64,000 bases of DNA from Arthrobacter sp. C2 (GTDB taxonomy: Bacteria; Actinomycetota; Actinomycetes; Actinomycetales; Micrococcaceae). The stretch is from assembly GCA_024207135.1 (NCBI GenBank), contig CP042428.1:1984001-2048000 (forward strand). The letters are read 5' to 3'. Position 1 is the stretch's first letter; each line of letters begins with the position of its first letter. Below, piece after piece: positions 1-64,000 of this stretch. The position numbers were made by a program, and so were the translations under genes. The notes below the pieces were generated by a model. The model did no database searches and was not told the origin of the DNA. It worked only from the letters and a program-made list of their open reading frames with translations.

Positions 1-604
1 AGGTCAGGCCGACCTCGGTCTGGATGGATTTGAGCTCCACCTGCATCTGCCGGCGCAGCTTCATGTCCAGGGCCCCGAGGGGCTCGTCAAGCAGCAGGAC
101 CGCGGGGCGGTTGACCAGGGCACGGGCCAGGGCCACGCGCTGCTGTTGCCCGCCGGAGAGCTGGACCGGCTTGCGCGACGCGAGATGTTCGAGTTCCACC
201 ATTTCCAGTGCGGCCTTGGCCCGGGACACCGAGTCCTTGACGCCCTTGCGCTTGAGTCCGAAGGCCACGTTGTCCAGCACGCTCATGTGCGGGAAGAGCG
301 CGTAGGACTGGAAAACGGTGTTGACCTGGCGTTGGTAGGAGGCGAGCTTGGTGACGTCCTGCCCGCCGATGCTGATGGTGCCGCTGGTGGGTTGTTCAAG
401 ACCGGCGATCATCCGCAACGTGGTGGTCTTGCCGCAGCCCGAGGGGCCCAAGAGTGCGAAGAAGGTGCCGCTGGGCACGGTCAGGGTCAGGTCGTCGACC
501 GCGGTGAAGTCGGCAAATCGCTTGGTGACGTTGCCCAGGTGAAGGTCCGCCCCCGAGGCTGTCATGGGCTGGGCCTTGCCCTTCAGGGAAGTCGTGGTTG
601 TCAT
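1..604 (-). CDS. potA: Polyamine ABC transporter ATP-binding protein (PotA-like), C-terminus cut by window edge
   Basis: Cytoplasmic ATPase that powers import of spermidine/putrescine-type substrates. The first 201 residues are visible. Walker [10 protein letters not shown] is at about residues 53-61, the Q-loop Gln at 99, the signature LSGGQQQR at 149-156 and Walker [13 protein letters not shown] at 169-180. The family is about 350-380 residues, so the regulatory C-terminal domain lies beyond the left edge, where permease genes would also be expected. The start ATG lies 2 nt after the stop of the upstream binding-protein gene, so the two are co-transcribed. An internal ATG at residue 14 has a purine-rich stretch before it and is an alternative start. 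The assignment to polyamines rests on the adjacent PotD-like binding proteins; the ATPase alone would fit any PotA/FbpC-type importer. Confidence 0.9.
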
Positions 605-606
605 AG

Positions 607-1824
607 TCAGGCACCAATCACTTGCTGGAACATGTTCTGGAACTGGGTTTCTTCCTCCACGCTCATCGCGCGCTCGGTGGAGGAAAGGGAGAGGAATTCC
701 TCGGTCGGGAAGATCAGCGGGTTGTCCACGAGGTCCGGGTCGATCTTTTCCATGGCCTCACGAGCGCCAACCACGGGGCAGACGTAGTTCACGTAGGCCG
801 CTACCTCGGCGGCGACGTCCGGGTCGTAGTAGAAGTCCATGAGCTTCTCGGCGTTGGTCTTGTGCGTGGCACCGATCGGGACCATGAAGTTGTCGCTCCA
901 GATCAGGCCCTTGGCTTCGGGCATCACGAACTCCCATTTGTCGCCCTCTTCGAAGTTCAGCTGGGTGATGTCCCCGGAGTAGACCAGCCCGGCGATCGCA
1001 TCGCCCGAAATGAAGTCCTGCTTGTAGGAGTTGCCCTTCACCTGGCGGATCTGGCCGTTGGCGATGTTCCTTTCCAGGACGTCCAGCGAGTTCCCGTATT
1101 CGTTCTCTCCCCAGTCGCCCTGGATGTCCACGCCGTGGTCGAGCAGCAGCATCGGCATGGTGTCACGCATTTCGTCGAGCACCGTGACCCGGCCCTTGAG
1201 CGCCGGATCCCACAGGTCCGAGACGTTTTTCAGGCCCCTCGGGAAGGCCTCCTTGTTCCAGGCCAGCCCGGTGAACCCGGACTGCCAGGTCAAGGACTTC
1301 GTGCGCCCGGGATCGAAGCGGACATCGCGCAGCTCGGGCAGCAGGTTCTTGATGTTGGGGATGTTGGCGTGGTCGAGTTCCTGGACGTAGCCCTGGCGGA
1401 TCAGCCGCTCGGACATCCAGTCGCTGGGGGTGATGATGTCCTGGCCGATGTCCTTGCCGGCGGCCAGCTGGGCCTGGATCTTGCCGTAGTAGGTGTCGTT
1501 GGAGTCGATGTCCTCCGCGTACGTGGCGGTGATGCCACTTTCCTTCATGAACCGTTCAAGGGTCGGGTACTTCTTGGTCTCGTCGTCGTAGTCAAGGTAC
1601 AGCGTCCAGTTGGCCCAGCTGACAAGCTTTTGCTCGCCGGACAGGTCGACTGCGGCGCTGGGGCCGGCGGAGGACTTGGAGCCGGCGGTCCCGCAGGCTG
1701 CCAGCAGGCCGGCCAATGCCAGCCCGCCGGCACCGGCCAACACGCCCCTGCGTGAAGCCTGGGCTTCCGCGATCCCGCGCGCGATGCGTCGACGGGAAGA
1801 GATCTGACGGTCAGGGCGGGACAT
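607..1824 (-). CDS. Polyamine-binding lipoprotein, PotD/PotF type (second of tandem pair)
   Basis: Extracytoplasmic solute-binding protein of 405 residues for a spermidine/putrescine-type ABC importer. A twin-arginine signal ([11 protein letters not shown], Arg 25-26) runs into the lipobox LLAAC with Cys 44, so the protein is probably exported folded by Tat and lipid-anchored. The mature part has the PotD-family fold signature, with motifs such as [14 protein letters not shown] near the start and [29 protein letters not shown] near the C-terminus. The start ATG overlaps the TAA stop of the upstream paralogue by 1 nt (TAATG), indicating translational coupling. The open frame continues upstream to 2154, but that part overlaps the paralogue and is rejected. 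It is clearly a duplicate of the neighbouring gene, so the two may differ in ligand. Confidence 0.9.
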
Positions 1825-3062
1825 TAGGCTCCGATCGCGGTTTGGAACTGGCTGTTGAAGTTGGTTTCTTCCTCGGCGCTCAGCGACCTGAAGACGTGCG
1901 CCTTGGCCAGATCGGATTCGGACGGGAAGATCAGCGGATTGTTCATCAGTTCCGGGTCGATCTTTTCCATGGCTTCCTTGGCCCCCTCTACCGGGGAAAT
2001 GAAGTTCACGTACGCGGCCACCTGGGCGGCGACCTCCGGTTCGTAGTAGTAGTCCATGAGCTTCTCGGCGTTGGCCTTGCGCGGGGAGGCGACCGGGACC
2101 ATGAGGTTGTCGCTCCACAGGGTTCCGCCCGCATCGGGAAGCACGAACTCCCACTGGTTGTCGTTCTCGAAGTTCATTTGGGTGATGTCACCGCTCCAGA
2201 CGATCCCGGCGATGGCGTCCCCGGAGATGAAGTCCTCCTTGTAGGAATTGCCCTTCACCTGGCGGATCTGGCCATTGGCGATTTGCTTGGAAAGCACATC
2301 GGTGGCCGCAGCGAATTCGGTGTCCCCCCAGGCGCCGGAGATTTCCACGCCGTTGTCGAGCAGCAACAGGCCCATGGTGTCGCGCATTTCATCGAGCACC
2401 GTGATCCGGCCCTTGAGGTCCGGGTTCCACAGGTCGGAGACGCTGCGCAGTCCCTTGGGGTACTTGGCCTTGTTGTATGCAATGCCCGCGTAGCCGCTTT
2501 GCCAGGTCAGCGAGTTCTTCCGGCCCTGGTCGAAGTCAACGTCCTTCAGGCTCGGCAACAGGTTTTTCATGTTCGGGATGTTGGCGTGGTCCAGTTCCTG
2601 GGTGAAGCCCTGGCGGATGACCCGGCCGGCCATCCAGTCGGTCAGGGTCATGATGTCCTGGCCAATGTCTTGGCCCGCGGCCAGCTGCGCCTGGACCTTG
2701 CCGTAGTAGGAATCGTTGCCGTCGATGTCCTCGGCGTAATGCGTCTTGATCCCGGTGAGCTTGGTGAAATCCTCGAGCGTTGGATATTTCTTGGTTTTGT
2801 CGTCGTAGTCCAGGTACAGGGTCCAGTTGGCCCAGAAGACGTTCTTGTCGCTTTCGGACATGTCCGTCACGGCCGCGGAGGCGCTGGTGGCGCTGCCTCC
2901 TCCGCCTCCGGTGCCGCAGGCAGCCAGGAAGGCTGCCAGTCCCAGGCCGCCGGCACCTGCCAGCAACTTGCGGCGCGACAGCTGGATGCGCTGCGCCTGT
3001 CCGATCAGGGCCCGGACGGCCGGATCCCGAGGCATTTCGCGCTGGTTCTGGTTGGACATCAT
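1824..3062 (-). CDS. Polyamine-binding lipoprotein, PotD/PotF type (first of tandem pair)
   Basis: Solute-binding protein of 412 residues, first gene of the transporter operon. It carries a Tat signal (SRRKLLAGAGG, Arg 30-31) with lipobox FLAAC, Cys 49. Two adjacent ATGs (3062 and 3059) follow AAGGGG; I chose the first of them, and an upstream in-frame start at 3089 lacks a good ribosome-binding site. Long stretches match the downstream paralogue, for example [19 protein letters not shown] and [10 protein letters not shown], so this is a recent tandem duplication. Both binding proteins probably feed one permease/ATPase set. Expression is likely controlled from the intergenic region shared with the divergent Lrp-type regulator. 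Substrate (putrescine, spermidine or a related amine) is inferred from family and from the divergent aminotransferase. Confidence 0.9.
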   Translation of the reverse strand: MMSNQNQREMPRDPAVRALIGQAQRIQLSRRKLLAGAGGLGLAAFLAACGTGGGGGSATSASAAVTDMSESDKNVFWANWTLYLDYDDKTKKYPTLEDFTKLTGIKTHYAEDIDGNDSYYGKVQAQLAAGQDIGQDIMTLTDWMAGRVIRQGFTQELDHANIPNMKNLLPSLKDVDFDQGRKNSLTWQSGYAGIAYNKAKYPKGLRSVSDLWNPDLKGRITVLDEMRDTMGLLLLDNGVEISGAWGDTEFAAATDVLSKQIANGQIRQVKGNSYKEDFISGDAIAGIVWSGDITQMNFENDNQWEFVLPDAGGTLWSDNLMVPVASPRKANAEKLMDYYYEPEVAAQVAAYVNFISPVEGAKEAMEKIDPELMNNPLIFPSESDLAKAHVFRSLSAEEETNFNSQFQTAIGA

Positions 3063-3139
3063 CTGGTTCCCCTTCAACTGGCGTTGCATCTTCCCTTGAT
3101 GAACACTGGGCGATCGTGACGCTCGTCACGCTCAACTCT

Positions 3140-3156
3140 TGACATGGATCATGTCA
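3140..3156. promoter_or_regulatory. Palindrome upstream of the polyamine importer operon
   Basis: TGACATG, 3-nt spacer GAT, CATGTCA: a perfect 7-3-7 inverted repeat 78 bp upstream of the first binding-protein start. It sits in the divergent region shared with the Lrp-type gene, so it is a candidate operator. Binding by that regulator is inference. Confidence 0.5.
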
Positions 3157-3194
3157 GGAATCTTCAAAGCTGACAATAGTTTTCGTTGAGTTGC

Positions 3195-3214
3195 ATTTCA
3201 GGAACCACTGAAAT
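3195..3214. promoter_or_regulatory. Second palindrome in the importer/Lrp divergent region
   Basis: ATTTCAG, 6-nt spacer, CTGAAAT: a perfect 7-6-7 inverted repeat. Its sequence differs from the palindrome at 3140-3156, which suggests either two regulators or degenerate Lrp-type sites. Confidence 0.45.
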
Positions 3215-3337
3215 CTGCTGTAAAACACCTCTTCCACAACTGATTCCTTCGGGCTATGCTCATTCCCAAGTGGTGGGGCCCAAGCCGCATCCGCGAGCGT
3301 GGCCACCCAATTCGTTCGATCAGGAGGTCGATAGGAA

Positions 3338-3817
3338 GTGACCCAATCCGCACCCAACGGCACATCCAATGGCTTCGTCATGGATGAAACGTCCAAGGCA
3401 ATCATTGAGCAATTGCAGCAAGACGGGCGGCGTTCATACGCTGCCATCGGCAAGGCCGTGGGCCTCAGCGAGGCAGCCGTGCGGCAGCGGGTCCAAAAAC
3501 TCGTCGACAGCAAAGTCATGCAGGTAGTGGCGGTCACCGACCCGCTGCAGCTTGGCTTCAAGCGCCAGGCCCTCCTGGGCATCCGATCCACCGGCGACAT
3601 CATTGCCACCGCCGACAGGATCGCGGCCCTGCCCGAAGTCGACTACTGCGTTGTGGTGGCCGGACCTTCGGACATCATTGCGGAAGTCATTTGCGCCAAT
3701 GATGAGGACCTGCTTCGTATCATCACAGAAATTCGATCCGTGGAAGGGGTACGTGAAACCGAAACGTTCATGTATCTCTCGCTACGCAAACAGGAATACA
3801 ACTGGGGTACCCGATGA
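3338..3817 (+). CDS. Lrp/AsnC-family transcriptional regulator
   Basis: DNA-binding regulator of 159 residues. The N-terminal winged helix-turn-helix covers about residues 20-65, with GRRSYAAIGKAVGLSEAAVRQRVQKL typical of AsnC HTH. The C-terminal alpha-beta RAM domain, which binds an amino-acid-like effector and mediates oligomers, covers about 75-150. The start is GTG, preceded by AGGAGG 10 nt upstream; an internal ATG at 3380 is possible but lacks a comparable site. The gene's stop overlaps the aminotransferase start (ATGA), so the two are translated as a coupled pair. Divergent orientation to the polyamine importer suggests local control of both transport and transamination, with an amine or its product as effector. 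That effector is inference. Confidence 0.92.
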   Translation: MTQSAPNGTSNGFVMDETSKAIIEQLQQDGRRSYAAIGKAVGLSEAAVRQRVQKLVDSKVMQVVAVTDPLQLGFKRQALLGIRSTGDIIATADRIAALPEVDYCVVVAGPSDIIAEVICANDEDLLRIITEIRSVEGVRETETFMYLSLRKQEYNWGTR

Positions 3818-5229
3818 GCATTTCCAGCACCACTGCAAACACCGCAACGAGCACCACGCCCTTGGGCACCGACCGCCAGGTCGCTGCCAGGGACCACTTG
3901 TGGATGCACATGGCACGCCACTCCGTCCTGCAGGAGGGCGGCCGCGTTCCGATCATCACCCGAGGCAAGGGCCATACGCTCTGGGACGACCAGGGCAAGA
4001 GCTACATCGACGGGCTTGCAGGCCTCTTTGTCGTCAACGCCGGACACGGCAGGGCCGAACTGGCCGAGGCCGCCGCCAAGCAGGCCGAAAAGCTTGCCTT
4101 CATGCCGCTGTGGTCCTATGCGCACGAACCTGCCATCGACCTCGCCGAGCGCCTGGCCAACTACGCACCGGGAGACCTGAACCGCGTCTTCTTCACCACC
4201 GGCGGCGGAGAAGCAGTCGAGTCGGCGTTCAAGCTCGCCAAGCAGTACTTCAAGCTGCAGGGCAAGCCCGGCAAGTACAAGGTCATTTCCCGGGCACTGG
4301 CGTACCACGGCACCCCGCAGGGCGCCCTGGCCATCACCTCCCTTCCGGACATGAAGACGCCGTTCGAGCCCCTGGTCCCCGGCACGTTCCGGGTCCCGAA
4401 CACCAACTTCTACCGCGCCCCGGAGCAGTTCGCGGACAACGAGAAGGACTTCGGCTTCTGGGCCGCCGAGCGCATCCGCGAGGCCATCGAGTTCGAGGGC
4501 GCCGACTCGGTCGCGGCGGTCTTCCTGGAGCCGGTGCAGAATTCCGGCGGCTGCTTCCCGCCGCCCCCGGGCTACTTCCAGCGGGTGCGGGAGATCTGCG
4601 ACGAGTACGACGTGCTGCTGGTCTCGGACGAGGTCATCTGCGCCTTCGGCCGCATCGGCTCGATGTTCGCCTGTGACGACTTCGGCTACGTCCCGGACAT
4701 CATCACCTGCGCCAAGGGCATCACCAGCGGCTACTCGCCGCTGGGCGCCATGATCGCCTCCGAAAGGCTCTTCGAGCCGTTCAAGCACGGGGACACCACT
4801 TTCTACCACGGCTACACCTTCGGCGGACACCCCGTGTCCACCGCGGTGGCCATGGCGAACCTGGACATCTTCGAGCGCGAGGGCCTGAACCAGCGGGTCA
4901 AGGACAACGCCCCGATCTTCAAGTCGACCTTGGAGAAGCTCAAGGACCTGCCGATCGTCGGGGACGTGCGCGGTGCGGGCTATTTCTACGGCATCGAGCT
5001 GGTCAAGGACAAGAAGACCAAGGAGACGTTCAACGACGAGGAGTCCGAGCGCCTGCTGCGCGGATTCCTGTCCACCGCACTCTACGACGCCGGGCTGTAC
5101 TGCCGCGCCGATGACCGCGGCGACCCGGTCATCCAGCTGGCTCCCCCGCTGACGGTGGGTCCGCCGGAGTTCGACCAAATAGAGTCGATCCTGCGTTCGG
5201 TGCTCTCCGAGGCGGAAAACCACTTCTAG
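3814..5229 (+). CDS. Class III PLP aminotransferase, putrescine-pyruvate type
   Basis: Cytoplasmic fold-type I aminotransferase of 471 residues that probably moves the terminal amino group of putrescine or a similar omega-amine to pyruvate. The PLP Schiff-base lysine is Lys 301 in CAKGITSGYSP and the cofactor-nitrogen Asp is Asp 272 in SDEVICAFGR. FFTTGGGEAVESAFKLAK is the usual class III phosphate-binding region. Its closest general resemblance is to SpuC-type diamine:pyruvate aminotransferases. Coupling to an Lrp regulator (4-nt overlap) and divergence from a polyamine importer support a role in polyamine breakdown, giving 4-aminobutanal for the aldehyde dehydrogenases elsewhere in the window. 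The substrate could also be beta-alanine, cadaverine or another amine; sequence alone does not decide. Confidence 0.88.
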   Translation: MSISSTTANTATSTTPLGTDRQVAARDHLWMHMARHSVLQEGGRVPIITRGKGHTLWDDQGKSYIDGLAGLFVVNAGHGRAELAEAAAKQAEKLAFMPLWSYAHEPAIDLAERLANYAPGDLNRVFFTTGGGEAVESAFKLAKQYFKLQGKPGKYKVISRALAYHGTPQGALAITSLPDMKTPFEPLVPGTFRVPNTNFYRAPEQFADNEKDFGFWAAERIREAIEFEGADSVAAVFLEPVQNSGGCFPPPPGYFQRVREICDEYDVLLVSDEVICAFGRIGSMFACDDFGYVPDIITCAKGITSGYSPLGAMIASERLFEPFKHGDTTFYHGYTFGGHPVSTAVAMANLDIFEREGLNQRVKDNAPIFKSTLEKLKDLPIVGDVRGAGYFYGIELVKDKKTKETFNDEESERLLRGFLSTALYDAGLYCRADDRGDPVIQLAPPLTVGPPEFDQIESILRSVLSEAENHF

Positions 5230-5250
5230 GAAAGCAGCGGGAACGGAACG

Positions 5251-5302
5251 GGGAGGCCGGGACGGTAAAGATATTCACCGCCCCGGCCTCCCGGGCGTTT
5301 TT
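5251..5302 (+). terminator. Intrinsic terminator after the aminotransferase
   Basis: GGGAGGCCGGG pairs with CCCGGCCTCCC around an AT-rich loop, and TTTTT follows at 5298-5302. It ends the Lrp-aminotransferase transcript and faces the convergent exporter gene. Confidence 0.8.
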
Positions 5303-5339
5303 GCGGATGCACCGCCGCTTCTTTTCGCGCGCGGTGCGC

Positions 5340-6959
5340 CTATCCCTCGTCCGGGGGCACCGCACGATGGCGAGGCGCCGGCCCGGGCCCGGAGCCCGCA
5401 ACCGTGGCCGGATTCTTCTGCCCGTCGCGCTCGATGGAGGTGGCCAGGGGCTTTTCCCTCAGGAACACCAGCACGATCGCGGCGGCAATCACCAACGGGA
5501 CCATGTAGAGGAACACCGGAGTCAGCGCATCGCTGTAGGCCCCGACAATGATGTGGCGGATCCCCTCGGGCAGGGAGCGCACCAGGTCCGGGGTGAACGA
5601 GTTGGAATCGCCCTGCGGGCCGGCACCTGCGGCCGGCATCCGCTCGGTGAGCAGGTCACCCAGATTCGTGACGAAGACGCTGCCGACCACGGCCGTGCCG
5701 ATCGAGGCACCGATCTGCCGGAAGTAGTTGTTGGCCGCCGTGGCCATGCCCACCTGCGAGTTGGGAAAGGTGTTTTGCACGATCAACACCAGGATCTGCA
5801 TTCCCAGCCCGAGCCCGACGCCCATCAGCGCGAGGTAGCAACAGATGATCCACACCTGGAGGTCTGCATCCATGGTCGAGAGCAGGGCCAGCGCCCCGGC
5901 GACCACGAGCGTGCCCACCACGGGAAACCACTTGTAACGCCCGGTCTTGCTCACGAAGGCGCCGGAACCAATGGAGGTCACCAGCAGCCCGCCCATCATA
6001 GGGATCATCAGCAAACCAGCCTGGGTGGCATTGGCCCCGGTGACCATCTGCAGGAACGTCGGAAGGTAGGCCAGCGCCCCGAACATGGCCACCCCGATGA
6101 CCAGGCCGGCCAGGGTGGTCCGGATGAAGTTGGGCTCCCTGAACAACTTCATGGACATGATGGGGGCCTGGGCCCGCCGTTCCACCAGCACGAACAGCAC
6201 CGCGGCGGCCAGCGTGAGTCCCATGAGGAAGAGCACCATGGCCGAATCCCACGCGTAGGTGGTCCCACCCCAGGTGGTGGTCAGCACCAACGCCGTGGAG
6301 GCCACCGCCAGCAGCAGCATGCCGCCGACATCCACCCGCGGCCGCTCCCCGGCGGCAGTCTCGGGAAGGTGGAGGAAGAACAGCGCCGCAACCAAGGCCA
6401 TGATGCCCAGCGGGATATTCATCCACAGGCACCACCGCCACGTCACTTCCTCGGTGAACCAGCCGCCCAGCAACGGGCCCGCCACGGAGGACAGCGCGAA
6501 GACCCCGCCCATGATGCCCATATACTTGCCGCGCTCGCGGGCCGGAACCACGTCGGCGATGATCGCCTGGGAGAGCACCATCAGCCCGCCGCCGCCCAGC
6601 CCCTGGATGCCGCGCCCGGCAATCAACCACGCCATGTCCGGGGCAAAGCCTCCCACGATCGACCCGGCGATGAACAGGCTTATGGCGCCCATGAAGATGC
6701 CCTTGCGGCCCACCAGATCGCCCATCTTCCCGTAAATCGGCAGCGTGATGGTGGACGCCAAGATGTATATGGTGATGACCCACAGCATTTCGTTGACGCC
6801 GTTGAGTTCACCGACGATCGTTGGCAGTGCGGTGGAGAAGATCGTTTGGTCCAAGGAGGCCAACAGCATCGTCATGACCAGGCCGGCAAAGACCAGCAGG
6901 ATGTTGCGGTGTTGTTTTTGCTCTTCGGTGCGTTCAGCGCGTGCCGCTGGAATCGTCAT
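5340..6959 (-). CDS. MFS drug exporter, DHA2 (EmrB/QacA) family, 14 TM
   Basis: Inner-membrane proton-coupled exporter of 539 residues. The length and about 14 hydrophobic segments fit DHA2. Visible motifs include LASLDQTIFSTALPTI in TM1, GKMGDLVGRKG (motif A) in loop 2-3, and GVFALSSVAGPLLGGWFTEEVTWRWCLWMNIP (residues split here across motif C and TM5-6 region). The charged Asp in TM1 is typical of multidrug proton antiporters. ATG 6959 is chosen; an upstream in-frame TTG at 6983 would add eight residues but lacks a better ribosome-binding site. No regulator gene adjoins it, so substrate and control are unknown. It may protect against amines or aromatic compounds handled nearby, but that is speculation. 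Confidence 0.9.
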   Translation of the reverse strand: MTIPAARAERTEEQKQHRNILLVFAGLVMTMLLASLDQTIFSTALPTIVGELNGVNEMLWVITIYILASTITLPIYGKMGDLVGRKGIFMGAISLFIAGSIVGGFAPDMAWLIAGRGIQGLGGGGLMVLSQAIIADVVPARERGKYMGIMGGVFALSSVAGPLLGGWFTEEVTWRWCLWMNIPLGIMALVAALFFLHLPETAAGERPRVDVGGMLLLAVASTALVLTTTWGGTTYAWDSAMVLFLMGLTLAAAVLFVLVERRAQAPIMSMKLFREPNFIRTTLAGLVIGVAMFGALAYLPTFLQMVTGANATQAGLLMIPMMGGLLVTSIGSGAFVSKTGRYKWFPVVGTLVVAGALALLSTMDADLQVWIICCYLALMGVGLGLGMQILVLIVQNTFPNSQVGMATAANNYFRQIGASIGTAVVGSVFVTNLGDLLTERMPAAGAGPQGDSNSFTPDLVRSLPEGIRHIIVGAYSDALTPVFLYMVPLVIAAAIVLVFLREKPLATSIERDGQKNPATVAGSGPGPAPRHRAVPPDEG

Positions 6960-7070
6960 TGGAAGGCATTCCGTTCGTTGCAAGAACCGCGTGCCCCAAA
7001 GGTTCGCATCGCGGACCCGCGTTGCACCGGCGTTGTTGTGGTTGGTCTTCTTGCACGGGACGGGACTACG

Positions 7071-7103
7071 GAAAGTGTCGCGGTGCCTCCGACCGCGACT
7101 TTC
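7071..7103 (-). terminator. Hairpin downstream of the cupin gene
   Basis: GAAAG and GTCGCGGT on the left pair with ACCGCGAC and CTTTC on the right, with a 2-nt bulge and a 7-nt loop. There is no T-tract. It lies between two minus-strand genes and is probably a terminator-like structure for the cupin gene. Confidence 0.4.
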
Positions 7104-7220
7104 GGTTCATTGCGCTGTTCATGCATCCAATGGGTGTGCGGGGCATTCTTCCATGGTGGCAGTCCGGCTTCGTGGAAACAATGACCGTCGCCCGCTACAC
7201 AGCAGGCATACAGGAAGACA

Positions 7221-7505
7221 CTATTTGAGCTCGATTTCCACGAACACGAATTCGGTATCCGCATCGTTGACGACGTTGTGCTCGCTTCCGGCTGCACGGG
7301 TGTAGGACACCCCGGCAGTGAGTTTGTTCCGGGCTGTGCGGTCACTGGCCTCAAGCAGCAGTTCACCGGTGTCCATGGGCACGACGACGTAGTCGGTCGG
7401 GTGGATGTGCCACCCGGTTTCGGTGCCGGGCGGGAATCGCCACTCGGTCACCCGGACACGATCGTTGTCGATTTGCACGGTGGCGGTGGCTGCGGTTCGC
7501 TTCAT
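7221..7505 (-). CDS. Small single-domain cupin protein
   Basis: A 94-residue protein that folds as one cupin barrel. GTETGWHIHPTDYVVVPMDTGELLL carries the first conserved motif (two His with Gly/Pro context) and GSEHNVVNDADTEFVFVEIELK the second. Such stand-alone cupins often bind a metal or small molecule; no activity can be read from the sequence. AAAGGG lies about 12 nt before the ATG at 7505. It is monocistronic by spacing: 265 bp separates it from the DoxX gene and a hairpin follows. The open frame extending upstream to 7634 has no good start. Confidence 0.75.
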   Translation of the reverse strand: MKRTAATATVQIDNDRVRVTEWRFPPGTETGWHIHPTDYVVVPMDTGELLLEASDRTARNKLTAGVSYTRAAGSEHNVVNDADTEFVFVEIELK

Positions 7506-7770
7506 GAAGGTTCTTGCCCTTTTCGTTGGCGGCGTGGGCCTGGTTGGCGTTGCCTGGGGTCCCGGAGGAGTCCTGCGGTCGGGTTCTGGCCCATCGTCGC
7601 ATCTCGCTCCGGCATCGGGCAACAGCACAGCCAAAGGCTACCGGGCACCTTCGTTCAGCAAACCGCCCCTTCGATCCCGTGCAAAAAAGAAGCAGCGGTC
7701 CGGTGAACGAGTCTTCTTCGTCCACCGGGCCGCCACAATGTCGGTGTCGTGCCGCCGGGGGCCAACCAAC

Positions 7771-8178
7771 CTAAACGTCTCGCGCCAACGCCAGACGGTT
7801 CAGGGCAAATGCGGCCACCAGCAGGCCGAAGTCGCGAAGGGCCACGTCGAAGAACCCCGGCAGGATGATGAGGTTCACGATGATTCCCAGCAGCCAGAGG
7901 CAAACGACCAAGGAACCGATCTTGGGGCGAAGTGCCACAAGGATGCCGGCGATGATTTCGACGACGCCGACCGCATACATGAAAACCTGCGGGCTGACCG
8001 GGATGATGTCGGTGGCCAAGGGAGCCAGGTAGTGCGTCCAGTCGGTCAGCAGGTTGGTGAACTTGTCGAGCCCGAAGACGATGGGTGCGACGGTGAAGAT
8101 CGTGCGCAAAACGAAGAACGCCTGGTGATGAAGCTGGACGCTTCTCTCGGCCGCGGTGTTCACGGTGTGGGTGGCCAT
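7771..8178 (-). CDS. DoxX-family membrane protein
   Basis: A 135-residue integral membrane protein with four hydrophobic segments, beginning AERSVQLHHQAFFVLRTIFT and including FGLDKFTNLLTDW and VGVVEIIAGILVALRPKIGS. DoxX relatives are often linked to redox or thiol stress in actinobacteria, but no reaction can be assigned here. GGAAGG precedes the ATG at 8178. The gene is divergent from a Cys-rich HTH regulator, and two matching inverted repeats lie between them, so it is very likely the target of that regulator. Confidence 0.8.
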   Translation of the reverse strand: MATHTVNTAAERSVQLHHQAFFVLRTIFTVAPIVFGLDKFTNLLTDWTHYLAPLATDIIPVSPQVFMYAVGVVEIIAGILVALRPKIGSLVVCLWLLGIIVNLIILPGFFDVALRDFGLLVAAFALNRLALARDV

Positions 8179-8193
8179 GATCTCGACCCTTCC

Positions 8194-8222
8194 TTCTAAA
8201 GTGGTGATATTTAACTTTAGAA
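8194..8222. promoter_or_regulatory. Operator 1, perfect 9-11-9 inverted repeat
   Basis: TTCTAAAGT, 11-nt spacer, ACTTTAGAA. It starts 15 bp upstream of the doxX-like ATG and recurs as a near copy at 8234-8260, so it is probably a bound site of the divergent HTH regulator. Confidence 0.7.
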
Positions 8223-8233
8223 ACACCACCCCC

Positions 8234-8260
8234 TCTAAGTCAACAGTTGCTAACTTTAGA
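8234..8260. promoter_or_regulatory. Operator 2, near copy of operator 1
   Basis: TCTAAGT, 12-nt spacer, ACTTTAGA. It differs from operator 1 by one missing A in the left arm. It lies 14 bp before the regulator start at 8275. The four half-sites in the region are spaced about 18-20 bp apart, near two helical turns. Confidence 0.65.
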
Positions 8261-8274
8261 TTTAGACTGGAGCC

Positions 8275-8946
8275 ATGAGGTTTCAAGCAAGGGATCAAGG
8301 GCTCAATGCCGTGGCTGCCTTGGCCGATCCGGTACGCAAGGCAGTCTATGAATTCGTGCGCACCAGTGAGACTGCCGTGGGACGCGACGAATGCGCCTCG
8401 GCCCTCGAACTTCCACGCAACACCGTCGCGTTCCAGCTGGACAAGCTCGCAGACCAAGGACTCCTTTCCGTGGAGTTTCGGCGACTCAACGGAAAGGGCG
8501 GGCCGGGGTCGGGGCGCCCGGCAAAGCTTTATGCGGCCACCCGGATCGACGTATCCGCAAGCATTCCGCACCGGGAATACGCGTTGGCCGCGAATATCAT
8601 GGCCAGTGCCATCGATCGGGCCGGCACCGAGAACCGGCCCGTTGCACCTGTGTTGGCCGAGGTGGCACGCGAAGCCGGTCGGTCAATTGGTGCACATGCC
8701 GGCTCGCTGACGCAGGCTTTGGCAGACCACGGCTACCGACCCGAAGAACGTGAGGACGGCTCCATCGGCCTGCTGGACTGCCCGTTCCACCAGCTCTCGG
8801 CCAGCCACCGCACCACCGTATGCACCATGAACTTCGAGTTGCTCACGGCCGCGGTCGACGGCGCCAACGCGCCGTACCGCGCATGCTTCGACCCACCCAC
8901 GAACGAGCACCACTGCTGCGTGCGGCTCGACCCGCACGAGGTGTAG
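8275..8946 (+). CDS. ArsR/SufR-like HTH regulator with C-terminal Cys-rich domain
   Basis: A 223-residue regulator. An N-terminal winged HTH (about residues 10-75, with ALELPRNTVAFQLDKLADQGLL) is followed by a GRPAKLY wing and a C-terminal sensor domain. The C-terminus has LLDCPFHQL, TVCTMN, YRACFDP and HHCCVRL, five Cys with nearby His. This pattern is seen in COG2345-type regulators, some of which bind an iron-sulfur cluster; whether this one does is inference. It is divergent from the DoxX-like gene with two matching operators between them, and operator 2 is close to its own start, so it probably also controls itself. The start ATG is supported by the HTH beginning soon after. Confidence 0.85.
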   Translation: MRFQARDQGLNAVAALADPVRKAVYEFVRTSETAVGRDECASALELPRNTVAFQLDKLADQGLLSVEFRRLNGKGGPGSGRPAKLYAATRIDVSASIPHREYALAANIMASAIDRAGTENRPVAPVLAEVAREAGRSIGAHAGSLTQALADHGYRPEEREDGSIGLLDCPFHQLSASHRTTVCTMNFELLTAAVDGANAPYRACFDPPTNEHHCCVRLDPHEV

Positions 8947-9010
8947 CCGCGCAGCGGGCCCGTGCGCCGATCCTTTCCGTTGCTCCGCGACCCGCTCGAG
9001 CTCCGGTGCC

Positions 9011-9041
9011 CCTTGGCGGCCCGCGTCGCACCTCGCCAAGG
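9011..9041 (+). terminator. Hairpin downstream of the HTH regulator
   Basis: CCTTGGCG pairs with CGCCAAGG around a 15-nt loop, 64 bp after the regulator stop. No T-tract follows, so factor-independent termination is uncertain. Confidence 0.4.
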
Positions 9042-9140
9042 CCCCTATCGGCAACCGGGCGCCGCGGCTAGGCTGGCATCAATACGCCAGGGCCTGTAAG
9101 TCCCCGTGTCGGGCCCTTTGTTTTCGACAAAGGAAGCACC

Positions 9141-11090
9141 ATGAGCATTGATGAACAGCATTCCGGTGAACGCGTCGATGAGAAGGTTGCACGCCAGGTG
9201 GCCGAAGCCGCCCGCGAGCAGCAGTGGGAGAGGCCCAGCTTCGCCAAGGGCCTGTACATGGGCGACTTCGACTGGGGCCTGATCCACCCGCATCCGCAAC
9301 CCGACCCGGAGGCCGCAGCGCGCGGCACGGCCTTCATGGCACGGCTGCGCGAGGCCATCAAGGACCTCGACACCGGTGCCATCGAACGCGAGTCCCGGAT
9401 CCCCGACGAGATCATCCGGGCACTGCGCGAGGTCGGCGCATTCGGCATGAAGATCCCGGTGGAATACGGCGGGCTCGGCCTTGATTTGGCCGACTACGGC
9501 CGGGCCCTGATGCTGGTGGGCACGCTCAACCCCAGCCTCGGTGCGCTGCTCTCTGCCCACCAATCCATCGGCGTTCCCGAGCCTGTGAAGATGTTCGGCA
9601 CCGAGGAGCAAAAACGGGCCTTCCTGCCCCGCTGCGCAGCCGGGTCCATCTCGGCATTCCTGCTGACCGAAAACGATGTCGGCTCCGACCCCGCACGCCT
9701 GGGCACCACGGCAACCCTTTCGGCGGACGGCACCAGCTACACCCTCAACGGGGCCAAGCTCTGGACCACCAACGGGGTGGTCGCCGAGCTGCTCGTGGTC
9801 ATGGCAGCGGTCCCGCCCCACGAGCTGCCCGACGGCAGCAAGTCCAGGGGCGGAATCAGCGCCTTCGTCGTGGAGGCCGACTCCCCCGGCATCATCGTGG
9901 AAAACCGCAATGCCTTCATGGGGCTGCGCGGCATCGAAAACGGCGTGACCCGCTTCCGCGACGTGGTGGTCCCCGTCGAAAACCGCCTGGGCAAGGAAGG
10001 CGCGGGTCTCAAGATCGCCCTGAGCACCCTGAACACCGGACGCCTGTCCATCCCGGCCATGTGCGCGGGGGCCGGGAAGTGGTCCCTGAAGATCGCCCGC
10101 GAATGGTCCAACGCGCGCATCCAGTGGGGCAAGCCGGTCGGGGAACACGAGGCGGTCGGCAAGAAGATCGCTTACATCGCCGCCAACACCTTCGCCCTCG
10201 AGGCGGTCTTTGAGCTTTCCGCCGCCCTGGCCGATGCCGGGATGAAGGACGTGCGCATCGAGGCCGCCCTGGCCAAGCTCTTCTCCTCGGAGGTCTCCTA
10301 CAAGATCGCCGACGAGCTGCTGCAGATCCGCGGCGGACGGGGCTACGAAACCGCAGCCTCGCAGCAAGCACGCGGGGAGCGCGCGGTACCCGTGGAGCAA
10401 CTGCTGCGGGATCTGCGGATCAACCGGATCTTCGAGGGGTCCACCGAGATCATGCACCTGCTCATCGCCCGCGAGGCTGTCGATGCCCACCTGAAGGCCG
10501 CCGGGGACTTGGCCAACAAGGACGCGGACCTGCAGGCGAAAGCCAAGGCAGCCATGGGCGCTTCCGGATTCTATGCCAAGTGGCTGCCGACCCTGGCGGT
10601 CGGTTCCGGGCTGCTGCCCCATTCCTATTCGGACCACGGCAGGCTGGCCAAGTACCTGCGCTTCATCGAGCGGGCCTCGCGGCGCCTGGCACGGCACACG
10701 TTCGCCGGCATGGCCACCTGGCAGGCCGGCATGGAAAGCCACCAGGCATTCCTGGGCCGGGTCGTGGACCTGGGCGCCGAGCTCTTCGCCATGGCCGCCT
10801 GCATCTCCCGGGTCGAGCTCATGCGCACCCAGGACCCGGCAAACGCGGCCTCGGCCGAGCTGCTGGCCCTGGCCTTCTGCGAACAATCCGAGCACCGCTG
10901 CGAAACCCTGTTCCGCGACCTGTGGGCCAACAGCGACAAGACCGACCGGAAGCTCTCCAAGAAGGTCCTTGCCGGCGACTTCACCTGGCTGGAATCCGGA
11001 ATCCTCGATCCTTCCGAGGGGACCGGGGAGTGGATCGCTCCCTGGTCGACCGAGACGTTGCCCGATCGGCGGCGACCCTACGGGGCCTAG
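9141..11090 (+). CDS. Acyl-CoA dehydrogenase, long form (VLCAD/ACAD9-like)
   Basis: FAD enzyme of 649 residues for the first step of fatty acyl-CoA beta-oxidation. It has the N-terminal alpha domain (FGMKIPVEYGGLGL), the flavin/acyl motif LLTENDVGSDPARLGTTATL, the middle beta domain (GAKLWTTNG) and the C-terminal domain (GGRGYE, FEGSTEIMHLLIAREAV). The extra C-terminal 200 residues or so match the very-long-chain family rather than the usual 380-residue enzymes. The start ATG follows AAGGAAGCACC. It stands alone by spacing; the next gene begins 242 bp downstream. Chain-length preference cannot be read directly. Confidence 0.92.
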   Translation: MSIDEQHSGERVDEKVARQVAEAAREQQWERPSFAKGLYMGDFDWGLIHPHPQPDPEAAARGTAFMARLREAIKDLDTGAIERESRIPDEIIRALREVGAFGMKIPVEYGGLGLDLADYGRALMLVGTLNPSLGALLSAHQSIGVPEPVKMFGTEEQKRAFLPRCAAGSISAFLLTENDVGSDPARLGTTATLSADGTSYTLNGAKLWTTNGVVAELLVVMAAVPPHELPDGSKSRGGISAFVVEADSPGIIVENRNAFMGLRGIENGVTRFRDVVVPVENRLGKEGAGLKIALSTLNTGRLSIPAMCAGAGKWSLKIAREWSNARIQWGKPVGEHEAVGKKIAYIAANTFALEAVFELSAALADAGMKDVRIEAALAKLFSSEVSYKIADELLQIRGGRGYETAASQQARGERAVPVEQLLRDLRINRIFEGSTEIMHLLIAREAVDAHLKAAGDLANKDADLQAKAKAAMGASGFYAKWLPTLAVGSGLLPHSYSDHGRLAKYLRFIERASRRLARHTFAGMATWQAGMESHQAFLGRVVDLGAELFAMAACISRVELMRTQDPANAASAELLALAFCEQSEHRCETLFRDLWANSDKTDRKLSKKVLAGDFTWLESGILDPSEGTGEWIAPWSTETLPDRRRPYGA

Positions 11091-11107
11091 ACGCGGAGGC
11101 CGCGCCC

Positions 11108-11164
11108 CGGCGGCACGGCACGGTTTCCCCCGGGGCTTGCTTTCTCGGGTTCCCCGTGCCGCCG
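11108..11164 (+). terminator. Hairpin after the acyl-CoA dehydrogenase gene
   Basis: CGGCGGCACGG pairs perfectly with CCGTGCCGCCG (11 bp) 17 nt after the stop codon. The loop is long (35 nt) and no T-tract follows. Confidence 0.4.
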
Positions 11165-11332
11165 TCGATCCGCCCCGGACGCCGCGGGGCCCGCCTCCGC
11201 CGCGGGCGGGAGGGGCACGGCCCGTGGATTTCGAGTAATGGCCCGCACAGCCTACGATTGCTGAGGCGTGACCAGCGCCACCTCCATGTTTCGCATACCC
11301 GCGGCACTCGTTTCCGTCACCTTGAGGACCCC

Positions 11333-12619
11333 ATGAATTTCCTGAAATCGATCCCCCTGCTCGGCTGGATCATCGTAGCCATCGTCCTGGGCATCCTGAC
11401 CGGCCCGATCATGCCCGAGTGGCTCGGCGGGGCGTTCCTGACCTACAACTCGATCTTCTCCGGGTTCCTCGGCTTCATCGTGCCGCTGATCATCCTGGGC
11501 CTGGTCATGCCGGCCATCGCCGAGCTCGGCAAGGGCGCCGGCAAGTGGCTCGGTGCCACCGCCGCAATCGCGTACGGTTCCACCATCATCGCGGGGCTGC
11601 TCGCGTACTTCGTGAGCCGTTGGCTGTTCACCCCGTCGCTGGCCGGTGGCGGGCTGGAGGAGCTGGGCGACGAGTCGGGTTCCGGATTCACCCCGTACAT
11701 CACAATTGTTGGCAGCGCCAGCGACTCGGCCACCGAGATCGTGCTGCCGCCGGTAATCGACGTGATGAGCGCACTGGTCCTCGCCTTCGTGATCGGAGTC
11801 GGATTGACCGCCTTCCACTCCAAGGTGCTCTTCCGCGGAGCCGTCGAGTTCCGCACCATCGTAGAGTCCGTGATCCGTCGGATCATCGTTCCGGCACTGC
11901 CGCTGTTCATCTTCGGCATCTTCATGGATCTTTCGGCCAGCGGCTCGGCGGTCACCATCGTCACCAAGTTCCTGCTCGTTGCCGTGGTGTCATTCACGCT
12001 GTGCCTCGTCGTGTTGCTCATCCAGTACTCGGTGGCAGGTGCCATGACTGGCCAAAATCCCCTGAAGGCGCTGTGGAACATGCGCGATGCCTACTTCACG
12101 GCCCTGGGCACCTCCTCCTCGGCCGCGACGATCCCGGTGACCCTCGAATCGACCAAGAAGAACGGCGTCTCCAACTCGGTTGCCGGCTTTGTGGTTCCGC
12201 TGTGCGCCACCATCCACCTCTCCGGCTCGATGGTCAAGATCACCTGCTTCTCCATCGCGGTGCTGCTGCTCACCGGCGGGGACGTCACCTTCGGGGCGTA
12301 CCTGCCCTTCATCCTGATGCTCGGCGTCATGATGATCGCGGCCCCCGGCGTTCCCGGTGGCGCGATCGCCGCCGCAGCCGGCCTGCTGGCACAGATGCTC
12401 GGCTTCGGCGAGGTCGAGGTGGGCCTCATGTTCGCCGCGTACATCGCGCTGGACAGCTTCGGCACGGCGACCAACGTGACCGGCGACGGCGCCATCGCCC
12501 TGATCATGAACAAGCTCACCCGCGGACACCTGGGCACGCAGGCACAGGACCCGGCGGACGAAAACATCGAGGCCGCCGAGGGCAGCAAGCTCGAAGAGCA
12601 CGCCCTGCCGAGCAACTAA
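11333..12619 (+). CDS. Dicarboxylate/amino acid:cation symporter (DAACS family)
   Basis: Integral membrane symporter of 428 residues, related to DctA/GltP transporters that import C4-dicarboxylates or glutamate/aspartate with protons or sodium. Diagnostic features are the serine-rich loop TSSSAATIPVTLE, IHLSGS in TM7, AAPGVPGGAI in the second re-entrant loop and DSFGTATNVTGDG in TM8. About eight hydrophobic segments are visible, and the hydrophilic tail is acidic. ATG 11333 follows TTGAGGACCCC. The same open frame extends upstream to 10580 across the dehydrogenase gene and is rejected there. The substrate is not decided by these motifs. Confidence 0.9.
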   Translation: MNFLKSIPLLGWIIVAIVLGILTGPIMPEWLGGAFLTYNSIFSGFLGFIVPLIILGLVMPAIAELGKGAGKWLGATAAIAYGSTIIAGLLAYFVSRWLFTPSLAGGGLEELGDESGSGFTPYITIVGSASDSATEIVLPPVIDVMSALVLAFVIGVGLTAFHSKVLFRGAVEFRTIVESVIRRIIVPALPLFIFGIFMDLSASGSAVTIVTKFLLVAVVSFTLCLVVLLIQYSVAGAMTGQNPLKALWNMRDAYFTALGTSSSAATIPVTLESTKKNGVSNSVAGFVVPLCATIHLSGSMVKITCFSIAVLLLTGGDVTFGAYLPFILMLGVMMIAAPGVPGGAIAAAAGLLAQMLGFGEVEVGLMFAAYIALDSFGTATNVTGDGAIALIMNKLTRGHLGTQAQDPADENIEAAEGSKLEEHALPSN

Positions 12620-12628
12620 GACCTACCC

Positions 12629-12655
12629 GGCCGGCGTCGTCAGACGACGCCGGCC
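12629..12655. terminator. Perfect hairpin between convergent genes
   Basis: GGCCGGCGTCGT, loop CAG, ACGACGCCGGCC: a 12-bp perfect stem 9 nt after the symporter stop. A second imperfect hairpin, AAGGCCGTCCGG with CCGGGCGGCCTT at 12686-12729, probably serves the convergent PucR-type gene. Confidence 0.7.
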
Positions 12656-12781
12656 ACGTGCATCCCCGCTGAAGGTGATGCAAGGAAGGCCGTCCGGACC
12701 ACCGCGCAAGTCGCGGCCCGGGCGGCCTTGCCCGTTCCGCGGGAATGGAGCCCGCCAACCGGTGGCCCCGTGGCGGGCCGG

Positions 12782-14431
12782 CTACTTCGCGCCCAAGCCG
12801 AGCCAGAGCAGTGCCACGTGCAGGGAGGTGCGCGACTCGGCATCCTCCAGGCTGACCCCGAGCTTGTCCTCAAGCTTCTCCAGCCGCGCATAGAGCGCCG
12901 GGCGGCTCAGGAACCCGGTGCGGGCCAGCGCCGACTTGTTTCCGCCGTGCTTCAGGTACAGGCCGAGCAGCTCGAGCGCGGGCTCGTCGGGCGGGTCCAG
13001 GATCCCGGCCAGCTCGGCCTCGGCGAAGGATTTCAGCCGTGCATCCTCGCGCATCAAGGCCAGCAATCCACGCAGGCGCACATCGGCAAAGCGATAGAAG
13101 GGCCGCGCGCGGGTGTCGAAGGTCGCCACGGTCTCGGCGACCTGGATCGCTTCCTCCAGCCCGTGCGCGGCCTCCTTCACGCCGCGCCGTCCCCGGCCCA
13201 CGCCCACCGACCAGTCGATGGCGGGCTGGCCCTGGGCCAGTTGCCGGCAGATCCGCTCCAGCAGCGGTTCCTCAAGCTGCTTGGCCCCAACGCCCAGCAC
13301 CATGCCGACCTGGCCGCTTTGCAGGGACGCGGCCAGCGCGGTGGACCTGGTGGAATCCACCACGGCGTTGATCGCATCCAGCAGGGCCCGCTCGCGCAAC
13401 TGCACGCCGGTGGGCGTCTGCCCGCGGTGCTTGTCGAGCCGGAACACCACCGGGACGTAATGCGGGGATTCCACCAGCCCGAGCGCCTGCGCCCGGATCA
13501 GCACCTCCTCGGCACCCAGGGCGTGGGGCTGGCGCAGTTCGTGCAGCAGCCCGGCCCGGGCCTGGTGCAGCAATTCCTTCTGGTCCCGCCCGGCCAGACG
13601 GGCAATCGACAGGGTCTGCCCGGCGCGTTCGAGAACCATGGCCGCGTCCGAGTCGTTGCCCGGTTCCCCGGGAACCACCAGCCGGCCCCAGCGTTGGCCC
13701 TGGATCCCCACCGGGGTTTGCAGCCAGTTTTCCTCCCCCATGCCGCGTCCGGTGGATTCCAGGTAGCCGACCCGGCGCGAGCGCTCGGGCCAGTGCGCCA
13801 GCAACCCGGCATCCGGCCGCGGCCCGGGGTCGAAGCCCAGGACCAGGTGCGCCACGTCCTCGAGGACGACGGGGGCGCCGATGAGTTCCGCGGCGCGCGC
13901 CACGATCCCTTCCTCGGTGGCGTTTTGCAGGCTCAGCGCCGTGAAGACCTCGTGGATCATCCGCGAGCGCTCCAGGGCGGCGAGCTGGTCGGAGACCAGC
14001 ATCCGGTGCACCACCTCGGTGATCTCGACGAACCTGACCCTCCGGTGCAGCAGCACCACCGGGAATTCACTTTGCGCGGCCACCCGGCGCAGGGCCTCGA
14101 TGGCCGGGGAGCGCTGGGCGGCCGGCGAGGCGACCAATTCGACGATGATCCCCGCGGCCCCGGCCCGGCGCACCTGGTCCAGGAACTCGGCGACCCCGCT
14201 GCCGGTATCCCCGAAGGTCATGCCGGTGGTCAACACCAGTTCCCCTCCGGACAGCAGGTTCGCCAGCTGCGGGGTCTCGGCCACGTGCACCCAGCGCACC
14301 GGGCTCTGAAGCAATGAGGATCCTCCCAGGACCTCCGGCTCCCCCGCGGCGACGGCGGGCAATTCAAGGATCCGGGCGATGCTCAGCGTCCCGGCCACGG
14401 CCGGATGCGGGTGGGTGTTCAGGGGACTCAT
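12782..14431 (-). CDS. PucR-family transcriptional regulator
   Basis: Activator-type regulator of 549 residues. An N-terminal PucR domain (about residues 16-140, LLSGGELVLTTGMTFGDTGSGVAEFLDQV) precedes a middle GGDEF-like region and a C-terminal HTH_30 domain (LYLKHGGNKSALARTGFLSRPALYARLEKLEDKLG). PucR proteins control purine, GABA and amino-acid catabolism. It is divergent from an mmsA-like dehydrogenase and an aminotransferase, so it very probably regulates them. A GTGTAA/TTACAC palindrome lies 8 bp upstream of its start codon, which suggests autoregulation or shared control. The inducer is likely beta-alanine, GABA or a related compound; this is inference from context. Confidence 0.9.
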   Translation of the reverse strand: MSPLNTHPHPAVAGTLSIARILELPAVAAGEPEVLGGSSLLQSPVRWVHVAETPQLANLLSGGELVLTTGMTFGDTGSGVAEFLDQVRRAGAAGIIVELVASPAAQRSPAIEALRRVAAQSEFPVVLLHRRVRFVEITEVVHRMLVSDQLAALERSRMIHEVFTALSLQNATEEGIVARAAELIGAPVVLEDVAHLVLGFDPGPRPDAGLLAHWPERSRRVGYLESTGRGMGEENWLQTPVGIQGQRWGRLVVPGEPGNDSDAAMVLERAGQTLSIARLAGRDQKELLHQARAGLLHELRQPHALGAEEVLIRAQALGLVESPHYVPVVFRLDKHRGQTPTGVQLRERALLDAINAVVDSTRSTALAASLQSGQVGMVLGVGAKQLEEPLLERICRQLAQGQPAIDWSVGVGRGRRGVKEAAHGLEEAIQVAETVATFDTRARPFYRFADVRLRGLLALMREDARLKSFAEAELAGILDPPDEPALELLGLYLKHGGNKSALARTGFLSRPALYARLEKLEDKLGVSLEDAESRTSLHVALLWLGLGAK

Positions 14432-14438
14432 GAACAGA

Positions 14439-14455
14439 GTGTAATGCTTTTACAC
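14439..14455. promoter_or_regulatory. Palindrome between pucR-like gene and mmsA
   Basis: GTGTAA, 5-nt spacer, TTACAC: a perfect 6-5-6 inverted repeat. It is close to the regulator start and about 90 bp upstream of mmsA, in the only intergenic space of this divergent pair. Confidence 0.5.
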
Positions 14456-14545
14456 CAAGAGGTTACATGTTGCCAGTGTTGTGGGTGTGTCCCGGACGAC
14501 ACAATGGAGGCAACAACATCTCCGTCTTGAAAGGACACCACCTCC

Positions 14546-16039
14546 GTGGAAACCCTCGCACACTGGTCCAACGGCACCACCCTCGAAGCACCCGCCGACT
14601 CCCGCTACGCCGACGTCATGAACCCCGCCACCGGCGAGGTCTCCTCCCGCGTGGCGCTGGCCAGTGCCGACACCACCGCCGAGGTCATCGCAGCGGCGCA
14701 CGCCGCCTTCCCGGCCTGGCGCGACACCTCGCTGACCCGCCGCGCCAACATCCTGTTCAACTACCGCGAGCTGCTCAACAAGCGCAAGGGAGAGCTCGCG
14801 GCGATCATCACCGCCGAGCACGGCAAGGTGCTGGACGATGCCATGGGAGAAATCGCCCGCGGCCAGGAAGTCGTCGAGTACGCCTGCGGCATCCCGCACC
14901 TGGTCAAGGGCGGCTACACGGAGAACGCCTCCACCAAGATCGATGTCCACTCGATCCGCCAGCCACTGGGCGTCTCGGCGATCATCTCCCCCTTCAACTT
15001 CCCGGCCATGGTCCCGATGTGGTTCTTCCCCATCGCCATCGCCGCGGGCAACACCGTGGTGCTCAAGCCCAGCGAGAAGGACCCGACCGCCGCCATCTGG
15101 ATGGCCGAGCTCTGGAAGGAAGCAGGACTTCCGGATGGCGTGTTCAACGTGGTCAACGGCGACAAGGAGTCGGTCGATGTCCTGCTGACCGACCCGCGTG
15201 TCTCCTCGGTCTCCTTCGTGGGTTCCACCCCGATCGCCCAGTACGTCTACGCCACCGGCACCGCGCACGGCAAGCGCGTCCAGGCCCTGGGCGGGGCCAA
15301 GAACCACATGCTGGTGCTCCCGGATGCGGACCTGGACCTGGCGGCCGACGCCGCCGTCAACGCCGGTTTCGGCGCCGCCGGCGAGCGCTGCATGGCCATT
15401 TCCGCGATCGTCGCCATCGACTCGATCGCCGATACGCTGGTCGCCAAGATCGCCGAGCGCACCGCCACCCTGCGCGTGGGCGACGGCACCCGCGGCTGCG
15501 ACATGGGCCCGCTGGTCACCGCCGCGCACCGCGACAAGGTCGCCGGCTACATCGACGCCGGCGAGGCGGCGGGAGCCACCATGGTGCTGGACGGGCGCAA
15601 GGTCACCCCGGATGCCGACGGGGCGGGCTTCTTCCTGAACCCGACGCTCTTCGACAACGTCACCACCGACATGTCCATCTACACCGACGAGATCTTCGGC
15701 CCCGTGCTCTCGGTGGTGCGCGTAGACTCCTTCGACGAGGGCATCGAGACCATCAACGCCAACGAGTTCGGCAACGGCACCGCGATCTTCACCAACGACG
15801 GAGGCGCCGCCCGCCGCTTCGAGAACGAGATCCAGGTCGGCATGGTCGGCATCAACGTCCCCATTCCGGTGCCGATGGCCTACTACTCCTTCGGCGGCTG
15901 GAAGAACTCGCTCTTCGGCGACACCCACGCCTACGGCGCCGAGGGCATCAACTTCTTCACCCGCGGCAAGGTCGTCACCTCCCGCTGGCTCGACCCGAGC
16001 CACGGCGGCCTGAACCTCGGCTTCCCGCAGAACGCCTAA
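14546..16039 (+). CDS. mmsA: Methylmalonate/malonate-semialdehyde dehydrogenase (CoA-acylating)
   Basis: NAD-dependent, CoA-acylating aldehyde dehydrogenase of 497 residues. It converts malonate semialdehyde to acetyl-CoA plus CO2, or methylmalonate semialdehyde to propionyl-CoA. The catalytic Cys is Cys 282 in GAAGERCMAISA and the oxyanion Asn is in SPFNFPAM (Asn 151). The usual ELGGK general-base motif is replaced by GGAKNH, a hallmark of this CoA-dependent subfamily. The GTG start at 14546 is supported by AAAGGA about 10 nt upstream. The following gene, an omega-aminotransferase, begins 35 nt later and would supply malonate semialdehyde from beta-alanine. Together with PucR upstream this fits beta-alanine breakdown; a role in valine or inositol catabolism is less likely because those genes are absent. 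Confidence 0.92.
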   Translation: METLAHWSNGTTLEAPADSRYADVMNPATGEVSSRVALASADTTAEVIAAAHAAFPAWRDTSLTRRANILFNYRELLNKRKGELAAIITAEHGKVLDDAMGEIARGQEVVEYACGIPHLVKGGYTENASTKIDVHSIRQPLGVSAIISPFNFPAMVPMWFFPIAIAAGNTVVLKPSEKDPTAAIWMAELWKEAGLPDGVFNVVNGDKESVDVLLTDPRVSSVSFVGSTPIAQYVYATGTAHGKRVQALGGAKNHMLVLPDADLDLAADAAVNAGFGAAGERCMAISAIVAIDSIADTLVAKIAERTATLRVGDGTRGCDMGPLVTAAHRDKVAGYIDAGEAAGATMVLDGRKVTPDADGAGFFLNPTLFDNVTTDMSIYTDEIFGPVLSVVRVDSFDEGIETINANEFGNGTAIFTNDGGAARRFENEIQVGMVGINVPIPVPMAYYSFGGWKNSLFGDTHAYGAEGINFFTRGKVVTSRWLDPSHGGLNLGFPQNA

Positions 16040-16074
16040 GCGACAAGCACAGAATCCAGAAAGGGACTACTCCC

Positions 16075-17445
16075 ATGAGCACTTCCGTGAACACCGAGAT
16101 CACCGCGGAGCAGATTGCCGCCGGCAAGGTGGCCCACGACCTGGACCGCGAGCATGTCTTCCATTCCTGGCAGGCCCAGGGCCCCTTCGATCCGATGACC
16201 ATCATCAAGACCGAGGGCTCCTGGATCTGGGACGGGGAGGGCAACAAGCTTCTTGACCTTTCCTCGCAGCTGGTCAACACCAACATCGGCCACCAGCACC
16301 CCAAGGTCGTCGCGGCCATCCAGGCGCAGGCGGCAGACATCTGCACCATCGCCCCGCAGTACGTCAACGACGCCCGTTCCGAGGCGGCCCGGCTGATCGC
16401 GGAGCTGACCCCCGGGGACCTGAACAAGATCTTCTTCACCAACGGCGGCGCCGACGCCAACGAGCACGCCATCCGCATGGCCCGCGTGCACACCGGCAGG
16501 CACAAGGTCCTCTCGGCCTACCGCAGCTACCACGGCGGCACGCACTTGGCGGTGAACGTCACCGGCGACCCGCGCCGCGTGGCCTCGGACAACGCCACCG
16601 ACGGCGTCGTGCACTTCTTCCCGGCCTACCCGTACCGCTCCTACTTCAACTCGACCACCGAGGCCGAAGAGACCCAGCGCGCACTGCGCCACCTTGAAGA
16701 CACCATCGTGCTCGAGGGCCCGGGCAACATTGCCGCGCTGATCCTCGAATCGATCCCGGGCAGCTGCGGCATCTACGTGCCGCCGGCCGGCTACATGGAA
16801 GGCGTGCGCGAGCTGACCCGCAGGCACGGCATCGTCTTCATCGCCGACGAGGTCATGGCCGGCTTCGGCCGCGCCGGAAAGTGGTTCGCCGTGAACCACT
16901 GGAATGTGACCCCGGACCTGCTCACCTTCGCCAAGGGCGTGAATTCCGGCTACGTTCCCCTGGGCGGGGTGGCGATCTCGGATGCCATCTTCGAGACCTT
17001 CCGCGACCGCGCCTACCCGGGCGGCCTGACCTACTCGGGCCACCCGCTGGCCTCCGCCGCCGTCGTGGCAACCATCAACGCCATGAAGGACGAGGGGATG
17101 GTGGAAAACGCCGCACGCCTGGGCTCCGACATCATCGGCCCGGTGCTGGAAGAACTCAAGGCCAGGCACCCGTCGGTGGGCGACGTGCGCGGCACCGGCT
17201 GCTTCTGGGCCGTCGAGCTGGTCACCAACCGCGAAACCCGCGAACCCATGGCTCCCTACGGCGGTTCCTCCCCGGCCATGGCCGCGGTGACCGCGGCGTT
17301 GAAGTCCGGCAGCGTGCTGCCGTTCGTGAACTTCAACCGCGTCCATGTGGTTCCGCCGCTGAACATCAGCGACGAGGACCTGCGCGCGGGTCTTGCGATC
17401 CTGGACGAGGCGCTCACGGTCGCCGACGGATTCGTCGAGGCATAG
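16075..17445 (+). CDS. Class III PLP omega-aminotransferase (beta-alanine/GABA type)
   Basis: Fold-type I aminotransferase of 456 residues. The PLP lysine is Lys 287 in TFAKGVNSGYVPLGG and the cofactor Asp is Asp 258 in IADEVMAGFGRAG. FFTNGGADANEHAIRMAR is the phosphate-binding segment. AAAGGGA precedes the ATG at 16075. The open frame runs much further upstream, over mmsA, but the start chosen gives the normal family length. Co-directional with mmsA at 35 nt spacing, it probably converts beta-alanine to malonate semialdehyde with pyruvate or 2-oxoglutarate as acceptor. Taurine or GABA are alternatives. It is not closely similar to the aminotransferase at 3814, so the two are not a recent duplication. 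Confidence 0.88.
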   Translation: MSTSVNTEITAEQIAAGKVAHDLDREHVFHSWQAQGPFDPMTIIKTEGSWIWDGEGNKLLDLSSQLVNTNIGHQHPKVVAAIQAQAADICTIAPQYVNDARSEAARLIAELTPGDLNKIFFTNGGADANEHAIRMARVHTGRHKVLSAYRSYHGGTHLAVNVTGDPRRVASDNATDGVVHFFPAYPYRSYFNSTTEAEETQRALRHLEDTIVLEGPGNIAALILESIPGSCGIYVPPAGYMEGVRELTRRHGIVFIADEVMAGFGRAGKWFAVNHWNVTPDLLTFAKGVNSGYVPLGGVAISDAIFETFRDRAYPGGLTYSGHPLASAAVVATINAMKDEGMVENAARLGSDIIGPVLEELKARHPSVGDVRGTGCFWAVELVTNRETREPMAPYGGSSPAMAAVTAALKSGSVLPFVNFNRVHVVPPLNISDEDLRAGLAILDEALTVADGFVEA

Positions 17446-17465
17446 ACGCATCCGCAGTGCCAACG

Positions 17466-17507
17466 TTGGCCGTGTCCCGCGGAAGGAATTCCGCGCGGCA
17501 CGGCCAA
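17466..17507. terminator. Interrupted-stem hairpin between convergent genes
   Basis: TTGGCCGTG pairs with CACGGCCAA, and inside it CGCGGAA pairs with TTCCGCG. The position, between the aminotransferase stop and the convergent lipoprotein stop, fits a bidirectional terminator. Confidence 0.6.
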
Positions 17508-17513
17508 CCCTCG

Positions 17514-18008
17514 TCAAGCGGCGGGGCCGGGCCGCCCCGCCTGCTGGGTCACGAGCACCTGCCAGAGCTGCCGTTCCCTGGCATCGATGGCGATGAACAG
17601 CTTGCGGGGGGACTCGTTCCGGAAGGAATCGAGCCTGACCTCGTTTGGTTCGAAGTCCTCGCAGCGGGCCCCATAGCTTCTGCCGTCGCTGAAGGTGATG
17701 TCGATGGGGCCGAACCCGTCGCAGGTCCAGTGCACCGTCGTTTCCCCCGGGCCCAGCCAGAAGCTGCCCTTGGCCGACCCTCGGTAGCCGGACATCCGGG
17801 TTACGACCGCTTCCCCCTTCCCCGGCAGCAGCCTGCGGATTTCCGGCAGTGGTGCCGGTTCCGCCCGCTGGCTGGGCTGCAGCGTCGGCCCGGCACCGTC
17901 CCGGGGACCGGGGACCTGGTCGGTCAACTGCATGCATCCGGCCAACAGGACGCCGAGCACCAGCAAGCCCAGTGCCCGGGCCGTTCCGCCTTGGCCCCTG
18001 TGCATCAT
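17514..18008 (-). CDS. Putative lipoprotein, function unknown
   Basis: A 164-residue protein. The N-terminus GTARALGLLVLGVLLAGC is a signal peptide with a lipobox (LLAGC), so it is probably anchored outside the membrane. The mature part has a compact beta-rich pattern (GSFWLGPGETTVHWTC, DITFSDGRSYGARC) with two Cys that could pair. GGAG precedes adjacent ATGs at 18008 and 18005. The open frame extends upstream to 18737 but lacks signal-like features there and overlaps the divergent gene. I do not recognise a family. Confidence 0.65.
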   Translation of the reverse strand: MMHRGQGGTARALGLLVLGVLLAGCMQLTDQVPGPRDGAGPTLQPSQRAEPAPLPEIRRLLPGKGEAVVTRMSGYRGSAKGSFWLGPGETTVHWTCDGFGPIDITFSDGRSYGARCEDFEPNEVRLDSFRNESPRKLFIAIDARERQLWQVLVTQQAGRPGPAA

Positions 18009-18164
18009 GCTGCTCCATCCGGGTCGGTTCACCGGCGAGCTAAGGGTGGCCCCGCGCCGGAATCCCGCCCCTGCAACGAGCCTAGAACAGTATCCGGCCG
18101 ACCGGAACGGCAATACGCCCAAAGGTCGATGCGGCACGCTCAAATGCCTTGTTAGTCTGGGGAC

Positions 18165-18641
18165 ATGTACCAGCCAGTGGATTTCGCCAGCCCGCAGCTC
18201 CACCTCGCCGTGGCCGGGATCATCCTCGTGTTTGCCATTCCCATGGGCATCCACGCACTGGTGCGCTGGCGCAAGTTCCGCAAGGACCCTCCCCAGCAAC
18301 AGACCTACGCGCGGCGCAGGGACATGGGCATCGAATCGGGTGTCGCCGCCCTCGGGCTCATCGCTGCCCTGGTGCTCACCGGCATGTTCGGCGCCGGGTG
18401 GAAGCAATCCGAAAAGAATCTCGTGGCCAACGTCGAAACCCGCTATGTCGTGTCCGACGTGGTGATGACCGGCTGGAACGGCTCGGCGGCCCTGGTCGAC
18501 CTGGTGGACGCCAACGGCGTTGCGGCCACGGGGATCGAGGTGTCCTTCGACGCCGTGGGTGCACCGGTCCTGCGCGATGCGGCATTCGGGCTGGACCCGA
18601 AGCATGCCGTCGAACACGCCCTGGAGCTGCGCCGGGGCTGA
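18165..18641 (+). CDS. Small membrane protein, function unknown
   Basis: A 158-residue protein with two hydrophobic segments (LHLAVAGIILVFAIPMGIHALV near residues 12-33 region, and GVAALGLIAALVLTGMFGAG near 60-79) joined by a basic linker. A soluble C-terminal domain of about 75 residues follows (VETRYVVSDVVMTGWNGSAALVDLVD and onward). By the positive-inside rule both ends would be outside. The start has only GGGGAC directly before the ATG. No family is recognised. It is divergent from one putative lipoprotein and is followed 123 bp later by another, which may reflect a shared envelope function. Confidence 0.6.
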   Translation: MYQPVDFASPQLHLAVAGIILVFAIPMGIHALVRWRKFRKDPPQQQTYARRRDMGIESGVAALGLIAALVLTGMFGAGWKQSEKNLVANVETRYVVSDVVMTGWNGSAALVDLVDANGVAATGIEVSFDAVGAPVLRDAAFGLDPKHAVEHALELRRG

Positions 18642-18764
18642 GCGAATCGGTACCTTGGTCCCGTCGGGGGCCGGGGCTCTCCACCCCAGGTCCTGGTCGG
18701 ATGCCCGAAACCTGCGCCCGGCCTCCGATGCGCGCAAGCCCTGCGGCTTCGTAGGCTCGAAGCC

Positions 18765-19358
18765 ATGACACAGACAACGCCTTCTTCTCCCTCCGCATGC
18801 CTAAGCCCCAAGGCCGTCTTCCTGGCCTCCGCCACGGTCCTGGCGGCCCTGGCGCTCACCGGGTGCAGCGCCCTGGGAATCGAGTCCACGTACGACAAGA
18901 GCTCCAGCCATGACTTCGCCACCGGGGCCGAGGGAAAGGAAAAGAAGGTCGTTCCGTCCTGGGTTCCCGACGAAGCGACGAACCTCAAGGAGGTTGTGCG
19001 CACCACGGGCAACGAGCGCATCCTGCGCATGGAGTTCGGCGGCGCGCTGCCGGAAAGCTGTGCCTCGATCGCGGAGACCGGCAAGCCCAGTGAGGCCGAG
19101 CTGTCGGCGGGGCTGGACGCCGAGGATCCGGCAGCCGCCCAGGAACTCGCCGAACGTGTGGAATCCCAGTACCAGACGCCCCTGCTGGCGGCGGACTGGT
19201 GGCCCACCGGCCAGGAGGGAAAGACCACGCACCTGTGCGGGAAGTGGTGGGTGTCCCAGGAAGGCGGCCACCTCAGCGCCTACACTCCGGAACTCAAGGG
19301 CATCGCCGAGAAGGTGATCGCCGAGCAGGCCAAGGCGCAACGCGCCAAAGGCGGCTAG
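18765..19358 (+). CDS. Putative lipoprotein, function unknown
   Basis: A 197-residue protein with a signal peptide (AVFLASATVLAALALTGC) ending in lipobox LTGC at Cys 34. The mature protein is charged and has two Cys, in PESCASIAETG and THLCGKWW, suggesting a disulfide. The C-terminal tail is Lys/Ala/Glu-rich. There is no recognisable domain. It is upstream of a long hairpin shared with the convergent aldehyde dehydrogenase gene. Confidence 0.7.
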   Translation: MTQTTPSSPSACLSPKAVFLASATVLAALALTGCSALGIESTYDKSSSHDFATGAEGKEKKVVPSWVPDEATNLKEVVRTTGNERILRMEFGGALPESCASIAETGKPSEAELSAGLDAEDPAAAQELAERVESQYQTPLLAADWWPTGQEGKTTHLCGKWWVSQEGGHLSAYTPELKGIAEKVIAEQAKAQRAKGG

Positions 19359-19395
19359 CCACCGACCAACGCCGCAGCGGTCGTGGCGACGCGCA

Positions 19396-19458
19396 CACAA
19401 GGGGCCGGGGTGGGGAGCTCCCGCCTGCTGACGCGCTTCCCTGCCCCGACCCCTTGTG
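19396..19458. terminator. Long hairpin between convergent genes
   Basis: CACAAGGGGCCGGGG pairs with CCCCGACCCCTTGTG (15 bp with one mismatch/wobble). It lies 38 nt after the lipoprotein stop and 11 nt from the stop of the convergent aldehyde dehydrogenase, so it probably terminates both. Confidence 0.65.
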
Positions 19459-19468
19459 CTGGTCGGAA

Positions 19469-20905
19469 CTAGCCGTTGATCACCTGCGGCTGGCCCAGGG
19501 CCTTGAGCCCGTCCACCCCGAATTCCACGCCGTAGCCGGAGGACTTGGCCCCGCCGAAGGGAATCCGCGGATCCACGCCGCCGTGGCTGTTGATCCACAC
19601 GGTACCGGCCTGCATGCGCGCTGCAACGGCACGGGCCGCCTCGCGGTCGCCGGACCACACGGAGGCACCCAGGCCGACATCGAGCCCATTGGCGAGTTCC
19701 AGGGCCTGCTCGATCGAGTCGACCTTGACGATCGGCAGGACCGGGCCGAACTGCTCCTCGACGACCAGCGGGTTGTCGGTGGCGATGTCCGCGATCAGCG
19801 TGCTGGGGTAGAAGTAGCCCGGCTGGTCCGCCTGCGGGTTGGCGCCGAGCAGCACGCGCGCACCGGATTCGGTGGCCTTGTCCACCAGTGCGGCGACGAT
19901 GTCGTACTGGGCCTTGTTCTGCAGCGGCCCCAGCACGTTGGCCTCGTCCAGGCCCACGCCCATCGGCATGTTCCTCGCGACCTCGACCAACGCCGCACAG
20001 ACCTCATCGTAGATGTCCTTGTGCACGTAGAGGCGCTTGAGCGCCGCACAGGTCTGGCCGGTGTTGATGAACGCGCCCCAGAACAGGTTCTCGGCGATGG
20101 CCTTGGGGTCCACGTCGGGCAGCACGATGCCGGCATCGTTGCCGCCCAGTTCCAGGGTCAGCCGCTTCACGGTGTCGGCCGAGGACCGGATGATGGCCTT
20201 GCCGGTGGCGGTGGAGCCGGTGAACATGACCTTGTCGACGTCCTGGTGGGTGCTCAGCAGCTGGCCGACGTCGCGGCCGCCGGCGACCACGTGCAGCACG
20301 CCGGCCGGGAGCACCTGGTTGATGACGTGGCCCAGGGCCAGCACGCTCAGCGGGGTGTATTCGCTGGGCTTCATCACCACGGTGTTGCCCATGCGCAGGG
20401 CCGGGGCCAGCTGCCAGACCGAGATCATCATCGGCCAGTTCCACGGGCCGATGGCACCGACGACGCCGAAGGGGCGGTAGTGCATCTCCGCGTAGGTGGT
20501 TCCGTCGTCAACGAGCACCTCGGCCTCGAGGTCGAAGGCGGCTGCGGCGCGCAGCCAGGCTGCCGCGCCCCCGACCTCGAAGCGGGCGTTCGGGCCGTTC
20601 AGCGGCTTGCCCTGCTCGCGCGAGAGCAGGTGGGCCAGCGCCTCGGCATTTGCCTCGATGGCGTCGGCGGCCCGGTTCATCAGGGCGCGGCGTGCCTCGT
20701 GGCCCAGTCCGTCCCATTCCGGCTGTGCCGCACGGGCAGCGGCGATGGCGGCCTCGAGGTCCGCGACCTCGTGTTCCGGTGCGCGGCCCACCAGTTCGCC
20801 GGTGGCCGGGTCGAGGATTTCGCGCCCGCCGGTGGCCGGCTGGATGGCTTCCAGCAATTGCTCAGCGGTGGCGTAGCTGGCGACGGTGTTGGTTTCGGTG
20901 CTCAT
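19469..20905 (-). CDS. NAD(P)-dependent aldehyde dehydrogenase
   Basis: Aldehyde dehydrogenase of 478 residues that oxidises an aldehyde to its acid. The catalytic Cys is Cys 286 in FINTGQTCAALK, the general base Glu is Glu 252 in LELGGNDAG, and the oxyanion Asn is in GPWNWP. AAAAGGAAA precedes the ATG at 20905. It is the last gene after an APC permease, 73 nt downstream. A copper amine oxidase gene lies 3.5 kb away, so an aryl or alkyl aldehyde from amine oxidation is a reasonable substrate. The precise substrate cannot be read from sequence. Confidence 0.9.
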   Translation of the reverse strand: MSTETNTVASYATAEQLLEAIQPATGGREILDPATGELVGRAPEHEVADLEAAIAAARAAQPEWDGLGHEARRALMNRAADAIEANAEALAHLLSREQGKPLNGPNARFEVGGAAAWLRAAAAFDLEAEVLVDDGTTYAEMHYRPFGVVGAIGPWNWPMMISVWQLAPALRMGNTVVMKPSEYTPLSVLALGHVINQVLPAGVLHVVAGGRDVGQLLSTHQDVDKVMFTGSTATGKAIIRSSADTVKRLTLELGGNDAGIVLPDVDPKAIAENLFWGAFINTGQTCAALKRLYVHKDIYDEVCAALVEVARNMPMGVGLDEANVLGPLQNKAQYDIVAALVDKATESGARVLLGANPQADQPGYFYPSTLIADIATDNPLVVEEQFGPVLPIVKVDSIEQALELANGLDVGLGASVWSGDREAARAVAARMQAGTVWINSHGGVDPRIPFGGAKSSGYGVEFGVDGLKALGQPQVING

Positions 20906-20978
20906 GGTTCGTTTCCTTTTCTTGTCTCTGGGTTTGCCGGAAGTCGTGTTTGTTGAATGGGTCGGTGGGGGCGGCGGG

Positions 20979-22469
20979 TCAGCGCGGCGTGGTCTCGTCG
21001 GCTTCATCTAGGTCCCCGCCGTGTCCGACGCCCGCGTAAATCGCCGGTTGGGTGGAGCGCAGCCTGAAGGCCCAGAGCAGGCCGAGGATGCCCGGGACCA
21101 CCACGAGTGCCGGAAGCAGCCATCCCAGGATGCTGGCGCCTTCCAGTCCGATCAGCACGTCGAAGTTCGCCACGATCGCCCCGAAGAGGACAACCAGTGC
21201 GATCCCGGCGAGCAGCGGTGCCACCACGGTGGTCCACCGTCCCAGCCCGTGCGGTTCGCTGCGGAAGTAGCCGATGACCGCGAAGGACGTCAGCGCCATG
21301 AGCATGACCAGCCCGAACGCGCCGGTGTTGGTGAGCCAGGTGAACAGCGTGAACACGGGGAACATGACGTCGGCGCCCGCCCCGGCGATTGCGAAGACCA
21401 CCAGCACCAGCAGCGCCACTGCCGACTGGGCCAGCGAGCCTGCCACCGGGGCATGGGTGCGCGGGTTGGTCTTGGCCGCGGCCGCGGGAAGCACGCCCTC
21501 GCGGCCCAGCGAGAAGACGTAGCGCGCCACCACGTTGTGGAAGGCGATCAGTGCGGCGAGCAGGCTGGTGATGAACAGCAGGTTTCCGAGGGTGACAAAC
21601 CACCCTGGGGTGTGGGCGGCCAGGAACCCGAAGACCAGGCCTGGACCCGCGGCGGAGTTTTCGATGACGGCGCTGTGTCCCTCGCCCACGGCCATGGCCC
21701 ACGCGGAGAGCGCGTAGAAGACGGCGATGATGCCGATCGCGATCAGCGTCGCCCGCCGCGGGGTGTTCTTGGGGTCCTTGACCTCCTCGCCGTAGATGGC
21801 GCCGGATTCAAATCCCATGAACGCCGCGATGCTGAAGGCCAGGGCGGCACCCGCACCGGCGGTGAACAGGCTTGCCGGTTCCAGCGACTCGGTGGAGATG
21901 CCCTCGGGAGCGACCTTGAAGGCCAGCACGTCGTAGACGATGACGACGAGGAATTCACAGGCCACCACGATGCCCAGCACCTTGGCGGAGAGATCGACCT
22001 TGTTCACGCCCAGGATGGCCACGACGGCCCAGCCGGCCAGGGCGCACACCCACCACGGGAGTGAAAACCCGAACGTGGTGGCGAGGAAATCGGCGAGCGC
22101 GAACCCGAACATCCCGTAGATGCCGATCTGCATGGCGTTGTAGCTGATCAGCGCCACCCACGCGGCACCGATCCCTGCGGGCTTGCCCAGGCCGCGGGCC
22201 ACATAGGCGTAGAACGCGCCGGCGTTGCTCACGTGCTGGCTCATGGCCGTGTACCCCACGGCGAAGACCAGCAGGACGACGCCCAGCACGACGAAGGACA
22301 GCGGGATGCCCAGCACGCCGGTGACCGCGTAGTTGCTGGTGACTCCCCCGGCGACGACCGTCAGCGGCGCGGAAGCGGCGATGATCATGAAGACCAGCGC
22401 GGGCACCCCGAGAGTGCGTTTGCCGAGGCTCGGGGCCGTGGTGATGTGTGAATCGGTGGATGAAGCCAT
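20979..22469 (-). CDS. APC-family amino acid/amine permease
   Basis: Inner-membrane permease of 496 residues with about 12 hydrophobic segments. The APC signature appears early (IAASAPLTVVAGGV) and again in GFESGAIYGEEVKDPKNTPRRAT, which is the usual TM6-loop motif. A strong ribosome-binding site AAGGAGG lies 8 nt before the ATG at 22469. It precedes the aldehyde dehydrogenase on the same strand and follows an AraC-type gene after 134 bp, forming a transport-oxidation-regulation set. Its substrate is probably an aromatic or aliphatic amine or amino acid. Confidence 0.88.
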   Translation of the reverse strand: MASSTDSHITTAPSLGKRTLGVPALVFMIIAASAPLTVVAGGVTSNYAVTGVLGIPLSFVVLGVVLLVFAVGYTAMSQHVSNAGAFYAYVARGLGKPAGIGAAWVALISYNAMQIGIYGMFGFALADFLATTFGFSLPWWVCALAGWAVVAILGVNKVDLSAKVLGIVVACEFLVVIVYDVLAFKVAPEGISTESLEPASLFTAGAGAALAFSIAAFMGFESGAIYGEEVKDPKNTPRRATLIAIGIIAVFYALSAWAMAVGEGHSAVIENSAAGPGLVFGFLAAHTPGWFVTLGNLLFITSLLAALIAFHNVVARYVFSLGREGVLPAAAAKTNPRTHAPVAGSLAQSAVALLVLVVFAIAGAGADVMFPVFTLFTWLTNTGAFGLVMLMALTSFAVIGYFRSEPHGLGRWTTVVAPLLAGIALVVLFGAIVANFDVLIGLEGASILGWLLPALVVVPGILGLLWAFRLRSTQPAIYAGVGHGGDLDEADETTPR

Positions 22470-22603
22470 GGGAAGTTCCTCCTTGTAGCGTCTTTCCTAC
22501 CAGTTTGCTTTCCAGTCGGGTGTTGGGGCTTGGCTTTGCGTGAGCGCTCCTTGGCAAACAGTGCAATCTTGCCCTCGGACCCCGCCCGGCTGTCGTGTCG
22601 AAA

Positions 22604-23533
22604 CTAGAATTGGGCCTTGAACGCCGAGGGCGAGATCCCGTACGCCGCACGAAAGACCCTGCTGAAATGCGCTGCATCGGGAAAACCCCAGCGGGAGCCA
22701 ACCGCTCCCACGGGGACGTGGCGTTGGAGGGGATCTTCCAGGTCTCGTCGGCATTGCTCGAGCCTTCGGGTGCGAATCCATTCGGCGACGGTGTGCCCCG
22801 ACTCGGCGAAAATCTTGTGCAGGCTGCGCAAGGACACGAAATGCGACTCGGCTACGGAGCCCGGGCACAATTCGGGATCGGCGAGATGCTCGTTGATGTA
22901 GGCCTGTATGGCCAGGAGCTGTCGGTGTTGGCCGTCGGCTGCCGGGTCGTCGTGGTCGTGGAGTTCGGCCGCGAGCAAGGTGCCCAACAGGTCAATGGCG
23001 TTTGCGGCCAGCCGATGCCCCACGGGATCCCGAAGCTGCGGAAGCAGGCCCGCCAGTTGCCCCAGGAATGGCGTGACGGCCCGGCCCAGGGGATGTTCTG
23101 TTCCGATGGCAGTGGCCGTCATCTCCCGGATTTTGGCCACCGGCAGTCCCAACTGGTGCTGGGGAAACATGAGGACGAGGGTCTTGAAGTCCTCCTCGAA
23201 CATCAGCGTGTAGGGGCGCTGCGTGTCGTAGATGGCCAGTTCGCCGGGTCGCAGCAGGGTTTCCCGACCGTCCTGCAGCAGCATTCCATGCCCGCTGAGC
23301 TGCAGGTTGAGCTTGAAGTGCGGCGCGTCGCCTGCGGCCAGCTGGTTTTCTGTGCGGCGCACCGCGTGGGCAGTGGCCTCGACCTGCATGACGCCCACGG
23401 AGCCGAATTGGCTGCCGGCGATGCTTCCGGCAAAGGCTCCCGCACGCACCGGTTCCGAATGCAGCGGAACGAAGGCACTGGACACGAGCGACTTCCATGC
23501 TTCGAAGGAATCAACGTGTTGCATCTGGTACAT
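22604..23533 (-). CDS. AraC-family transcriptional regulator
   Basis: A 309-residue regulator. The N-terminal AraC-binding-like domain (about residues 25-190, with RPGELAIYDTQRPYTLMF) is followed by a C-terminal double HTH of the AraC/XylS type (about 205-305: SLRSLHKIFAESGHTVAEWI, then WGFPDAAHFSRVFRAAYGISP). This architecture occurs in activators of amine and aromatic catabolism such as FeaR. ATG 23533 is chosen over an upstream TTG at 23554. It precedes the permease and aldehyde dehydrogenase and probably activates them, which would parallel the feaR-tynA-feaB logic for aromatic amines, but the link is inference. Confidence 0.88.
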   Translation of the reverse strand: MYQMQHVDSFEAWKSLVSSAFVPLHSEPVRAGAFAGSIAGSQFGSVGVMQVEATAHAVRRTENQLAAGDAPHFKLNLQLSGHGMLLQDGRETLLRPGELAIYDTQRPYTLMFEEDFKTLVLMFPQHQLGLPVAKIREMTATAIGTEHPLGRAVTPFLGQLAGLLPQLRDPVGHRLAANAIDLLGTLLAAELHDHDDPAADGQHRQLLAIQAYINEHLADPELCPGSVAESHFVSLRSLHKIFAESGHTVAEWIRTRRLEQCRRDLEDPLQRHVPVGAVGSRWGFPDAAHFSRVFRAAYGISPSAFKAQF

Positions 23534-23667
23534 GAGCGAGAGACCTTTCCCCAATTGCGGTGATGTCCCTCGGCATGAACGGCTCCAAGGGAAGTGAACG
23601 ACATCACATTCCAGTCAATGTACGCGCAACAGCCCCTAAAGTCACGTTTTTTCTCTGACTGTAGGTT

Positions 23668-24279
23668 TTAAATCCAGGTGTCGGGTCGGCCCGCCTTCAA
23701 CAGCTCCAGATATTGATCCAATTGGGCGCGCAGTTGCGCCGGGTCGTTGAACCCCGCATCCAGCACGGCCGCCACCTGGGCGCCCAGAAGGAAGGTCAGC
23801 AGCGATTCAGCCGCGGCGTCGGTGCGGACCTCCTGGCGCAGCGCACCCTGGCTTGCCGCCTCGGCGAGCCACTCCCTGATCCAGCTCCGCCATTGGAGCA
23901 TGGCCTCGTCATTGAGTGCGGAAAATTCGGGGTCGTGGATGGCCGCCTGCCAAAACGGGATCACGACCCGGGCCTCGTCGAGCCGGTCCTCATCCAGTGG
24001 AAGGACCTCCAGGGCAAATGCGTGCAGGGCCCCCAGCCCGCTCAAGCCCCGAATGGAAGATTCGACCCGGGCGTTGGTGCGGCCGAAGACATGGGTGAAG
24101 GTTGCGCGGACCAGGCTGGCCCGCGTGGGAAAGTACGGCTTCAGCGCCCCGTTGGCAAAGCCGGCCTCGGCCGCCACGTCGCGCAGGGTCACCCCGTCAA
24201 AGCCGCGGTGGGCAATGACCCTCCAGGTGACCTCGACAAGCTCGAGGCGGCGGGCGTCATGATCAACAATCTTTGGCAT
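23668..24279 (-). CDS. TetR-family transcriptional repressor, divergent from the amine oxidase
   Basis: A 203-residue repressor. The N-terminal HTH is [29 protein letters not shown], with the typical TetR pattern, and the C-terminal ligand domain has the BetI-like TetR_C pattern ([14 protein letters not shown]). The start is ATG 24279 (MPKIVDHD, a common opening) or 24288. It is divergent from the copper amine oxidase gene, with a perfect 9-6-9 palindrome between the two, so it is very likely the repressor of that gene and possibly of itself. An amine substrate is the expected inducer. Confidence 0.88.
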
Positions 24280-24363
24280 GCCACCCATCCTACGGATTCC
24301 CCCATCCCCTGCCGCACGGTGCACCGCCCGGGACCACCCCCTTGCCATGCCCGACAAACGCGG

Positions 24364-24387
24364 TTATTCTCTACAAGCAGAGAATAA
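24364..24387. promoter_or_regulatory. TetR-type operator overlapping the amine oxidase promoter
   Basis: TTATTCTCT, 6-nt spacer, AGAGAATAA: a perfect 9-6-9 inverted repeat. TATTCT at 24365-24370 is a plausible -10 box with TTGCCA at 24342-24347 as -35 (17-bp spacing), so a bound repressor would block the amine oxidase promoter. Confidence 0.75.
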
Positions 24388-24457
24388 AAACGTGGTGCAG
24401 GTCACCGGCACCGGTAATGCACGTCTCGTTCGTCCCCACCCCCGAAAGGGCAACGCC

Positions 24458-26374
24458 ATGAACCTCAGCAACGCCATCGACCAAGACACCCGCCTCGGAG
24501 CCTATGCCCTTGCCGCCGAAGCGGAAATCGCACAGGTGCGCACCATCCTGGCCGAAAACGGCCACTTCCCGGAATCGGCCCGCGTTGCCTACCTGGGACT
24601 CGAGGATCCTCGCCGGGACGCAACGGAGACCGATCGCCGCTTCCGGGTCTTCCTCCTCGATGTCGGCGGCAACCGCCCCAAGGACATCGTGGTTTCCGTG
24701 ACCCGCGGCGAGGTGGAAAGCGTCATCGAGCTGGACACAGCCACCAGCGGCGAGCTGCCGGTGCTGGAGGAGGAATTCGAGGTCGTCGAGCAATTGCTGG
24801 CACAGGACCCGCGCTGGCTCGAGGCCCTGGCCAAGCGGAACCTCGACGTGGACAAGGTGCGCGTCGCCCCGCTCTCTGCAGGTGTGTTCGAGTACCCGGA
24901 GGAATCGGGCCGCCGCATCCTGCGCGGACTGGCCTTCGTGCAGGACCACCCGGAAGACTCGGCCTGGGCCCACCCGGTCGACGGACTCGTCGGCTACGTG
25001 GATGTGGGAAACCGCAGCGTGGACCAGGTCATCGACCTGGGCGTCGTCCCGATCCCAGCCGAACACGGCAACTACACCGACCCCGAATTGACCGGCCCGC
25101 TGCGCACCACGCAGAAGCCGATCTCCATCACGCAACCCGAGGGCCCCAGCTTTGCCGTCACCGGAGGCAACCACGTCGAGTGGGAAAAATGGAGCCTGGA
25201 TGTGGGTTTCGATGTGCGTGAGGGTTTGGTGCTGCACAATATTTCCTTCTTGGACAAGGGTGCACCGCGGCGCATCCTCAACCGCGCCTCGATCGCCGAG
25301 ATGGTGGTCCCCTATGGCGATCCCTCCCCGGTGCGCAGCTGGCAGAACTACTTCGACACCGGCGAATACCTGGTGGGCCAGTTCGCCAACTCGCTCGAGC
25401 TGGGCTGCGACTGCCTGGGCGAGATCCACTATATTTCCCCGGTGGTCTCCAACGCCCGCGGCGAGGCACGCACCATCCGCAACGGCATCTGCATGCACGA
25501 GGAAGACTATTCGATCCTGGCCAAGCACTCGGATCTGTGGAGCGGCATCAACTACACCCGCCGCAACCGCCGCCTGGTGATCTCCTTCTTCACCACCATC
25601 GGCAACTACGACTACGGTTTCTACTGGTACCTCTACCTTGACGGCACCATCGAGTTCGAGGCCAAGGCCACCGGCATCGTGTTCACCAGTGCGCTTCCGG
25701 ACGGGGAAACGCCCTACGCCTCCGAGCTGGCCCCGGGGCTCGGCGCCCCCTACCACCAGCACCTCTTCGGAGCACGACTGGACTTCGCCCTCGACGGCGG
25801 CCCCGGCCGCGTCGAGGAAGAGGACGTGGTTCGTGTGCCCACCGGACCGGAGAACCTGCGGGGCAATGCGTTCTCGCGCCAGCGCACGGTGCTGGCCCGC
25901 GAGTCCGAAGCGATCCGCGACGCGGACAACGCCAAGGGCCGCACCTGGGTGGTCTCCAACCCGGAATCGAAAAACCGCCTGGGCCACCCGGTGGGCTACA
26001 AGCTGCACCCGCAGGGCAATCCCACCCTCCTGGCCGACGAGGGATCCTCGATCCACCGCCGCGCCACCTTTGCCGCCAAGGCCCTGTGGGTCACCCCGGC
26101 CACCGAGGACCAGCGCTACCCGACCGGCGACTTCGTGAACCAGCATGCCGGTGGTGCCGGGCTGCCCGAATGGGTCAAGGCCGACCGCAGCATCGACGGC
26201 GAGGAGATCGTCCTGTGGCACACCTTCGGGCTCACACACTTCCCGCGCCCGGAGGACTGGCCCATCATGCCGGTGGACACCGTGGGCTTCAAGCTGCGTC
26301 CCGAGGGCTTCTTCGACCGCTCGCCGGTCCTGGATGTCCCGGCTCCGGCCACCGGCAAGTCCTGCCACTCCTAG
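24458..26374 (+). CDS. tynA: Copper-containing primary amine oxidase (phenylethylamine-oxidase type)
   Basis: TPQ quinoenzyme of 638 residues that oxidises primary amines to aldehydes with release of ammonia and hydrogen peroxide. The TPQ precursor is Tyr 384 in the consensus IGNYDYG, the catalytic base is Asp 300 in YFDTGEYL, and copper ligands are His 433 and His 435 in [12 protein letters not shown] plus a third His in [15 protein letters not shown]. Length and the spacing of these residues closely match the Arthrobacter phenylethylamine oxidase type. There is no signal peptide, so it acts in the cytoplasm. AAAGGG lies before the ATG at 24458. A small membrane protein gene follows 10 bp later. 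The favoured substrate (phenylethylamine, tyramine or histamine) cannot be fixed from motifs. Confidence 0.95.
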
Positions 26375-26384
26375 GCGGCCTGCC

Positions 26385-26867
26385 ATGACCACGAATCTTG
26401 CCGGCACCCCCGCCGCGTGGTCCGTGCCGCGGATCGGTGCGACCGTGCTGACCCGGGTGCCGGGGACAGTGGTCTACGCGCGGATCGTTGCCATCCTGGC
26501 GGCGGGTCTGGGCCTGGTCCATGTGTGGGTCATGGTCGCGTTTCCCCACGGGCCGTGGGTGGGCGCCGTTTTGGGCGCCATGGTGTTGCTGTGCCTCAAG
26601 TGCGCGCACCGGTCCTGGGGACACCCGGCGGCCTTGGTCGAATTGCTGGCCATGTCCGCCCTCATGGCCCTGGCGCACACCTTCATGGCCCTGGGCGTCC
26701 ACGAACACCGGCACGGCGGCGAGGGCCCGGTCGCGACCGCCGGCGCCGGCTCCGGCGCAATGCTGGGCATCGCCGTGGCCGAGCTGTCGCTGGTCATGCT
26801 CTGCGGGATCGGCATGCGGCTGGCCGCCCACCGTTCCGCGGAGGGCACCGGCGGCACCGGCCGCTAA
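26385..26867 (+). CDS. Small membrane protein downstream of the amine oxidase
   Basis: A 160-residue protein with about four hydrophobic segments: VVYARIVAILAAGLGLVHVW, PWVGAVLGAMVLLCLKCA, VELLAMSALMALAHTFMAL and IAVAELSLVMLCGIGMRLA. Several His lie in the loops, as in HRSWGHP and LGVHEHRHGG, which could bind a metal. It begins 10 bp after the amine oxidase stop and is almost certainly co-transcribed. I do not recognise the family. The His-rich loop next to a copper enzyme makes copper handling a possible role, but nothing proves it. Confidence 0.7.
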   Translation: MTTNLAGTPAAWSVPRIGATVLTRVPGTVVYARIVAILAAGLGLVHVWVMVAFPHGPWVGAVLGAMVLLCLKCAHRSWGHPAALVELLAMSALMALAHTFMALGVHEHRHGGEGPVATAGAGSGAMLGIAVAELSLVMLCGIGMRLAAHRSAEGTGGTGR

Positions 26868-26941
26868 ACCGCAGTCGCCGCTTCGCCGCCGCGGCGGGGT
26901 TTTGGGATACTTCCCGGTTCCCTGCCGCGGTGGCCCGGCGC

Positions 26942-27628
26942 TCAGCGCACCAGCCGCGCGGCGATCCCGCCCAGCAGCAGATCCAGGGCGAACCGGTAGT
27001 TCTCCTCGTCCTGGACCGCTGCCATCGCTTCCACCGAGCCGGTCCCCAGGGGGTACTTCCCCTCGGGTTCCTGGGCGTAGCTGCGCACCCAGGCCTCGTC
27101 GTCCTGCGCGGACTTCTCGCCCAGAAGCAGCAGGCCGGCACTGAATCCGGTCCAGGCCAGCACGAAGTCCCCGCACGCCCGGTACACCAGTGCCGCTTCG
27201 CGTTTCCCGAATCCCGCCTGGCGCAGCGCCGCGAGCATCGCCTCGATGAATTCACGCTCGCCCTCCTGGCGCGTCACCCGCAATGCGGCAAGCGTGGCGA
27301 CCTGGGGGTAGTGCAGGAAGCTTGCCCGGATCCGCAGCATCAGCTCCCGCACCGAGGCCTCCCAGCCCGCGCCCGGGCCGTAGCCGTCCATGCCCCTGGC
27401 GATCACCCGGTCGGCGAGCGCCAGCAGCAACTCGTCCTTGTCGGCGAAGTGGCGGTACAGAGCGGTGGGATCGGCTCCGAGTTCCTTGCCGATCTTCCGG
27501 AAGGAGAGCGCATCGGGTTCGGTCCCGGCTGCAAGCCCCAAACAGGCCTCGAGGATAACCTCCCGAGTCAGGCCCTGGGCGCGGCGGCGCGGGGCGGATG
27601 CCTTGTCCACTGGCTTGTCGATATCCAT
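26942..27628 (-). CDS. TetR-family transcriptional regulator, divergent from the amidohydrolase operon
   Basis: A 228-residue repressor with an N-terminal HTH (ALSFRKIGKELGADPTALYRHFADKDELL) and a C-terminal TetR_C domain. The start ATG 27628 is chosen; upstream in-frame GTG/TTG codons would overlap the operator. It is divergent from a four-gene operon, and a perfect 25-bp palindrome lies between the two, so it is very probably the local repressor. There is no close resemblance to the TetR at 23668 beyond the family fold, and their operators differ. Confidence 0.87.
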   Translation of the reverse strand: MDIDKPVDKASAPRRRAQGLTREVILEACLGLAAGTEPDALSFRKIGKELGADPTALYRHFADKDELLLALADRVIARGMDGYGPGAGWEASVRELMLRIRASFLHYPQVATLAALRVTRQEGEREFIEAMLAALRQAGFGKREAALVYRACGDFVLAWTGFSAGLLLLGEKSAQDDEAWVRSYAQEPEGKYPLGTGSVEAMAAVQDEENYRFALDLLLGGIAARLVR

Positions 27629-27657
27629 CGGCGGGTGTCGCTCCCTCTTGTCTCGCA

Positions 27658-27682
27658 CTAAAGTCAACAGTGTTGACTTTAG
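27658..27682. promoter_or_regulatory. 25-bp perfect palindrome, TetR operator
   Basis: CTAAAGTCAACA, one central G, TGTTGACTTTAG. Each strand carries TTGACT, a -35-like hexamer. On the plus strand TTGACT (27673-27678) has TTTTAT 17 bp later (27696-27701) as a possible -10, which would drive the amidohydrolase operon and be blocked by a bound repressor. Confidence 0.8.
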
Positions 27683-27765
27683 GCCATGGGTGCGATTTTA
27701 TGAAGTGGATCACTTCTTCAGGGTCGCAGGCAATTGCTGCGCACCTCCACGGCGAAAGGGCGGCA

Positions 27766-29433
27766 GTGAGCGAGACCTGGCTTTTCCACTCGGGCACCAT
27801 CTTCGATGGCCACAACGTCATGGCCGCCGGCAGCGCGCTCGCCGTGCGCAACGGCCGGGTCCTGGCTGTGGGCCCCGAGGCGCAGGTCCGCCGCGCGCTT
27901 CCGAACCCGGACCACGAGGTTTCCCTGGCCGGCCGTGCGCTGTCCCCCGGTTTCACCGACGCACACGTCCATGCCCTGATGGGCGGCGTGGAGTCCCTGG
28001 CCTGCGACCTCACCGGTGCCGACGGCCCGGACGAAACCCTGGCAGCCATCGCTTCCTTTGCCGCAACCCACACCGGCGGCTGGCTCACCGGCGGCGGCTG
28101 GACCATGAGCGACTTCCCCGGCGGCACCCCCACCGCCGCAATGCTGGACCCAGCCACCGGCGCGATCCCCACTTACTTGATCAACCGCGACCACCATGGC
28201 GCCTGGGTCAATTCCGCGGCACTGCAGCTTGCAGGGATCACCGCGCAAACGGCGGACCCGGCGGACGGGCGGATCGAGCGCGACGCGCAGGGACATCCGA
28301 CCGGAACCCTGCACGAGGGCGCCATGGACCTGGTCAACGCCCTGGTCCCCGCCCCCGAGGCAGCCACCCTGCGCGCGGGGCTGCTGGCCGGCCAGCGGAA
28401 CCTGCACTCCTTCGGGATCACCGGATGGCAGGAAGCGATCCTGGGCAACTACGCCGGATACACGGACGGGTCCGGTATCTACCGCGGGCTGTTGGCCGAG
28501 GGCCTGCTCACCGGGCAGGCCGCGGGCGCGCTCTGGGTTCCCCGCGAGACCACCCTCGCCTCGGTGCCCGCCCTGGTCCAGGATTTCCTGGCCCGCCGGA
28601 AGGAAAACGCCGCCGCCGGGTTCCGCACGACCACCGCGAAGATCATGGTCGACGGGGTCGCGGAGAACCGGACCGCCGCCATGCTCGATCCCTACCTGCG
28701 TGCCTGCGATTGCGCCCCCGACTCCCCGGGCGACACCGGGCTGCGCTACCTCTCCGCCGAGGTGCTCACCGCGGTTGCCGTGGCGCTGGACGCCGCCGGG
28801 TTCGACCTGCACCTGCACGTCATCGGCGACGGGGCCGCCCGTCTGGGACTGGATGCACTCGAGGCAGCCCGCGCGGCCAACGGCGCCACCGGCGGACGCC
28901 ACCACCTCGCCCACCTGCAGGTCATCCACCCCGACGACGTGGCACGGTTCGGGGCCCTGGGCCTGAGCATCAACGCCCAGGCGCTCTGGGCGTGCAACGA
29001 CGAGCAGATGCTGGAGCTGACCAACCCGATCCTGGGCGCGGAACGCGCCGGCTGGCAGTATCCCTTCCGCTCCCTGATCGACGCCGGGGCGCACCTGGTG
29101 ATGGGATCGGACTGGCCGGTTTCCACGCCCGACCCGTTCGCAGCCATCCACGTCGCGGTCAACCGCACCGAGCCCGGCCACCCCCAGGGCGCACCGCTGG
29201 TCCCGGAGCAGGCCATCACGGTGCTGGAGGCCATGCGCGGCTACACCTCCGGCAGCGCCTGGGTGAACCGCGACCACGAAGGCGGAAACCTCCGACCCGG
29301 GGCACGGGCCGACCTGGTGCTGCTGGATGCCGATCCATTCTCCATCCCCTCCCGCGACCTGCACCGGGTGGGGGTGGAACTCACCCTCGCCTCTGGGCAC
29401 GCGGTCTTCACCCGGGCCACCGCGGGCGTCTAG
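27766..29433 (+). CDS. YtcJ-like amidohydrolase (amidohydrolase family 3)
   Basis: Metal-dependent hydrolase of 555 residues in the amidohydrolase superfamily. Metal-binding motifs include GFTDAHVHALMGG, KIMVDGV, DLHLHVIGDGA, HHLAHLQVIHP and GSDWPVSTPDP. It resembles N-substituted formamide deformylase-type enzymes (YtcJ group). The start is GTG 27766, with AAAGGG 5 nt before it; the open frame continues upstream to 27598 without a better start. It heads an operon with an FAD amine oxidase, a cupin and an aldehyde dehydrogenase. This suggests it frees an amine from an amide or formamide for oxidation. Other amidohydrolase substrates are possible, so the reaction stays unproven. Confidence 0.87.
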   Translation: MSETWLFHSGTIFDGHNVMAAGSALAVRNGRVLAVGPEAQVRRALPNPDHEVSLAGRALSPGFTDAHVHALMGGVESLACDLTGADGPDETLAAIASFAATHTGGWLTGGGWTMSDFPGGTPTAAMLDPATGAIPTYLINRDHHGAWVNSAALQLAGITAQTADPADGRIERDAQGHPTGTLHEGAMDLVNALVPAPEAATLRAGLLAGQRNLHSFGITGWQEAILGNYAGYTDGSGIYRGLLAEGLLTGQAAGALWVPRETTLASVPALVQDFLARRKENAAAGFRTTTAKIMVDGVAENRTAAMLDPYLRACDCAPDSPGDTGLRYLSAEVLTAVAVALDAAGFDLHLHVIGDGAARLGLDALEAARAANGATGGRHHLAHLQVIHPDDVARFGALGLSINAQALWACNDEQMLELTNPILGAERAGWQYPFRSLIDAGAHLVMGSDWPVSTPDPFAAIHVAVNRTEPGHPQGAPLVPEQAITVLEAMRGYTSGSAWVNRDHEGGNLRPGARADLVLLDADPFSIPSRDLHRVGVELTLASGHAVFTRATAGV

Positions 29434-29515
29434 GGGCACCGATTCGGCTCCAGTCCTCCCCCGCACGCATTTTCTGCACGAACACCCGTTCACTTCGTCC
29501 ATGCAAGGAACCTCC

Positions 29516-30982
29516 ATGAGCAGCACTCCTGCCACTTCCACCGGCACCCACGTCTCCTTTGACCGCATCGAGGCGGCCGTTTCCGGGTCCGCCATCGACG
29601 CGGCTCTGTCCGGCACCGACTACTCCCCCTACTGGCTGCAGCACCCCGACCGCCCGGCCCCGCTTCCGGCGTTGGAAGGCCGCGTGTCCACCGATCTGCT
29701 GGTCGTCGGCGGCGGCTACTCCGGGTTGTGGACCGCGTTGCTGGCCAAGGAAGCGGACCCTGCCCGCGATGTCACCCTGATCGAATCCGAGACCATCGGC
29801 TGGGCCGCCTCCGGGCGCAACGGCGGTTTCTGCGAGGCATCGCTGGTGCACGGGGAATCCAACGGCGAAAAGCACCTGCCCAGGGAAAACAAGCGGCTCA
29901 CCGAGCTCGGCGCCGAAAACCTCGCCGGCATCGTGGAAACCATCCAGAGGTACAACATCGACTGCGACCTGTCCCCCAGCGGCGTGCTGAACGTCGCCAC
30001 CGAACAACACCAGGTGTCCTGGCTCCAGGAGGAGGCGGCGGCCAACCCCGAGGTGCCCTTCATGGATGCACAGGAGGTCAGGAGCCACATCAACTCGCCG
30101 ATCTTCGAGGGCGGAAACTGGGATAAGCACACCACCGTGCTGGTGCACCCGGCCAAGCTCGCCTGGGGCCTGCGCCGGGTCTGCCTGGAGAAGGGCGTGA
30201 AGATCTTCGAGCACACCAAGGGCGAGGAACTTTCCTCCACCCCCGAATCGATCGGGGTGCGCACCGGAGCGGGGCACATCACCGCCGCGCGGGTCGCCCT
30301 GGCCACCAACGTCTTCCCCTCGTTGCTCAAGCGCCACCGGATGCACACCATCCCGGTGTACGACTACGCCCTGATGACCGAGCCGCTGACCGATCAGCAG
30401 CGTGCGGCCATCGGCTGGGAGGAAGGCATGGGCCTGGCCGACCTGAACAACCGCTTCCACTACTCCCGTCCCACCGTGGATGCGAACGGCGGCTGGCGCA
30501 TCCTCTTTGGCGGCTACGACGCCGTCTACCACTACGGGCGGGGCGTCAAGCACCAATACGACACCCACCACGAGACCTTCCGGAAGCTCGCCGCGCACTT
30601 CGTGGGCACCTTCCCGCAGCTGGAGGGCATCAGGTTCTCCCACGCCTGGGGCGGGGCCATCGACACCTGCAGCCGCTTCTTCGCCTTCTTCGACACCTCC
30701 CACGGCGGACGCGTCGCCTACTGCGCCGGGTACACCGGACTGGGCGTGGGCGCCACGCGCTTCGGGGCACGGGTCATGCTCGATCTGCTCTCGGGCGCCA
30801 ATACGGAACTGACCGAACTGGAAATGGTCAGGACGAAGCCGCTGCCCTTCCCCCCGGAACCGGTGGCCTGGCTGGGCGTCAAATTGATGACCAACGGCCT
30901 GGTCAAGGCCGACCGGAACGAGGGCAGGCGCGGCCCGTTCCTCAAGGCCATGGACCGACTCGGAATGGGGTTCGACTCGTGA
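29516..30982 (+). CDS. FAD-dependent amine oxidoreductase (DAO family, PuuB-like)
   Basis: Flavoenzyme of 488 residues. The N-terminal dinucleotide-binding motif is DLLVVGGGYSGLWTALLAKE (about residues 60-79), followed by WAASGRNGGFCEASL typical of DAO-family oxidases such as gamma-glutamylputrescine oxidase. The C-terminal FAD motif includes YCAGYTGLGVGATRFGARV. AAGGA precedes the ATG at 29516; an ATG at 29501 is also in frame. The stop overlaps the cupin start (GTGA), giving coupled translation. It probably oxidises an amine or N-substituted amine to an aldehyde for the dehydrogenase two genes on. No glutamylputrescine synthetase is present here, so the PuuB pathway itself is not established. 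Confidence 0.87.
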   Translation: MSSTPATSTGTHVSFDRIEAAVSGSAIDAALSGTDYSPYWLQHPDRPAPLPALEGRVSTDLLVVGGGYSGLWTALLAKEADPARDVTLIESETIGWAASGRNGGFCEASLVHGESNGEKHLPRENKRLTELGAENLAGIVETIQRYNIDCDLSPSGVLNVATEQHQVSWLQEEAAANPEVPFMDAQEVRSHINSPIFEGGNWDKHTTVLVHPAKLAWGLRRVCLEKGVKIFEHTKGEELSSTPESIGVRTGAGHITAARVALATNVFPSLLKRHRMHTIPVYDYALMTEPLTDQQRAAIGWEEGMGLADLNNRFHYSRPTVDANGGWRILFGGYDAVYHYGRGVKHQYDTHHETFRKLAAHFVGTFPQLEGIRFSHAWGGAIDTCSRFFAFFDTSHGGRVAYCAGYTGLGVGATRFGARVMLDLLSGANTELTELEMVRTKPLPFPPEPVAWLGVKLMTNGLVKADRNEGRRGPFLKAMDRLGMGFDS

Positions 30983-31377
30983 GCACCCCCGACTTCCCGC
31001 ACCTGTTGGGCGGCCAGGCCCTGCGCGTGAACCGCGTGCCCATGGACCACGAACCGGTGGCCCCCTCTCAGGCGGCCGACGAAACCACCACCACCGCGCT
31101 GGTGGAACTCGGCACCCTGGCCGGGACCGAATTCGGGATCTGGGAGATGGCCGCCGGCTCCATGTACGACGTGGAAGCCGAGGAAATCTTCGTTGTCACC
31201 GCCGGGCACGGCACCGTGGTCATCGCCCCCTTCGAGGGCCACCCCGCCCGCACCGCCGACCTTGTGCCGGGAACCATCATGCGCCTGAGCGCGGGAATGC
31301 AGACCACCTGGACCGTCACCGAGCCGCTTCGCAAGATCTACTTCACCCCCACCCACACCACCGGGAGCAATCCATGA
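30979..31377 (+). CDS. Cupin-domain protein in the amine-oxidase operon
   Basis: A 132-residue protein of the Cupin_3 type (EFGIWEMAAGSMYDVEAEEIFVVTAGHGTVVIAPFEG, with WTVTEPLRKIYFTP at the end). It has no HTH, so unlike PuuR it is not a regulator by itself. The GTG start overlaps the oxidase stop by 4 nt, and its own stop overlaps the aldehyde dehydrogenase start by 4 nt (ATGA), so three proteins are translationally coupled. The role is unknown; a stabilising or binding partner of the oxidase is one possibility. Confidence 0.78.
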   Translation: MSTPDFPHLLGGQALRVNRVPMDHEPVAPSQAADETTTTALVELGTLAGTEFGIWEMAAGSMYDVEAEEIFVVTAGHGTVVIAPFEGHPARTADLVPGTIMRLSAGMQTTWTVTEPLRKIYFTPTHTTGSNP

Positions 31378-32858
31378 GCACCACCAGCCAGGGCAACCAA
31401 TACATCAACGGCTCCTACCGCGTGGGTTCGGGCCCCGCCACCGAACGCATCAACCCCGCCACCGGGGCGGTCGACTCGGTCATCGATTATGCCGGGCCCC
31501 GGGATGTCGAGGACGCGGTGGCCGCCGCCGCGGCCGCCTTCACCACCTGGTCGCGACTGACCCCCGGCGCCCGCTCCGACTTCCTGCTGGCCTTCGCCAC
31601 CGAGCTTGCCTCCCGGGCCGGGCAGCTCGCCGCCCTGGAAACAGCCCAGACCGGCAAGTCCACGCGCATGTCCACCGAGTTCGACGTGCCCGGCACCATC
31701 GACAACGTGAACTTCTTTGCCGGGGCCGCACGCAACCTGCAGGGGGCCGCCGCCGGGGACTACGCCGGAAACTCCACCTCGATGATCCGCCGCGAGGCCA
31801 TCGGCGTGATCGGCTCCATCGCCCCGTGGAACTACCCGCTGCAGATGGCGGCCTGGAAGATCCTTCCGGCGATCGCGGCCGGCAACACCATCGTGCTCAA
31901 GCCCAGCGAACTGACCCCGGCAACCTCGCTCGTCTTCGCCGAGGCGGCCACCGCCGCTGGCATCCCCGACGGGGTCATCAACATCGTCACGGGGTCCGGC
32001 CGCGAGGTCGGCGAGGCCCTGCTCCGCCACCCGCAGGTGGCCATGTGCTCCTTCACCGGTTCCACGGCCGTGGGCCGGCGCATCATGGAAATGGCAGCCG
32101 AGACCGGAAAGCGCGTGCACCTGGAACTTGGCGGCAAGGCGCCGCTGGTCGTCTTTGCCGACGCCGACGTGGAGGCCGCGGCCCACGGCGCCGTGGCCGG
32201 TTCCACCATCAACGCCGGCCAGGACTGCACCGCCGCGACCCGCGCCTATGTGCATTCCTCGCTGTTCGGGAAATTCACCGCACGGGTGGCCGAGCTCATG
32301 GACCAGATGGTGGTGGGCGATCCCACCGACCCGGACACCGACATGGGCTCGCTGATCTCCTTTGCCCACCGCGACAAGGTCGCCTCCATGGTCCAGCGCG
32401 CGCGGGACTCCGGTGCCAGCGTGCTGGCCGGCGGGCTGGCCCCGGAGCTGCCCGGGGCGTTCTACCGCCCCACGCTCATCACCGGTGCCGCACAGGATTC
32501 CGAGATCGTCCAGGACGAGGTCTTCGGTCCCGTGCTGGTCGCGCTGCCCTTCGACACCGAGGACGAGGCCATCGCCCTGGCCAACGACACCCCGTACGGG
32601 CTGGCCGCCTCCGCCTGGACCAGCAACGTGAACCTGGCCATGCGTGCCGCGGCCCGGATCCAGGCCGGCTGCGTGTGGATCAACGAGCACATCCCGATCG
32701 TCTCGGAAATGCCGCACGGCGGGTACAAGGCCTCGGGCTTCGGCAAGGACATGAGTTCCTACTCCTTCGAGGAATACACCAACGTCAAGCACGTGCTGAT
32801 CTCCCACGACACCGACGTGCACAAGGCCTGGCAGGACACCGTCTTCAAGCAGCGCTAG
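31374..32858 (+). CDS. Aminobutyraldehyde-type aldehyde dehydrogenase
   Basis: Aldehyde dehydrogenase of 494 residues. The nucleophile is Cys 285 in STINAGQDCTAATR and the base is Glu 251 in LELGGKAP. The SPWNYPL-like segment reads APWNYPLQMAA, and the GQDC context together with overall length fits the gamma-aminobutyraldehyde dehydrogenase group (PatD/Prr). As the last gene of a coupled operon behind an FAD oxidase, it probably oxidises the aldehyde made there, for example 4-aminobutanal to GABA. It is not close to the aldehyde dehydrogenase at 19469, which has GQTC and a different N-terminus. Confidence 0.9.
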   Translation: MSTTSQGNQYINGSYRVGSGPATERINPATGAVDSVIDYAGPRDVEDAVAAAAAAFTTWSRLTPGARSDFLLAFATELASRAGQLAALETAQTGKSTRMSTEFDVPGTIDNVNFFAGAARNLQGAAAGDYAGNSTSMIRREAIGVIGSIAPWNYPLQMAAWKILPAIAAGNTIVLKPSELTPATSLVFAEAATAAGIPDGVINIVTGSGREVGEALLRHPQVAMCSFTGSTAVGRRIMEMAAETGKRVHLELGGKAPLVVFADADVEAAAHGAVAGSTINAGQDCTAATRAYVHSSLFGKFTARVAELMDQMVVGDPTDPDTDMGSLISFAHRDKVASMVQRARDSGASVLAGGLAPELPGAFYRPTLITGAAQDSEIVQDEVFGPVLVALPFDTEDEAIALANDTPYGLAASAWTSNVNLAMRAAARIQAGCVWINEHIPIVSEMPHGGYKASGFGKDMSSYSFEEYTNVKHVLISHDTDVHKAWQDTVFKQR

Positions 32859-32900
32859 GTCCCCGACACCGGCAAGCGCCCGCTGCCGTAGTGTCGAGAC

Positions 32901-33275
32901 ATGGAATTCATCAGGTACCAGGGCACCGCCCCGAACCGGCATGGCCGGTTTCCCGGTGTGTTTGCGCTGGCGAACGGGCTGGCCTCCGCCGGAAGGCTCG
33001 ACCCTGCCGACGTGGCCTGGCACCGCACCGCCAACGCCGCGGCCAACGCGCTGTATGCGGATCCGACCAGTGCGTCTCCGGAATGCTATGCGCTGCCGGG
33101 CGCATGCTCGTGGTTCAAGGTTTCGGCAACGCACCTGCTGGAAATGACCCGGGAATACCTTCAACTGCTGGACAGGCACCATGTCGGGTGGATCGAGCTG
33201 CGTTCAACCAGCCCCGGGACGATCACGCACGAGGACGACGTGCAGGTCGTCGCGGTTCCCGGGGACGCCCTGTAG
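32901..33275 (+). CDS. Conserved hypothetical protein
   Basis: A 124-residue soluble protein without signal or membrane segments. Patterns such as GRFPGVFALANGLA, ADVAWHRTANAAANALYADP, SWFKVSATHLLEMTREYLQLLDRH and HEDDVQVVAVP are coherent and protein-like, and I associate this layout with uncharacterised actinobacterial proteins. The ATG at 32901 starts 42 bp after the aldehyde dehydrogenase stop. It could be the last gene of that operon, but function is unknown. Confidence 0.65.
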   Translation: MEFIRYQGTAPNRHGRFPGVFALANGLASAGRLDPADVAWHRTANAAANALYADPTSASPECYALPGACSWFKVSATHLLEMTREYLQLLDRHHVGWIELRSTSPGTITHEDDVQVVAVPGDAL

Positions 33276-33308
33276 CACCGGGACCGGCCCCGAAACCTTG
33301 GCCCCGCG

Positions 33309-33920
33309 CTAGTTGTCTCCGACGTTCCTTCGGGCGAGAATCGCGCCGTGGGGCCGGTGGCCCGGGTCTGTCCGCGTGCGGACCCCATGCACGGTGAATC
33401 CGGCGTCCTTGAGTTCGCCGGACAGTTCGCCCACCGGCCACCGGTAGGCCCCCACGACCTGGTGGTCGAAGGCCTCGAGGCGCGGGCCCTCGAAGAACCC
33501 GGTCACGAGGTAGCCGCCGGGCCTGAGGCAGCGGGCGAATTCGCGCAGGATCCTGCCCAGGTCCGCGGGATCGGTGTGGATGATCGAGTACCAGGACAGG
33601 ATCCCGCCGACCGATCCGTCCGGCACCTGGAGGTCCTCGAGGGTGCCTTCCCGGAAAGGCACCCGCGGGAAGCGTTGCCGCGCACGCTCGACGAAGACCG
33701 GGGAAAGATCCACCCCCACGACCTCGGCACCGTGTTCCTGCAGGAAATTGGTCCACTGGCCGGGCCCGCAACCGGCATCCAGGATCAACCCTTCGGCAAG
33801 CTGCGCCATCTCGAGCACCAGTTCACGGTCATCCCGATGGACATGATCCATCGAGCCCACGGCCTGGATGTATTCATCGGCGCGCCGGGAGTAGGCATCG
33901 CGCACGCGGGTTCTCGACAT
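33309..33920 (-). CDS. Class I SAM-dependent methyltransferase
   Basis: A 203-residue methyltransferase. Motif I is ILDAGCGPGQW, followed by VVGVDLSPVFVERAR (motif II, acidic residue for the SAM ribose) and GGILSWYSIIHTDPADLGRILREFARCLRPGGYLVTGFF around motifs III-IV. The acceptor is unknown. ATG 33920 is chosen; an upstream ATG at 33947 is possible. It converges on the hypothetical gene at 32901 and is divergent from the YibE/F gene. Confidence 0.82.
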   Translation of the reverse strand: MSRTRVRDAYSRRADEYIQAVGSMDHVHRDDRELVLEMAQLAEGLILDAGCGPGQWTNFLQEHGAEVVGVDLSPVFVERARQRFPRVPFREGTLEDLQVPDGSVGGILSWYSIIHTDPADLGRILREFARCLRPGGYLVTGFFEGPRLEAFDHQVVGAYRWPVGELSGELKDAGFTVHGVRTRTDPGHRPHGAILARRNVGDN

Positions 33921-34101
33921 GGGCTCGATTCTAGCCGGGCACACCATGGCACTGTGCGCTCCAAATCCGTGTTCCGGGACCGGCTCCGTTGACGCCGCCG
34001 GCGGGCACAAACGCCAGTTGTTCTTCTCGAATCGCTACACTGTTCCCTTGGGCAATACTTGGGGACACAAGGCCTTCCAACCGATCTGGAGCTGAACTTT
34101 C

Positions 34102-35427
34102 ATGGGTGGACACCACCACGGCGACGTGCTCGTCGACCCCGCCAGGCGCCGCCGCGCCAACCTCATCCTGTGGATCCTGCTGGCCCCGGTCGGGGTCCTG
34201 GCCTTCGTGGCGACCCTGGTGCTCTGGCCCAGCGGCGGCATCACCCAGGCTCCCCTGGGCGACGTCTTTGACACCGCGAACGGCGTGGAGCTCTCCACCG
34301 GCACCGTCACCCGGACCGTGAGCGAAACCTGTCCCTCCACCCAGGGCCTGGACGAGGTCGGCGGCAAGGAGCTGCTGTGCGATGTTTCCTACGTCGCCCC
34401 CGAGGCCGGCGGCGCATCCTTCGCCTTGGAGGTGCCCCCGGAAACCACCCAGTCCCGGCCCCTGGTGGCAGGGGACAAGATCAAGTACCTCGACCTGTCG
34501 CACACCACCGATTCCTCGGCACCCTACGTCTTCGTTGACTTCGTGCGTTCGACCCCGCTGGCCCTGCTCGGAATCATCTACGCGGTGGTTGTCTGCCTGG
34601 TCGCGCGTTGGCGCGGGCTGCGTGCCCTGGCCGGGCTTGTTGGCGGGCTGGCCTTCATCGTCGGCTTCATGATCCCGGCACTGCTGGAGGGCGAGTCCCC
34701 GATGCTGGTCGGGCTGACCACCTCCACCGTCGTCATGTTTGCCGCCCTGTATTTTGCCCACGGTTTCTCGGCCAGAACCTCCACGGCCCTGCTCGGGACA
34801 CTGTTCGGGCTGGGAGTCACCGCGGCGATAGCCGTCTGGGCCACCGATGCGGCGGCGCTGACCGGGGCCACGGACGACGCGGCGCTGACGCTGAGCACGG
34901 TGGTGCCGCAGTTGAGCCTGTCCGGGTTGCTGCTGTGCGGACTGCTCATTGCCGGCATGGGCGTGCTCAACGACGTGACCATCACCCAGTCCTCCGCGGT
35001 GTGGGAGCTGGCGGAGATCGCACCGCACTCCACCGCCCGGCAGCTTTTCGCCTCGGGCATGCGCATCGGCAGGGACCACATCGCCTCGACCGTCTACACC
35101 ATCGCCTTCGCCTACGCGGGTGCGGCCCTTCCCATCCTGGTGCTGGTCAGCCTGTACGACAGGCCCCTGATCGACACCCTCACCACGGGGCAGATGGCCG
35201 AGGAGGTCATCCGCATCCTGGTGGGTTCGATCGGCCTGGTCCTGGCCATCCCGGTTACCACCGCGATAGCGGTGGCCGTCGTCAAGGCGACAGGCTCGGG
35301 TGCCGCTCCGGCAGAAGCCGCCTCCCGGCCAACCGGACGGCGGGCCCTGGTGCTGCAGCCGTCGGCACCGGTTACGCCCCGGCAGGACGGAGTCGCGGTG
35401 GATGCGGGCCCGCACCCCGGCGTCTAA
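34102..35427 (+). CDS. YibE/F-family membrane protein
   Basis: A 441-residue integral membrane protein. A first hydrophobic segment (ANLILWILLAPVGVLAFVATLVLW) precedes an extracytoplasmic domain of about 110 residues, then seven or so transmembrane segments (LALLGIIYAVVVCLVARW, LVGGLAFIVGFMIPALLEG, MFAALYFAHGFSARTSTALLGTLFG, and others). The motif NDVTITQSSAVWEL is characteristic of the family. YibE/F proteins are uncharacterised transporters or channels. GGAG lies about 10 nt before the ATG. A zinc-type binding protein follows 79 bp later. Confidence 0.85.
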   Translation: MGGHHHGDVLVDPARRRRANLILWILLAPVGVLAFVATLVLWPSGGITQAPLGDVFDTANGVELSTGTVTRTVSETCPSTQGLDEVGGKELLCDVSYVAPEAGGASFALEVPPETTQSRPLVAGDKIKYLDLSHTTDSSAPYVFVDFVRSTPLALLGIIYAVVVCLVARWRGLRALAGLVGGLAFIVGFMIPALLEGESPMLVGLTTSTVVMFAALYFAHGFSARTSTALLGTLFGLGVTAAIAVWATDAAALTGATDDAALTLSTVVPQLSLSGLLLCGLLIAGMGVLNDVTITQSSAVWELAEIAPHSTARQLFASGMRIGRDHIASTVYTIAFAYAGAALPILVLVSLYDRPLIDTLTTGQMAEEVIRILVGSIGLVLAIPVTTAIAVAVVKATGSGAAPAEAASRPTGRRALVLQPSAPVTPRQDGVAVDAGPHPGV

Positions 35428-35450
35428 TGCGAATCGTTCTTGTTTAAGAT
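35428..35450 (+). promoter_or_regulatory. Possible promoter with a Zur-like element upstream of the metal-binding protein
   Basis: TAAGAT at 35445-35450 is a good -10 of the TAnnnT type. TGCGAATCGTTCTTG just upstream partly resembles a Zur box, but its symmetry is weak and no clear -35 is seen. Confidence 0.3.
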
Positions 35451-35506
35451 AGGCTGGGAAACCGAACGCATCATCCCTTCACCCGACACAAGGACCTTCC
35501 CGCCCC

Positions 35507-36550
35507 ATGAATCGCCGTACCCGCACCCTGCTTCCCTTGGCCCTTGCCGGAACCCTCGCACTGGCCGCCTGTGGCGGCAACGCCGCCGGAGACGAGCCGG
35601 CCCCCGGTAGCGAGAAGCTCAAGGTGGTCACCAGCACCACCGTGTACGCCAACCTCGTGGAAAAGATCGGCGGCGACGCGGTGCAGGCCACCGCCCTCAT
35701 CGACTCGGTGTCCCAGGACCCGCACTCCTACGAGGCGACCTCGCGTGACAAGCTCGCGATGTCCAAGGCCCAGCTGGTGGTCGCCAACGGCGGCGGATAC
35801 GACGCCTTCATGGACGTGCTGGCCAAGGACCTGGACCTTCCCGCGACCACCGTCATCAGCGCGGTGGACACCTCCCCGGTGGCCGATGAGGGCGAAGCCG
35901 CCGACGAACACGACGACCACGCGGGCGAAACCGCCGAGGAACACGCTGACCACGCGGGCGAAACCGCCGAGGACCACGCTGACCACGCGGGCGAAACCGC
36001 CGAGGACCACGCCGGCCACGACCACGCCGCCTTCAACGAGCACGTCTGGTACGACCTCGAATCCATGCGCCTGCTCTCCGACGAGATCGCCGCCCGCCTG
36101 TCCACCCTCGACCCGGCGAAGGCCTCGACCTTCACCGCGAACGCGGCGGGGCTGACCACCGAGATCCAGGGCCTGGAAGCCAAGGTCGCAACCCTGCGCG
36201 GCTCGCTGGAAGCCAAGCACTTCGCCATGACCGAACCGGTGCCCTTCCACCTGCTTGAGGACCTGGGGATGGAGGACGCCACCCCCGAGGGCCTGAGCGA
36301 ATCCATCGAGGGCGGCAGCGAGGTCTCCCCGCAGGCCTTCAACGAGATGGGCACCTTGTTCGACAACGGCTCCATCGACGTGCTGGCCTACAACACCCAG
36401 ACCGAAAGCCCGCAGACCGAACGCATCCGCGCGCTGGCCGACGCCGCCAACGTCGAGGTCATCGACTTCACCGAGACGCTGCCGCCGAACACCGACTACG
36501 TCTCCTGGATGGACGCCAACATCCGGGCCATGGAGGCACTGGCCAAGTAG
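35507..36550 (+). CDS. Zinc/manganese ABC transporter substrate-binding lipoprotein (ZnuA-like)
   Basis: Cluster A-I metal-binding lipoprotein of 347 residues. The signal peptide ends in lipobox LALAAC, Cys 22. The family pattern is KLKVVTSTTVYANLVEKIGG, SQDPHSYEAT (His 73, first metal ligand), NEHVWYDLES (His 179, second), EPVPFHLL (His 248) and the late acidic region SPQTERIRAL. Between the first two ligands lies a His/Glu/Asp-rich loop (about residues 135-173) built from three 11-residue repeats, the usual place for the metal-capturing loop in ZnuA-like proteins. No permease or ATPase gene follows: the next gene is on the other strand. It may serve a transporter encoded elsewhere. Confidence 0.88.
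   Translation: MNRRTRTLLPLALAGTLALAACGGNAAGDEPAPGSEKLKVVTSTTVYANLVEKIGGDAVQATALIDSVSQDPHSYEATSRDKLAMSKAQLVVANGGGYDAFMDVLAKDLDLPATTVISAVDTSPVADEGEAADEHDDHAGETAEEHADHAGETAEDHADHAGETAEDHAGHDHAAFNEHVWYDLESMRLLSDEIAARLSTLDPAKASTFTANAAGLTTEIQGLEAKVATLRGSLEAKHFAMTEPVPFHLLEDLGMEDATPEGLSESIEGGSEVSPQAFNEMGTLFDNGSIDVLAYNTQTESPQTERIRALADAANVEVIDFTETLPPNTDYVSWMDANIRAMEALAK
35915..36013 (+). repeat. 33-bp tandem repeat, three units, coding for a His-rich loop
   Basis: Units at 35915-35947, 35948-35980 and 35981-36013 are nearly identical and keep frame. Each encodes DHAGETAE(E/D)HA. Copy number could vary between strains by slippage. Confidence 0.85.
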
Positions 36551-36574
36551 CCTTGCCTCCCGCCGGGCAGCAAA

Positions 36575-36619
36575 AAGGTCCGTGGGGCGCGAACCGGTGG
36601 TTCGCGCCCCACGGACCTT
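36575..36619. terminator. Perfect 21-bp hairpin between convergent genes
   Basis: Arms 36575-36595 and 36599-36619 pair without mismatch around the loop GGT. On the minus strand the stem is followed by TTTTT, so it is an intrinsic terminator for the eRF1-like gene, and it probably also stops plus-strand reading from the metal-binding gene. Confidence 0.9.
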
Positions 36620-36637
36620 GCCGTTTCCCGCCTGCCG

Positions 36638-37786
36638 TCAGCTCGCCGGCTCGGCGGTGTTGTTGGGCCAGCGCAGCAGCGCGGCAATGCCCACGCCCTC
36701 GGGCAGCACTCCCTCGGGTACATAGCGGATGGTGGCATCGGTCAACGCCGTGGCACGCAGGAGCACCTCGGGGGCCGGCCAGGACCCGATGACCGATTCG
36801 GAATGTTCCTCGGAGTCCTCGCCGCACAGCCACGGGTCGGCATCCAGGGCCATGAGCGTCTCATCGTCCTGGTACTGGCCCACCAGCACCGTGTCGGCCT
36901 GGGCCTGCTGCAGCGCGGCCACGACCTCGTCGAAGCCCAGGGCCAGTTCCGTGCGGCCGTTGCCGCTGCGGTTTGCCACCCGTTCCGAGAGGTCCTGGAC
37001 GTCCCGGCCCAGAACCTCGTCGACCTGCTCCTGCACCGCAGCTGCGAACGCGGCCTGGTCGGCGCCTCCGGTGCGCGTGTGCTGCTCGAGGATGCTGGTG
37101 ATCGGCTTGTGCGCCGGGGCCAGCTTGCCGGCCACCAGCTCGCGGGCCTTGATGTCGCCTGCCAGCACGATCAGCTTCACATAGTTTTCCCGCGCCAGCT
37201 CGTCGATCTGCTTGGCCAGCTCGTCGGCGTTGCGCCGCCAGATCTCCTCGGTGTTGGAACGGTTCTTGGGTTCGTCGTAGCGGCCCGGAACCTTCCGGGC
37301 GTGGTGTGCCTCCTCCGGGTCCCCGGTGACGCCGCGGGACTCGCCGACGCCTTGGACCGAGGAATGGTAGAGCCGCACCTCGCCGCCGTCCTTGCTGGCC
37401 TCGGCCACCAGGTAGGGAAATTGCCCGCCGCGGGCGCGGGCCAGGGCGACCAGGTTGGGGAACGGGCCGCAGTCGACGTCCGCGGCCTCGACCTTCAGTC
37501 CGTCAATGAGCTCGTCGAGAACTACCTCCCCGTTGTTCACCGCGACGAAGCGTGCCACCGGGGATGCATGGCCCTGCGCCGGCAGCAGCGCCTCGGCCAG
37601 GGCGGCAATGTCGGCCTCCGAGGCCTGCTGCGAAGCGAGCAGCTTGCCCACGACCTCGGGCAGTGCGTCAACTGCTTCCTGCGCGGCGGTTGTTCCAAGC
37701 GAAACGTCTACGAGGGCGGTACACCATTGGCCCTCTCGACGGTAGAGCGAGGCGTCGATTCCTGTGGAACCTGCGCGTGATGCCAT
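36638..37786 (-). CDS. eRF1-like (baeRF / Vms1-type) protein
   Basis: A 382-residue cytoplasmic protein related to bacterial/archaeal release-factor-1-like families, as in the actinobacterial Rv2629-type proteins. The region KNRSNTEEIWRRNADELAKQIDELARE followed by YVKLIVLAGDIKARELVAGKL matches the alpha-beta domain 2-3 layout, and the C-terminal part ends with VGIAALLRWPNNTAEPAS. AAGGAG precedes the ATG at 37786. Members are thought to act on ribosomes or peptidyl-tRNA, but the biochemical role of the actinobacterial type is not settled. It is encoded downstream of mgtE on the same strand, 197 bp apart. Confidence 0.7.
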   Translation of the reverse strand: MASRAGSTGIDASLYRREGQWCTALVDVSLGTTAAQEAVDALPEVVGKLLASQQASEADIAALAEALLPAQGHASPVARFVAVNNGEVVLDELIDGLKVEAADVDCGPFPNLVALARARGGQFPYLVAEASKDGGEVRLYHSSVQGVGESRGVTGDPEEAHHARKVPGRYDEPKNRSNTEEIWRRNADELAKQIDELARENYVKLIVLAGDIKARELVAGKLAPAHKPITSILEQHTRTGGADQAAFAAAVQEQVDEVLGRDVQDLSERVANRSGNGRTELALGFDEVVAALQQAQADTVLVGQYQDDETLMALDADPWLCGEDSEEHSESVIGSWPAPEVLLRATALTDATIRYVPEGVLPEGVGIAALLRWPNNTAEPAS

Positions 37787-37924
37787 GGGGGAGCTCCTTC
37801 CCACGCGGGGAAGCCCGCGTGCCGATTCGAACCGTCTGCTCACCGTAGCACCGCTGGAGGTCCCGCCGAAAGGGTCTGCCCAGAAGGGCTCCCAGCCGGT
37901 ACGATGATCTCATCCGTGCCCTGC

Positions 37925-37966
37925 GGCCCCGGCATGTAGGCCCGAATGAAACGGCACGTCGGGGCC
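37925..37966. terminator. Hairpin between mgtE and the eRF1-like gene
   Basis: GGCCCCG pairs with CGGGGCC; TTTT follows on the plus strand only, although both flanking genes are on the minus strand. Function as a terminator of mgtE is uncertain. Confidence 0.35.
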
Positions 37967-37983
37967 CTTTTACCGGGCTTTTC

Positions 37984-39342
37984 CTAGAGCCCCAGCACGC
38001 TGGTGGCGATCAGGAAGTAGATGATCAGCCCGGCCGCATCCACGAAGGTGGAGATGAACGGGTTGGAGAACACCGCCGGGTCCGCGCGCACCGCCTTGCC
38101 CAGCAACGGCATCAGCCCGCCGATGCTCGCGGCCATGGTGCACACCCCCAGCAGCGTGAGCCCGATGACCAGCCCGATGGGCACATCGAAGGCCAGCGCG
38201 GCGATGGCGAAGCCCAGGGACCCGAGCAGCAGGCCCAGCAGCGCGCCGACCCGCACCTCGCGCACAAACACCTTGAACACGTCGCGCGGGCGCACGTCCC
38301 CCAGCGCCAGGGCGCGGGTGATGGTGGTGGCCGCCTGGTTCCCGGTGTTTCCGCCGGTGCCGATGAGCAGCGGGATGAACAGCGAGAGCACCACCTGGGC
38401 CTCGAGGGTCGCCTCGAACGCGCCGATGACCTGGACAGTCAGGGTGGCACCGAGCGCCAGCACCAGCAGCCACACCACCCGGGCCCGCACGATGGCGCGC
38501 ACCGGGGTCGCCAGGTAGGGGCGGCGCAGCGGCTCGGAACCGCCGGACCGGGCCGCGTCCTCGGACTCGGCATCCTCCAGGATCCGCAGCGCGTCATCTA
38601 CCGTCAGGATGCCCACGAGGCGTTCCTCGCCGTCAACGATCGGCAGCACCAGGATCTTGGCGTCGGCGCAATAGCGGGCGGCTTCCTCCGCGTCGAGCGT
38701 CGCACCCACGCTGATGGGTTTCTTCATGATGTCCTGCACGCGCTCGTCCGGCTCGGCGCGCAGCACATCGCGCAACGACACCACGCCCACCAGGTGCCGG
38801 CCCGTGTCCGTGACCAGGATGGTGTAGACGGACTCGGCGTCGTCAAGCTGGGCACGCACCCGCCCCAGGGTCTCCCCCGCGCTCATCTCCGGGTGGGTGA
38901 TCACGAACTCCGGGCTCATGTAGCGCCCGACCGCGCCCTGCGGGTAGCCCAGCACGGTGCTGGTCAGCGCACGTTCCTTCTCGGTCAGTCCCAGGATCAA
39001 CCGGTTCGCCACCGCGGCCGGCAGTTCGTCGAGCAGCGCCACCCGGTCATCGGGGCTCATCGCCTCAAAGACCTCGGCAACGTCGGCTTCCTGCAGGCCC
39101 GCGACCAGGTCCGCCTGCAAGGAGGCGTCAAGTCGCTCGAAGACCTCCATGGCCCGGTCCTTGGGCAGCGTACGGTAGGCCAGCGCCCGGTCAATGGTGT
39201 TCAGGCGTTCAAGTTGTTCCAGCGTCTCGGCGGTCCCCAGGGGGTGGAACACCTTTGATGTCGCGGCAATGTCGTTGGCGGCCAGGGCCTTGGCCAGTTG
39301 TTCCGCGCTGAAGTCAAACGAGCTGGTGGGCGTCTTGATCAT
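37984..39342 (-). CDS. mgtE: Magnesium channel/transporter MgtE
   Basis: Membrane magnesium channel of 452 residues. The cytosolic N domain (FERLDASLQADLVAGLQEADVAEVFEAMSPDDRV, residues split over about 65-105) is followed by two CBS domains (GYPQGAVGRYMSPEF, VGVVSLRDVL, VLPIVDGEERLVGILTVDDALRI) and five C-terminal transmembrane segments. The selectivity region reads PLLIGTGGNTGNQAATTITRALALGD, the hallmark of MgtE. GGAGGG precedes ATG 39342. The CBS/N domains gate the pore in response to internal magnesium. A 520-bp gene-free region lies upstream and could hold a leader, but no clear M-box pattern is seen. Confidence 0.93.
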   Translation of the reverse strand: MIKTPTSSFDFSAEQLAKALAANDIAATSKVFHPLGTAETLEQLERLNTIDRALAYRTLPKDRAMEVFERLDASLQADLVAGLQEADVAEVFEAMSPDDRVALLDELPAAVANRLILGLTEKERALTSTVLGYPQGAVGRYMSPEFVITHPEMSAGETLGRVRAQLDDAESVYTILVTDTGRHLVGVVSLRDVLRAEPDERVQDIMKKPISVGATLDAEEAARYCADAKILVLPIVDGEERLVGILTVDDALRILEDAESEDAARSGGSEPLRRPYLATPVRAIVRARVVWLLVLALGATLTVQVIGAFEATLEAQVVLSLFIPLLIGTGGNTGNQAATTITRALALGDVRPRDVFKVFVREVRVGALLGLLLGSLGFAIAALAFDVPIGLVIGLTLLGVCTMAASIGGLMPLLGKAVRADPAVFSNPFISTFVDAAGLIIYFLIATSVLGL

Positions 39343-39862
39343 GATCCGGTTCCCTCCGGTGAAAACACACGCATGCATCGCGCCGGCGCGTGCTTAGCGA
39401 CGTGTGCCAGGAATGGGTGGTGTGGGCTGGGTGTTGCGCAAAAACACAACCGCGCAGCAAGCGCCTCAATCCCCGGGACGGCCCGCGGTGGCCTCCGGCC
39501 GTGATCCGTTCATCGGGGACCTGCAGCCTCGGCGCGGTGCGCGCAAGGGTGCGGGATCCATTCCCCCCTCAGGGCCGGTGCATGGCATCCGGCGGAGGAA
39601 GGGAGGATCAGTGCTGGAGGGTCAGGGCTTCCCGAGCACCCAGGTGATGCTCGCGCGGCGTGATAGATCGACTAGGTCCGTCATCCATGCGTGCGGTCAC
39701 CTCCATCCGTCCTCAGGGCCCGAAAATCCCTGGACGGCCGCCGCATTCCGGGCAAGCCGCACCGGGTCGGGGCGTCCTTCCCATCCTAGGCCACCACCGC
39801 TTCGAACGGCCAATGCGGGTCCCGGCCCGGGCTTCCGGACCCCGTGGTCCACCTTCGTCGGT
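39343..39862. other. 520-bp gap without a supported gene
   Basis: The space between mgtE and the GNAT gene, both read leftwards. Open frames here are GC-driven and have no recognisable domain or good ribosome-binding site. There is a short inverted repeat (GTGCT and AGCAC flanking about 20 nt near 39613-39644), but I could not assemble a magnesium riboswitch. Confidence 0.6.
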
Positions 39863-40384
39863 TCAGCCCCGGGGCGTCGCGGAGGTGGGAACCCAGTAGC
39901 GCTTGGTCGGCCCGTCGGAGGCCTCGATGATGTTCTCCAGCACTCCCCCGTTGGCCTCGATGGTTCGGGCCGAAGCGAGGTTGTCTTCCCGGCAGGTCAC
40001 CAGCGCCGCTTCGATGTTGCGCTGTGCCAGCTGTGCCAGGGACAGGCGCAGGATTTGTGTGGCGTAGCCGCGGCGCCGGTGCTCGGGACGCACCGCGTAG
40101 CCGATGTTCCCGCCAACCGCCCGCAGGTTCTCGTTGAGTTCGAACCGGATGCAGGTGCGGCCAACCAGTTGCCCGTCGACGAAGGCGCCCCACAGCGCCG
40201 AACGCACCCATCCCGGAGGCAGGCCCAGTCCGTCTTCGTGCGCCTGCAATTGCTCCAGGTAGGATTCAAAGCCCCGCCGGGAGGAGTAGCCAAGCAGGAA
40301 ATCAAAGTCCTCTGCGTCCAGTTCGGTGCGCGCGGCAAGCGCCTCGGGGCCGTCGGCGGCGGTGAAGGGGCGAATCTCAAGCAT
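39863..40384 (-). CDS. GNAT-family N-acetyltransferase
   Basis: A 173-residue acetyltransferase. The acetyl-CoA motif A appears as GGNIGYAVRPEHRRRGYATQILRLSL (about residues 90-118), with the R/Q-x-x-G-x-A pyrophosphate loop in RRRGYA. VTCREDNLASARTIEANGG follows as motif B. The acceptor is unknown. It lies 123 bp downstream of sdaA, behind a strong hairpin, so it is probably a separate unit. Confidence 0.85.
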   Translation of the reverse strand: MLEIRPFTAADGPEALAARTELDAEDFDFLLGYSSRRGFESYLEQLQAHEDGLGLPPGWVRSALWGAFVDGQLVGRTCIRFELNENLRAVGGNIGYAVRPEHRRRGYATQILRLSLAQLAQRNIEAALVTCREDNLASARTIEANGGVLENIIEASDGPTKRYWVPTSATPRG

Positions 40385-40430
40385 GGTTCGAACGCTACCA
40401 GCCGGACACCGGCACCGGAAAAAGAGCGAC

Positions 40431-40484
40431 GGCCCGGCCGGTGCCGCGTCCCGGAGTCCTCCGGGTCGTGGCACCGGCCGGGCC
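40431..40484 (-). terminator. Terminator hairpin after sdaA
   Basis: GGCCCGGCCGGTGCC pairs perfectly with GGCACCGGCCGGGCC (15 bp), and an inner CCCGGAG/CTCCGGG stem extends it. It lies 23 nt past the sdaA stop and closes the glycine-serine unit. Confidence 0.75.
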
Positions 40485-40507
40485 GCAACAGGCTACCGGC
40501 TACGCCG

Positions 40508-41923
40508 CTAGCATTCGATGACGTTCACGGCCAGGCCGCCCATCGCGGTTTCCTTGTACTTGTCGCTCATGTCCTTGCCGGTCTCGCGCATGGTGATGAT
40601 GACCTCGTCGAGGGTCACGTGGTGCTGCCCGTCGCCCATCAGCGCCATCTTGGCGGCATTGATGGCCTTGGAAGCGGCGATGGCATTGCGTTCGATGCAC
40701 GGGATCTGCACGAGTCCGCCGATCGGGTCGCAGGTCAGGCCCAGGTTGTGTTCCATCGCGATTTCCGCGGCGTTTTCCACCTGGTCAACGGTTCCGCCGA
40801 GGATTTCGGCCAGCCCGCCGGCGGCCATCGAGGAGGCCGAACCGACCTCGCCCTGGCAGCCGACCTCGGCGCCGGAGATCGAGGCCTGCTCCTTGTAGAG
40901 CACGCCGATGGCCGCGGCGGTGAGCATGAAGCGCACGATCACGTCCTCGCGCTCCTCCTGGTTCCAGTACTTGGCACCGGGTGCGTAGTGGGTCGCGTAG
41001 AACATCACCGCGGGGATGATGCCGGCCGCCCCGTTGGTCGGGGCGGTGACCACGCGGCCGCCTGAGGCGTTTTCCTCGTTGACGGCCAGGGCAACCAGGT
41101 TGACCCATTCCTGCCAGAACACCGGGTCGCGGTCCTTGTCTTCCTTGGCCAGGCGCTTGTGCCACTCGGGAGCTCGGCGGCGGACCTTGAGCCCGCCGGG
41201 CAGCACGCCCTCGCGTTCCAGCGAGGCGTTCTTGCAGTCCTCCATGACCTGCCAGATGTGCAGCAGCCCTTCCCGGATCTCTTCCTTGGAGCGGTAGACC
41301 TCCTCGTTGGCGGCCATGACCCCGGCGATCGACAGCCCGGTCTCCGCGCAGTGCTCGAGCAGCTTGGCGGCGGTGGTGAACGGGTAGGGCTGCGCGCTGA
41401 CAGCCTCCTCGAGGTTCGCCGCGAGTTTTTCCTCGGCACCCTCGCGCACGATGAATCCGCCGCCCACCGAGTAATAGGTGTCCTCGGCCAGGACGTTGCC
41501 GTCCGCATCCAGGGCTGCCATCTTCATGCCGTTGGTGTGCCGCGGCAGGATGGTCAGCGGGTGCTGGATCATGTCTTCGACCTTGTAGTCGAGTTCCTTG
41601 CCGGCGCCCTCGCCCACGGCCTTGCACAGCTGCAGCTTGCCCGTGGCGGCCATGTCTTCCAGGCGCGAGTCCACCTCTTCGGGCAGGATGGCCTCGGGCT
41701 CGTAGCCCTCGAGGCCCAGCATGATTGCGGTGAATGTTCCGTGTCCGCGGCCGGTGGCTGCCAGCGAGCCGTAGACATCGACGCGCAGGGTGGCGGTGTT
41801 CGCGAGGTGTTCCTCGCGCACCAGCTTGGCGGCGAATGCGTGGGCCGCACGCATGGGTCCCACCGTATGCGAGGACGATGGCCCGATTCCGACGGTGAAT
41901 AGATCAAAAACGCTGATAGCCAC
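40508..41923 (-). CDS. sdaA: L-serine ammonia-lyase, iron-sulfur type
   Basis: Single-chain [4Fe-4S] L-serine dehydratase of 471 residues, converting serine to pyruvate and ammonia. The N-terminal beta domain begins [23 protein letters not shown]. The catalytic alpha domain has [20 protein letters not shown] and the cluster cysteines in [29 protein letters not shown] and [13 protein letters not shown] chose GTG 41923, giving MAISVFDLF, because AAAGAAG lies 7 nt upstream and the family usually starts there; the upstream ATG at 41947 has no such site. It follows glyA by 142 bp with a hairpin between, so it may be a partly separate part of the glycine unit. Confidence 0.93.
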
Positions 41924-42006
41924 GAGAATACTTCTTTCAAGAGACATTGCTGGGTGGGAGCCGACACGCGGATTGGTGAGGCGCGTCACTGTCGGTGGTG
42001 CAGAGA

Positions 42007-42043
42007 CCGCGAGCCCAGGACCTTGTGGATCCCGGGCTCGCGG
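42007..42043 (-). terminator. Hairpin between glyA and sdaA, possible attenuator
   Basis: CCGCGAGCCC pairs with GGGCTCGCGG (10 bp, 17-nt loop) 22 nt after the glyA stop. No strong T-tract follows, so partial read-through into sdaA is likely. Confidence 0.5.
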
Positions 42044-42065
42044 CGAGGTGGTTGGCGAACCGGGA

Positions 42066-43385
42066 TTATGCCAGTTTTGCCAATTCCGGGTACAGCGGGT
42101 GGGCGTTGGCCAGGGCATGCACGCGGTCCTTCAGCGCCGCGAGCGTCGCCTCGTTGTCCGCCTTCGTGCCGGCGATGAGGGTCTCGGCGATGATGTCCGC
42201 GACCTCCACGAACGCGGCCTCGGAGAAGCCGCGGGTGGCCAGCGCCGGGGTGCCGATCCGCAACCCGGAAGTGACCATCGGCGGACGCGGGTCGAAGGGG
42301 ACCGCGTTGCGGTTCACCGTGATCTCCACCTTCGCCAGCAGGTCCTCGCCCTGCTGCCCGTCCAGCTGGGAGTTGCGCAGGTCCACCAGGACCAGGTGCA
42401 CATCGGTGCCGCCGGTCAGCACGCTGATGCCGACCGCCGCCACGTCCGGTGCGGTGAGGCGCTCGGCCAGGATCTTGGCCCCGGCCAGGGTGCGTTCCTG
42501 GCGTTCGCGGAATTCCTCGGTCGCGGCGATCTTGAACGCCACGGCCTTGCCGGCGATCACGTGCTCCAGCGGGCCGCCCTGCTGCCCGGGGAACACCGCG
42601 GAGTTGACCTTCTTGGCGATGTCCGCGTCGTTGGTCAGGATGATCCCGCCGCGCGGGCCGGCCAGGGTCTTGTGCGTGGTGGAGGAGACCACGTGGGCGT
42701 GCGGCACCGGGTTCGGGTGCAGCCCCGCGGCGACCAGGCCCGCGAAGTGCGCCATGTCCACGAACAGGTACGCCCCGACCTTGTCGGCAATCTCCCGGAA
42801 GCGGGCGAAGTCCAGCTGCCGCGGGTAGGCGGACCAGCCGGCCACGATCATCTTCGGCTTATGCTCCAGGGCCAGGGCCTCGACCTTGTCCATGTCCACC
42901 ACCAGGGTGTCCTCCTCGACCCCGTAGGGGACGATGTTGTAGAGGCGCCCGGAGAAGTTGATCTTCATCCCGTGGGTCAGGTGCCCGCCGTGGGCCAGGT
43001 TCAACCCCATGATGGTGTCGCCCGGGCGGATCAGCGCGTGCATCACCGAGGCGTTGGCCTGCGCGCCGGAGTGCGGCTGCACGTTCGCGAACCCGGCACC
43101 GAACAGCGCCTTGACCCGCTCCAGGGCCAGGGTCTCCACCACGTCGACCTCCTCGCAGCCGCCGTAGTAGCGCTTGCCCGGGTAGCCCTCGGCGTACTTG
43201 TTGGTCAGCACCGAGCCCTGCGCCTGCATCACGGCCAAGGCCGTGTGGTTCTCCGAGGCGATCATCTCCAGGCCGCGCTGCTGGCGGGCCAGCTCCGCGT
43301 CGATGCGCTGCGCGATCTCCGGATCAAGCGTCCCGATGTCCTGCGTCAGCGACGCAGGGGCAAGGGATTCGTAAACTGCGGTCAC
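42066..43385 (-). CDS. glyA: Serine hydroxymethyltransferase
   Basis: PLP enzyme of 439 residues that interconverts glycine plus methylene-tetrahydrofolate with serine. The PLP lysine is in [16 protein letters not shown]. Other signatures are [37 protein letters not shown] and [20 protein letters not shown]. The GTG start at 43385 overlaps the gcvH stop (GTGA), so it is coupled to the glycine cleavage genes. In this context it probably turns GcvPTH-derived C1 units and glycine into serine for SdaA. Because glyA is often essential, a second copy may exist elsewhere in the genome. Confidence 0.96.
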
Positions 43386-43762
43386 GCTACATCGCCGCCG
43401 TTGGCGGAGGCGTAGTCGGCTGCCGAAAGCAGTGGACCTTCCTCGGTGACCTCGACGGTGAACAGCCAGCCGGCGCCGTACGGGTCTTCGTTCAGGATGG
43501 CCGGGTTGTCGATGGCTTCCTGGTTGACCTCGACGATGGTGCCGGTGACCGGTGCGTACAGGTCTGAAACCGACTTGGTCGACTCGACCTCGCCGCAGGT
43601 TTCGCCGGCGGTGACGGCGTCGCCGACCTCGGGCAGGTCAACGTAGACGACGTCTCCCAGTGCGTCGGCGGCAACCTGGGTGATCCCGACCTTGGTCGGG
43701 GTCGAGGCGTCAACCCATTCGTGCTCGGCCGAGTAACGAAGGGATGCGAGAACCTTGCTCAT
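43382..43762 (-). CDS. gcvH: Glycine cleavage system H protein
   Basis: Lipoyl carrier of 126 residues that shuttles the aminomethyl group between GcvP, GcvT and lipoamide dehydrogenase. The lipoylation lysine is Lys 63 in [18 protein letters not shown], the classic motif. ATG 43762 has AGAGGAAA upstream, and the upstream in-frame extension to 43780 is rejected. It overlaps glyA by 4 nt. Between it and gcvT lies an 11-bp hairpin. Confidence 0.96.
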
Positions 43763-43811
43763 GGGGGTGTTTCCTCTCAAAGAATGTGGGTAAAGAAGTT
43801 AAGCCGGTTGA

Positions 43812-43843
43812 TCGGTGGCGGGACGCGTCGCGCCCGCCACCGA
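43812..43843 (-). other. Intercistronic hairpin between gcvT and gcvH
   Basis: TCGGTGGCGGG pairs with CCCGCCACCGA (11 bp, 10-nt loop) just after the gcvT stop. No T-tract follows and gcvH-glyA must be read through it, so RNA stabilisation or partial termination is more likely than full termination. Confidence 0.55.
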
Positions 43844-43848
43844 CAACG

Positions 43849-44961
43849 TTACTTGGCTCGGGTGTAGAACGGCAGCGCGACGACCTCGAAGGCCTCCGGC
43901 TTGCCGCGCAGGTCGACATCGACCTTCGTGCCGATTTCGGCGTACGCCGGCTCGACGTAGGCCAGGGCCACCGGGTAGCCCAGGGTCGGGGACGGCTGGC
44001 CGGAGGTGACGGAACCGATCTGGGTGCCGTCAACCGAAACCGGGTAGCCGCCGCGGCCTGCGCGACGGCCCAGGCCCTTGAGGCCCACGAGCACCTTCTT
44101 GGCGCCCTCGGCCTTGATGGCCTCCAACGCCTTGCGGCCCGTGAAGTCCTCTTCCTTCTTGAAGGAGACGATGGGGCCCAGGTTGGCCTCGAACGGGTTG
44201 CCTTCGAGGGACAGCTCGTTGCCGTACAGCGGCATGCCGGCTTCCAGGCGCAGCGAGTCGCGGCAGGCCAGGCCCGCGGGGATCAGCCCGTGGTTGGCGC
44301 CGGCGGCCATGAGCGCGTCCCAGAGGGCGGGTGCCTGGTCGTTGGGCAGGTACAGCTCGAAGCCGTCCTCGCCGGTGTAGCCGGTGCGGGCCAGCAGCAC
44401 GTCGAAGCCGGCCACGGTGGCCTCGTCCGCCGCGTAGTACTTCATGTCGGTGACAAGGCTCTTGGTGGACTCATCGACCAGTTCGTGCAGGATGGCCTCG
44501 GAGGCCGGGCCCTGCACGGCGATCAGCGAGGTGTCCGCCGAGGCGTCGGTGACGACCACGTCGAAGCCCGCGGCGCGTTCGGCCAGCGCCGCGGCAACCA
44601 CCGGGGCGTTGCCGGCGTTGGGCACCACGAGGAATTTTTCCTCGCCGCGGCGGTAGGTGATCAGGTCGTCGATGATGCCGCCTGCTTCGTTGCAGATCAC
44701 CGAGTACTTGGCACGGCCCACGGACATCACGGCCATGTTGCCGGCCAGCGCGGAGTTCAGGAACTTCGCCGCCTCGGGTCCCTCGACCCAGACCTCACCC
44801 ATGTGGGAGAGGTCGAACAGGCCGGCGGTGGCGCGCACGGCCTTGTGCTCGGCCAGTTCCGAACCGTACTTCAGCGGCATGTCCCAGCCGCCGAAGTCAG
44901 TGAAGGAGGCGCCGAGTTCCGCATGCTTGGCATGCAGGGAGGTTTTCTTCGGGTCGCTCAT
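43849..44961 (-). CDS. gcvT: Glycine cleavage system T protein (aminomethyltransferase)
   Basis: A 370-residue tetrahydrofolate-dependent aminomethyltransferase that releases ammonia and makes methylene-tetrahydrofolate. Signatures include FTDFGGWDMPLKYG, GLFDLSHMGEVWVEGP, NEAGGIIDDLITYR and ARTGYTGEDGFELYLP, followed by the GCV_T C-terminal domain. AAAGGT lies 7 nt before ATG 44961; a TTG one codon upstream is possible. It lies 38 bp after gcvP. Confidence 0.96.
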   Translation of the reverse strand: MSDPKKTSLHAKHAELGASFTDFGGWDMPLKYGSELAEHKAVRATAGLFDLSHMGEVWVEGPEAAKFLNSALAGNMAVMSVGRAKYSVICNEAGGIIDDLITYRRGEEKFLVVPNAGNAPVVAAALAERAAGFDVVVTDASADTSLIAVQGPASEAILHELVDESTKSLVTDMKYYAADEATVAGFDVLLARTGYTGEDGFELYLPNDQAPALWDALMAAGANHGLIPAGLACRDSLRLEAGMPLYGNELSLEGNPFEANLGPIVSFKKEEDFTGRKALEAIKAEGAKKVLVGLKGLGRRAGRGGYPVSVDGTQIGSVTSGQPSPTLGYPVALAYVEPAYAEIGTKVDVDLRGKPEAFEVVALPFYTRAK

Positions 44962-44999
44962 CAAGCTACCTTTCGTGAGGTAAATCGAGTGGTCGTGGA

Positions 45000-47837
<2,838 letters not shown>

Positions 47838-47887
47838 GGGGAACTCCATTGGGTCATCGGCGTGCGCGCACACCGAACGAGCTGCAA

Positions 47888-48112
47888 GTTCCTCCCCGAC
47901 CCTGTTGCTGTGACCTGAGAGTTTCCGCGACGCACCGGACTTGGTAGTCGGAACGTGCTTGCACCTTCGGTGAGCAGCACCGCCGAAGGGCGATGTTGCT
48001 ACTTTCCAGAGTTGCCTCTTCGCGGCGGTACGGGGGCCTGAGAGTTTCCCGGGGAGGAATTGCTCCTACGGCGCCCGACCAACTTTCGCTGTACGGGACT
48101 CTCCCGCCGCAT
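47888..48112 (-). promoter_or_regulatory. Tandem glycine riboswitch controlling gcvP
   Basis: On the minus strand two aptamers follow each other. The first (about 48110-48021) has GCGGGAGAGTCCC, then CGGGAAACTCTCAGGCC and closing pairs. The second (about 48020-47888) ends GCGGAAACTCTCAGGTCACAG. The repeated GAAACTCTCAGG core is the glycine-riboswitch signature. In other bacteria tandem glycine riboswitches switch on glycine cleavage when glycine is high; the same direction is inferred here. Confidence 0.9.
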
Positions 48113-48122
48113 GTCAGTGGCT

Positions 48123-48176
48123 GTGCCTCTTTCGAGGCACGACTCCCATCCTACCGGCGAAGCGTGAGCCAAACAA
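48123..48176 (-). promoter_or_regulatory. Promoter of the glycine cleavage transcript, with 5' hairpin
   Basis: On the minus strand TTGTTT (48176-48171) and TAGGAT (48153-48148) are 17 bp apart, fitting -35 and -10. The transcript would then start near 48141, at the stem GTGCCTC/GAGGCAC (48123-48140), just before the first aptamer. Confidence 0.6.
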
Positions 48177-48280
48177 CACGGGTCGCCCCGCTTCAGGTCA
48201 GAACCGTCTTTTGGGCTCCACAAGAGAGTTTTCGGGCTTTCGCCCGATACTGACCACCCCTGCCGGGACGGCGGTTGCCC

Positions 48281-48865
48281 TTAGTCCGCCTCCCCTTCGT
48301 CGAGCAGGCAGCTGGGCTTGGCCTCGAAGCGTGGTCCGACGTCGATCGAATATGGAATGCCCCACTGGTTGTCATAGCGCACGCGCACGGCACGCAGTGA
48401 GGACTCTTGGCTCGCGTCGACGGGTTCAAGCGCCATGATGATCGAATGATCGGTCCGGTCGTCCAGGGTGGCCGGCAGTTCGGTGCGGGAAAGCCACGTG
48501 GCCTGCATTTCCGGATCGCCATCGCCCACCGGGTACTCCCATGCACCAAGTTGCACACCGTCGTGCTGGATGCCCGTTCCGGCAAGTGCATAGTTCACCG
48601 GTGCCACCAACGTGAGCGCCCGCACCCGGAGCGAACTCCCGGGCTTCACCTCGATCCACGGAGTGGTCAAGACGCCCGGAGCCACCCCGGGGGCCGCGGT
48701 GCTGTGACAGGTCAGGTTGCCTTGGCCGTGCCCTGCCACCGGATCCAGCATCCGGTACCCCGCCCAGCCTGCGGTGGCGACCACTGCGACAAGCACTCCG
48801 ATGGACGCGGCCGTCCGCGGACGGCTCCGGAGGGTGCCCGCATCCTCAGGGGTCAACCTTTCCAT
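48281..48865 (-). CDS. Membrane-anchored protein of unknown function
   Basis: A 194-residue protein with one N-terminal transmembrane helix (TAASIGVLVAVVATAGWAGY, about residues 18-37) and an extracytoplasmic domain of about 155 residues. Two Cys (in NLTCHSTAAP and KPSCLLDEG) could form a disulfide. AAGGAGG is well placed before ATG 48865. The mature domain reads as beta-rich. No family is recognised. Confidence 0.7.
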   Translation of the reverse strand: MERLTPEDAGTLRSRPRTAASIGVLVAVVATAGWAGYRMLDPVAGHGQGNLTCHSTAAPGVAPGVLTTPWIEVKPGSSLRVRALTLVAPVNYALAGTGIQHDGVQLGAWEYPVGDGDPEMQATWLSRTELPATLDDRTDHSIIMALEPVDASQESSLRAVRVRYDNQWGIPYSIDVGPRFEAKPSCLLDEGEAD

Positions 48866-49029
48866 CGTGACGCCTCCTTGGCTGGACGGGACCGGCGCTC
48901 CGACCTGCGGTGCGGTTGTTCAGCCCATCCTAGGTCCCGCCTCCAATGCGCGCCACGCCGGTAGGGGAACCCGGTTTCGGGCCGCCATGTTCCTTTCGGT
49001 TCCGGGAACCCGCGGAGCCATGCCAGGCA

Positions 49030-49749
49030 TCACATTCCGGGCGGTATATAGAGGTTCATGAAGACAAAGACCGACAGGTTCCCCACATCAACCAGGCCAT
49101 GGGACAGCATGGAAATACGCAGGCTGCCCGTGGCCCGGCGCATGCAGGACCATGCCAGGCCCATCACGAACAGCGTGGCGTAGAGCACCACCGATCGGTT
49201 CCCGATGGAGAAGACGCCCCACATCAGCGGGTGGCCGGCCACGAACAAGACCGTCGAGTACAAGGCGATCACCCAGAACGGCCAACAGCGGCCGGCATCC
49301 AGGAGCGCACCGCGCCAATACACTTCCTCAAAGACCGGGTTGACCAGTGCAAAAGCCAATACCGAAACGAACACCCCGGGATACTGCGCCACCAAGCCGA
49401 GATTGAGTGCAAGGATCCCCGCCAGCGGGAACAGCCCGAGCAGCAGGCCCACGATCCACACCCAGGCCGGGCGCCTGGCACTGCGCCGAAACCAAGCCCG
49501 ACGCTGCCCTGCGTCGGTGGTCATGGCGAGGACCGCTGCGATGAGGCCCCAGTAGACGGCGGCCACCCACAGCCACGCGGTCCCGGCGTTCATGTCGGCA
49601 GCGATGCGCGCGACCAGGTGGCCGACGCCGACGATGGCCAGTGGGCTCACCAGAAGCACCAGGCGCCTCGCTCGCGGACCGGGAAGCCCCCGTCCGGCAC
49701 GGGCGAGACCGGTTTCGGCAGCCGCTGTGCTTTTTTCGTCTCCAACCAT
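49030..49749 (-). CDS. CPBP-family intramembrane metalloprotease (Abi-type)
   Basis: Integral membrane protein of 239 residues with about seven hydrophobic segments. The CPBP glutamate motif is NPVFEEVYWRGALLD (EExxxR), followed by GHPLMWG and SMLSHGLVDVGNL, which supply the His ligands. GGAGG lies 8 nt before ATG 49749; the upstream frame to 49785 is less likely. Members process prenylated or other membrane proteins, or protect against bacteriocins; the target here is unknown. Confidence 0.82.
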   Translation of the reverse strand: MVGDEKSTAAAETGLARAGRGLPGPRARRLVLLVSPLAIVGVGHLVARIAADMNAGTAWLWVAAVYWGLIAAVLAMTTDAGQRRAWFRRSARRPAWVWIVGLLLGLFPLAGILALNLGLVAQYPGVFVSVLAFALVNPVFEEVYWRGALLDAGRCWPFWVIALYSTVLFVAGHPLMWGVFSIGNRSVVLYATLFVMGLAWSCMRRATGSLRISMLSHGLVDVGNLSVFVFMNLYIPPGM

Positions 49750-49877
49750 GCCCCAAGCCTCCACAACCATCTGCAAAACTGTCAACCATTGCCCACGTCA
49801 GCCAGGCTTTTTCGGCCGCAAGCCCGCGCCGCCCAGGCGACGGCAACGGCTCTCCCAAAACCTCCGCGAATAAACAC

Positions 49878-49924
49878 TTGACACTTCAATCAAAAGAGGC
49901 GTACCGTAGTACTTGAAGCTTCAA
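49878..49924 (+). promoter_or_regulatory. Promoter with a 12-bp palindrome over the start point
   Basis: TTGACA (49878-49883) and TACCGT (49902-49907) are 18 bp apart, fitting -35 and -10. TTGAAGCTTCAA (49913-49924) is a perfect palindrome near the expected +1, a typical repressor position. Confidence 0.6.
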
Positions 49925-49943
49925 CCATATGGATTGAGACCAC

Positions 49944-50621
49944 ATGAAAAACTTCCTCGCTCGACTCTTCGGAAAGAAGGCAGCAATGTCCATCGACATC
50001 AGCATCATCGGAACCGGCAACATGGGACGCGCACTGGCGGCCCGCACCCTCGCAGCGGGCAAGAACCTTCAGGTCCTGGCCCGCGACACCGAGGCTTCGG
50101 CCACGCTCGCCGCGGAGCTCGGCGGTGGCACCACCGGCGGAAACCTCACCGAGGCCCCGGCCGGACGAATCGTCGTCCTGGCGCTGCCCTTCGACGCCGC
50201 CAAGGAATACGTCGCGGCCCAGGGTGCCGCCCTCGATTCCAAGATCGTCATCGACATCACCAACCCGGTGGACTTCTCGACCTTCGACTCGCTGACCACC
50301 GCTGCCGGCAGCTCGGCTGCCGAGGAAATCGCCGCGCTGACTTCGGCCACCGTCGTCAAGGCCTTCAACACCACCTTTGCCGGCCCGCTGACCGCCGGTT
50401 CGGCTGCAGGCGAGCCGCTGGATGTCTTCATCGCCGGCGAGGATTCCGCCCGCGCCGAGGTAGCCGCATTCGTCACGGCGGCCGGCATGCGCCCGATCGA
50501 GGTCGGCGGCCTGCACCACGCCCGGGAGCTCGAGGGCTTCCAGCTGCTGGTCATGGCCATGCAGGTCAACCCCGCGCTGCCCGATTTCAATTGGGGCACC
50601 GCGCTGAAGATCGTCGGCTGA
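49944..50621 (+). CDS. NADP-binding oxidoreductase, F420-dependent-reductase-like
   Basis: A 225-residue protein with an N-terminal Rossmann motif (DISIIGTGNMGRALAARTLAAGK) and the fold of F420H2:NADP oxidoreductase-like proteins (NTTFAGPLTAGSAAGEPLDVFIAGED). ATG 49944 gives a short basic extension; ATG 49986 (MSIDISIIG) has AAGAAGG before it and may be the true start. It likely binds NADP; the partner is unknown. The promoter just upstream carries a palindrome, so it is probably inducible. Confidence 0.85.
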   Translation: MKNFLARLFGKKAAMSIDISIIGTGNMGRALAARTLAAGKNLQVLARDTEASATLAAELGGGTTGGNLTEAPAGRIVVLALPFDAAKEYVAAQGAALDSKIVIDITNPVDFSTFDSLTTAAGSSAAEEIAALTSATVVKAFNTTFAGPLTAGSAAGEPLDVFIAGEDSARAEVAAFVTAAGMRPIEVGGLHHARELEGFQLLVMAMQVNPALPDFNWGTALKIVG

Positions 50622-50650
50622 TCCGGACCCGACCACACATGTCAGCAGCA

Positions 50651-50688
50651 CCGCGGGGAGCCCGGCCACCAGGCCGGGCTCCCCGCGG
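50651..50688. terminator. Perfect 17-bp hairpin between convergent genes
   Basis: CCGCGGGGAGCCCGGCC pairs perfectly with GGCCGGGCTCCCCGCGG around ACCA. It lies 29 nt after the reductase stop and serves both converging genes. Confidence 0.75.
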
Positions 50689-50751
50689 CGTTCCACCACC
50701 CAAACCCCCGCAGATCCAGTCCGGACCCGAAGCAAGTGCACCGAGCGGCAG

Positions 50752-51483
50752 CTACACGATCCCGGCAACCCCCAGCCAGGAGCCGATAGCGAAGGTGACC
50801 ACGAGCGCCGCGGCCCCGCCGATGAGCACCCGCAGGGTCGGGCGCAGCATGGGTGCCCCGCCCAGCCTGGCGCCAAGCGCGCCGGTGATTCCCAGCGCCA
50901 GCATCACGGCAATGAACGTCACCGGGATCTTCAGGGGCCCGGGCAGGAACACCGCGGTGGCGAAGGGCAGTGCGGCCCCCACCGTGAAGGACACCGCGGA
51001 GGCCACTGCGGCGTTCCACGGGTTCAGGACCTCTTGCTCGTCGAGCTGCAGCTCGGCATCAAGGTGCGCTGCCAGCGCATCGTGGGCGGTCAGTTCGTGG
51101 GCCACCCGTGCTGCGGTTTCCGGGCTCAGTCCCTTGGCCTCGTAGAGCCCGGTCAACTCCGCCAGTTCTTCCTGCGGCATCTGGGCCAGCTCGAGGCGTT
51201 CCTTCTCGATGAGTGCCTTTTGCGAGTCCGCCGAGCTGGACACCGAGACGTACTCCCCCAGCGCCATGGAGATCGCCCCGCCGATGGCAGCGGCCGCCCC
51301 GGCCGCCAGGATCGGCCCGTTCGCCGTGGTGGCGCCGGCAACACCGACCACCACGGCGGCTACCGAGACGATCCCGTCGTTGGCGCCCAGCACCCCGGCG
51401 CGCAGCCAGTTGAGGCGTTCGGCCACGCCCTGGTTGTGCGGTTCGTCCTCGTGTTGTCCCTGCGGTTCCTGCTGCCCGTCCAT
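50752..51483 (-). CDS. VIT1/CCC1-family iron/manganese transporter
   Basis: A 243-residue membrane protein of the CCC1/VIT1 family. The signature RAGVLGANDGIVSVAAVVVGVAGA opens the first TM region, followed by ISMALGEYVSVSSSADSQ and the cytoplasmic Glu-rich metal-binding arm (LELAQMPQEELAELTGLYEAKGLSPE). Four to five TM segments are visible. It probably moves iron or manganese out of the cytoplasm. The GGTGGGC before the ATG at 51483 is a modest ribosome-binding site, so the start is less certain than the identity. Confidence 0.88.
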   Translation of the reverse strand: MDGQQEPQGQHEDEPHNQGVAERLNWLRAGVLGANDGIVSVAAVVVGVAGATTANGPILAAGAAAAIGGAISMALGEYVSVSSSADSQKALIEKERLELAQMPQEELAELTGLYEAKGLSPETAARVAHELTAHDALAAHLDAELQLDEQEVLNPWNAAVASAVSFTVGAALPFATAVFLPGPLKIPVTFIAVMLALGITGALGARLGGAPMLRPTLRVLIGGAAALVVTFAIGSWLGVAGIV

Positions 51484-51535
51484 GCCCACCAGCAAAGCAC
51501 CCTCGATGCTTCTTGGCCAGCGGCGCGACCTGCGA

Positions 51536-52312
51536 TTACCGGACCCGCGGCACCGGCAGCGAAACGTAACGCGGGTACCGGGCGGACAGGTTGTCCCCCG
51601 ACGAGGTGCCGGTGAGCCGGCGCTTGACCCACGGGGCCAGGAATTCCTTGGCCCAGGTCGCGTCCCCACGCAGCTTTTCGGCCCGTGACTGCACAACCAG
51701 CGGCGGGAGCTCGGGAAGCTGGATGTCGCTGTCCTGTTCCAGGACCCCGAGTACCTTCCTGGCCATCAGGGTGTGTCCGGCGGTGCCCATGTGCAGGCGG
51801 TCGGTGGCCCAGTAGCGCCAGTCCCGGAATTCGCGCCATCGCCAGTAGTCGGCGATCACCGCCCCGTGGCGCTCGGCGATCTCGCGCACGGCCTCGTTGT
51901 AGATGGCGGTGCGGCCGCGGGTTTTCTCGAAGATCGCCGAGCCATTGGAATCGAACCCGGTGAACAGCAGCAGCGAGGCGCCGGTGGCCGCCAGCTGGCC
52001 GACCGCCTCCTCGTACCTGGACATCATGGCGTCGATGTCGACGGCCGGGCGCAGGATGTCGTTGCCGCCCATGTACAGGCTGACCAGCGTCGGGCGCATG
52101 GCCATCGCCACGGGCAGCTGTTCGGCGATCACCTGCCCGACCTTCTTGCCGCGGATCGCCAGGTTGGCGTATCCCCAGTCCGGGTCCGCACAGAGTTGCT
52201 CGGCCACCCTGTCGGCCCAGCCACGCACCCGGTTCGGACGGTTCGGATCCACATCGCCCATGCCCTCGGTGAACGAGTCGCCCAGGGCCAGATATCGTTT
52301 CGAAAATTCCAC
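51536..52312 (-). CDS. SGNH/GDSL-family hydrolase
   Basis: A 258-residue esterase/lipase-like enzyme. Block I is YLALGDSFTEGMGD (Ser nucleophile), block II includes YANLAIRGKK, block III is LYMGGNDILRP (Asn oxyanion) and block V is WATDRLHMGTAGH (Asp-x-x-His). There is no signal peptide from the chosen GTG 52312, so it is probably cytoplasmic; the upstream frame to 52564 lacks a good start. Substrate is unknown. Confidence 0.88.
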   Translation of the reverse strand: MEFSKRYLALGDSFTEGMGDVDPNRPNRVRGWADRVAEQLCADPDWGYANLAIRGKKVGQVIAEQLPVAMAMRPTLVSLYMGGNDILRPAVDIDAMMSRYEEAVGQLAATGASLLLFTGFDSNGSAIFEKTRGRTAIYNEAVREIAERHGAVIADYWRWREFRDWRYWATDRLHMGTAGHTLMARKVLGVLEQDSDIQLPELPPLVVQSRAEKLRGDATWAKEFLAPWVKRRLTGTSSGDNLSARYPRYVSLPVPRVR

Positions 52313-52463
52313 GCCCCCAGCGTATCGCCGGCACCGGTCTTGTCCCGGCACCGCGGCGACACGCTGCGCAACACCCGGGCACCCACCCACGCGGACACGA
52401 CTCACCGGCGGCGCTGTGCCGGCACACAGCGCGCACCTAGCCAACGCGCGCACGCTGGAAAAC

Positions 52464-52736
52464 ATGAAGGCCACAAACCGTCGCAATACCCACCGCACGA
52501 ACGGGCATCCCGCCAGGAACGTCATCGGCCACGGTGCCGAGCCCCTGGGCATGCCGGCGCACACGCCCGAGCCCGGGGCGCATGGCAGCGGTCCGGTTTC
52601 CGTGGGCCCGGGGACCTACGAGGTGCGTTGCGACGTCGTGCCGACCCACCAGGGCCCCGGCCCCGCGCAGATCCCCTGGCTCGAAGAGAACCGCGGCGAC
52701 CAGCACCTGCACGATTCCTACTCCGGGGTCATCTAA
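52464..52736 (+). CDS. Small hypothetical protein
   Basis: A 90-residue soluble protein. The C-terminal half GTYEVRCDVVPTHQGPGPAQ, followed by IPWLEENRGDQHLHDSYSGVI, is coherent and low in GC-artefact features, and the N-terminus is basic. GGAAAAC precedes the ATG. It is tail-to-tail with the serine hydrolase and the two stop codons overlap. A reverse-strand open frame in the same place looks less protein-like. No function can be given. Confidence 0.45.
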   Translation: MKATNRRNTHRTNGHPARNVIGHGAEPLGMPAHTPEPGAHGSGPVSVGPGTYEVRCDVVPTHQGPGPAQIPWLEENRGDQHLHDSYSGVI

Positions 52737-53896
52737 CCGGCCAGCTGCACCTGGCGGGCCAGCACGCTCAGCTGCCCACCGCGGGACCCGGTCCCGTTCG
52801 CCTCGGCCCGTGCCGGGACGTAGCCCAGCGCCAACCCGTAGGCCGGATCCGCATAGCCCAGCGAGGCGTTGGCCCCGTCGTGGCCAAAGGCCCGCGCGGA
52901 TCCGAAGTCGTTGTTCGCGTGGGCCTTCATGAACCCGATGCCGAAGGCCCCGGGGTACCCGCCGGCCCGGTCCAGCCCGAACACCCGGTCCTGGGTGACC
53001 TGCGCGATCGTGGCCTCGGTGAGCAGCGGCGCATGCTCGTCCCCGGACTCGTCGACGAAGCCGGTGCTCACCGCGGCGTAGAGCTTGGCCAGCCCGCGGG
53101 CGTTGGCCACCCCGCCGATCGCCGCCAGCCCGGCCTCGCGGATGGCGCGCACATTGGGCACGTCCATGATCTCGAAGCTGGGCCCCTTGGGCCCGTCGAA
53201 TCCGCCGGTCGAGTTCAGGGCCAGCCCCATCGGGGAGAACGGGTCGATGAAGGGTGCCGGCTCGCCGTTGGCGCCCTTGAGGACCGGGCGGAAGCGCGGT
53301 TCAAGTTCCTCGGGCAGGCCCAGGTGGAAGTCGATGTCGTGCGGGGCGCGGATGCGGCGCTCGAAGATCTCCTGCAGGGATTCCTGCGCGCAGCGGCGGG
53401 CGAGTTCCTCCATGAACACGCCCATGGTCAGCGCATGGTAGCTGTGCGTGCTGCCCGGGGTCCACAGCGGCGCGGCGGCGGCAATGATGCCGGCCGCCAG
53501 CCGCGAATCAAGCAGCTCCTCCTGGGTGAACCCGCCCTCGACCCCGGGCAGGCCCGCCTGGTGGCTGAGCAGCTGGGCCACGGTGATCGAGGCCTTGCCG
53601 GCGGCGGCGAACTCGGGCCAGTACACGGCCACCGGTGCATCCAGGTCCAGCAGTCCCTGCTGCACCAGCAGCGCCATGACGATGGCCCCGGCGCCCTTGG
53701 AACAGGAGAACACCCCGGTCATCGAGTCCGGGGTGCAGTGCTCCCCCACGCTCATGTCCAGCACCAGGTTCCCGCCCTGGTAGATGGCCAGCTGCCCGGA
53801 GTAGTCCGGATCGTTGGCGGCGAAGGAAGACATCAGCTCTGCCACCGGGGCGAAGCGCTGGTCAATGACATCGGTGTGGTTGCTCTGCGTAGTCAC
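52733..53896 (-). CDS. Serine hydrolase, class C beta-lactamase/esterase fold
   Basis: A 387-residue hydrolase. The Ser-x-x-Lys motif is in GVFSCSKGAGAIV, and ITVAQLLSHQAGLPGVEGG is the classic following helix. HSYHALTMGVFMEELARR supplies the Tyr motif. No signal peptide is seen, so it is more likely a cytoplasmic esterase (EstB-type) than a true beta-lactamase. The start GTG 53896 has GGGGGTC in front. Confidence 0.85.
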   Translation of the reverse strand: MTTQSNHTDVIDQRFAPVAELMSSFAANDPDYSGQLAIYQGGNLVLDMSVGEHCTPDSMTGVFSCSKGAGAIVMALLVQQGLLDLDAPVAVYWPEFAAAGKASITVAQLLSHQAGLPGVEGGFTQEELLDSRLAAGIIAAAAPLWTPGSTHSYHALTMGVFMEELARRCAQESLQEIFERRIRAPHDIDFHLGLPEELEPRFRPVLKGANGEPAPFIDPFSPMGLALNSTGGFDGPKGPSFEIMDVPNVRAIREAGLAAIGGVANARGLAKLYAAVSTGFVDESGDEHAPLLTEATIAQVTQDRVFGLDRAGGYPGAFGIGFMKAHANNDFGSARAFGHDGANASLGYADPAYGLALGYVPARAEANGTGSRGGQLSVLARQVQLAG

Positions 53897-53943
53897 GACC
53901 CCCACATTACCGACCCAACCGTGCCCGACGGCCGCCGACCTGC

Positions 53944-54888
53944 TCAAGCGGTCGGCGTTTCCTGGCGGTAGCGCAGCAGCCAGCGGCCCTCGACCCGCTG
54001 CCAGAACGACGAGCACAGCACCGCTTGGTCACCGGCCAGCAGCCGGTAGGCCAGCTGCACCTTGTCCAGGCCCCAGGGCGTGGCGGCCAGAACCTGCAAG
54101 GCGCCGCCCGTGGGCAGCGGCTCGGCGGCGTTGAACGCGGAGATGATGGTGGAGCGGTCTGTCAGTGAACCGTCGCGGCTGATCTCCTGGAACTCCGGGT
54201 GCAGGAACGCCATGACCTCGTCCAGGTCCCCGCGCACCGCCGGGGAGAGAAGCTCGGTTTCCAGTTCGAAGACCATCTGCACGTCCGCGGCGAGTTGGGC
54301 CGCCGGGTCGGCCTGCACCGGCTCGACCGGCACCGGTGCCTCCTGGTCCTCAAAGATCATCGAGTCGTGGCCGTCGGGCGCCGGAACCTCGTGGTTGGCG
54401 GCCCGATCGGCAGCACCCGGCACACCATCGAGCCCCGGTCCGGTGTCCGGTTCCCGGCCGGCCTGGTAGGCGGTGGCGGCGGCGCGGGCGCGGTCGTCGG
54501 CGGCCTCGTTGAGCTCGTGGCCAGCATGCCCCTTGACCCATTCGAATCGGTATTTGCGGCCCTTGATGGCGGCGTCGATGTCCTTGAACAACTCCAGGTT
54601 CAGCACGGGCTTGCCGTCGGACTTTTTCCAGCCCTTTTTCTTCCAGCCCGGCATCCACTTGGTCACCGAGTTGATCACGTATTGGGAGTCGCACAGGATG
54701 TGCAGTTCCTCTTCGGGCAGGTGCGCGGTGGCGCGGAAGAGGTCAAGCACGGCCATGAGTTCGCCCATGTTGTTGGTCCCGTGGGCCCAGCCGCCGGCGG
54801 CCCAACGGTCGTCGTCGATGTACCAGGCCCATCCTGCCGGTCCGGGGTTTCCAAGGGCTGATCCGTCTGCGGCTGCGGTGATCGTCAT
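53944..54888 (-). CDS. rnhA: RNase HI fused to an NTF2-like (SnoaL/DUF4440) domain
   Basis: A 314-residue two-domain protein. Residues 1-145 are RNase HI, which cuts RNA in RNA-DNA hybrids: catalytic Asp 8 (AADGSALGNPG), Glu 43 (NNMGELMAV), Asp 67 (LCDSQYVINS), with His 121 and Asp 131 in VKGHAGHELNEAADDRAR. A Pro/Asp-rich linker (about 146-205) leads to a C-terminal NTF2-like fold (LETELLSPAVRGDLDEVMAFLHPEFQEISRDG). All catalytic acids are present, so RNase activity is expected. The role of the second domain is unknown. Confidence 0.88.
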   Translation of the reverse strand: MTITAAADGSALGNPGPAGWAWYIDDDRWAAGGWAHGTNNMGELMAVLDLFRATAHLPEEELHILCDSQYVINSVTKWMPGWKKKGWKKSDGKPVLNLELFKDIDAAIKGRKYRFEWVKGHAGHELNEAADDRARAAATAYQAGREPDTGPGLDGVPGAADRAANHEVPAPDGHDSMIFEDQEAPVPVEPVQADPAAQLAADVQMVFELETELLSPAVRGDLDEVMAFLHPEFQEISRDGSLTDRSTIISAFNAAEPLPTGGALQVLAATPWGLDKVQLAYRLLAGDQAVLCSSFWQRVEGRWLLRYRQETPTA

Positions 54889-55162
54889 ATTTCAATCCTG
54901 CCACGGTCCCACCGACGCTTTCACATCGGTGCCTTTCGGCGGGGTCCACCCATGGCCTTGTCCGCGTCCAGGTCGTACGCTGGGGCCATAAGGGATGGGG
55001 GCCGGAGACTGCGGCACCATGCAACACCGCCATCGAAGGTTTGGAGCCGTCATCGCGCCCGGGGACCAGCTTTTCCCCGCACACCGCAACGCCCGCATCG
55101 GCTTTCGCTTCCAGGTTCCCGTCCGACGGAGAGAAACAGAACTGCGGAAGGTAGTGGTGCCC

Positions 55163-56383
55163 ATGCCTGGAAACAAGGCCGTCGCCTACAAGTCGCCGGG
55201 AATCGTCGAGGTCATCGACACCCCCTACCCCACCTTCGAACTGCAGGACGGACCCGGGGTGAACCCGTCCAACATCGGGCGCAAGGTCCCCCACGGGGCC
55301 ATCCTGCGCACCGTGGCCACCAACATCTGCGGCTCCGACCAGCACATGGTCCGCGGCCGCACCACCGCCCCCGCCGGCCTGGTGCTGGGGCACGAAATCA
55401 CCGGCGAGGTCATCGAAACCGGACCCGACGTCGAATTCCTCAAGGTCGGGGACATCGTCTCGGTCCCCTTCAACATCTCCTGCGGCCGCTGCCGCAACTG
55501 CAAGGAAGCCAAGACCGGCATCTGCCTGAACGTGAACCCCGACCGCCCCGGAAGCGCCTACGGCTACGTCGACATGGGCGGCTGGGTCGGCGGCCAGGCC
55601 GAATACGTCCTGGTCCCCTACGCCGACTGGAACCTGCTCAAGTTCCCCGACCGCGACCAGGCCCTGGAAAAGATCATGGACCTGACCATGCTCTCCGACA
55701 TCCTGCCCACCGGCTTCCACGGCGCGGTCACCGCCGGGGTCACCGTCGGCTCCACCGTCTACGTCGCCGGCGCCGGGCCCGTCGGGCTCGCCGCCGCCGC
55801 CTCCGCCCAGCTGCTGGGCGCCGCGGTGGTCATCGTCGGGGACCTGAACGAGGACCGCCTGGCCCAGGCACGCTCCTTCGGCTGCGAGGCGATCAACGTC
55901 GGCGCCGGGGACCCGGCCGACCAGATCGAGCAAATCCTCGGCGTGCGCGAGGTCGACTGCGGCATCGACGCCGTCGGCTTCGAGGCCCGCGGCCACGGCC
56001 ACGGCACCCACGCGTCCGAGGCCCCGGCCACCGTGCTGAACTCCCTGATGGACCTCACCCGGGCCGGCGGCTCCCTGGGCATCCCCGGCCTCTACGTCAC
56101 CGGGGACCCCGGCGCCGTGGACGAGGCCGCCCAGAAGGGCAGCCTGTCGCTGTCCCTGGGCACCGGCTGGGCCAAGTCCCTGTCCTTCGCCACCGGCCAG
56201 TGCCCGGTGATGAAGTACAACCGCCAGTTGATGATGGCGATCCTGCACGATCGCATCCACATCGCCAAGGCCGTCAACGCCCAGGCCATCCCCCTGTCCG
56301 ACGCCCCGCGCGGCTACGCCGAGTTCGACGCCGGCGCGGCCACCAAGTACGTCCTGGACCCCAACGGCTACCTCTCCAAGTAG
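55163..56383 (+). CDS. fdhA: Glutathione-independent formaldehyde dehydrogenase
   Basis: Zinc-dependent medium-chain dehydrogenase of 406 residues, resembling the Pseudomonas putida-type formaldehyde dehydrogenase/dismutase. Catalytic zinc ligands are Cys 56 (NICGSDQHM) and His 77 (LGHE). Structural zinc Cys 107, 110, 113 and 121 are in ISCGRCRNCKEAKTGIC. The NAD-binding Rossmann motif is VYVAGAGPVGLAAAASAQLLG. GGAAGG lies upstream of ATG 55163; the open frame begins earlier, at 54995, without a better site. A GlcG/HbpS gene follows 30 bp later. Formaldehyde could come from demethylation of choline or sarcosine derivatives, but no such genes are in the window. Confidence 0.92.
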   Translation: MPGNKAVAYKSPGIVEVIDTPYPTFELQDGPGVNPSNIGRKVPHGAILRTVATNICGSDQHMVRGRTTAPAGLVLGHEITGEVIETGPDVEFLKVGDIVSVPFNISCGRCRNCKEAKTGICLNVNPDRPGSAYGYVDMGGWVGGQAEYVLVPYADWNLLKFPDRDQALEKIMDLTMLSDILPTGFHGAVTAGVTVGSTVYVAGAGPVGLAAAASAQLLGAAVVIVGDLNEDRLAQARSFGCEAINVGAGDPADQIEQILGVREVDCGIDAVGFEARGHGHGTHASEAPATVLNSLMDLTRAGGSLGIPGLYVTGDPGAVDEAAQKGSLSLSLGTGWAKSLSFATGQCPVMKYNRQLMMAILHDRIHIAKAVNAQAIPLSDAPRGYAEFDAGAATKYVLDPNGYLSK

Positions 56384-56413
56384 CCACCCATCCATATTTC
56401 AAGGAGCAGTGCC

Positions 56414-56812
56414 ATGTCATTGAATCTCGCGGACGCCCGCACCATCATTGCCGCCGCCGAGGAGCGCGCCACCAAAATCGGCCAGCCCATGAACATCGCC
56501 GTCGTCGACGCCGGCGGAAACCTCGTCTCCCACGTGCGGATGGACGGTGCCTGGCTGGGCAGCATCGACATCTCCATCAACAAGGCCTTCACCGCCCGGG
56601 CCTTCGACCTCCCCACCAAGGACCTCGCGGAAAATTCGCAACCCACCCAGCAGTTCTACGGCATCCACGCCTCCAACCACGGGCGCATCATGATCTTCGC
56701 CGGCGGCATCCCGGTGACCCGCGACGGCGTGGTCGTCGGCGCCGTCGGGGTCAGTGGCGGATCCGGGGCCCAGGACCAGGAGGTCGCGGAGGCCGGCAGC
56801 ACCGCGCTGTAG
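56414..56812 (+). CDS. GlcG/HbpS-family protein
   Basis: A 132-residue protein with the heme-degrading/GlcG fold: ARTIIAAAEERATKIGQPMNIAVVDAGG, AWLGSIDISINKAFTARAF, and GAVGVSGGSGAQDQEVAEAG at the end. AAGGAG lies 8 nt before the ATG. There is no signal peptide, so it is cytoplasmic. In HbpS it binds heme; in GlcG the role is unclear. Co-transcribed with fdhA by its 30-bp spacing, it may support or sense the aldehyde dehydrogenase function. Confidence 0.8.
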   Translation: MSLNLADARTIIAAAEERATKIGQPMNIAVVDAGGNLVSHVRMDGAWLGSIDISINKAFTARAFDLPTKDLAENSQPTQQFYGIHASNHGRIMIFAGGIPVTRDGVVVGAVGVSGGSGAQDQEVAEAGSTAL

Positions 56813-56888
56813 CCGGTCCGGGCGGCCCACCGCCGGAACCATCGACTCACGCTCCGGCCTTTTGTCCACTGGGCCGGGTGCTCCACGG

Positions 56889-56921
56889 CCGATCGCCCCG
56901 CCGGTTTGGCGGGGCGATCGG
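56889..56921. terminator. Perfect 14-bp hairpin between convergent genes
   Basis: CCGATCGCCCCGCC pairs with GGCGGGGCGATCGG around GGTTT, between the GlcG-like and flotillin gene ends. Confidence 0.75.
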
Positions 56922-56942
56922 TGGGTGGGTCCGGCGGTTAGG

Positions 56943-58532
56943 TCAGTTCTGCTCGGCGACCGTTTCCTCGGAGCGCAGGACGGGTGCCGGTGCCGCCTCG
57001 GGGGTTGTTTCCGCGCCGTTCAGGAACCCGGAGAGCATTCCGGCGATGTCGATCTCGGTGCTGCCCTTGATCATGGCGAGGCCCTCGGTGACGATGCGGT
57101 TCGCCTGCTTGACGGCATCGGATGCACCGTCCGAACTGATGACCGTGTAGTTGTCGATGCCGGAGACGGCATCCGAGCTGGCCTTGACGATCTCCGGCAA
57201 AGCACTGATCGCCAGGAACGCCAGGCTGGCCTGGGTGTGGCCGGTCAGTGCGGTGGCCCTTGCATCCTCTGCCGAAGCGGTTGCCGCACCGATGGCGGAA
57301 ATGGACGCGCCCTCGGCCTCGCCGCGCAGGCGAATCGCGTCGGCCTCGGCCTTGGCGTTGTATTCAACGGCCGTTGCCTCGGCCTTCGCATTGAGCTCCA
57401 CGGCGGTGGCCTGACCCTCGGCGCGGAACACCTCGGCGTTCTTCGAAGCTTCTGCCTCCACGGTCTGGGCGGCCGCGCGGGCCTCGGCGTCGGCGATGGA
57501 TGCGCGCTTGGCGCCGTCGGCCTCGATGGCCTTGGACTCGGAGCGGGCCGTTGCATTGAAGACGTCGGCATCGCGCTTGGCCTGTGCCTCGGTACGGAGC
57601 TTGTAGGCCTGGGCGTCGGCCGGCTTGTGGACATCGATGTCCAGGCGTTCCTGCTCCACCAGGGCCTTTTCGGCCAGCGCCTTGCGCTCGAGTTCTGCAA
57701 CCAGGACGTCCTGCTCTGCCTTGGCCAGCTCATGGGCCGAGCTGGCGATGGCTGCTGCACGATCTTCCTCGGCCTTGAACTCGGATTTCTTGATCGCGAG
57801 GTCACGGGCCAGGGCCGCAGTGGCCCCTTCCTGCTCGATGCGGGCAGCTTCCGATTCCTGGAAGGCCTTGGACGTGGCGACGCGGGCTTCGCGCTTGGCG
57901 CGTTCCAGGCCCGGCTTGCCGACCTCTTCCAGGTAGTCGATGACGGTCGGCTTGTTGTCCGGGCCGATCACGGTGCGCGAGGGCGTGCTGACCGACGAGA
58001 TGTTGAAGGCGTCAATCTGGATGCCCTGCTCGGCGAACTGGGTGACGGCCGATTCCAGGGACTGGTCCTGGAATTCCTTGCGGTTGTTGTTGGCGTCCTC
58101 CACCGACATGGCCGAAACGATGCCGCGCAGAACGCCCTCGGCCGACTTGGTCACCGAGGCGTTCAGGTCTTCCTTGGAGTGTGTGAGAAAGCGCTGGACG
58201 GCCTTGCTCATTCCCTCCACCGAGTCGTCGAACTTGAAGTTCAGGCTGGCGGTCACCGAGGTGGTGATGAAGTTCTTGTCAACGCCTTCCACGGCAAGCT
58301 CCACCTGGCGCTGCTCCAGCGACATGACGTATTTCTGGTGAATGACCGGCAGGAAAAGTACGATGCCCTTGGTGAATATTTGCACCTGTCCCTTTGCCCC
58401 CTTGCCGGCGCGAATGACGGCCTGGTTGGGGGCGACGGTGACCAGCCGGGTGGTGGCATACCAGATGAGGGCTATGAGGACAGCAAGGATTGCTGCGACG
58501 GCGATGACGGTTCCATTTACGGCAAGATCCAT
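56943..58532 (-). CDS. Flotillin-like SPFH-domain protein
   Basis: A 529-residue membrane scaffold protein. One N-terminal TM segment (AVNGTVIAVAAILAVLIALIWY) is followed by the SPFH/PHB domain (about residues 35-220) and a long coiled-coil flotillin domain rich in Ala-Glu repeats (about 220-430). Flotillins gather proteins in membrane microdomains. The NfeD-like gene ends 2 nt before its start, the usual bacterial pairing, so the two are one operon. Confidence 0.92.
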   Translation of the reverse strand: MDLAVNGTVIAVAAILAVLIALIWYATTRLVTVAPNQAVIRAGKGAKGQVQIFTKGIVLFLPVIHQKYVMSLEQRQVELAVEGVDKNFITTSVTASLNFKFDDSVEGMSKAVQRFLTHSKEDLNASVTKSAEGVLRGIVSAMSVEDANNNRKEFQDQSLESAVTQFAEQGIQIDAFNISSVSTPSRTVIGPDNKPTVIDYLEEVGKPGLERAKREARVATSKAFQESEAARIEQEGATAALARDLAIKKSEFKAEEDRAAAIASSAHELAKAEQDVLVAELERKALAEKALVEQERLDIDVHKPADAQAYKLRTEAQAKRDADVFNATARSESKAIEADGAKRASIADAEARAAAQTVEAEASKNAEVFRAEGQATAVELNAKAEATAVEYNAKAEADAIRLRGEAEGASISAIGAATASAEDARATALTGHTQASLAFLAISALPEIVKASSDAVSGIDNYTVISSDGASDAVKQANRIVTEGLAMIKGSTEIDIAGMLSGFLNGAETTPEAAPAPVLRSEETVAEQN

Positions 58533-58534
58533 GG

Positions 58535-59011
58535 CTAAAATCCGTTCAGTTCAGAGGTGGATGCGACCCTGATGCGGTCTCCAACAATAGCCACGACGGC
58601 AATTGGTGTGTCCTTCTCGATAGGGCTGCTTGAAAATACGAGGCGCTGATTGATTTCGTCGGGGTGGTCCAGCTGTACTTTCCCGACGATGTCGTTGATG
58701 TCTGTGGTGGCAATGCCAAGCAAACCGATGACTTCGTGCGGCTGTGCGTCGGAGATTCTTGCCAGCTTTCGGGCAAGCAGCGCTACGCCGACGATGCCAA
58801 TCACGCCCAGAAGGGCACCCGCGCTGTAGGCCAGGAAGAGTGGACCGTTGTTGAGCAACACAATCGCACCCGCGGCGCCGAAAAGCGTGGCTGCCGCACC
58901 GACGGCAGTGGTGGAGATGATTCCGTCGAAGAAATCGACAAGCTCTCCCAGGGTCATGGACAGGATGAGGAGCAGGAGGCCAATGCCTCCGATCACTGCG
59001 AATGCGAGCAT
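58535..59011 (-). CDS. NfeD-like membrane protein
   Basis: A 158-residue partner of flotillins, with three hydrophobic segments (LAFAVIGGIGLLLLILSMTL, VGAAATLFGAAGAIVLLN, FLAYSAGALLGVIGIVGVALL) and a C-terminal OB-like domain (IGLLGIATTDINDIVGKVQL). It is of the short NfeD1b class, lacking a protease domain. GAAGGAA precedes ATG 59011. It is read into the flotillin gene with a 2-nt gap. Confidence 0.88.
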   Translation of the reverse strand: MLAFAVIGGIGLLLLILSMTLGELVDFFDGIISTTAVGAAATLFGAAGAIVLLNNGPLFLAYSAGALLGVIGIVGVALLARKLARISDAQPHEVIGLLGIATTDINDIVGKVQLDHPDEINQRLVFSSSPIEKDTPIAVVAIVGDRIRVASTSELNGF

Positions 59012-59833
59012 GTCGATTCCTTCGTGGGCTGACTGACGGGCCAAAAGGCGCGGCATGGTTCAAGTATTCGGCCTCGGCGGAGCCTCAAGTTTCCGGCGCT
59101 TCTCGTGCTGTGCATACTTCGTGAAGCGTCGGTTTGGGCACCCGGTCGGGCTCCCTCGATTGCCTCGCCTGACATAAAGTCTATTGGTTAGCTGTATAAA
59201 GTTGGGTCAGGTCGGTCACAAGCCTGCCATATGCGAAACGCAGTTGCTGCCCGGAAGCTGCAAACCCGCATGGCTGGTTCGCCAAAAGGGAGCATCCGCC
59301 AAGACATGCCCGAAGCTCCCGACACCTCGACCAGGGGTCGAGCGGAACTCGCGGATCCGGTGCCGAGGCGACCGAGGATCCGGTCCCGGCGCAGAAAAAT
59401 CCGCCGTGGCCCGGGCGGGAAGCGCCCGTCTCCGACAACGTTGAATACGCGTTCGTTGAGTCCCGGCCCAGTGGCCAACGACCAGGGGGACTAAGCGACC
59501 TGGCATCACCCAAGCCCGAGCACCGCCAAGACATGGACCAGCCCCACTACCGGCGGAGGGTCCGTCAGCAGGCGCTCGGAGACTTCGGGAGCGGCGGCGG
59601 ACAGTTATCGATGAAGTGGATTTACCGTCACCACATTCCTCCCGCACCCGGCCTCGATTGGCGTTTTCTGGTGCAGAGAGCGGGGTGTCCCCAGACAGGA
59701 CGCGTGAAGCATTTCCGAGCCAGCATTCTGTTCGAGGCCAGCGCGGCGTCGGCCCTCCCTTGGCGGTGGAACACCGATCGTGGCGGCGAGTGCTTCCCGC
59801 AACCGGCCGCCCGGCATCCCGGGCGGTGAACCT
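59012..59833. other. 822-bp gap without a supported gene
   Basis: No open frame here has a recognisable domain or a good ribosome-binding site, and frames on both strands compete without clear codon bias. I see no tRNA, rRNA, riboswitch or insertion-sequence pattern. A decayed gene or an unknown RNA is possible. Confidence 0.6.
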
Positions 59834-60394
59834 CTAGCCGGCCGATGTCCCGGCCGGTTGGCCCACCGGAAGCAGGCCGGAAAACACGAGCGAATCCCGG
59901 GCTTTTCCGTCGATGCGCTCGTGCTCGTACAGGTAGTCCACCTGCTGCATCCCGATCTTTTCCAGCACCCGCACCGAGCCGGTGTTCTCCGGCCGGCAGG
60001 TGGCCACCACCCTCGTGATCCCCCGATGCGCCCCGGCCCAAGCCAGCAGCGCTTCGGCGGCCTCCGCCGCGTACCCGTTGCCCCAGGCGTTACGGTCCAG
60101 GACGTAACCGAGCTCCGCTTCACCGGGCCCGTGGACCAGGTCCGATTCCCCCGTCATCAGCGCCACCGAACCGATGACCGAGCCGCCCCAGGCAATCGCC
60201 AAGGTCCAGGTCTCCCGCGGCACCGCAACCTGCTCCGCGGCGCATTCTTCCAAAAACGCCGCGGTGTCCTGCGGCGTGTTTGGCCCCCATTCGGCGAAAG
60301 CGCACACCACCGGGTCTGAGGCGAAGGCATGCACGGCGTCCAGGTCGCCGGGGCGGTACTCGCGCAGCAGCAACCTTCTGGTGGAAATCTCCAT
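59834..60394 (-). CDS. GNAT-family acetyltransferase (RimJ/RimL-like)
   Basis: A 186-residue acetyltransferase of the Acetyltransf_3 type: STRRLLLREYRPGDLDAVHAF at the start, and motif A in AELGYVLDRNAWGNGYAAEAAEALL (about residues 95-120), then ATCRPENTGSVRVLEKIGM. Alternative ATGs are 60394 and 60403. Substrates range from ribosomal proteins to small molecules; this one is unknown. Confidence 0.87.
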   Translation of the reverse strand: MEISTRRLLLREYRPGDLDAVHAFASDPVVCAFAEWGPNTPQDTAAFLEECAAEQVAVPRETWTLAIAWGGSVIGSVALMTGESDLVHGPGEAELGYVLDRNAWGNGYAAEAAEALLAWAGAHRGITRVVATCRPENTGSVRVLEKIGMQQVDYLYEHERIDGKARDSLVFSGLLPVGQPAGTSAG

Positions 60395-60520
60395 GCTTCC
60401 CATGGTGGCACGGCGCCGCAACCTTGCCCGGACAGGGGCCCGCAATGACGTCTTCGGACCGTGCCCTCACATAGACTCGAAGGCGAACCCACCAGCACTC
60501 CCACGCAAGAACCGGCGGCC

Positions 60521-61210
60521 ATGCAAAACAAAGATTCCTCAGTCCAGGCGACCTTCAATTCCGTCGCCCGGCGCTACGACCTGATCAACCGCCTGATGAC
60601 CCTGGGCTCGCACCAAACGTGGTGCCGCGAGGTAGCCGCCCGCGCCACCTCGTTCCCGGGACGCGACTACCTTGACCTGGCCACCGGAACCGGTGTCATC
60701 GCCCGCGAAATCCGCAAACAGTACCCCGCGGCCAGCATCACCGGCGCCGATTTCTCCGACTCGATGCTGGCCTTGGCCCGGCAGATCAACGGCGGCGACG
60801 GCATCGAATGGCAGTTTGCCGACGCCCATGACCTTCCCTTCGCCGATTCCTCCTTCGATGCGGTCACCCACGGCTACCTGCTGCGCAACGTCAGCGACCT
60901 GGACAAGGTGCTGGCCGAACAGTTTCGGGTGCTCAAGCCCGGCGGCATGGTCTCCGCATTGGAGTCTTCCCCCCCGGCCGGGCCGTTGGCACCGGCCATC
61001 CGCCTGGGCATGCGCATCGTCATCCCGACGCTGGGGCAGTTCATCGGCAAGGACCGGGCGTCCTACGAGTACCTGGTCGATTCGACCCTGGGCTTCCTGT
61101 CTCCCGAGGCATTGCGCGAGCGATTCATCAAGGCAGGCTTCGAGGACGTCAAGGTCAAGCCGAAGTACCTGCGCACCAACATGATTTGGTCCGCCCGCAA
61201 GCCCAGCTGA
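60521..61210 (+). CDS. UbiE/MenG-family methyltransferase
   Basis: A 229-residue SAM methyltransferase of the UbiE/COQ5 family, which methylates demethylmenaquinone in quinone synthesis. Motif I is YLDLATGTGVIAREI, then ITGADFSDSMLALAR, and the family-specific NVSDLDKVLAEQFRVLKPGG. RARYDLINRLMTLG-like opening reads ARRYDLINRLMTLGSH. The end of the protein departs from canonical MenG, so a paralogue is possible. ATG 60521 is chosen; GTG 60461 would add 20 residues. Confidence 0.78.
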   Translation: MQNKDSSVQATFNSVARRYDLINRLMTLGSHQTWCREVAARATSFPGRDYLDLATGTGVIAREIRKQYPAASITGADFSDSMLALARQINGGDGIEWQFADAHDLPFADSSFDAVTHGYLLRNVSDLDKVLAEQFRVLKPGGMVSALESSPPAGPLAPAIRLGMRIVIPTLGQFIGKDRASYEYLVDSTLGFLSPEALRERFIKAGFEDVKVKPKYLRTNMIWSARKPS

Positions 61211-61450
61211 TTCCTCGGCATCCGCACCGAGCTGCCGCCGTTGGTTTTCGCCCGTCGCCCACACCTCCGGCGCACCGCACCGCGGGTACGGTGTCCGTCC
61301 GAAGCGCCATGTTGCCCCTCGGAAGTGCCCGGATTCCACGCCGGCCCCCGGCGGAGCGCAGTTCCCGGCACCACCGGTTTCGAGGAGTTTCGCATCAATC
61401 GGAACACAATGTTTATACAATCTTTGGCAAAATTCGTTTAAGCTCGGGCC

Positions 61451-62185
61451 ATGCAATCATTCCTGACCCCGGAGCAGCACGCGGATCTTTACGATGCCGA
61501 GAACACCTGGACCGTGGCCGAGGATTTCTTCTTCGCCTTCATTGACGAGCAGCCCCGCAGCAGGGTGCTTGACCTCGGCTGCGGCACCGGTCGGCTGACC
61601 ATCGCCCTGGCCCGGGCCGGACACCGGGTCACCGGCCTGGACCCGCACGCCGGATCGCTGGCCGCCGCCAGGACAAAGCCCGGTGCCCAGGCGGTCGACT
61701 GGATCGATGGCACCTCGGCGCAGCTGCCGCCGGGCACCAGCTTCGATGCGGTGCTGATGAGTTCGCACGTGGCCCAGGCCATCAACGACGATGACGAATG
61801 GCAGCGCACCCTGGCCGATATCCGCTCCGCCTTGCGGCCCGGCGGGCGGCTGGTGTTCGACTCACGCGATCCTCGGGCACGGGCCTGGGAACGCTGGACC
61901 CCGGGCAGCACCCGCAGCCAGTACACGCTGGCCGACGGAACCGGCGTCCATTTGTGGATCGATGCCCAGGAACGCGAACGCGGCCTGGTTGCCATCACCG
62001 AGCACCGCCTGCTGGCGGATGGAAACCGGGAGTTCGAGGACGCCGTGCTGGCCTTCCGCAGCGAGGAGCAATTGCGAACCGCTCTGGCCGCCGCGGACCT
62101 GCAGGTCGATGCGGTGTTCGGCGGCTGGCACCGGGAACCGGTGGGCCGCGGCGCCGGGGAACTGATCGTGGTGGCACACCGTTAG
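61451..62185 (+). CDS. Class I SAM-dependent methyltransferase
   Basis: A 244-residue methyltransferase. Motif I is RVLDLGCGTGRLTIALARAG, motif II is VTGLDPHAGSLAAAR and SSHVAQAINDDDEW precedes RPGGRLVFDSRDPRAR. No acceptor-specific motif is visible. It is separated from the UbiE-like gene by 240 bp and stands alone. Confidence 0.85.
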   Translation: MQSFLTPEQHADLYDAENTWTVAEDFFFAFIDEQPRSRVLDLGCGTGRLTIALARAGHRVTGLDPHAGSLAAARTKPGAQAVDWIDGTSAQLPPGTSFDAVLMSSHVAQAINDDDEWQRTLADIRSALRPGGRLVFDSRDPRARAWERWTPGSTRSQYTLADGTGVHLWIDAQERERGLVAITEHRLLADGNREFEDAVLAFRSEEQLRTALAAADLQVDAVFGGWHREPVGRGAGELIVVAHR

Positions 62186-62294
62186 CGCACCGGAACACCG
62201 TGCTTCACCGACCGGTGATGGCTGGTTGCTGCGGTTTCAGGACGGCCGCGCCAGGGGCACCCGGCAGGCTGCCGTTGGCTGGTTGCCGTGTCCG

Positions 62295-63212
62295 TCACCG
62301 ATACCCGGCACCGTTGGCCGGCAGCCCGGCTCCCTGCACCTCGTCCATGTAGCGCCAGCAATCGGGCGCCGACCCGTCCAGGTCCGTGAAACCGTAGTCG
62401 CGGGCAAGCCCCCCGCTGGAGAATGACCCGCCGCTGCGCGAGAGAAGCTCGGGATCCGCGGCGAGCGAGGCGATTGCCCGGCCCACGAAGCGCGGGGATT
62501 CGCTGATCGCGGCAAAGTGCCCCGCTTCCTCCGGGGAGCTTTGCCAGTTGGCCTCGGTCACCCCGTAGTGCTCCAGCATCATCTCCGAGCGCAGCCACCC
62601 CGGGCTCACGACCACTGCAGCGCACCCATGGGGCTTGAGTTCGTGGGCGAGCGTGAAGGCCATGCGCAACGCAGCGTTCTTGGCCAGGTCGTAGAACGTG
62701 GAGACCCGATAGTGGCTCCAGTTGAATTCCCTGGTCCCGTCGGTCACCTCGACAACCAGTCCGCCGGGCTTCCGGGAAAGCAGCCCCAGCGCGTGGTGGG
62801 AGGTGATCAGGTGCGTCTTCACCCCAAGTTCCAGCATGTGCAGGCCGGCCTCGAGGTCATGCTCCCAGATGTTTTGTTCCCACTGAATGAGTTTTTCCCC
62901 GCCCCAGATGTCGTTGACCAGCAGATCCAGCCTGCCCTGCTCGGCTTCGATGCGCGCCACCAGCGCGGCAACTGCATCGGACTCCAGGTGGTCAACCGCC
63001 ACCGCGATCCCGGTGCCGCCGGCCGCGGTGACACGTTCTGCCGTTTCCTCGATGGTTTCGGGGCGGTCGTACTCGCTGCGGGCTTCCCGGGTGCTGCGCC
63101 CGGTGCAGTACACCGTGGCCCCGGCCTCGCCCAGCGCGACGGCAATGCCACGCCCGGCCCCGCGCGTTGCCCCGGCCACCAGGGCGATCTTTCCTGCAAG
63201 TGTTCGTTCCAT
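62295..63212 (-). CDS. Short-chain dehydrogenase/reductase
   Basis: An SDR of 305 residues. The NAD(P) motif is KIALVAGATRGAGRGIAVALGEAG, with VTDGTREF in place of the usual Ser strand and HYRVSTFYDLAKNAALRM as the Tyr-x-x-x-Lys region (Tyr, then Lys four residues later). It belongs to the longer SDR group often annotated as dehydrogenases of unknown substrate. ATG 63212 is a well-placed start. No partner gene is obvious. Confidence 0.87.
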   Translation of the reverse strand: MERTLAGKIALVAGATRGAGRGIAVALGEAGATVYCTGRSTREARSEYDRPETIEETAERVTAAGGTGIAVAVDHLESDAVAALVARIEAEQGRLDLLVNDIWGGEKLIQWEQNIWEHDLEAGLHMLELGVKTHLITSHHALGLLSRKPGGLVVEVTDGTREFNWSHYRVSTFYDLAKNAALRMAFTLAHELKPHGCAAVVVSPGWLRSEMMLEHYGVTEANWQSSPEEAGHFAAISESPRFVGRAIASLAADPELLSRSGGSFSSGGLARDYGFTDLDGSAPDCWRYMDEVQGAGLPANGAGYR

Positions 63213-63290
63213 GGCTTCACGCTAGACCCGGCCCGCGGAGCGTGGCCAGGGTTGCCGGCGGTGGAATCGGCGCGGTTGAACGACGCAGAA

Positions 63291-63333
63291 GCCCAGAACC
63301 CCCGCCCGGGAATCTCGGGTGGGGGTTCTGGGC
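63291..63333 (-). terminator. Strong hairpin downstream of the glutathionyl-hydroquinone reductase
   Basis: GCCCAGAACCCCCGCCCG pairs with CGGGTGGGGGTTCTGGGC (18 bp, one wobble, 7-nt loop) between the reductase end and the SDR start. Confidence 0.75.
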
Positions 63334-63365
63334 TTGCTTCACACGTGCTTTTGGCCCGGTGGTTC

Positions 63366-64000
63366 CTAGGCCAGCGGGTAGAGCGGGTTGTGCCCGGCGG
63401 CGACCTGCTCGGATTCGCGGACCGGCTCCGGAGCGGTGCCGTTGCCCCAGGGGTTCCCGCCGAGGGCCTCGCGGCCGTGCGGCTCGAGCCAGTTTTCCAG
63501 GTCCGGGCCGACCGGGACGATCTGCGTCGGGTTGATGTCCTCGTGGACCACGTAGTAGTGCTTCTTGATCTGGTCGAAGTCGACGGTGTCGCCGAAGCCC
63601 GGAAGCTGGAACAGCTCGCGGGCGTAGGCCCAGAGGTTCGGCATCTCGGTGAGCTTGTTCCGGTTGGTCTTGAAGTGCCCGTGGTAGACCGCATCGAAGC
63701 GCACCAGCGTGGTGAACAGGCGCACGTCGGCCTCGGTGACCGAGTCGCCCATCAGGAAGCGGCGGGTTGCCAGGCGTTCCTCCAGCCAGTCCATGGCCGT
63801 CCAGAGCCGGTCGTAGGCCTCGTCGTAGGCCTGCTGGCTTCCGGCAAATCCGCAGCGGTAGACGCCGTTGTTGACCTCGGTGAAGATGCGCTTGATGACC
63901 GGCATCATCTCCTCGAGCTTGTCCTCGGGCAGCAGGTCCGGGGCGCCTTCGCGGTGGAATTCCTTCCACTGGGTGGAGAGGTCCAGGGTGATCTGCGGGT
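63366..64000 (-). CDS. Glutathionyl-hydroquinone reductase-like protein (ECM4/YqjG), N-terminus cut by window edge
   Basis: The C-terminal 210 residues of an Omega-class glutathione-transferase-like reductase. NGVYRCGFAGSQQAYDEAYDRLW and ATRRFLMGDSVTEADVRLFTTLVRFDAVYHGHFKTN are family signatures, and ALGGNPWGNGTAPEP follows near the end. The catalytic Cys-Pro motif lies in the missing N-terminal part. The reading frame is open through the right edge. Actinobacteria use mycothiol rather than glutathione, so the physiological thiol here is uncertain. Confidence 0.85.
   Translation of the reverse strand, partial: PQITLDLSTQWKEFHREGAPDLLPEDKLEEMMPVIKRIFTEVNNGVYRCGFAGSQQAYDEAYDRLWTAMDWLEERLATRRFLMGDSVTEADVRLFTTLVRFDAVYHGHFKTNRNKLTEMPNLWAYARELFQLPGFGDTVDFDQIKKHYYVVHEDINPTQIVPVGPDLENWLEPHGREALGGNPWGNGTAPEPVRESEQVAAGHNPLYPLA

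Follow-up and report, generated by a model that had tools for sequence, protein, structure and literature searches.

Which nutrient would a soil bacterium degrade with a metal-dependent amidohydrolase, an amine oxidase, a small cupin and an aldehyde dehydrogenase encoded in a row behind a perfect palindrome? These genes lie in the window, i.e., the stretch of 64,000 nucleotides of Arthrobacter sp. C2 analysed here, and an earlier note had seen in them an undescribed operon for amide or amine degradation. According to our analysis of the sequences and their context, they probably form an operon with which this soil actinobacterium takes the acyl group off an amine (e.g., a polyamine) and turns the freed amine into an acid as food. 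With moderate confidence, we posit a repressor-controlled operon for the use of N-acylated primary amines, among which acylated diamines or polyamines are the likeliest substrates.

Gene layout and regulation

Matches to Pfam and NCBIfam models confirmed the identity of all four genes. Following the palindrome on the plus strand are AH, an Amidohydro_3 metal-dependent amidohydrolase with a GTG start (27766..29433; PF07969, E 8.4e-86); DAO, a DAO-family FAD-dependent amine oxidase/dehydrogenase (29516..30982; PF01266); a stand-alone Cupin_3 (EutQ-like/DUF861) protein (30979..31377; PF05899); and ALDH, of the aminobutyraldehyde dehydrogenase subfamily (31374..32858). The last three are chained by 4-nt overlaps, as had been claimed (GTGA at 30979-30982, ATGA at 31374-31377), and AH and DAO are 82 nt apart. 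Gene context also supports the earlier view of an operon under one operator.

The 25-bp putative operator (27658..27682, CTAAAGTCAACA-G-TGTTGACTTTAG) is an exact palindrome with half-sites GTCAAC and GTTGAC. It is the sole match in the window at up to 3 mismatches and did not occur in 100 shuffles. The half-site pair is present in 20 of 24 hand-picked TetR/target intergenic regions, including two strains without AH, and occurs 23 times in total across the 485,848 bp of the loci of these regions; the TetR2-bearing loci L112, L114, L115 and L133, among others, lie outside this sample. A chance palindrome is ruled out by the shuffles and the conservation across loci, and the symmetry described earlier stands. 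Genome-wide, the 19-bp core gave one exact site and one site with 3 mismatches; since a reversed control pattern also gave one site, only the exact one stands out.

The "-35-like hexamers on both strands" of the earlier note are the TTGAC half-sites of the palindrome. On the plus strand, TTGACT (27673-27678) inside the operator and TTTTAT (27696-27701) are spaced by exactly 17 nt, and this promoter (27673..27701) recurs with identical hexamer and spacing at 12 of 12 loci of the genus, including two without AH (the G006 locus is outside this count). On the minus strand, however, no matching -10 was seen by eye, and two promoters, one per strand, are thus ruled out. Neither strand gave a promoter in a generic sigma-70 scan, which requires an A at -10 position 2, absent from TTTTAT.

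Divergently encoded is TetR2, a TetR-family repressor with a TetR_C_1 domain (26942..27628, minus strand; PF00440 and PF02909). The listed open reading frame begins at a TTG within the palindrome, but a start at ATG 27628 is more probable; this ATG could be recognized by eye in the 6 loci inspected. TetR2 adjoins AH or DAO in related loci, and the arrangement of a divergent TetR gene and a conserved palindrome over a promoter is that of a TetR-regulated divergent operon. The palindrome looks like a real operator, to which TetR2 is predicted to bind until released by the amide or an intermediate. Together with its repressor, the operator could be used to sense the inducer, be it amide or amine.

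DAO, cupin and ALDH

DAO shares 60% identity with the oxidase of Streptomyces sp. BHT-5-2 (L085) and 30.5% with PuuB of Escherichia coli. The BHT-5-2 oxidase sits in the order ALDH, polyamine-type ABC transporter, oxidase, and DAO relatives likewise lie beside ALDH and polyamine-type ABC transporter genes in L043, L045, L046, L073 and L109. ALDH is 64% identical to the BHT-5-2 copy and 38% to PuuC. It clears the aminobutyraldehyde dehydrogenase model NF010000 (689.5 vs. a cut-off of 615 bits), falls below the PuuC-type model NF007352 (369.8 vs. 850 bits), and its closest solved relatives include the gamma-aminobutyraldehyde dehydrogenase 6c43.

The cupin matches the folds of 3bcw, 4axo and 3es4, but none of its invariant or near-invariant columns holds a histidine (18 aligned sequences). 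A classical histidine-metal enzyme is thereby ruled out, although a non-classical metal site may exist. No function is assigned to the nearest solved relatives, the DUF861 proteins 3bcw and 3es4, and the operon context offers a testable one for this small protein.

The AH hydrolase and its genomic neighborhoods

AH matches PF07969, PF01979 and PF22039 only. Residues H67, H69, K292, H349, H351, H383 and D449 are invariant in 24 aligned sequences; the predicted metal ligands are among them and appear conserved. The predicted model (pLDDT 94) has 3igh and 3icj as nearest solved folds. Domain and ligand residues place AH in the NfdA/YtcJ-like Amidohydro_3 family, described as functionally broad (PMC13081902). 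PF00850, the HDAC-type acetylpolyamine amidohydrolase family, was not matched. An SCO6961-like enzyme is ruled out, as SCO6961 is assigned to the amidohydrolase 2 family (PMC5403932).

Within the genus, 8 of 13 loci hold all four genes, two lack AH, and three lack ALDH or both cupin and ALDH. The set is thus not fixed. Two of the incomplete loci (L065 and L066) keep TetR2, DAO, cupin and ALDH with AH missing, and AH is therefore not indispensable.

Beyond the genus, a DAO-family gene (at least 27% identity) or a copper amine oxidase gene was found near AH relatives in 22 of 73 loci vs. none of 36 control positions, which were shifted by about 100-210 kb within these genomes (Fisher p 6.5e-5). 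When only DAO of at least 40% identity was counted, the result was 12/73 vs. 0/36 (p 0.008). Polyamine-type ABC transporters (14/73) and class III aminotransferases (18/73) were likewise absent from the controls, whereas cupin (4/73), copper oxidase alone (3/73) and ALDH (12/73 vs. 1/36, p 0.057) were not significantly enriched. The census comprised 89 AH loci, from 26 of 31 rows of at least 40% identity (left out were G006, G053:C4 and G058:C20, which have no wide locus, one inside L055, and one more) and 63 of 71 further rows (six were under 40% and two already counted). Its counts are of loci, not independent events, and are lowered by several short contigs. Of the 31 rows, which include the partial row G032 (42%) from a genome with no oxidase match, 21 are oxidase-linked. 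In a tree of 70 hand-picked rows, in which the overlapping loci L106 and L138 are represented by the same AH, all 10 rows of the group holding AH (support 100/97) are oxidase-linked.

These neighborhoods bear on the reading that the substrate of AH is an amide with no part in amine catabolism and that the enzyme has come to lie in the operon incidentally or opportunistically. The breadth of Amidohydro_3 (PMC13081902) would allow for this, no amine oxidase was seen at 51 of the 73 loci beyond the genus (short contigs among them), and in genus g50 the shared neighbor of AH is a TetR2-like gene at 10 of 10 loci, with an amine oxidase at none. Yet oxidases, polyamine-type transporters and aminotransferases lie near AH relatives more often than at the control places, and such linkage recurs in several families of the phylum; a distant relative (30% to AH) accompanies an oxidase and a cupin at one locus on an Ensifer plasmid (L084). 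We regard an unrelated amide as very unlikely.

The neighboring amine genes

Part of the same amine island is a copper amine oxidase of the phenylethylamine-oxidase type (24458..26374, plus strand; NF008559, 848.1 bits vs. a cut-off of 651), whose best solved relatives are phenylethylamine oxidases. It is accompanied on the minus strand by TetR1, a TetR-family regulator with a BetI-type C-terminal domain (23668..24357; PF13977 and PF00440), an AraC-family regulator resembling FeaR (22604..23554; NF007243, 172.8 bits, under the cut-off of 199), an APC-family amino acid/amine permease (20979..22469; PF13520) and, directly downstream of the permease, a second aldehyde dehydrogenase (19469..21007; PF00171) that reached no cut-off among the best 25 of its 44 NCBIfam matches. 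A scan of ten proteins encoded between 20982 and 33272 revealed no polyamine ABC transporter. Farther along, the open reading frame at 48946-49881 gave no match in an NCBIfam scan. A hordenine route was also considered; nothing was found for it in the open-licence literature.

AH might serve this copper amine oxidase. It would cleave an amide to supply an aromatic amine such as phenylethylamine or tyramine, and DAO, cupin and ALDH would handle a different amine in parallel. Of 12 genus loci read over a wide span, all but L067 include the copper oxidase, and AH relatives pair with copper amine oxidases in L072 and in L122, L123 and L124, the latter three with ALDH and no DAO. NfdA, a further point in favor, stems from Arthrobacter and acts on N-benzylformamide. 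It is described as an Amidohydro_3 deformylase (PMC13081902). AH, however, belongs to the transcription unit of DAO and not to that of the copper oxidase, AH-DAO pairs without a copper oxidase occur in L047, L067 and L071, and the AHs of L122-L124, accompanied by copper amine oxidase and ALDH, form a separate tree group. This division of labor therefore seems distinctly unlikely to us.

Relation to the glutamylputrescine route

The statement that glutamylputrescine genes are absent, and that the operon is "not simply" the Puu route, proved true in part. Neither of the two glutamine synthetases in the genome passes the gamma-glutamylputrescine synthetase model NF045547 (314.4 and 224.5 bits vs. 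650). PF07722 (PuuD) gave partial matches of 44.0, 35.0 and 23.9 bits in frames of 541, 281 and 873 aa, formally above the cut-off of 20.5; these are probably other class I amidotransferases, none a convincing PuuD. The second synthetase, however, is just above the GlnA cut-off (442.7 vs. 429.15 bits), and by the N-terminus typical of that family it looks GlnA2-like.

In a rewired version of that route, GlnA2 would glutamylate the polyamine, DAO and ALDH would act as PuuB and PuuC, and AH would take the place of PuuD on gamma-glutamyl-GABA. The second synthetase and the lack of a convincing PuuD are in line with such a scheme. GlnA2 of Streptomyces coelicolor, moreover, is reported to make gamma-glutamylputrescine, and some 96% of 24 Actinomycetales genera were found to have GlnA2 (PMC8998196). 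Against it, besides the failed synthetase model, ALDH fits the aminobutyraldehyde dehydrogenase and not the PuuC model, two strains lack AH, and gamma-glutamyl-GABA would be unexpected in the copper-oxidase loci L122-L124. We consider the rewired route unlikely. E. coli Puu shares with the operon the oxidase and ALDH superfamilies and likewise couples amide chemistry to the oxidation of an amine; its annotated genes, however, include no Amidohydro_3 hydrolase and no stand-alone cupin, and the identities to PuuB and PuuC are low.

Proposed pathway and known systems

In the N-acylated amine pathway that we favor, AH would split the amide into acid and amine, DAO would oxidize the primary amine (a secondary one with spermidine) to an aminoaldehyde, with the cupin as an accessory to this step, and ALDH would yield an amino acid, e.g., GABA, for further conversion by a transaminase encoded at another site; a GABA transaminase above cut-off is present in the genome. 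The earlier direction from amide through amine and aldehyde to acid is supported by context, because the AH family is oxidase-linked and other amine-releasing hydrolases occur in related clusters. Single plasmid loci illustrate the latter: next to oxidase and cupin, Shinella (L083) has an HDAC-family deacetylase, with ALDH also adjacent, Herbiconiux (L080) an amidase, and Pannonibacter (L213) and Caballeronia (L214) an agmatinase. An acylated amine is suggested because ALDH passes its model, DAO relatives have ALDH and polyamine-type ABC transporter genes as neighbors, AH relatives too are linked to such transporters as well as to amine oxidases, and operator and promoter are conserved. Against it count the AH loci without an oxidase, those of genus g50 with their TetR2-like genes included, and L065 and L066 without AH. 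Gene order, moreover, leaves the reaction order unfixed, and the SCO5671 oxidase of S. coelicolor has been proposed for gamma-glutamylated polyamines (PMC5403932). The proposed route for acylated amines need not depend on gamma-glutamylation.

The nearest known system is S. coelicolor SCO5666-SCO5671 (ALDH, PotFGHI-like ABC transporter, PuuB-like oxidoreductase), with a predicted role in polyamine catabolism (PMC5403932, PMC8998196, PMC9397018). It has the same oxidase and ALDH types, as judged via the BHT-5-2 copies, whose gene order is that tabulated for SCO5666-5671 (PMC9397018). In Arthrobacter sp. C2, in contrast, no ABC transporter is adjacent, and the Amidohydro_3 hydrolase, the cupin and the TetR operator are added. 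The role proposed for AH has a precedent in PA0321 and PA1409 of Pseudomonas aeruginosa, which make acylated diamines usable as a carbon source (PMC4784309) but belong to a different family (Hist_deacetyl, PF00850). NfdA is of the AH family and converts an amide into amine and acid (PMC13081902), a likeness by family description and not by sequence.

The four-gene set itself had no match in a search of open-licence papers, a weak sign of absence. The combination thus looks undescribed, as the earlier note had it, but most parts are of known kinds, and in Streptomyces an oxidase with an ALDH of this type has already been suggested to break down polyamines (PMC5403932, PMC8998196). For a broad hydrolase family with few characterized members, the operon provides a testable function.

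As a tentative and rather doubtful extension, the operon may be one version of a modular acyl-amine system in Actinomycetota and Pseudomonadota, in which a core of DAO, cupin and ALDH is fed by an interchangeable Amidohydro_3, HDAC-type deacetylase, amidase or agmatinase. AH would then represent a new type of deacylase for acylpolyamines, and the cupin, lacking the classical histidine site, would have a specific job such as the handling of a reactive imine or aminoaldehyde.

A conserved operon with a predicted role in amine use

According to gene calls and an exact pattern search, the four genes, the overlaps and the palindrome described in the earlier note are all present. Domain scans assign the gene products to the families Amidohydro_3 (AH, window positions 27766-29433, forward strand), DAO (29516-30982, hereafter the oxidase), Cupin_3 (30979-31377) and aldehyde dehydrogenase (ALDH, 31374-32858), on a single-contig genome of 4.56 Mb. 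The genes constitute a real, conserved operon. Judging from sequence, it most likely serves amine use under the control of a TetR-family regulator, and we posit that its route probably starts from an acylated (poly)amine. The gene combination is new within the literature open to search, and its core is of an already known kind.

The ALDH scored above the NCBIfam cut-off for aminobutyraldehyde dehydrogenase. The NCBIfam model nearest to the oxidase is a putative aminophosphonate oxidoreductase, but a score of 204.3 against a cut-off of 632.8 places the protein outside that family. The best solved folds for the predicted AH structure (pLDDT 94) are two uncharacterised Pyrococcus hydrolases, and those for the cupin (pLDDT 90) are DUF861 and EutQ proteins; neither predicted model fixes a substrate.

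Distribution and variation

A close oxidase copy in such a locus was found in 13 of the 15 genomes searched within the genus (G000-G014), with only distant relatives in G001 and G004. The closest named copies belong to Paeniglutamicibacter psychrophenolicus (L031, 97%), Arthrobacter sp. AQ5-05 (L032, 91%), P. antarcticus (L039, 82%) and Arthrobacter sp. MYb227 (L033, 79%). All four genes occur in 8 of the 13 loci (G000, G002, G003, G005, G006, for which a 4.5-kb locus was read, G010, G011 and G012). AH is missing from the loci read in G008 and G013, ALDH was not seen in the stretch read in G007, and neither cupin nor ALDH was seen in those of G009 and G014. The constant part of the locus is the oxidase.

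A second DAO-family oxidase, about 30% identical, is a near neighbour of the oxidase copy in L047, L069, L072, L101 and L102. The source genome itself carries a second oxidase copy (49-50%; C1, about 4437459-4441827; L049:5460-9828) adjoining hydantoinase/oxoprolinase A- and B-like genes, a pairing that recurs on a Pseudomonas plasmid (L081), where an APC permease and a cupin accompany it.

Predicted operator and promoter

The palindrome (27658-27682) lies between AH and the divergent TetR-family gene TetR2 (26942-27628, reverse strand). Its half-site pair, GTCAA[CT]-N0-5-[AG]TTGAC, is present in 20 of 24 hand-picked intergenic regions that separate a TetR2 relative from the adjoining gene, and absent from four (L121, L113, L116, L117); the loci holding these regions contain 23 occurrences in 485,848 bp. 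In the candidate promoter (TTGACT, 27673-27678; TTTTAT, 27696-27701), TTTTAT follows the right half-site by 17 nt, as it does in 12 of 12 genus loci, including both in which the oxidase is the first gene. Within the genus the palindrome therefore overlaps the predicted -35 element, which would fit repression by occlusion. The hexamer at the -10 place differs in the eight more distant regions bearing the motif.

Directly after the -10 hexamer stands a small inverted repeat, GAAGTG-GAT-CACTTC (27702-27716). Of five other loci compared by eye, L032 has the repeat intact and L031 almost so, while L060, L062 and L065 do not have it. In the genus labelled g50, all ten AH loci (L112-L117, L133, L135, L136, L174) have a TetR2-like gene near AH and no amine oxidase, and where the intergenic region was inspected, in L113, L116 and L117, it has no GTCAAC/GTTGAC motif.

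Genomic context of AH relatives

In 59 relatives, 30 AH rows of 40% identity or more were considered, and 21 of them have an oxidase row (about 49% or more) no farther than 10 kb away, where about 0.24 would be expected; one overlooked row makes this 21 of 31, and many of the pairs are orthologues from one genus. For the phylum (396 genomes), coordinates read by eye place an oxidase row no more than 10 kb from 8 of the 71 AH rows, among the matches listed.

A census compared 89 AH loci with 36 control places, and the following figures refer to the 73 loci outside the genus. Near AH we found any amine oxidase in 22/73 versus 0/36 controls (p 6.5e-5), the DAO family at 27% identity or more in 20/73 versus 0/36 and at 40% or more in 12/73 versus 0/36 (p 0.008), class III aminotransferases in 18/73 versus 0/36 (p 6e-4), polyamine-type ABC transporters in 14/73 versus 0/36 (p 0.004) and TetR2-like genes in 16/73 versus 1/36 (p 0.01). 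Peptide-type ABC transporters gave 8/73 versus 0/36 (p 0.051). The values for ALDH (12/73 versus 1/36, p 0.057), cupins (4/73 versus 0/36) and copper amine oxidases (3/73 versus 0/36) were not significant.

In an AH tree of 70 rows, the window AH falls in a group of ten (support 100/97), all oxidase-linked. Elsewhere in the tree, AH groups go with peptide-type ABC transporters, with polyamine-type ABC transporters (oxidase present or not) or with a copper amine oxidase. Context labels change 27 times, versus 41.3 in shuffles, and are thus clustered but often changing; such links have been gained or lost several times.

Polyamine route and plasmid relatives

The genome encodes only two glutamine synthetases, one of them apparently GlnA2-like; neither passes the gamma-glutamylputrescine model. 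A GABA transaminase scored above cut-off. Expression of SCO5671 in Streptomyces coelicolor was weak with spermidine, and none was seen with putrescine or cadaverine (excerpt of PMC5403932). Its authors propose that it may convert spermidine and spermine to aminobutyraldehyde (excerpt of PMC8998196), which would fit a free-polyamine substrate.

A main reason for the function proposed here, with an acylated (poly)amine as the probable start, comes from plasmids. Relatives of the oxidase occur on 1,099 plasmid records, all below 60% identity; of the 40 listed, 11 places were read, mostly picked for annotation (10 annotated; three actinobacterial, L079, L080 and L085). A cupin adjoins the oxidase or lies within 2 kb in 6 of 10 (L080, L081, L083, L084, L213, L214), and not within 2 kb in L079, L082, L215 and L216. 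Companions of the oxidase include an Amidohydro_3 protein (30% to AH) and a polyamine ABC transporter in Ensifer, an HDAC-type deacetylase, an ABC transporter and ALDH in Shinella, an amidase and M28 peptidase in Herbiconiux, and agmatinase in Pannonibacter and Caballeronia. No hydrolase type turned up in more than two loci, and their common outcome would likely be a freed amine.

Neighbouring amine genes

Left of the operon lies a second amine module with an aldehyde dehydrogenase, an APC permease, a FeaR-like AraC regulator, a TetR gene and a copper amine oxidase of the phenylethylamine-oxidase type. The copper oxidase shares the locus with the operon in 11 of 12 widely read genus loci (L067 is without it). 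Adjoining a PucR-type regulator (12782-14431) is a 992-aa protein (14467-17445) whose C-terminal part is of the class III aminotransferase type (NF004718, above cut-off) and whose N-terminal ~540 residues have no Pfam match. A further class III aminotransferase (3814-5229; NF005102, above cut-off) lies about 15 kb from this amine island.
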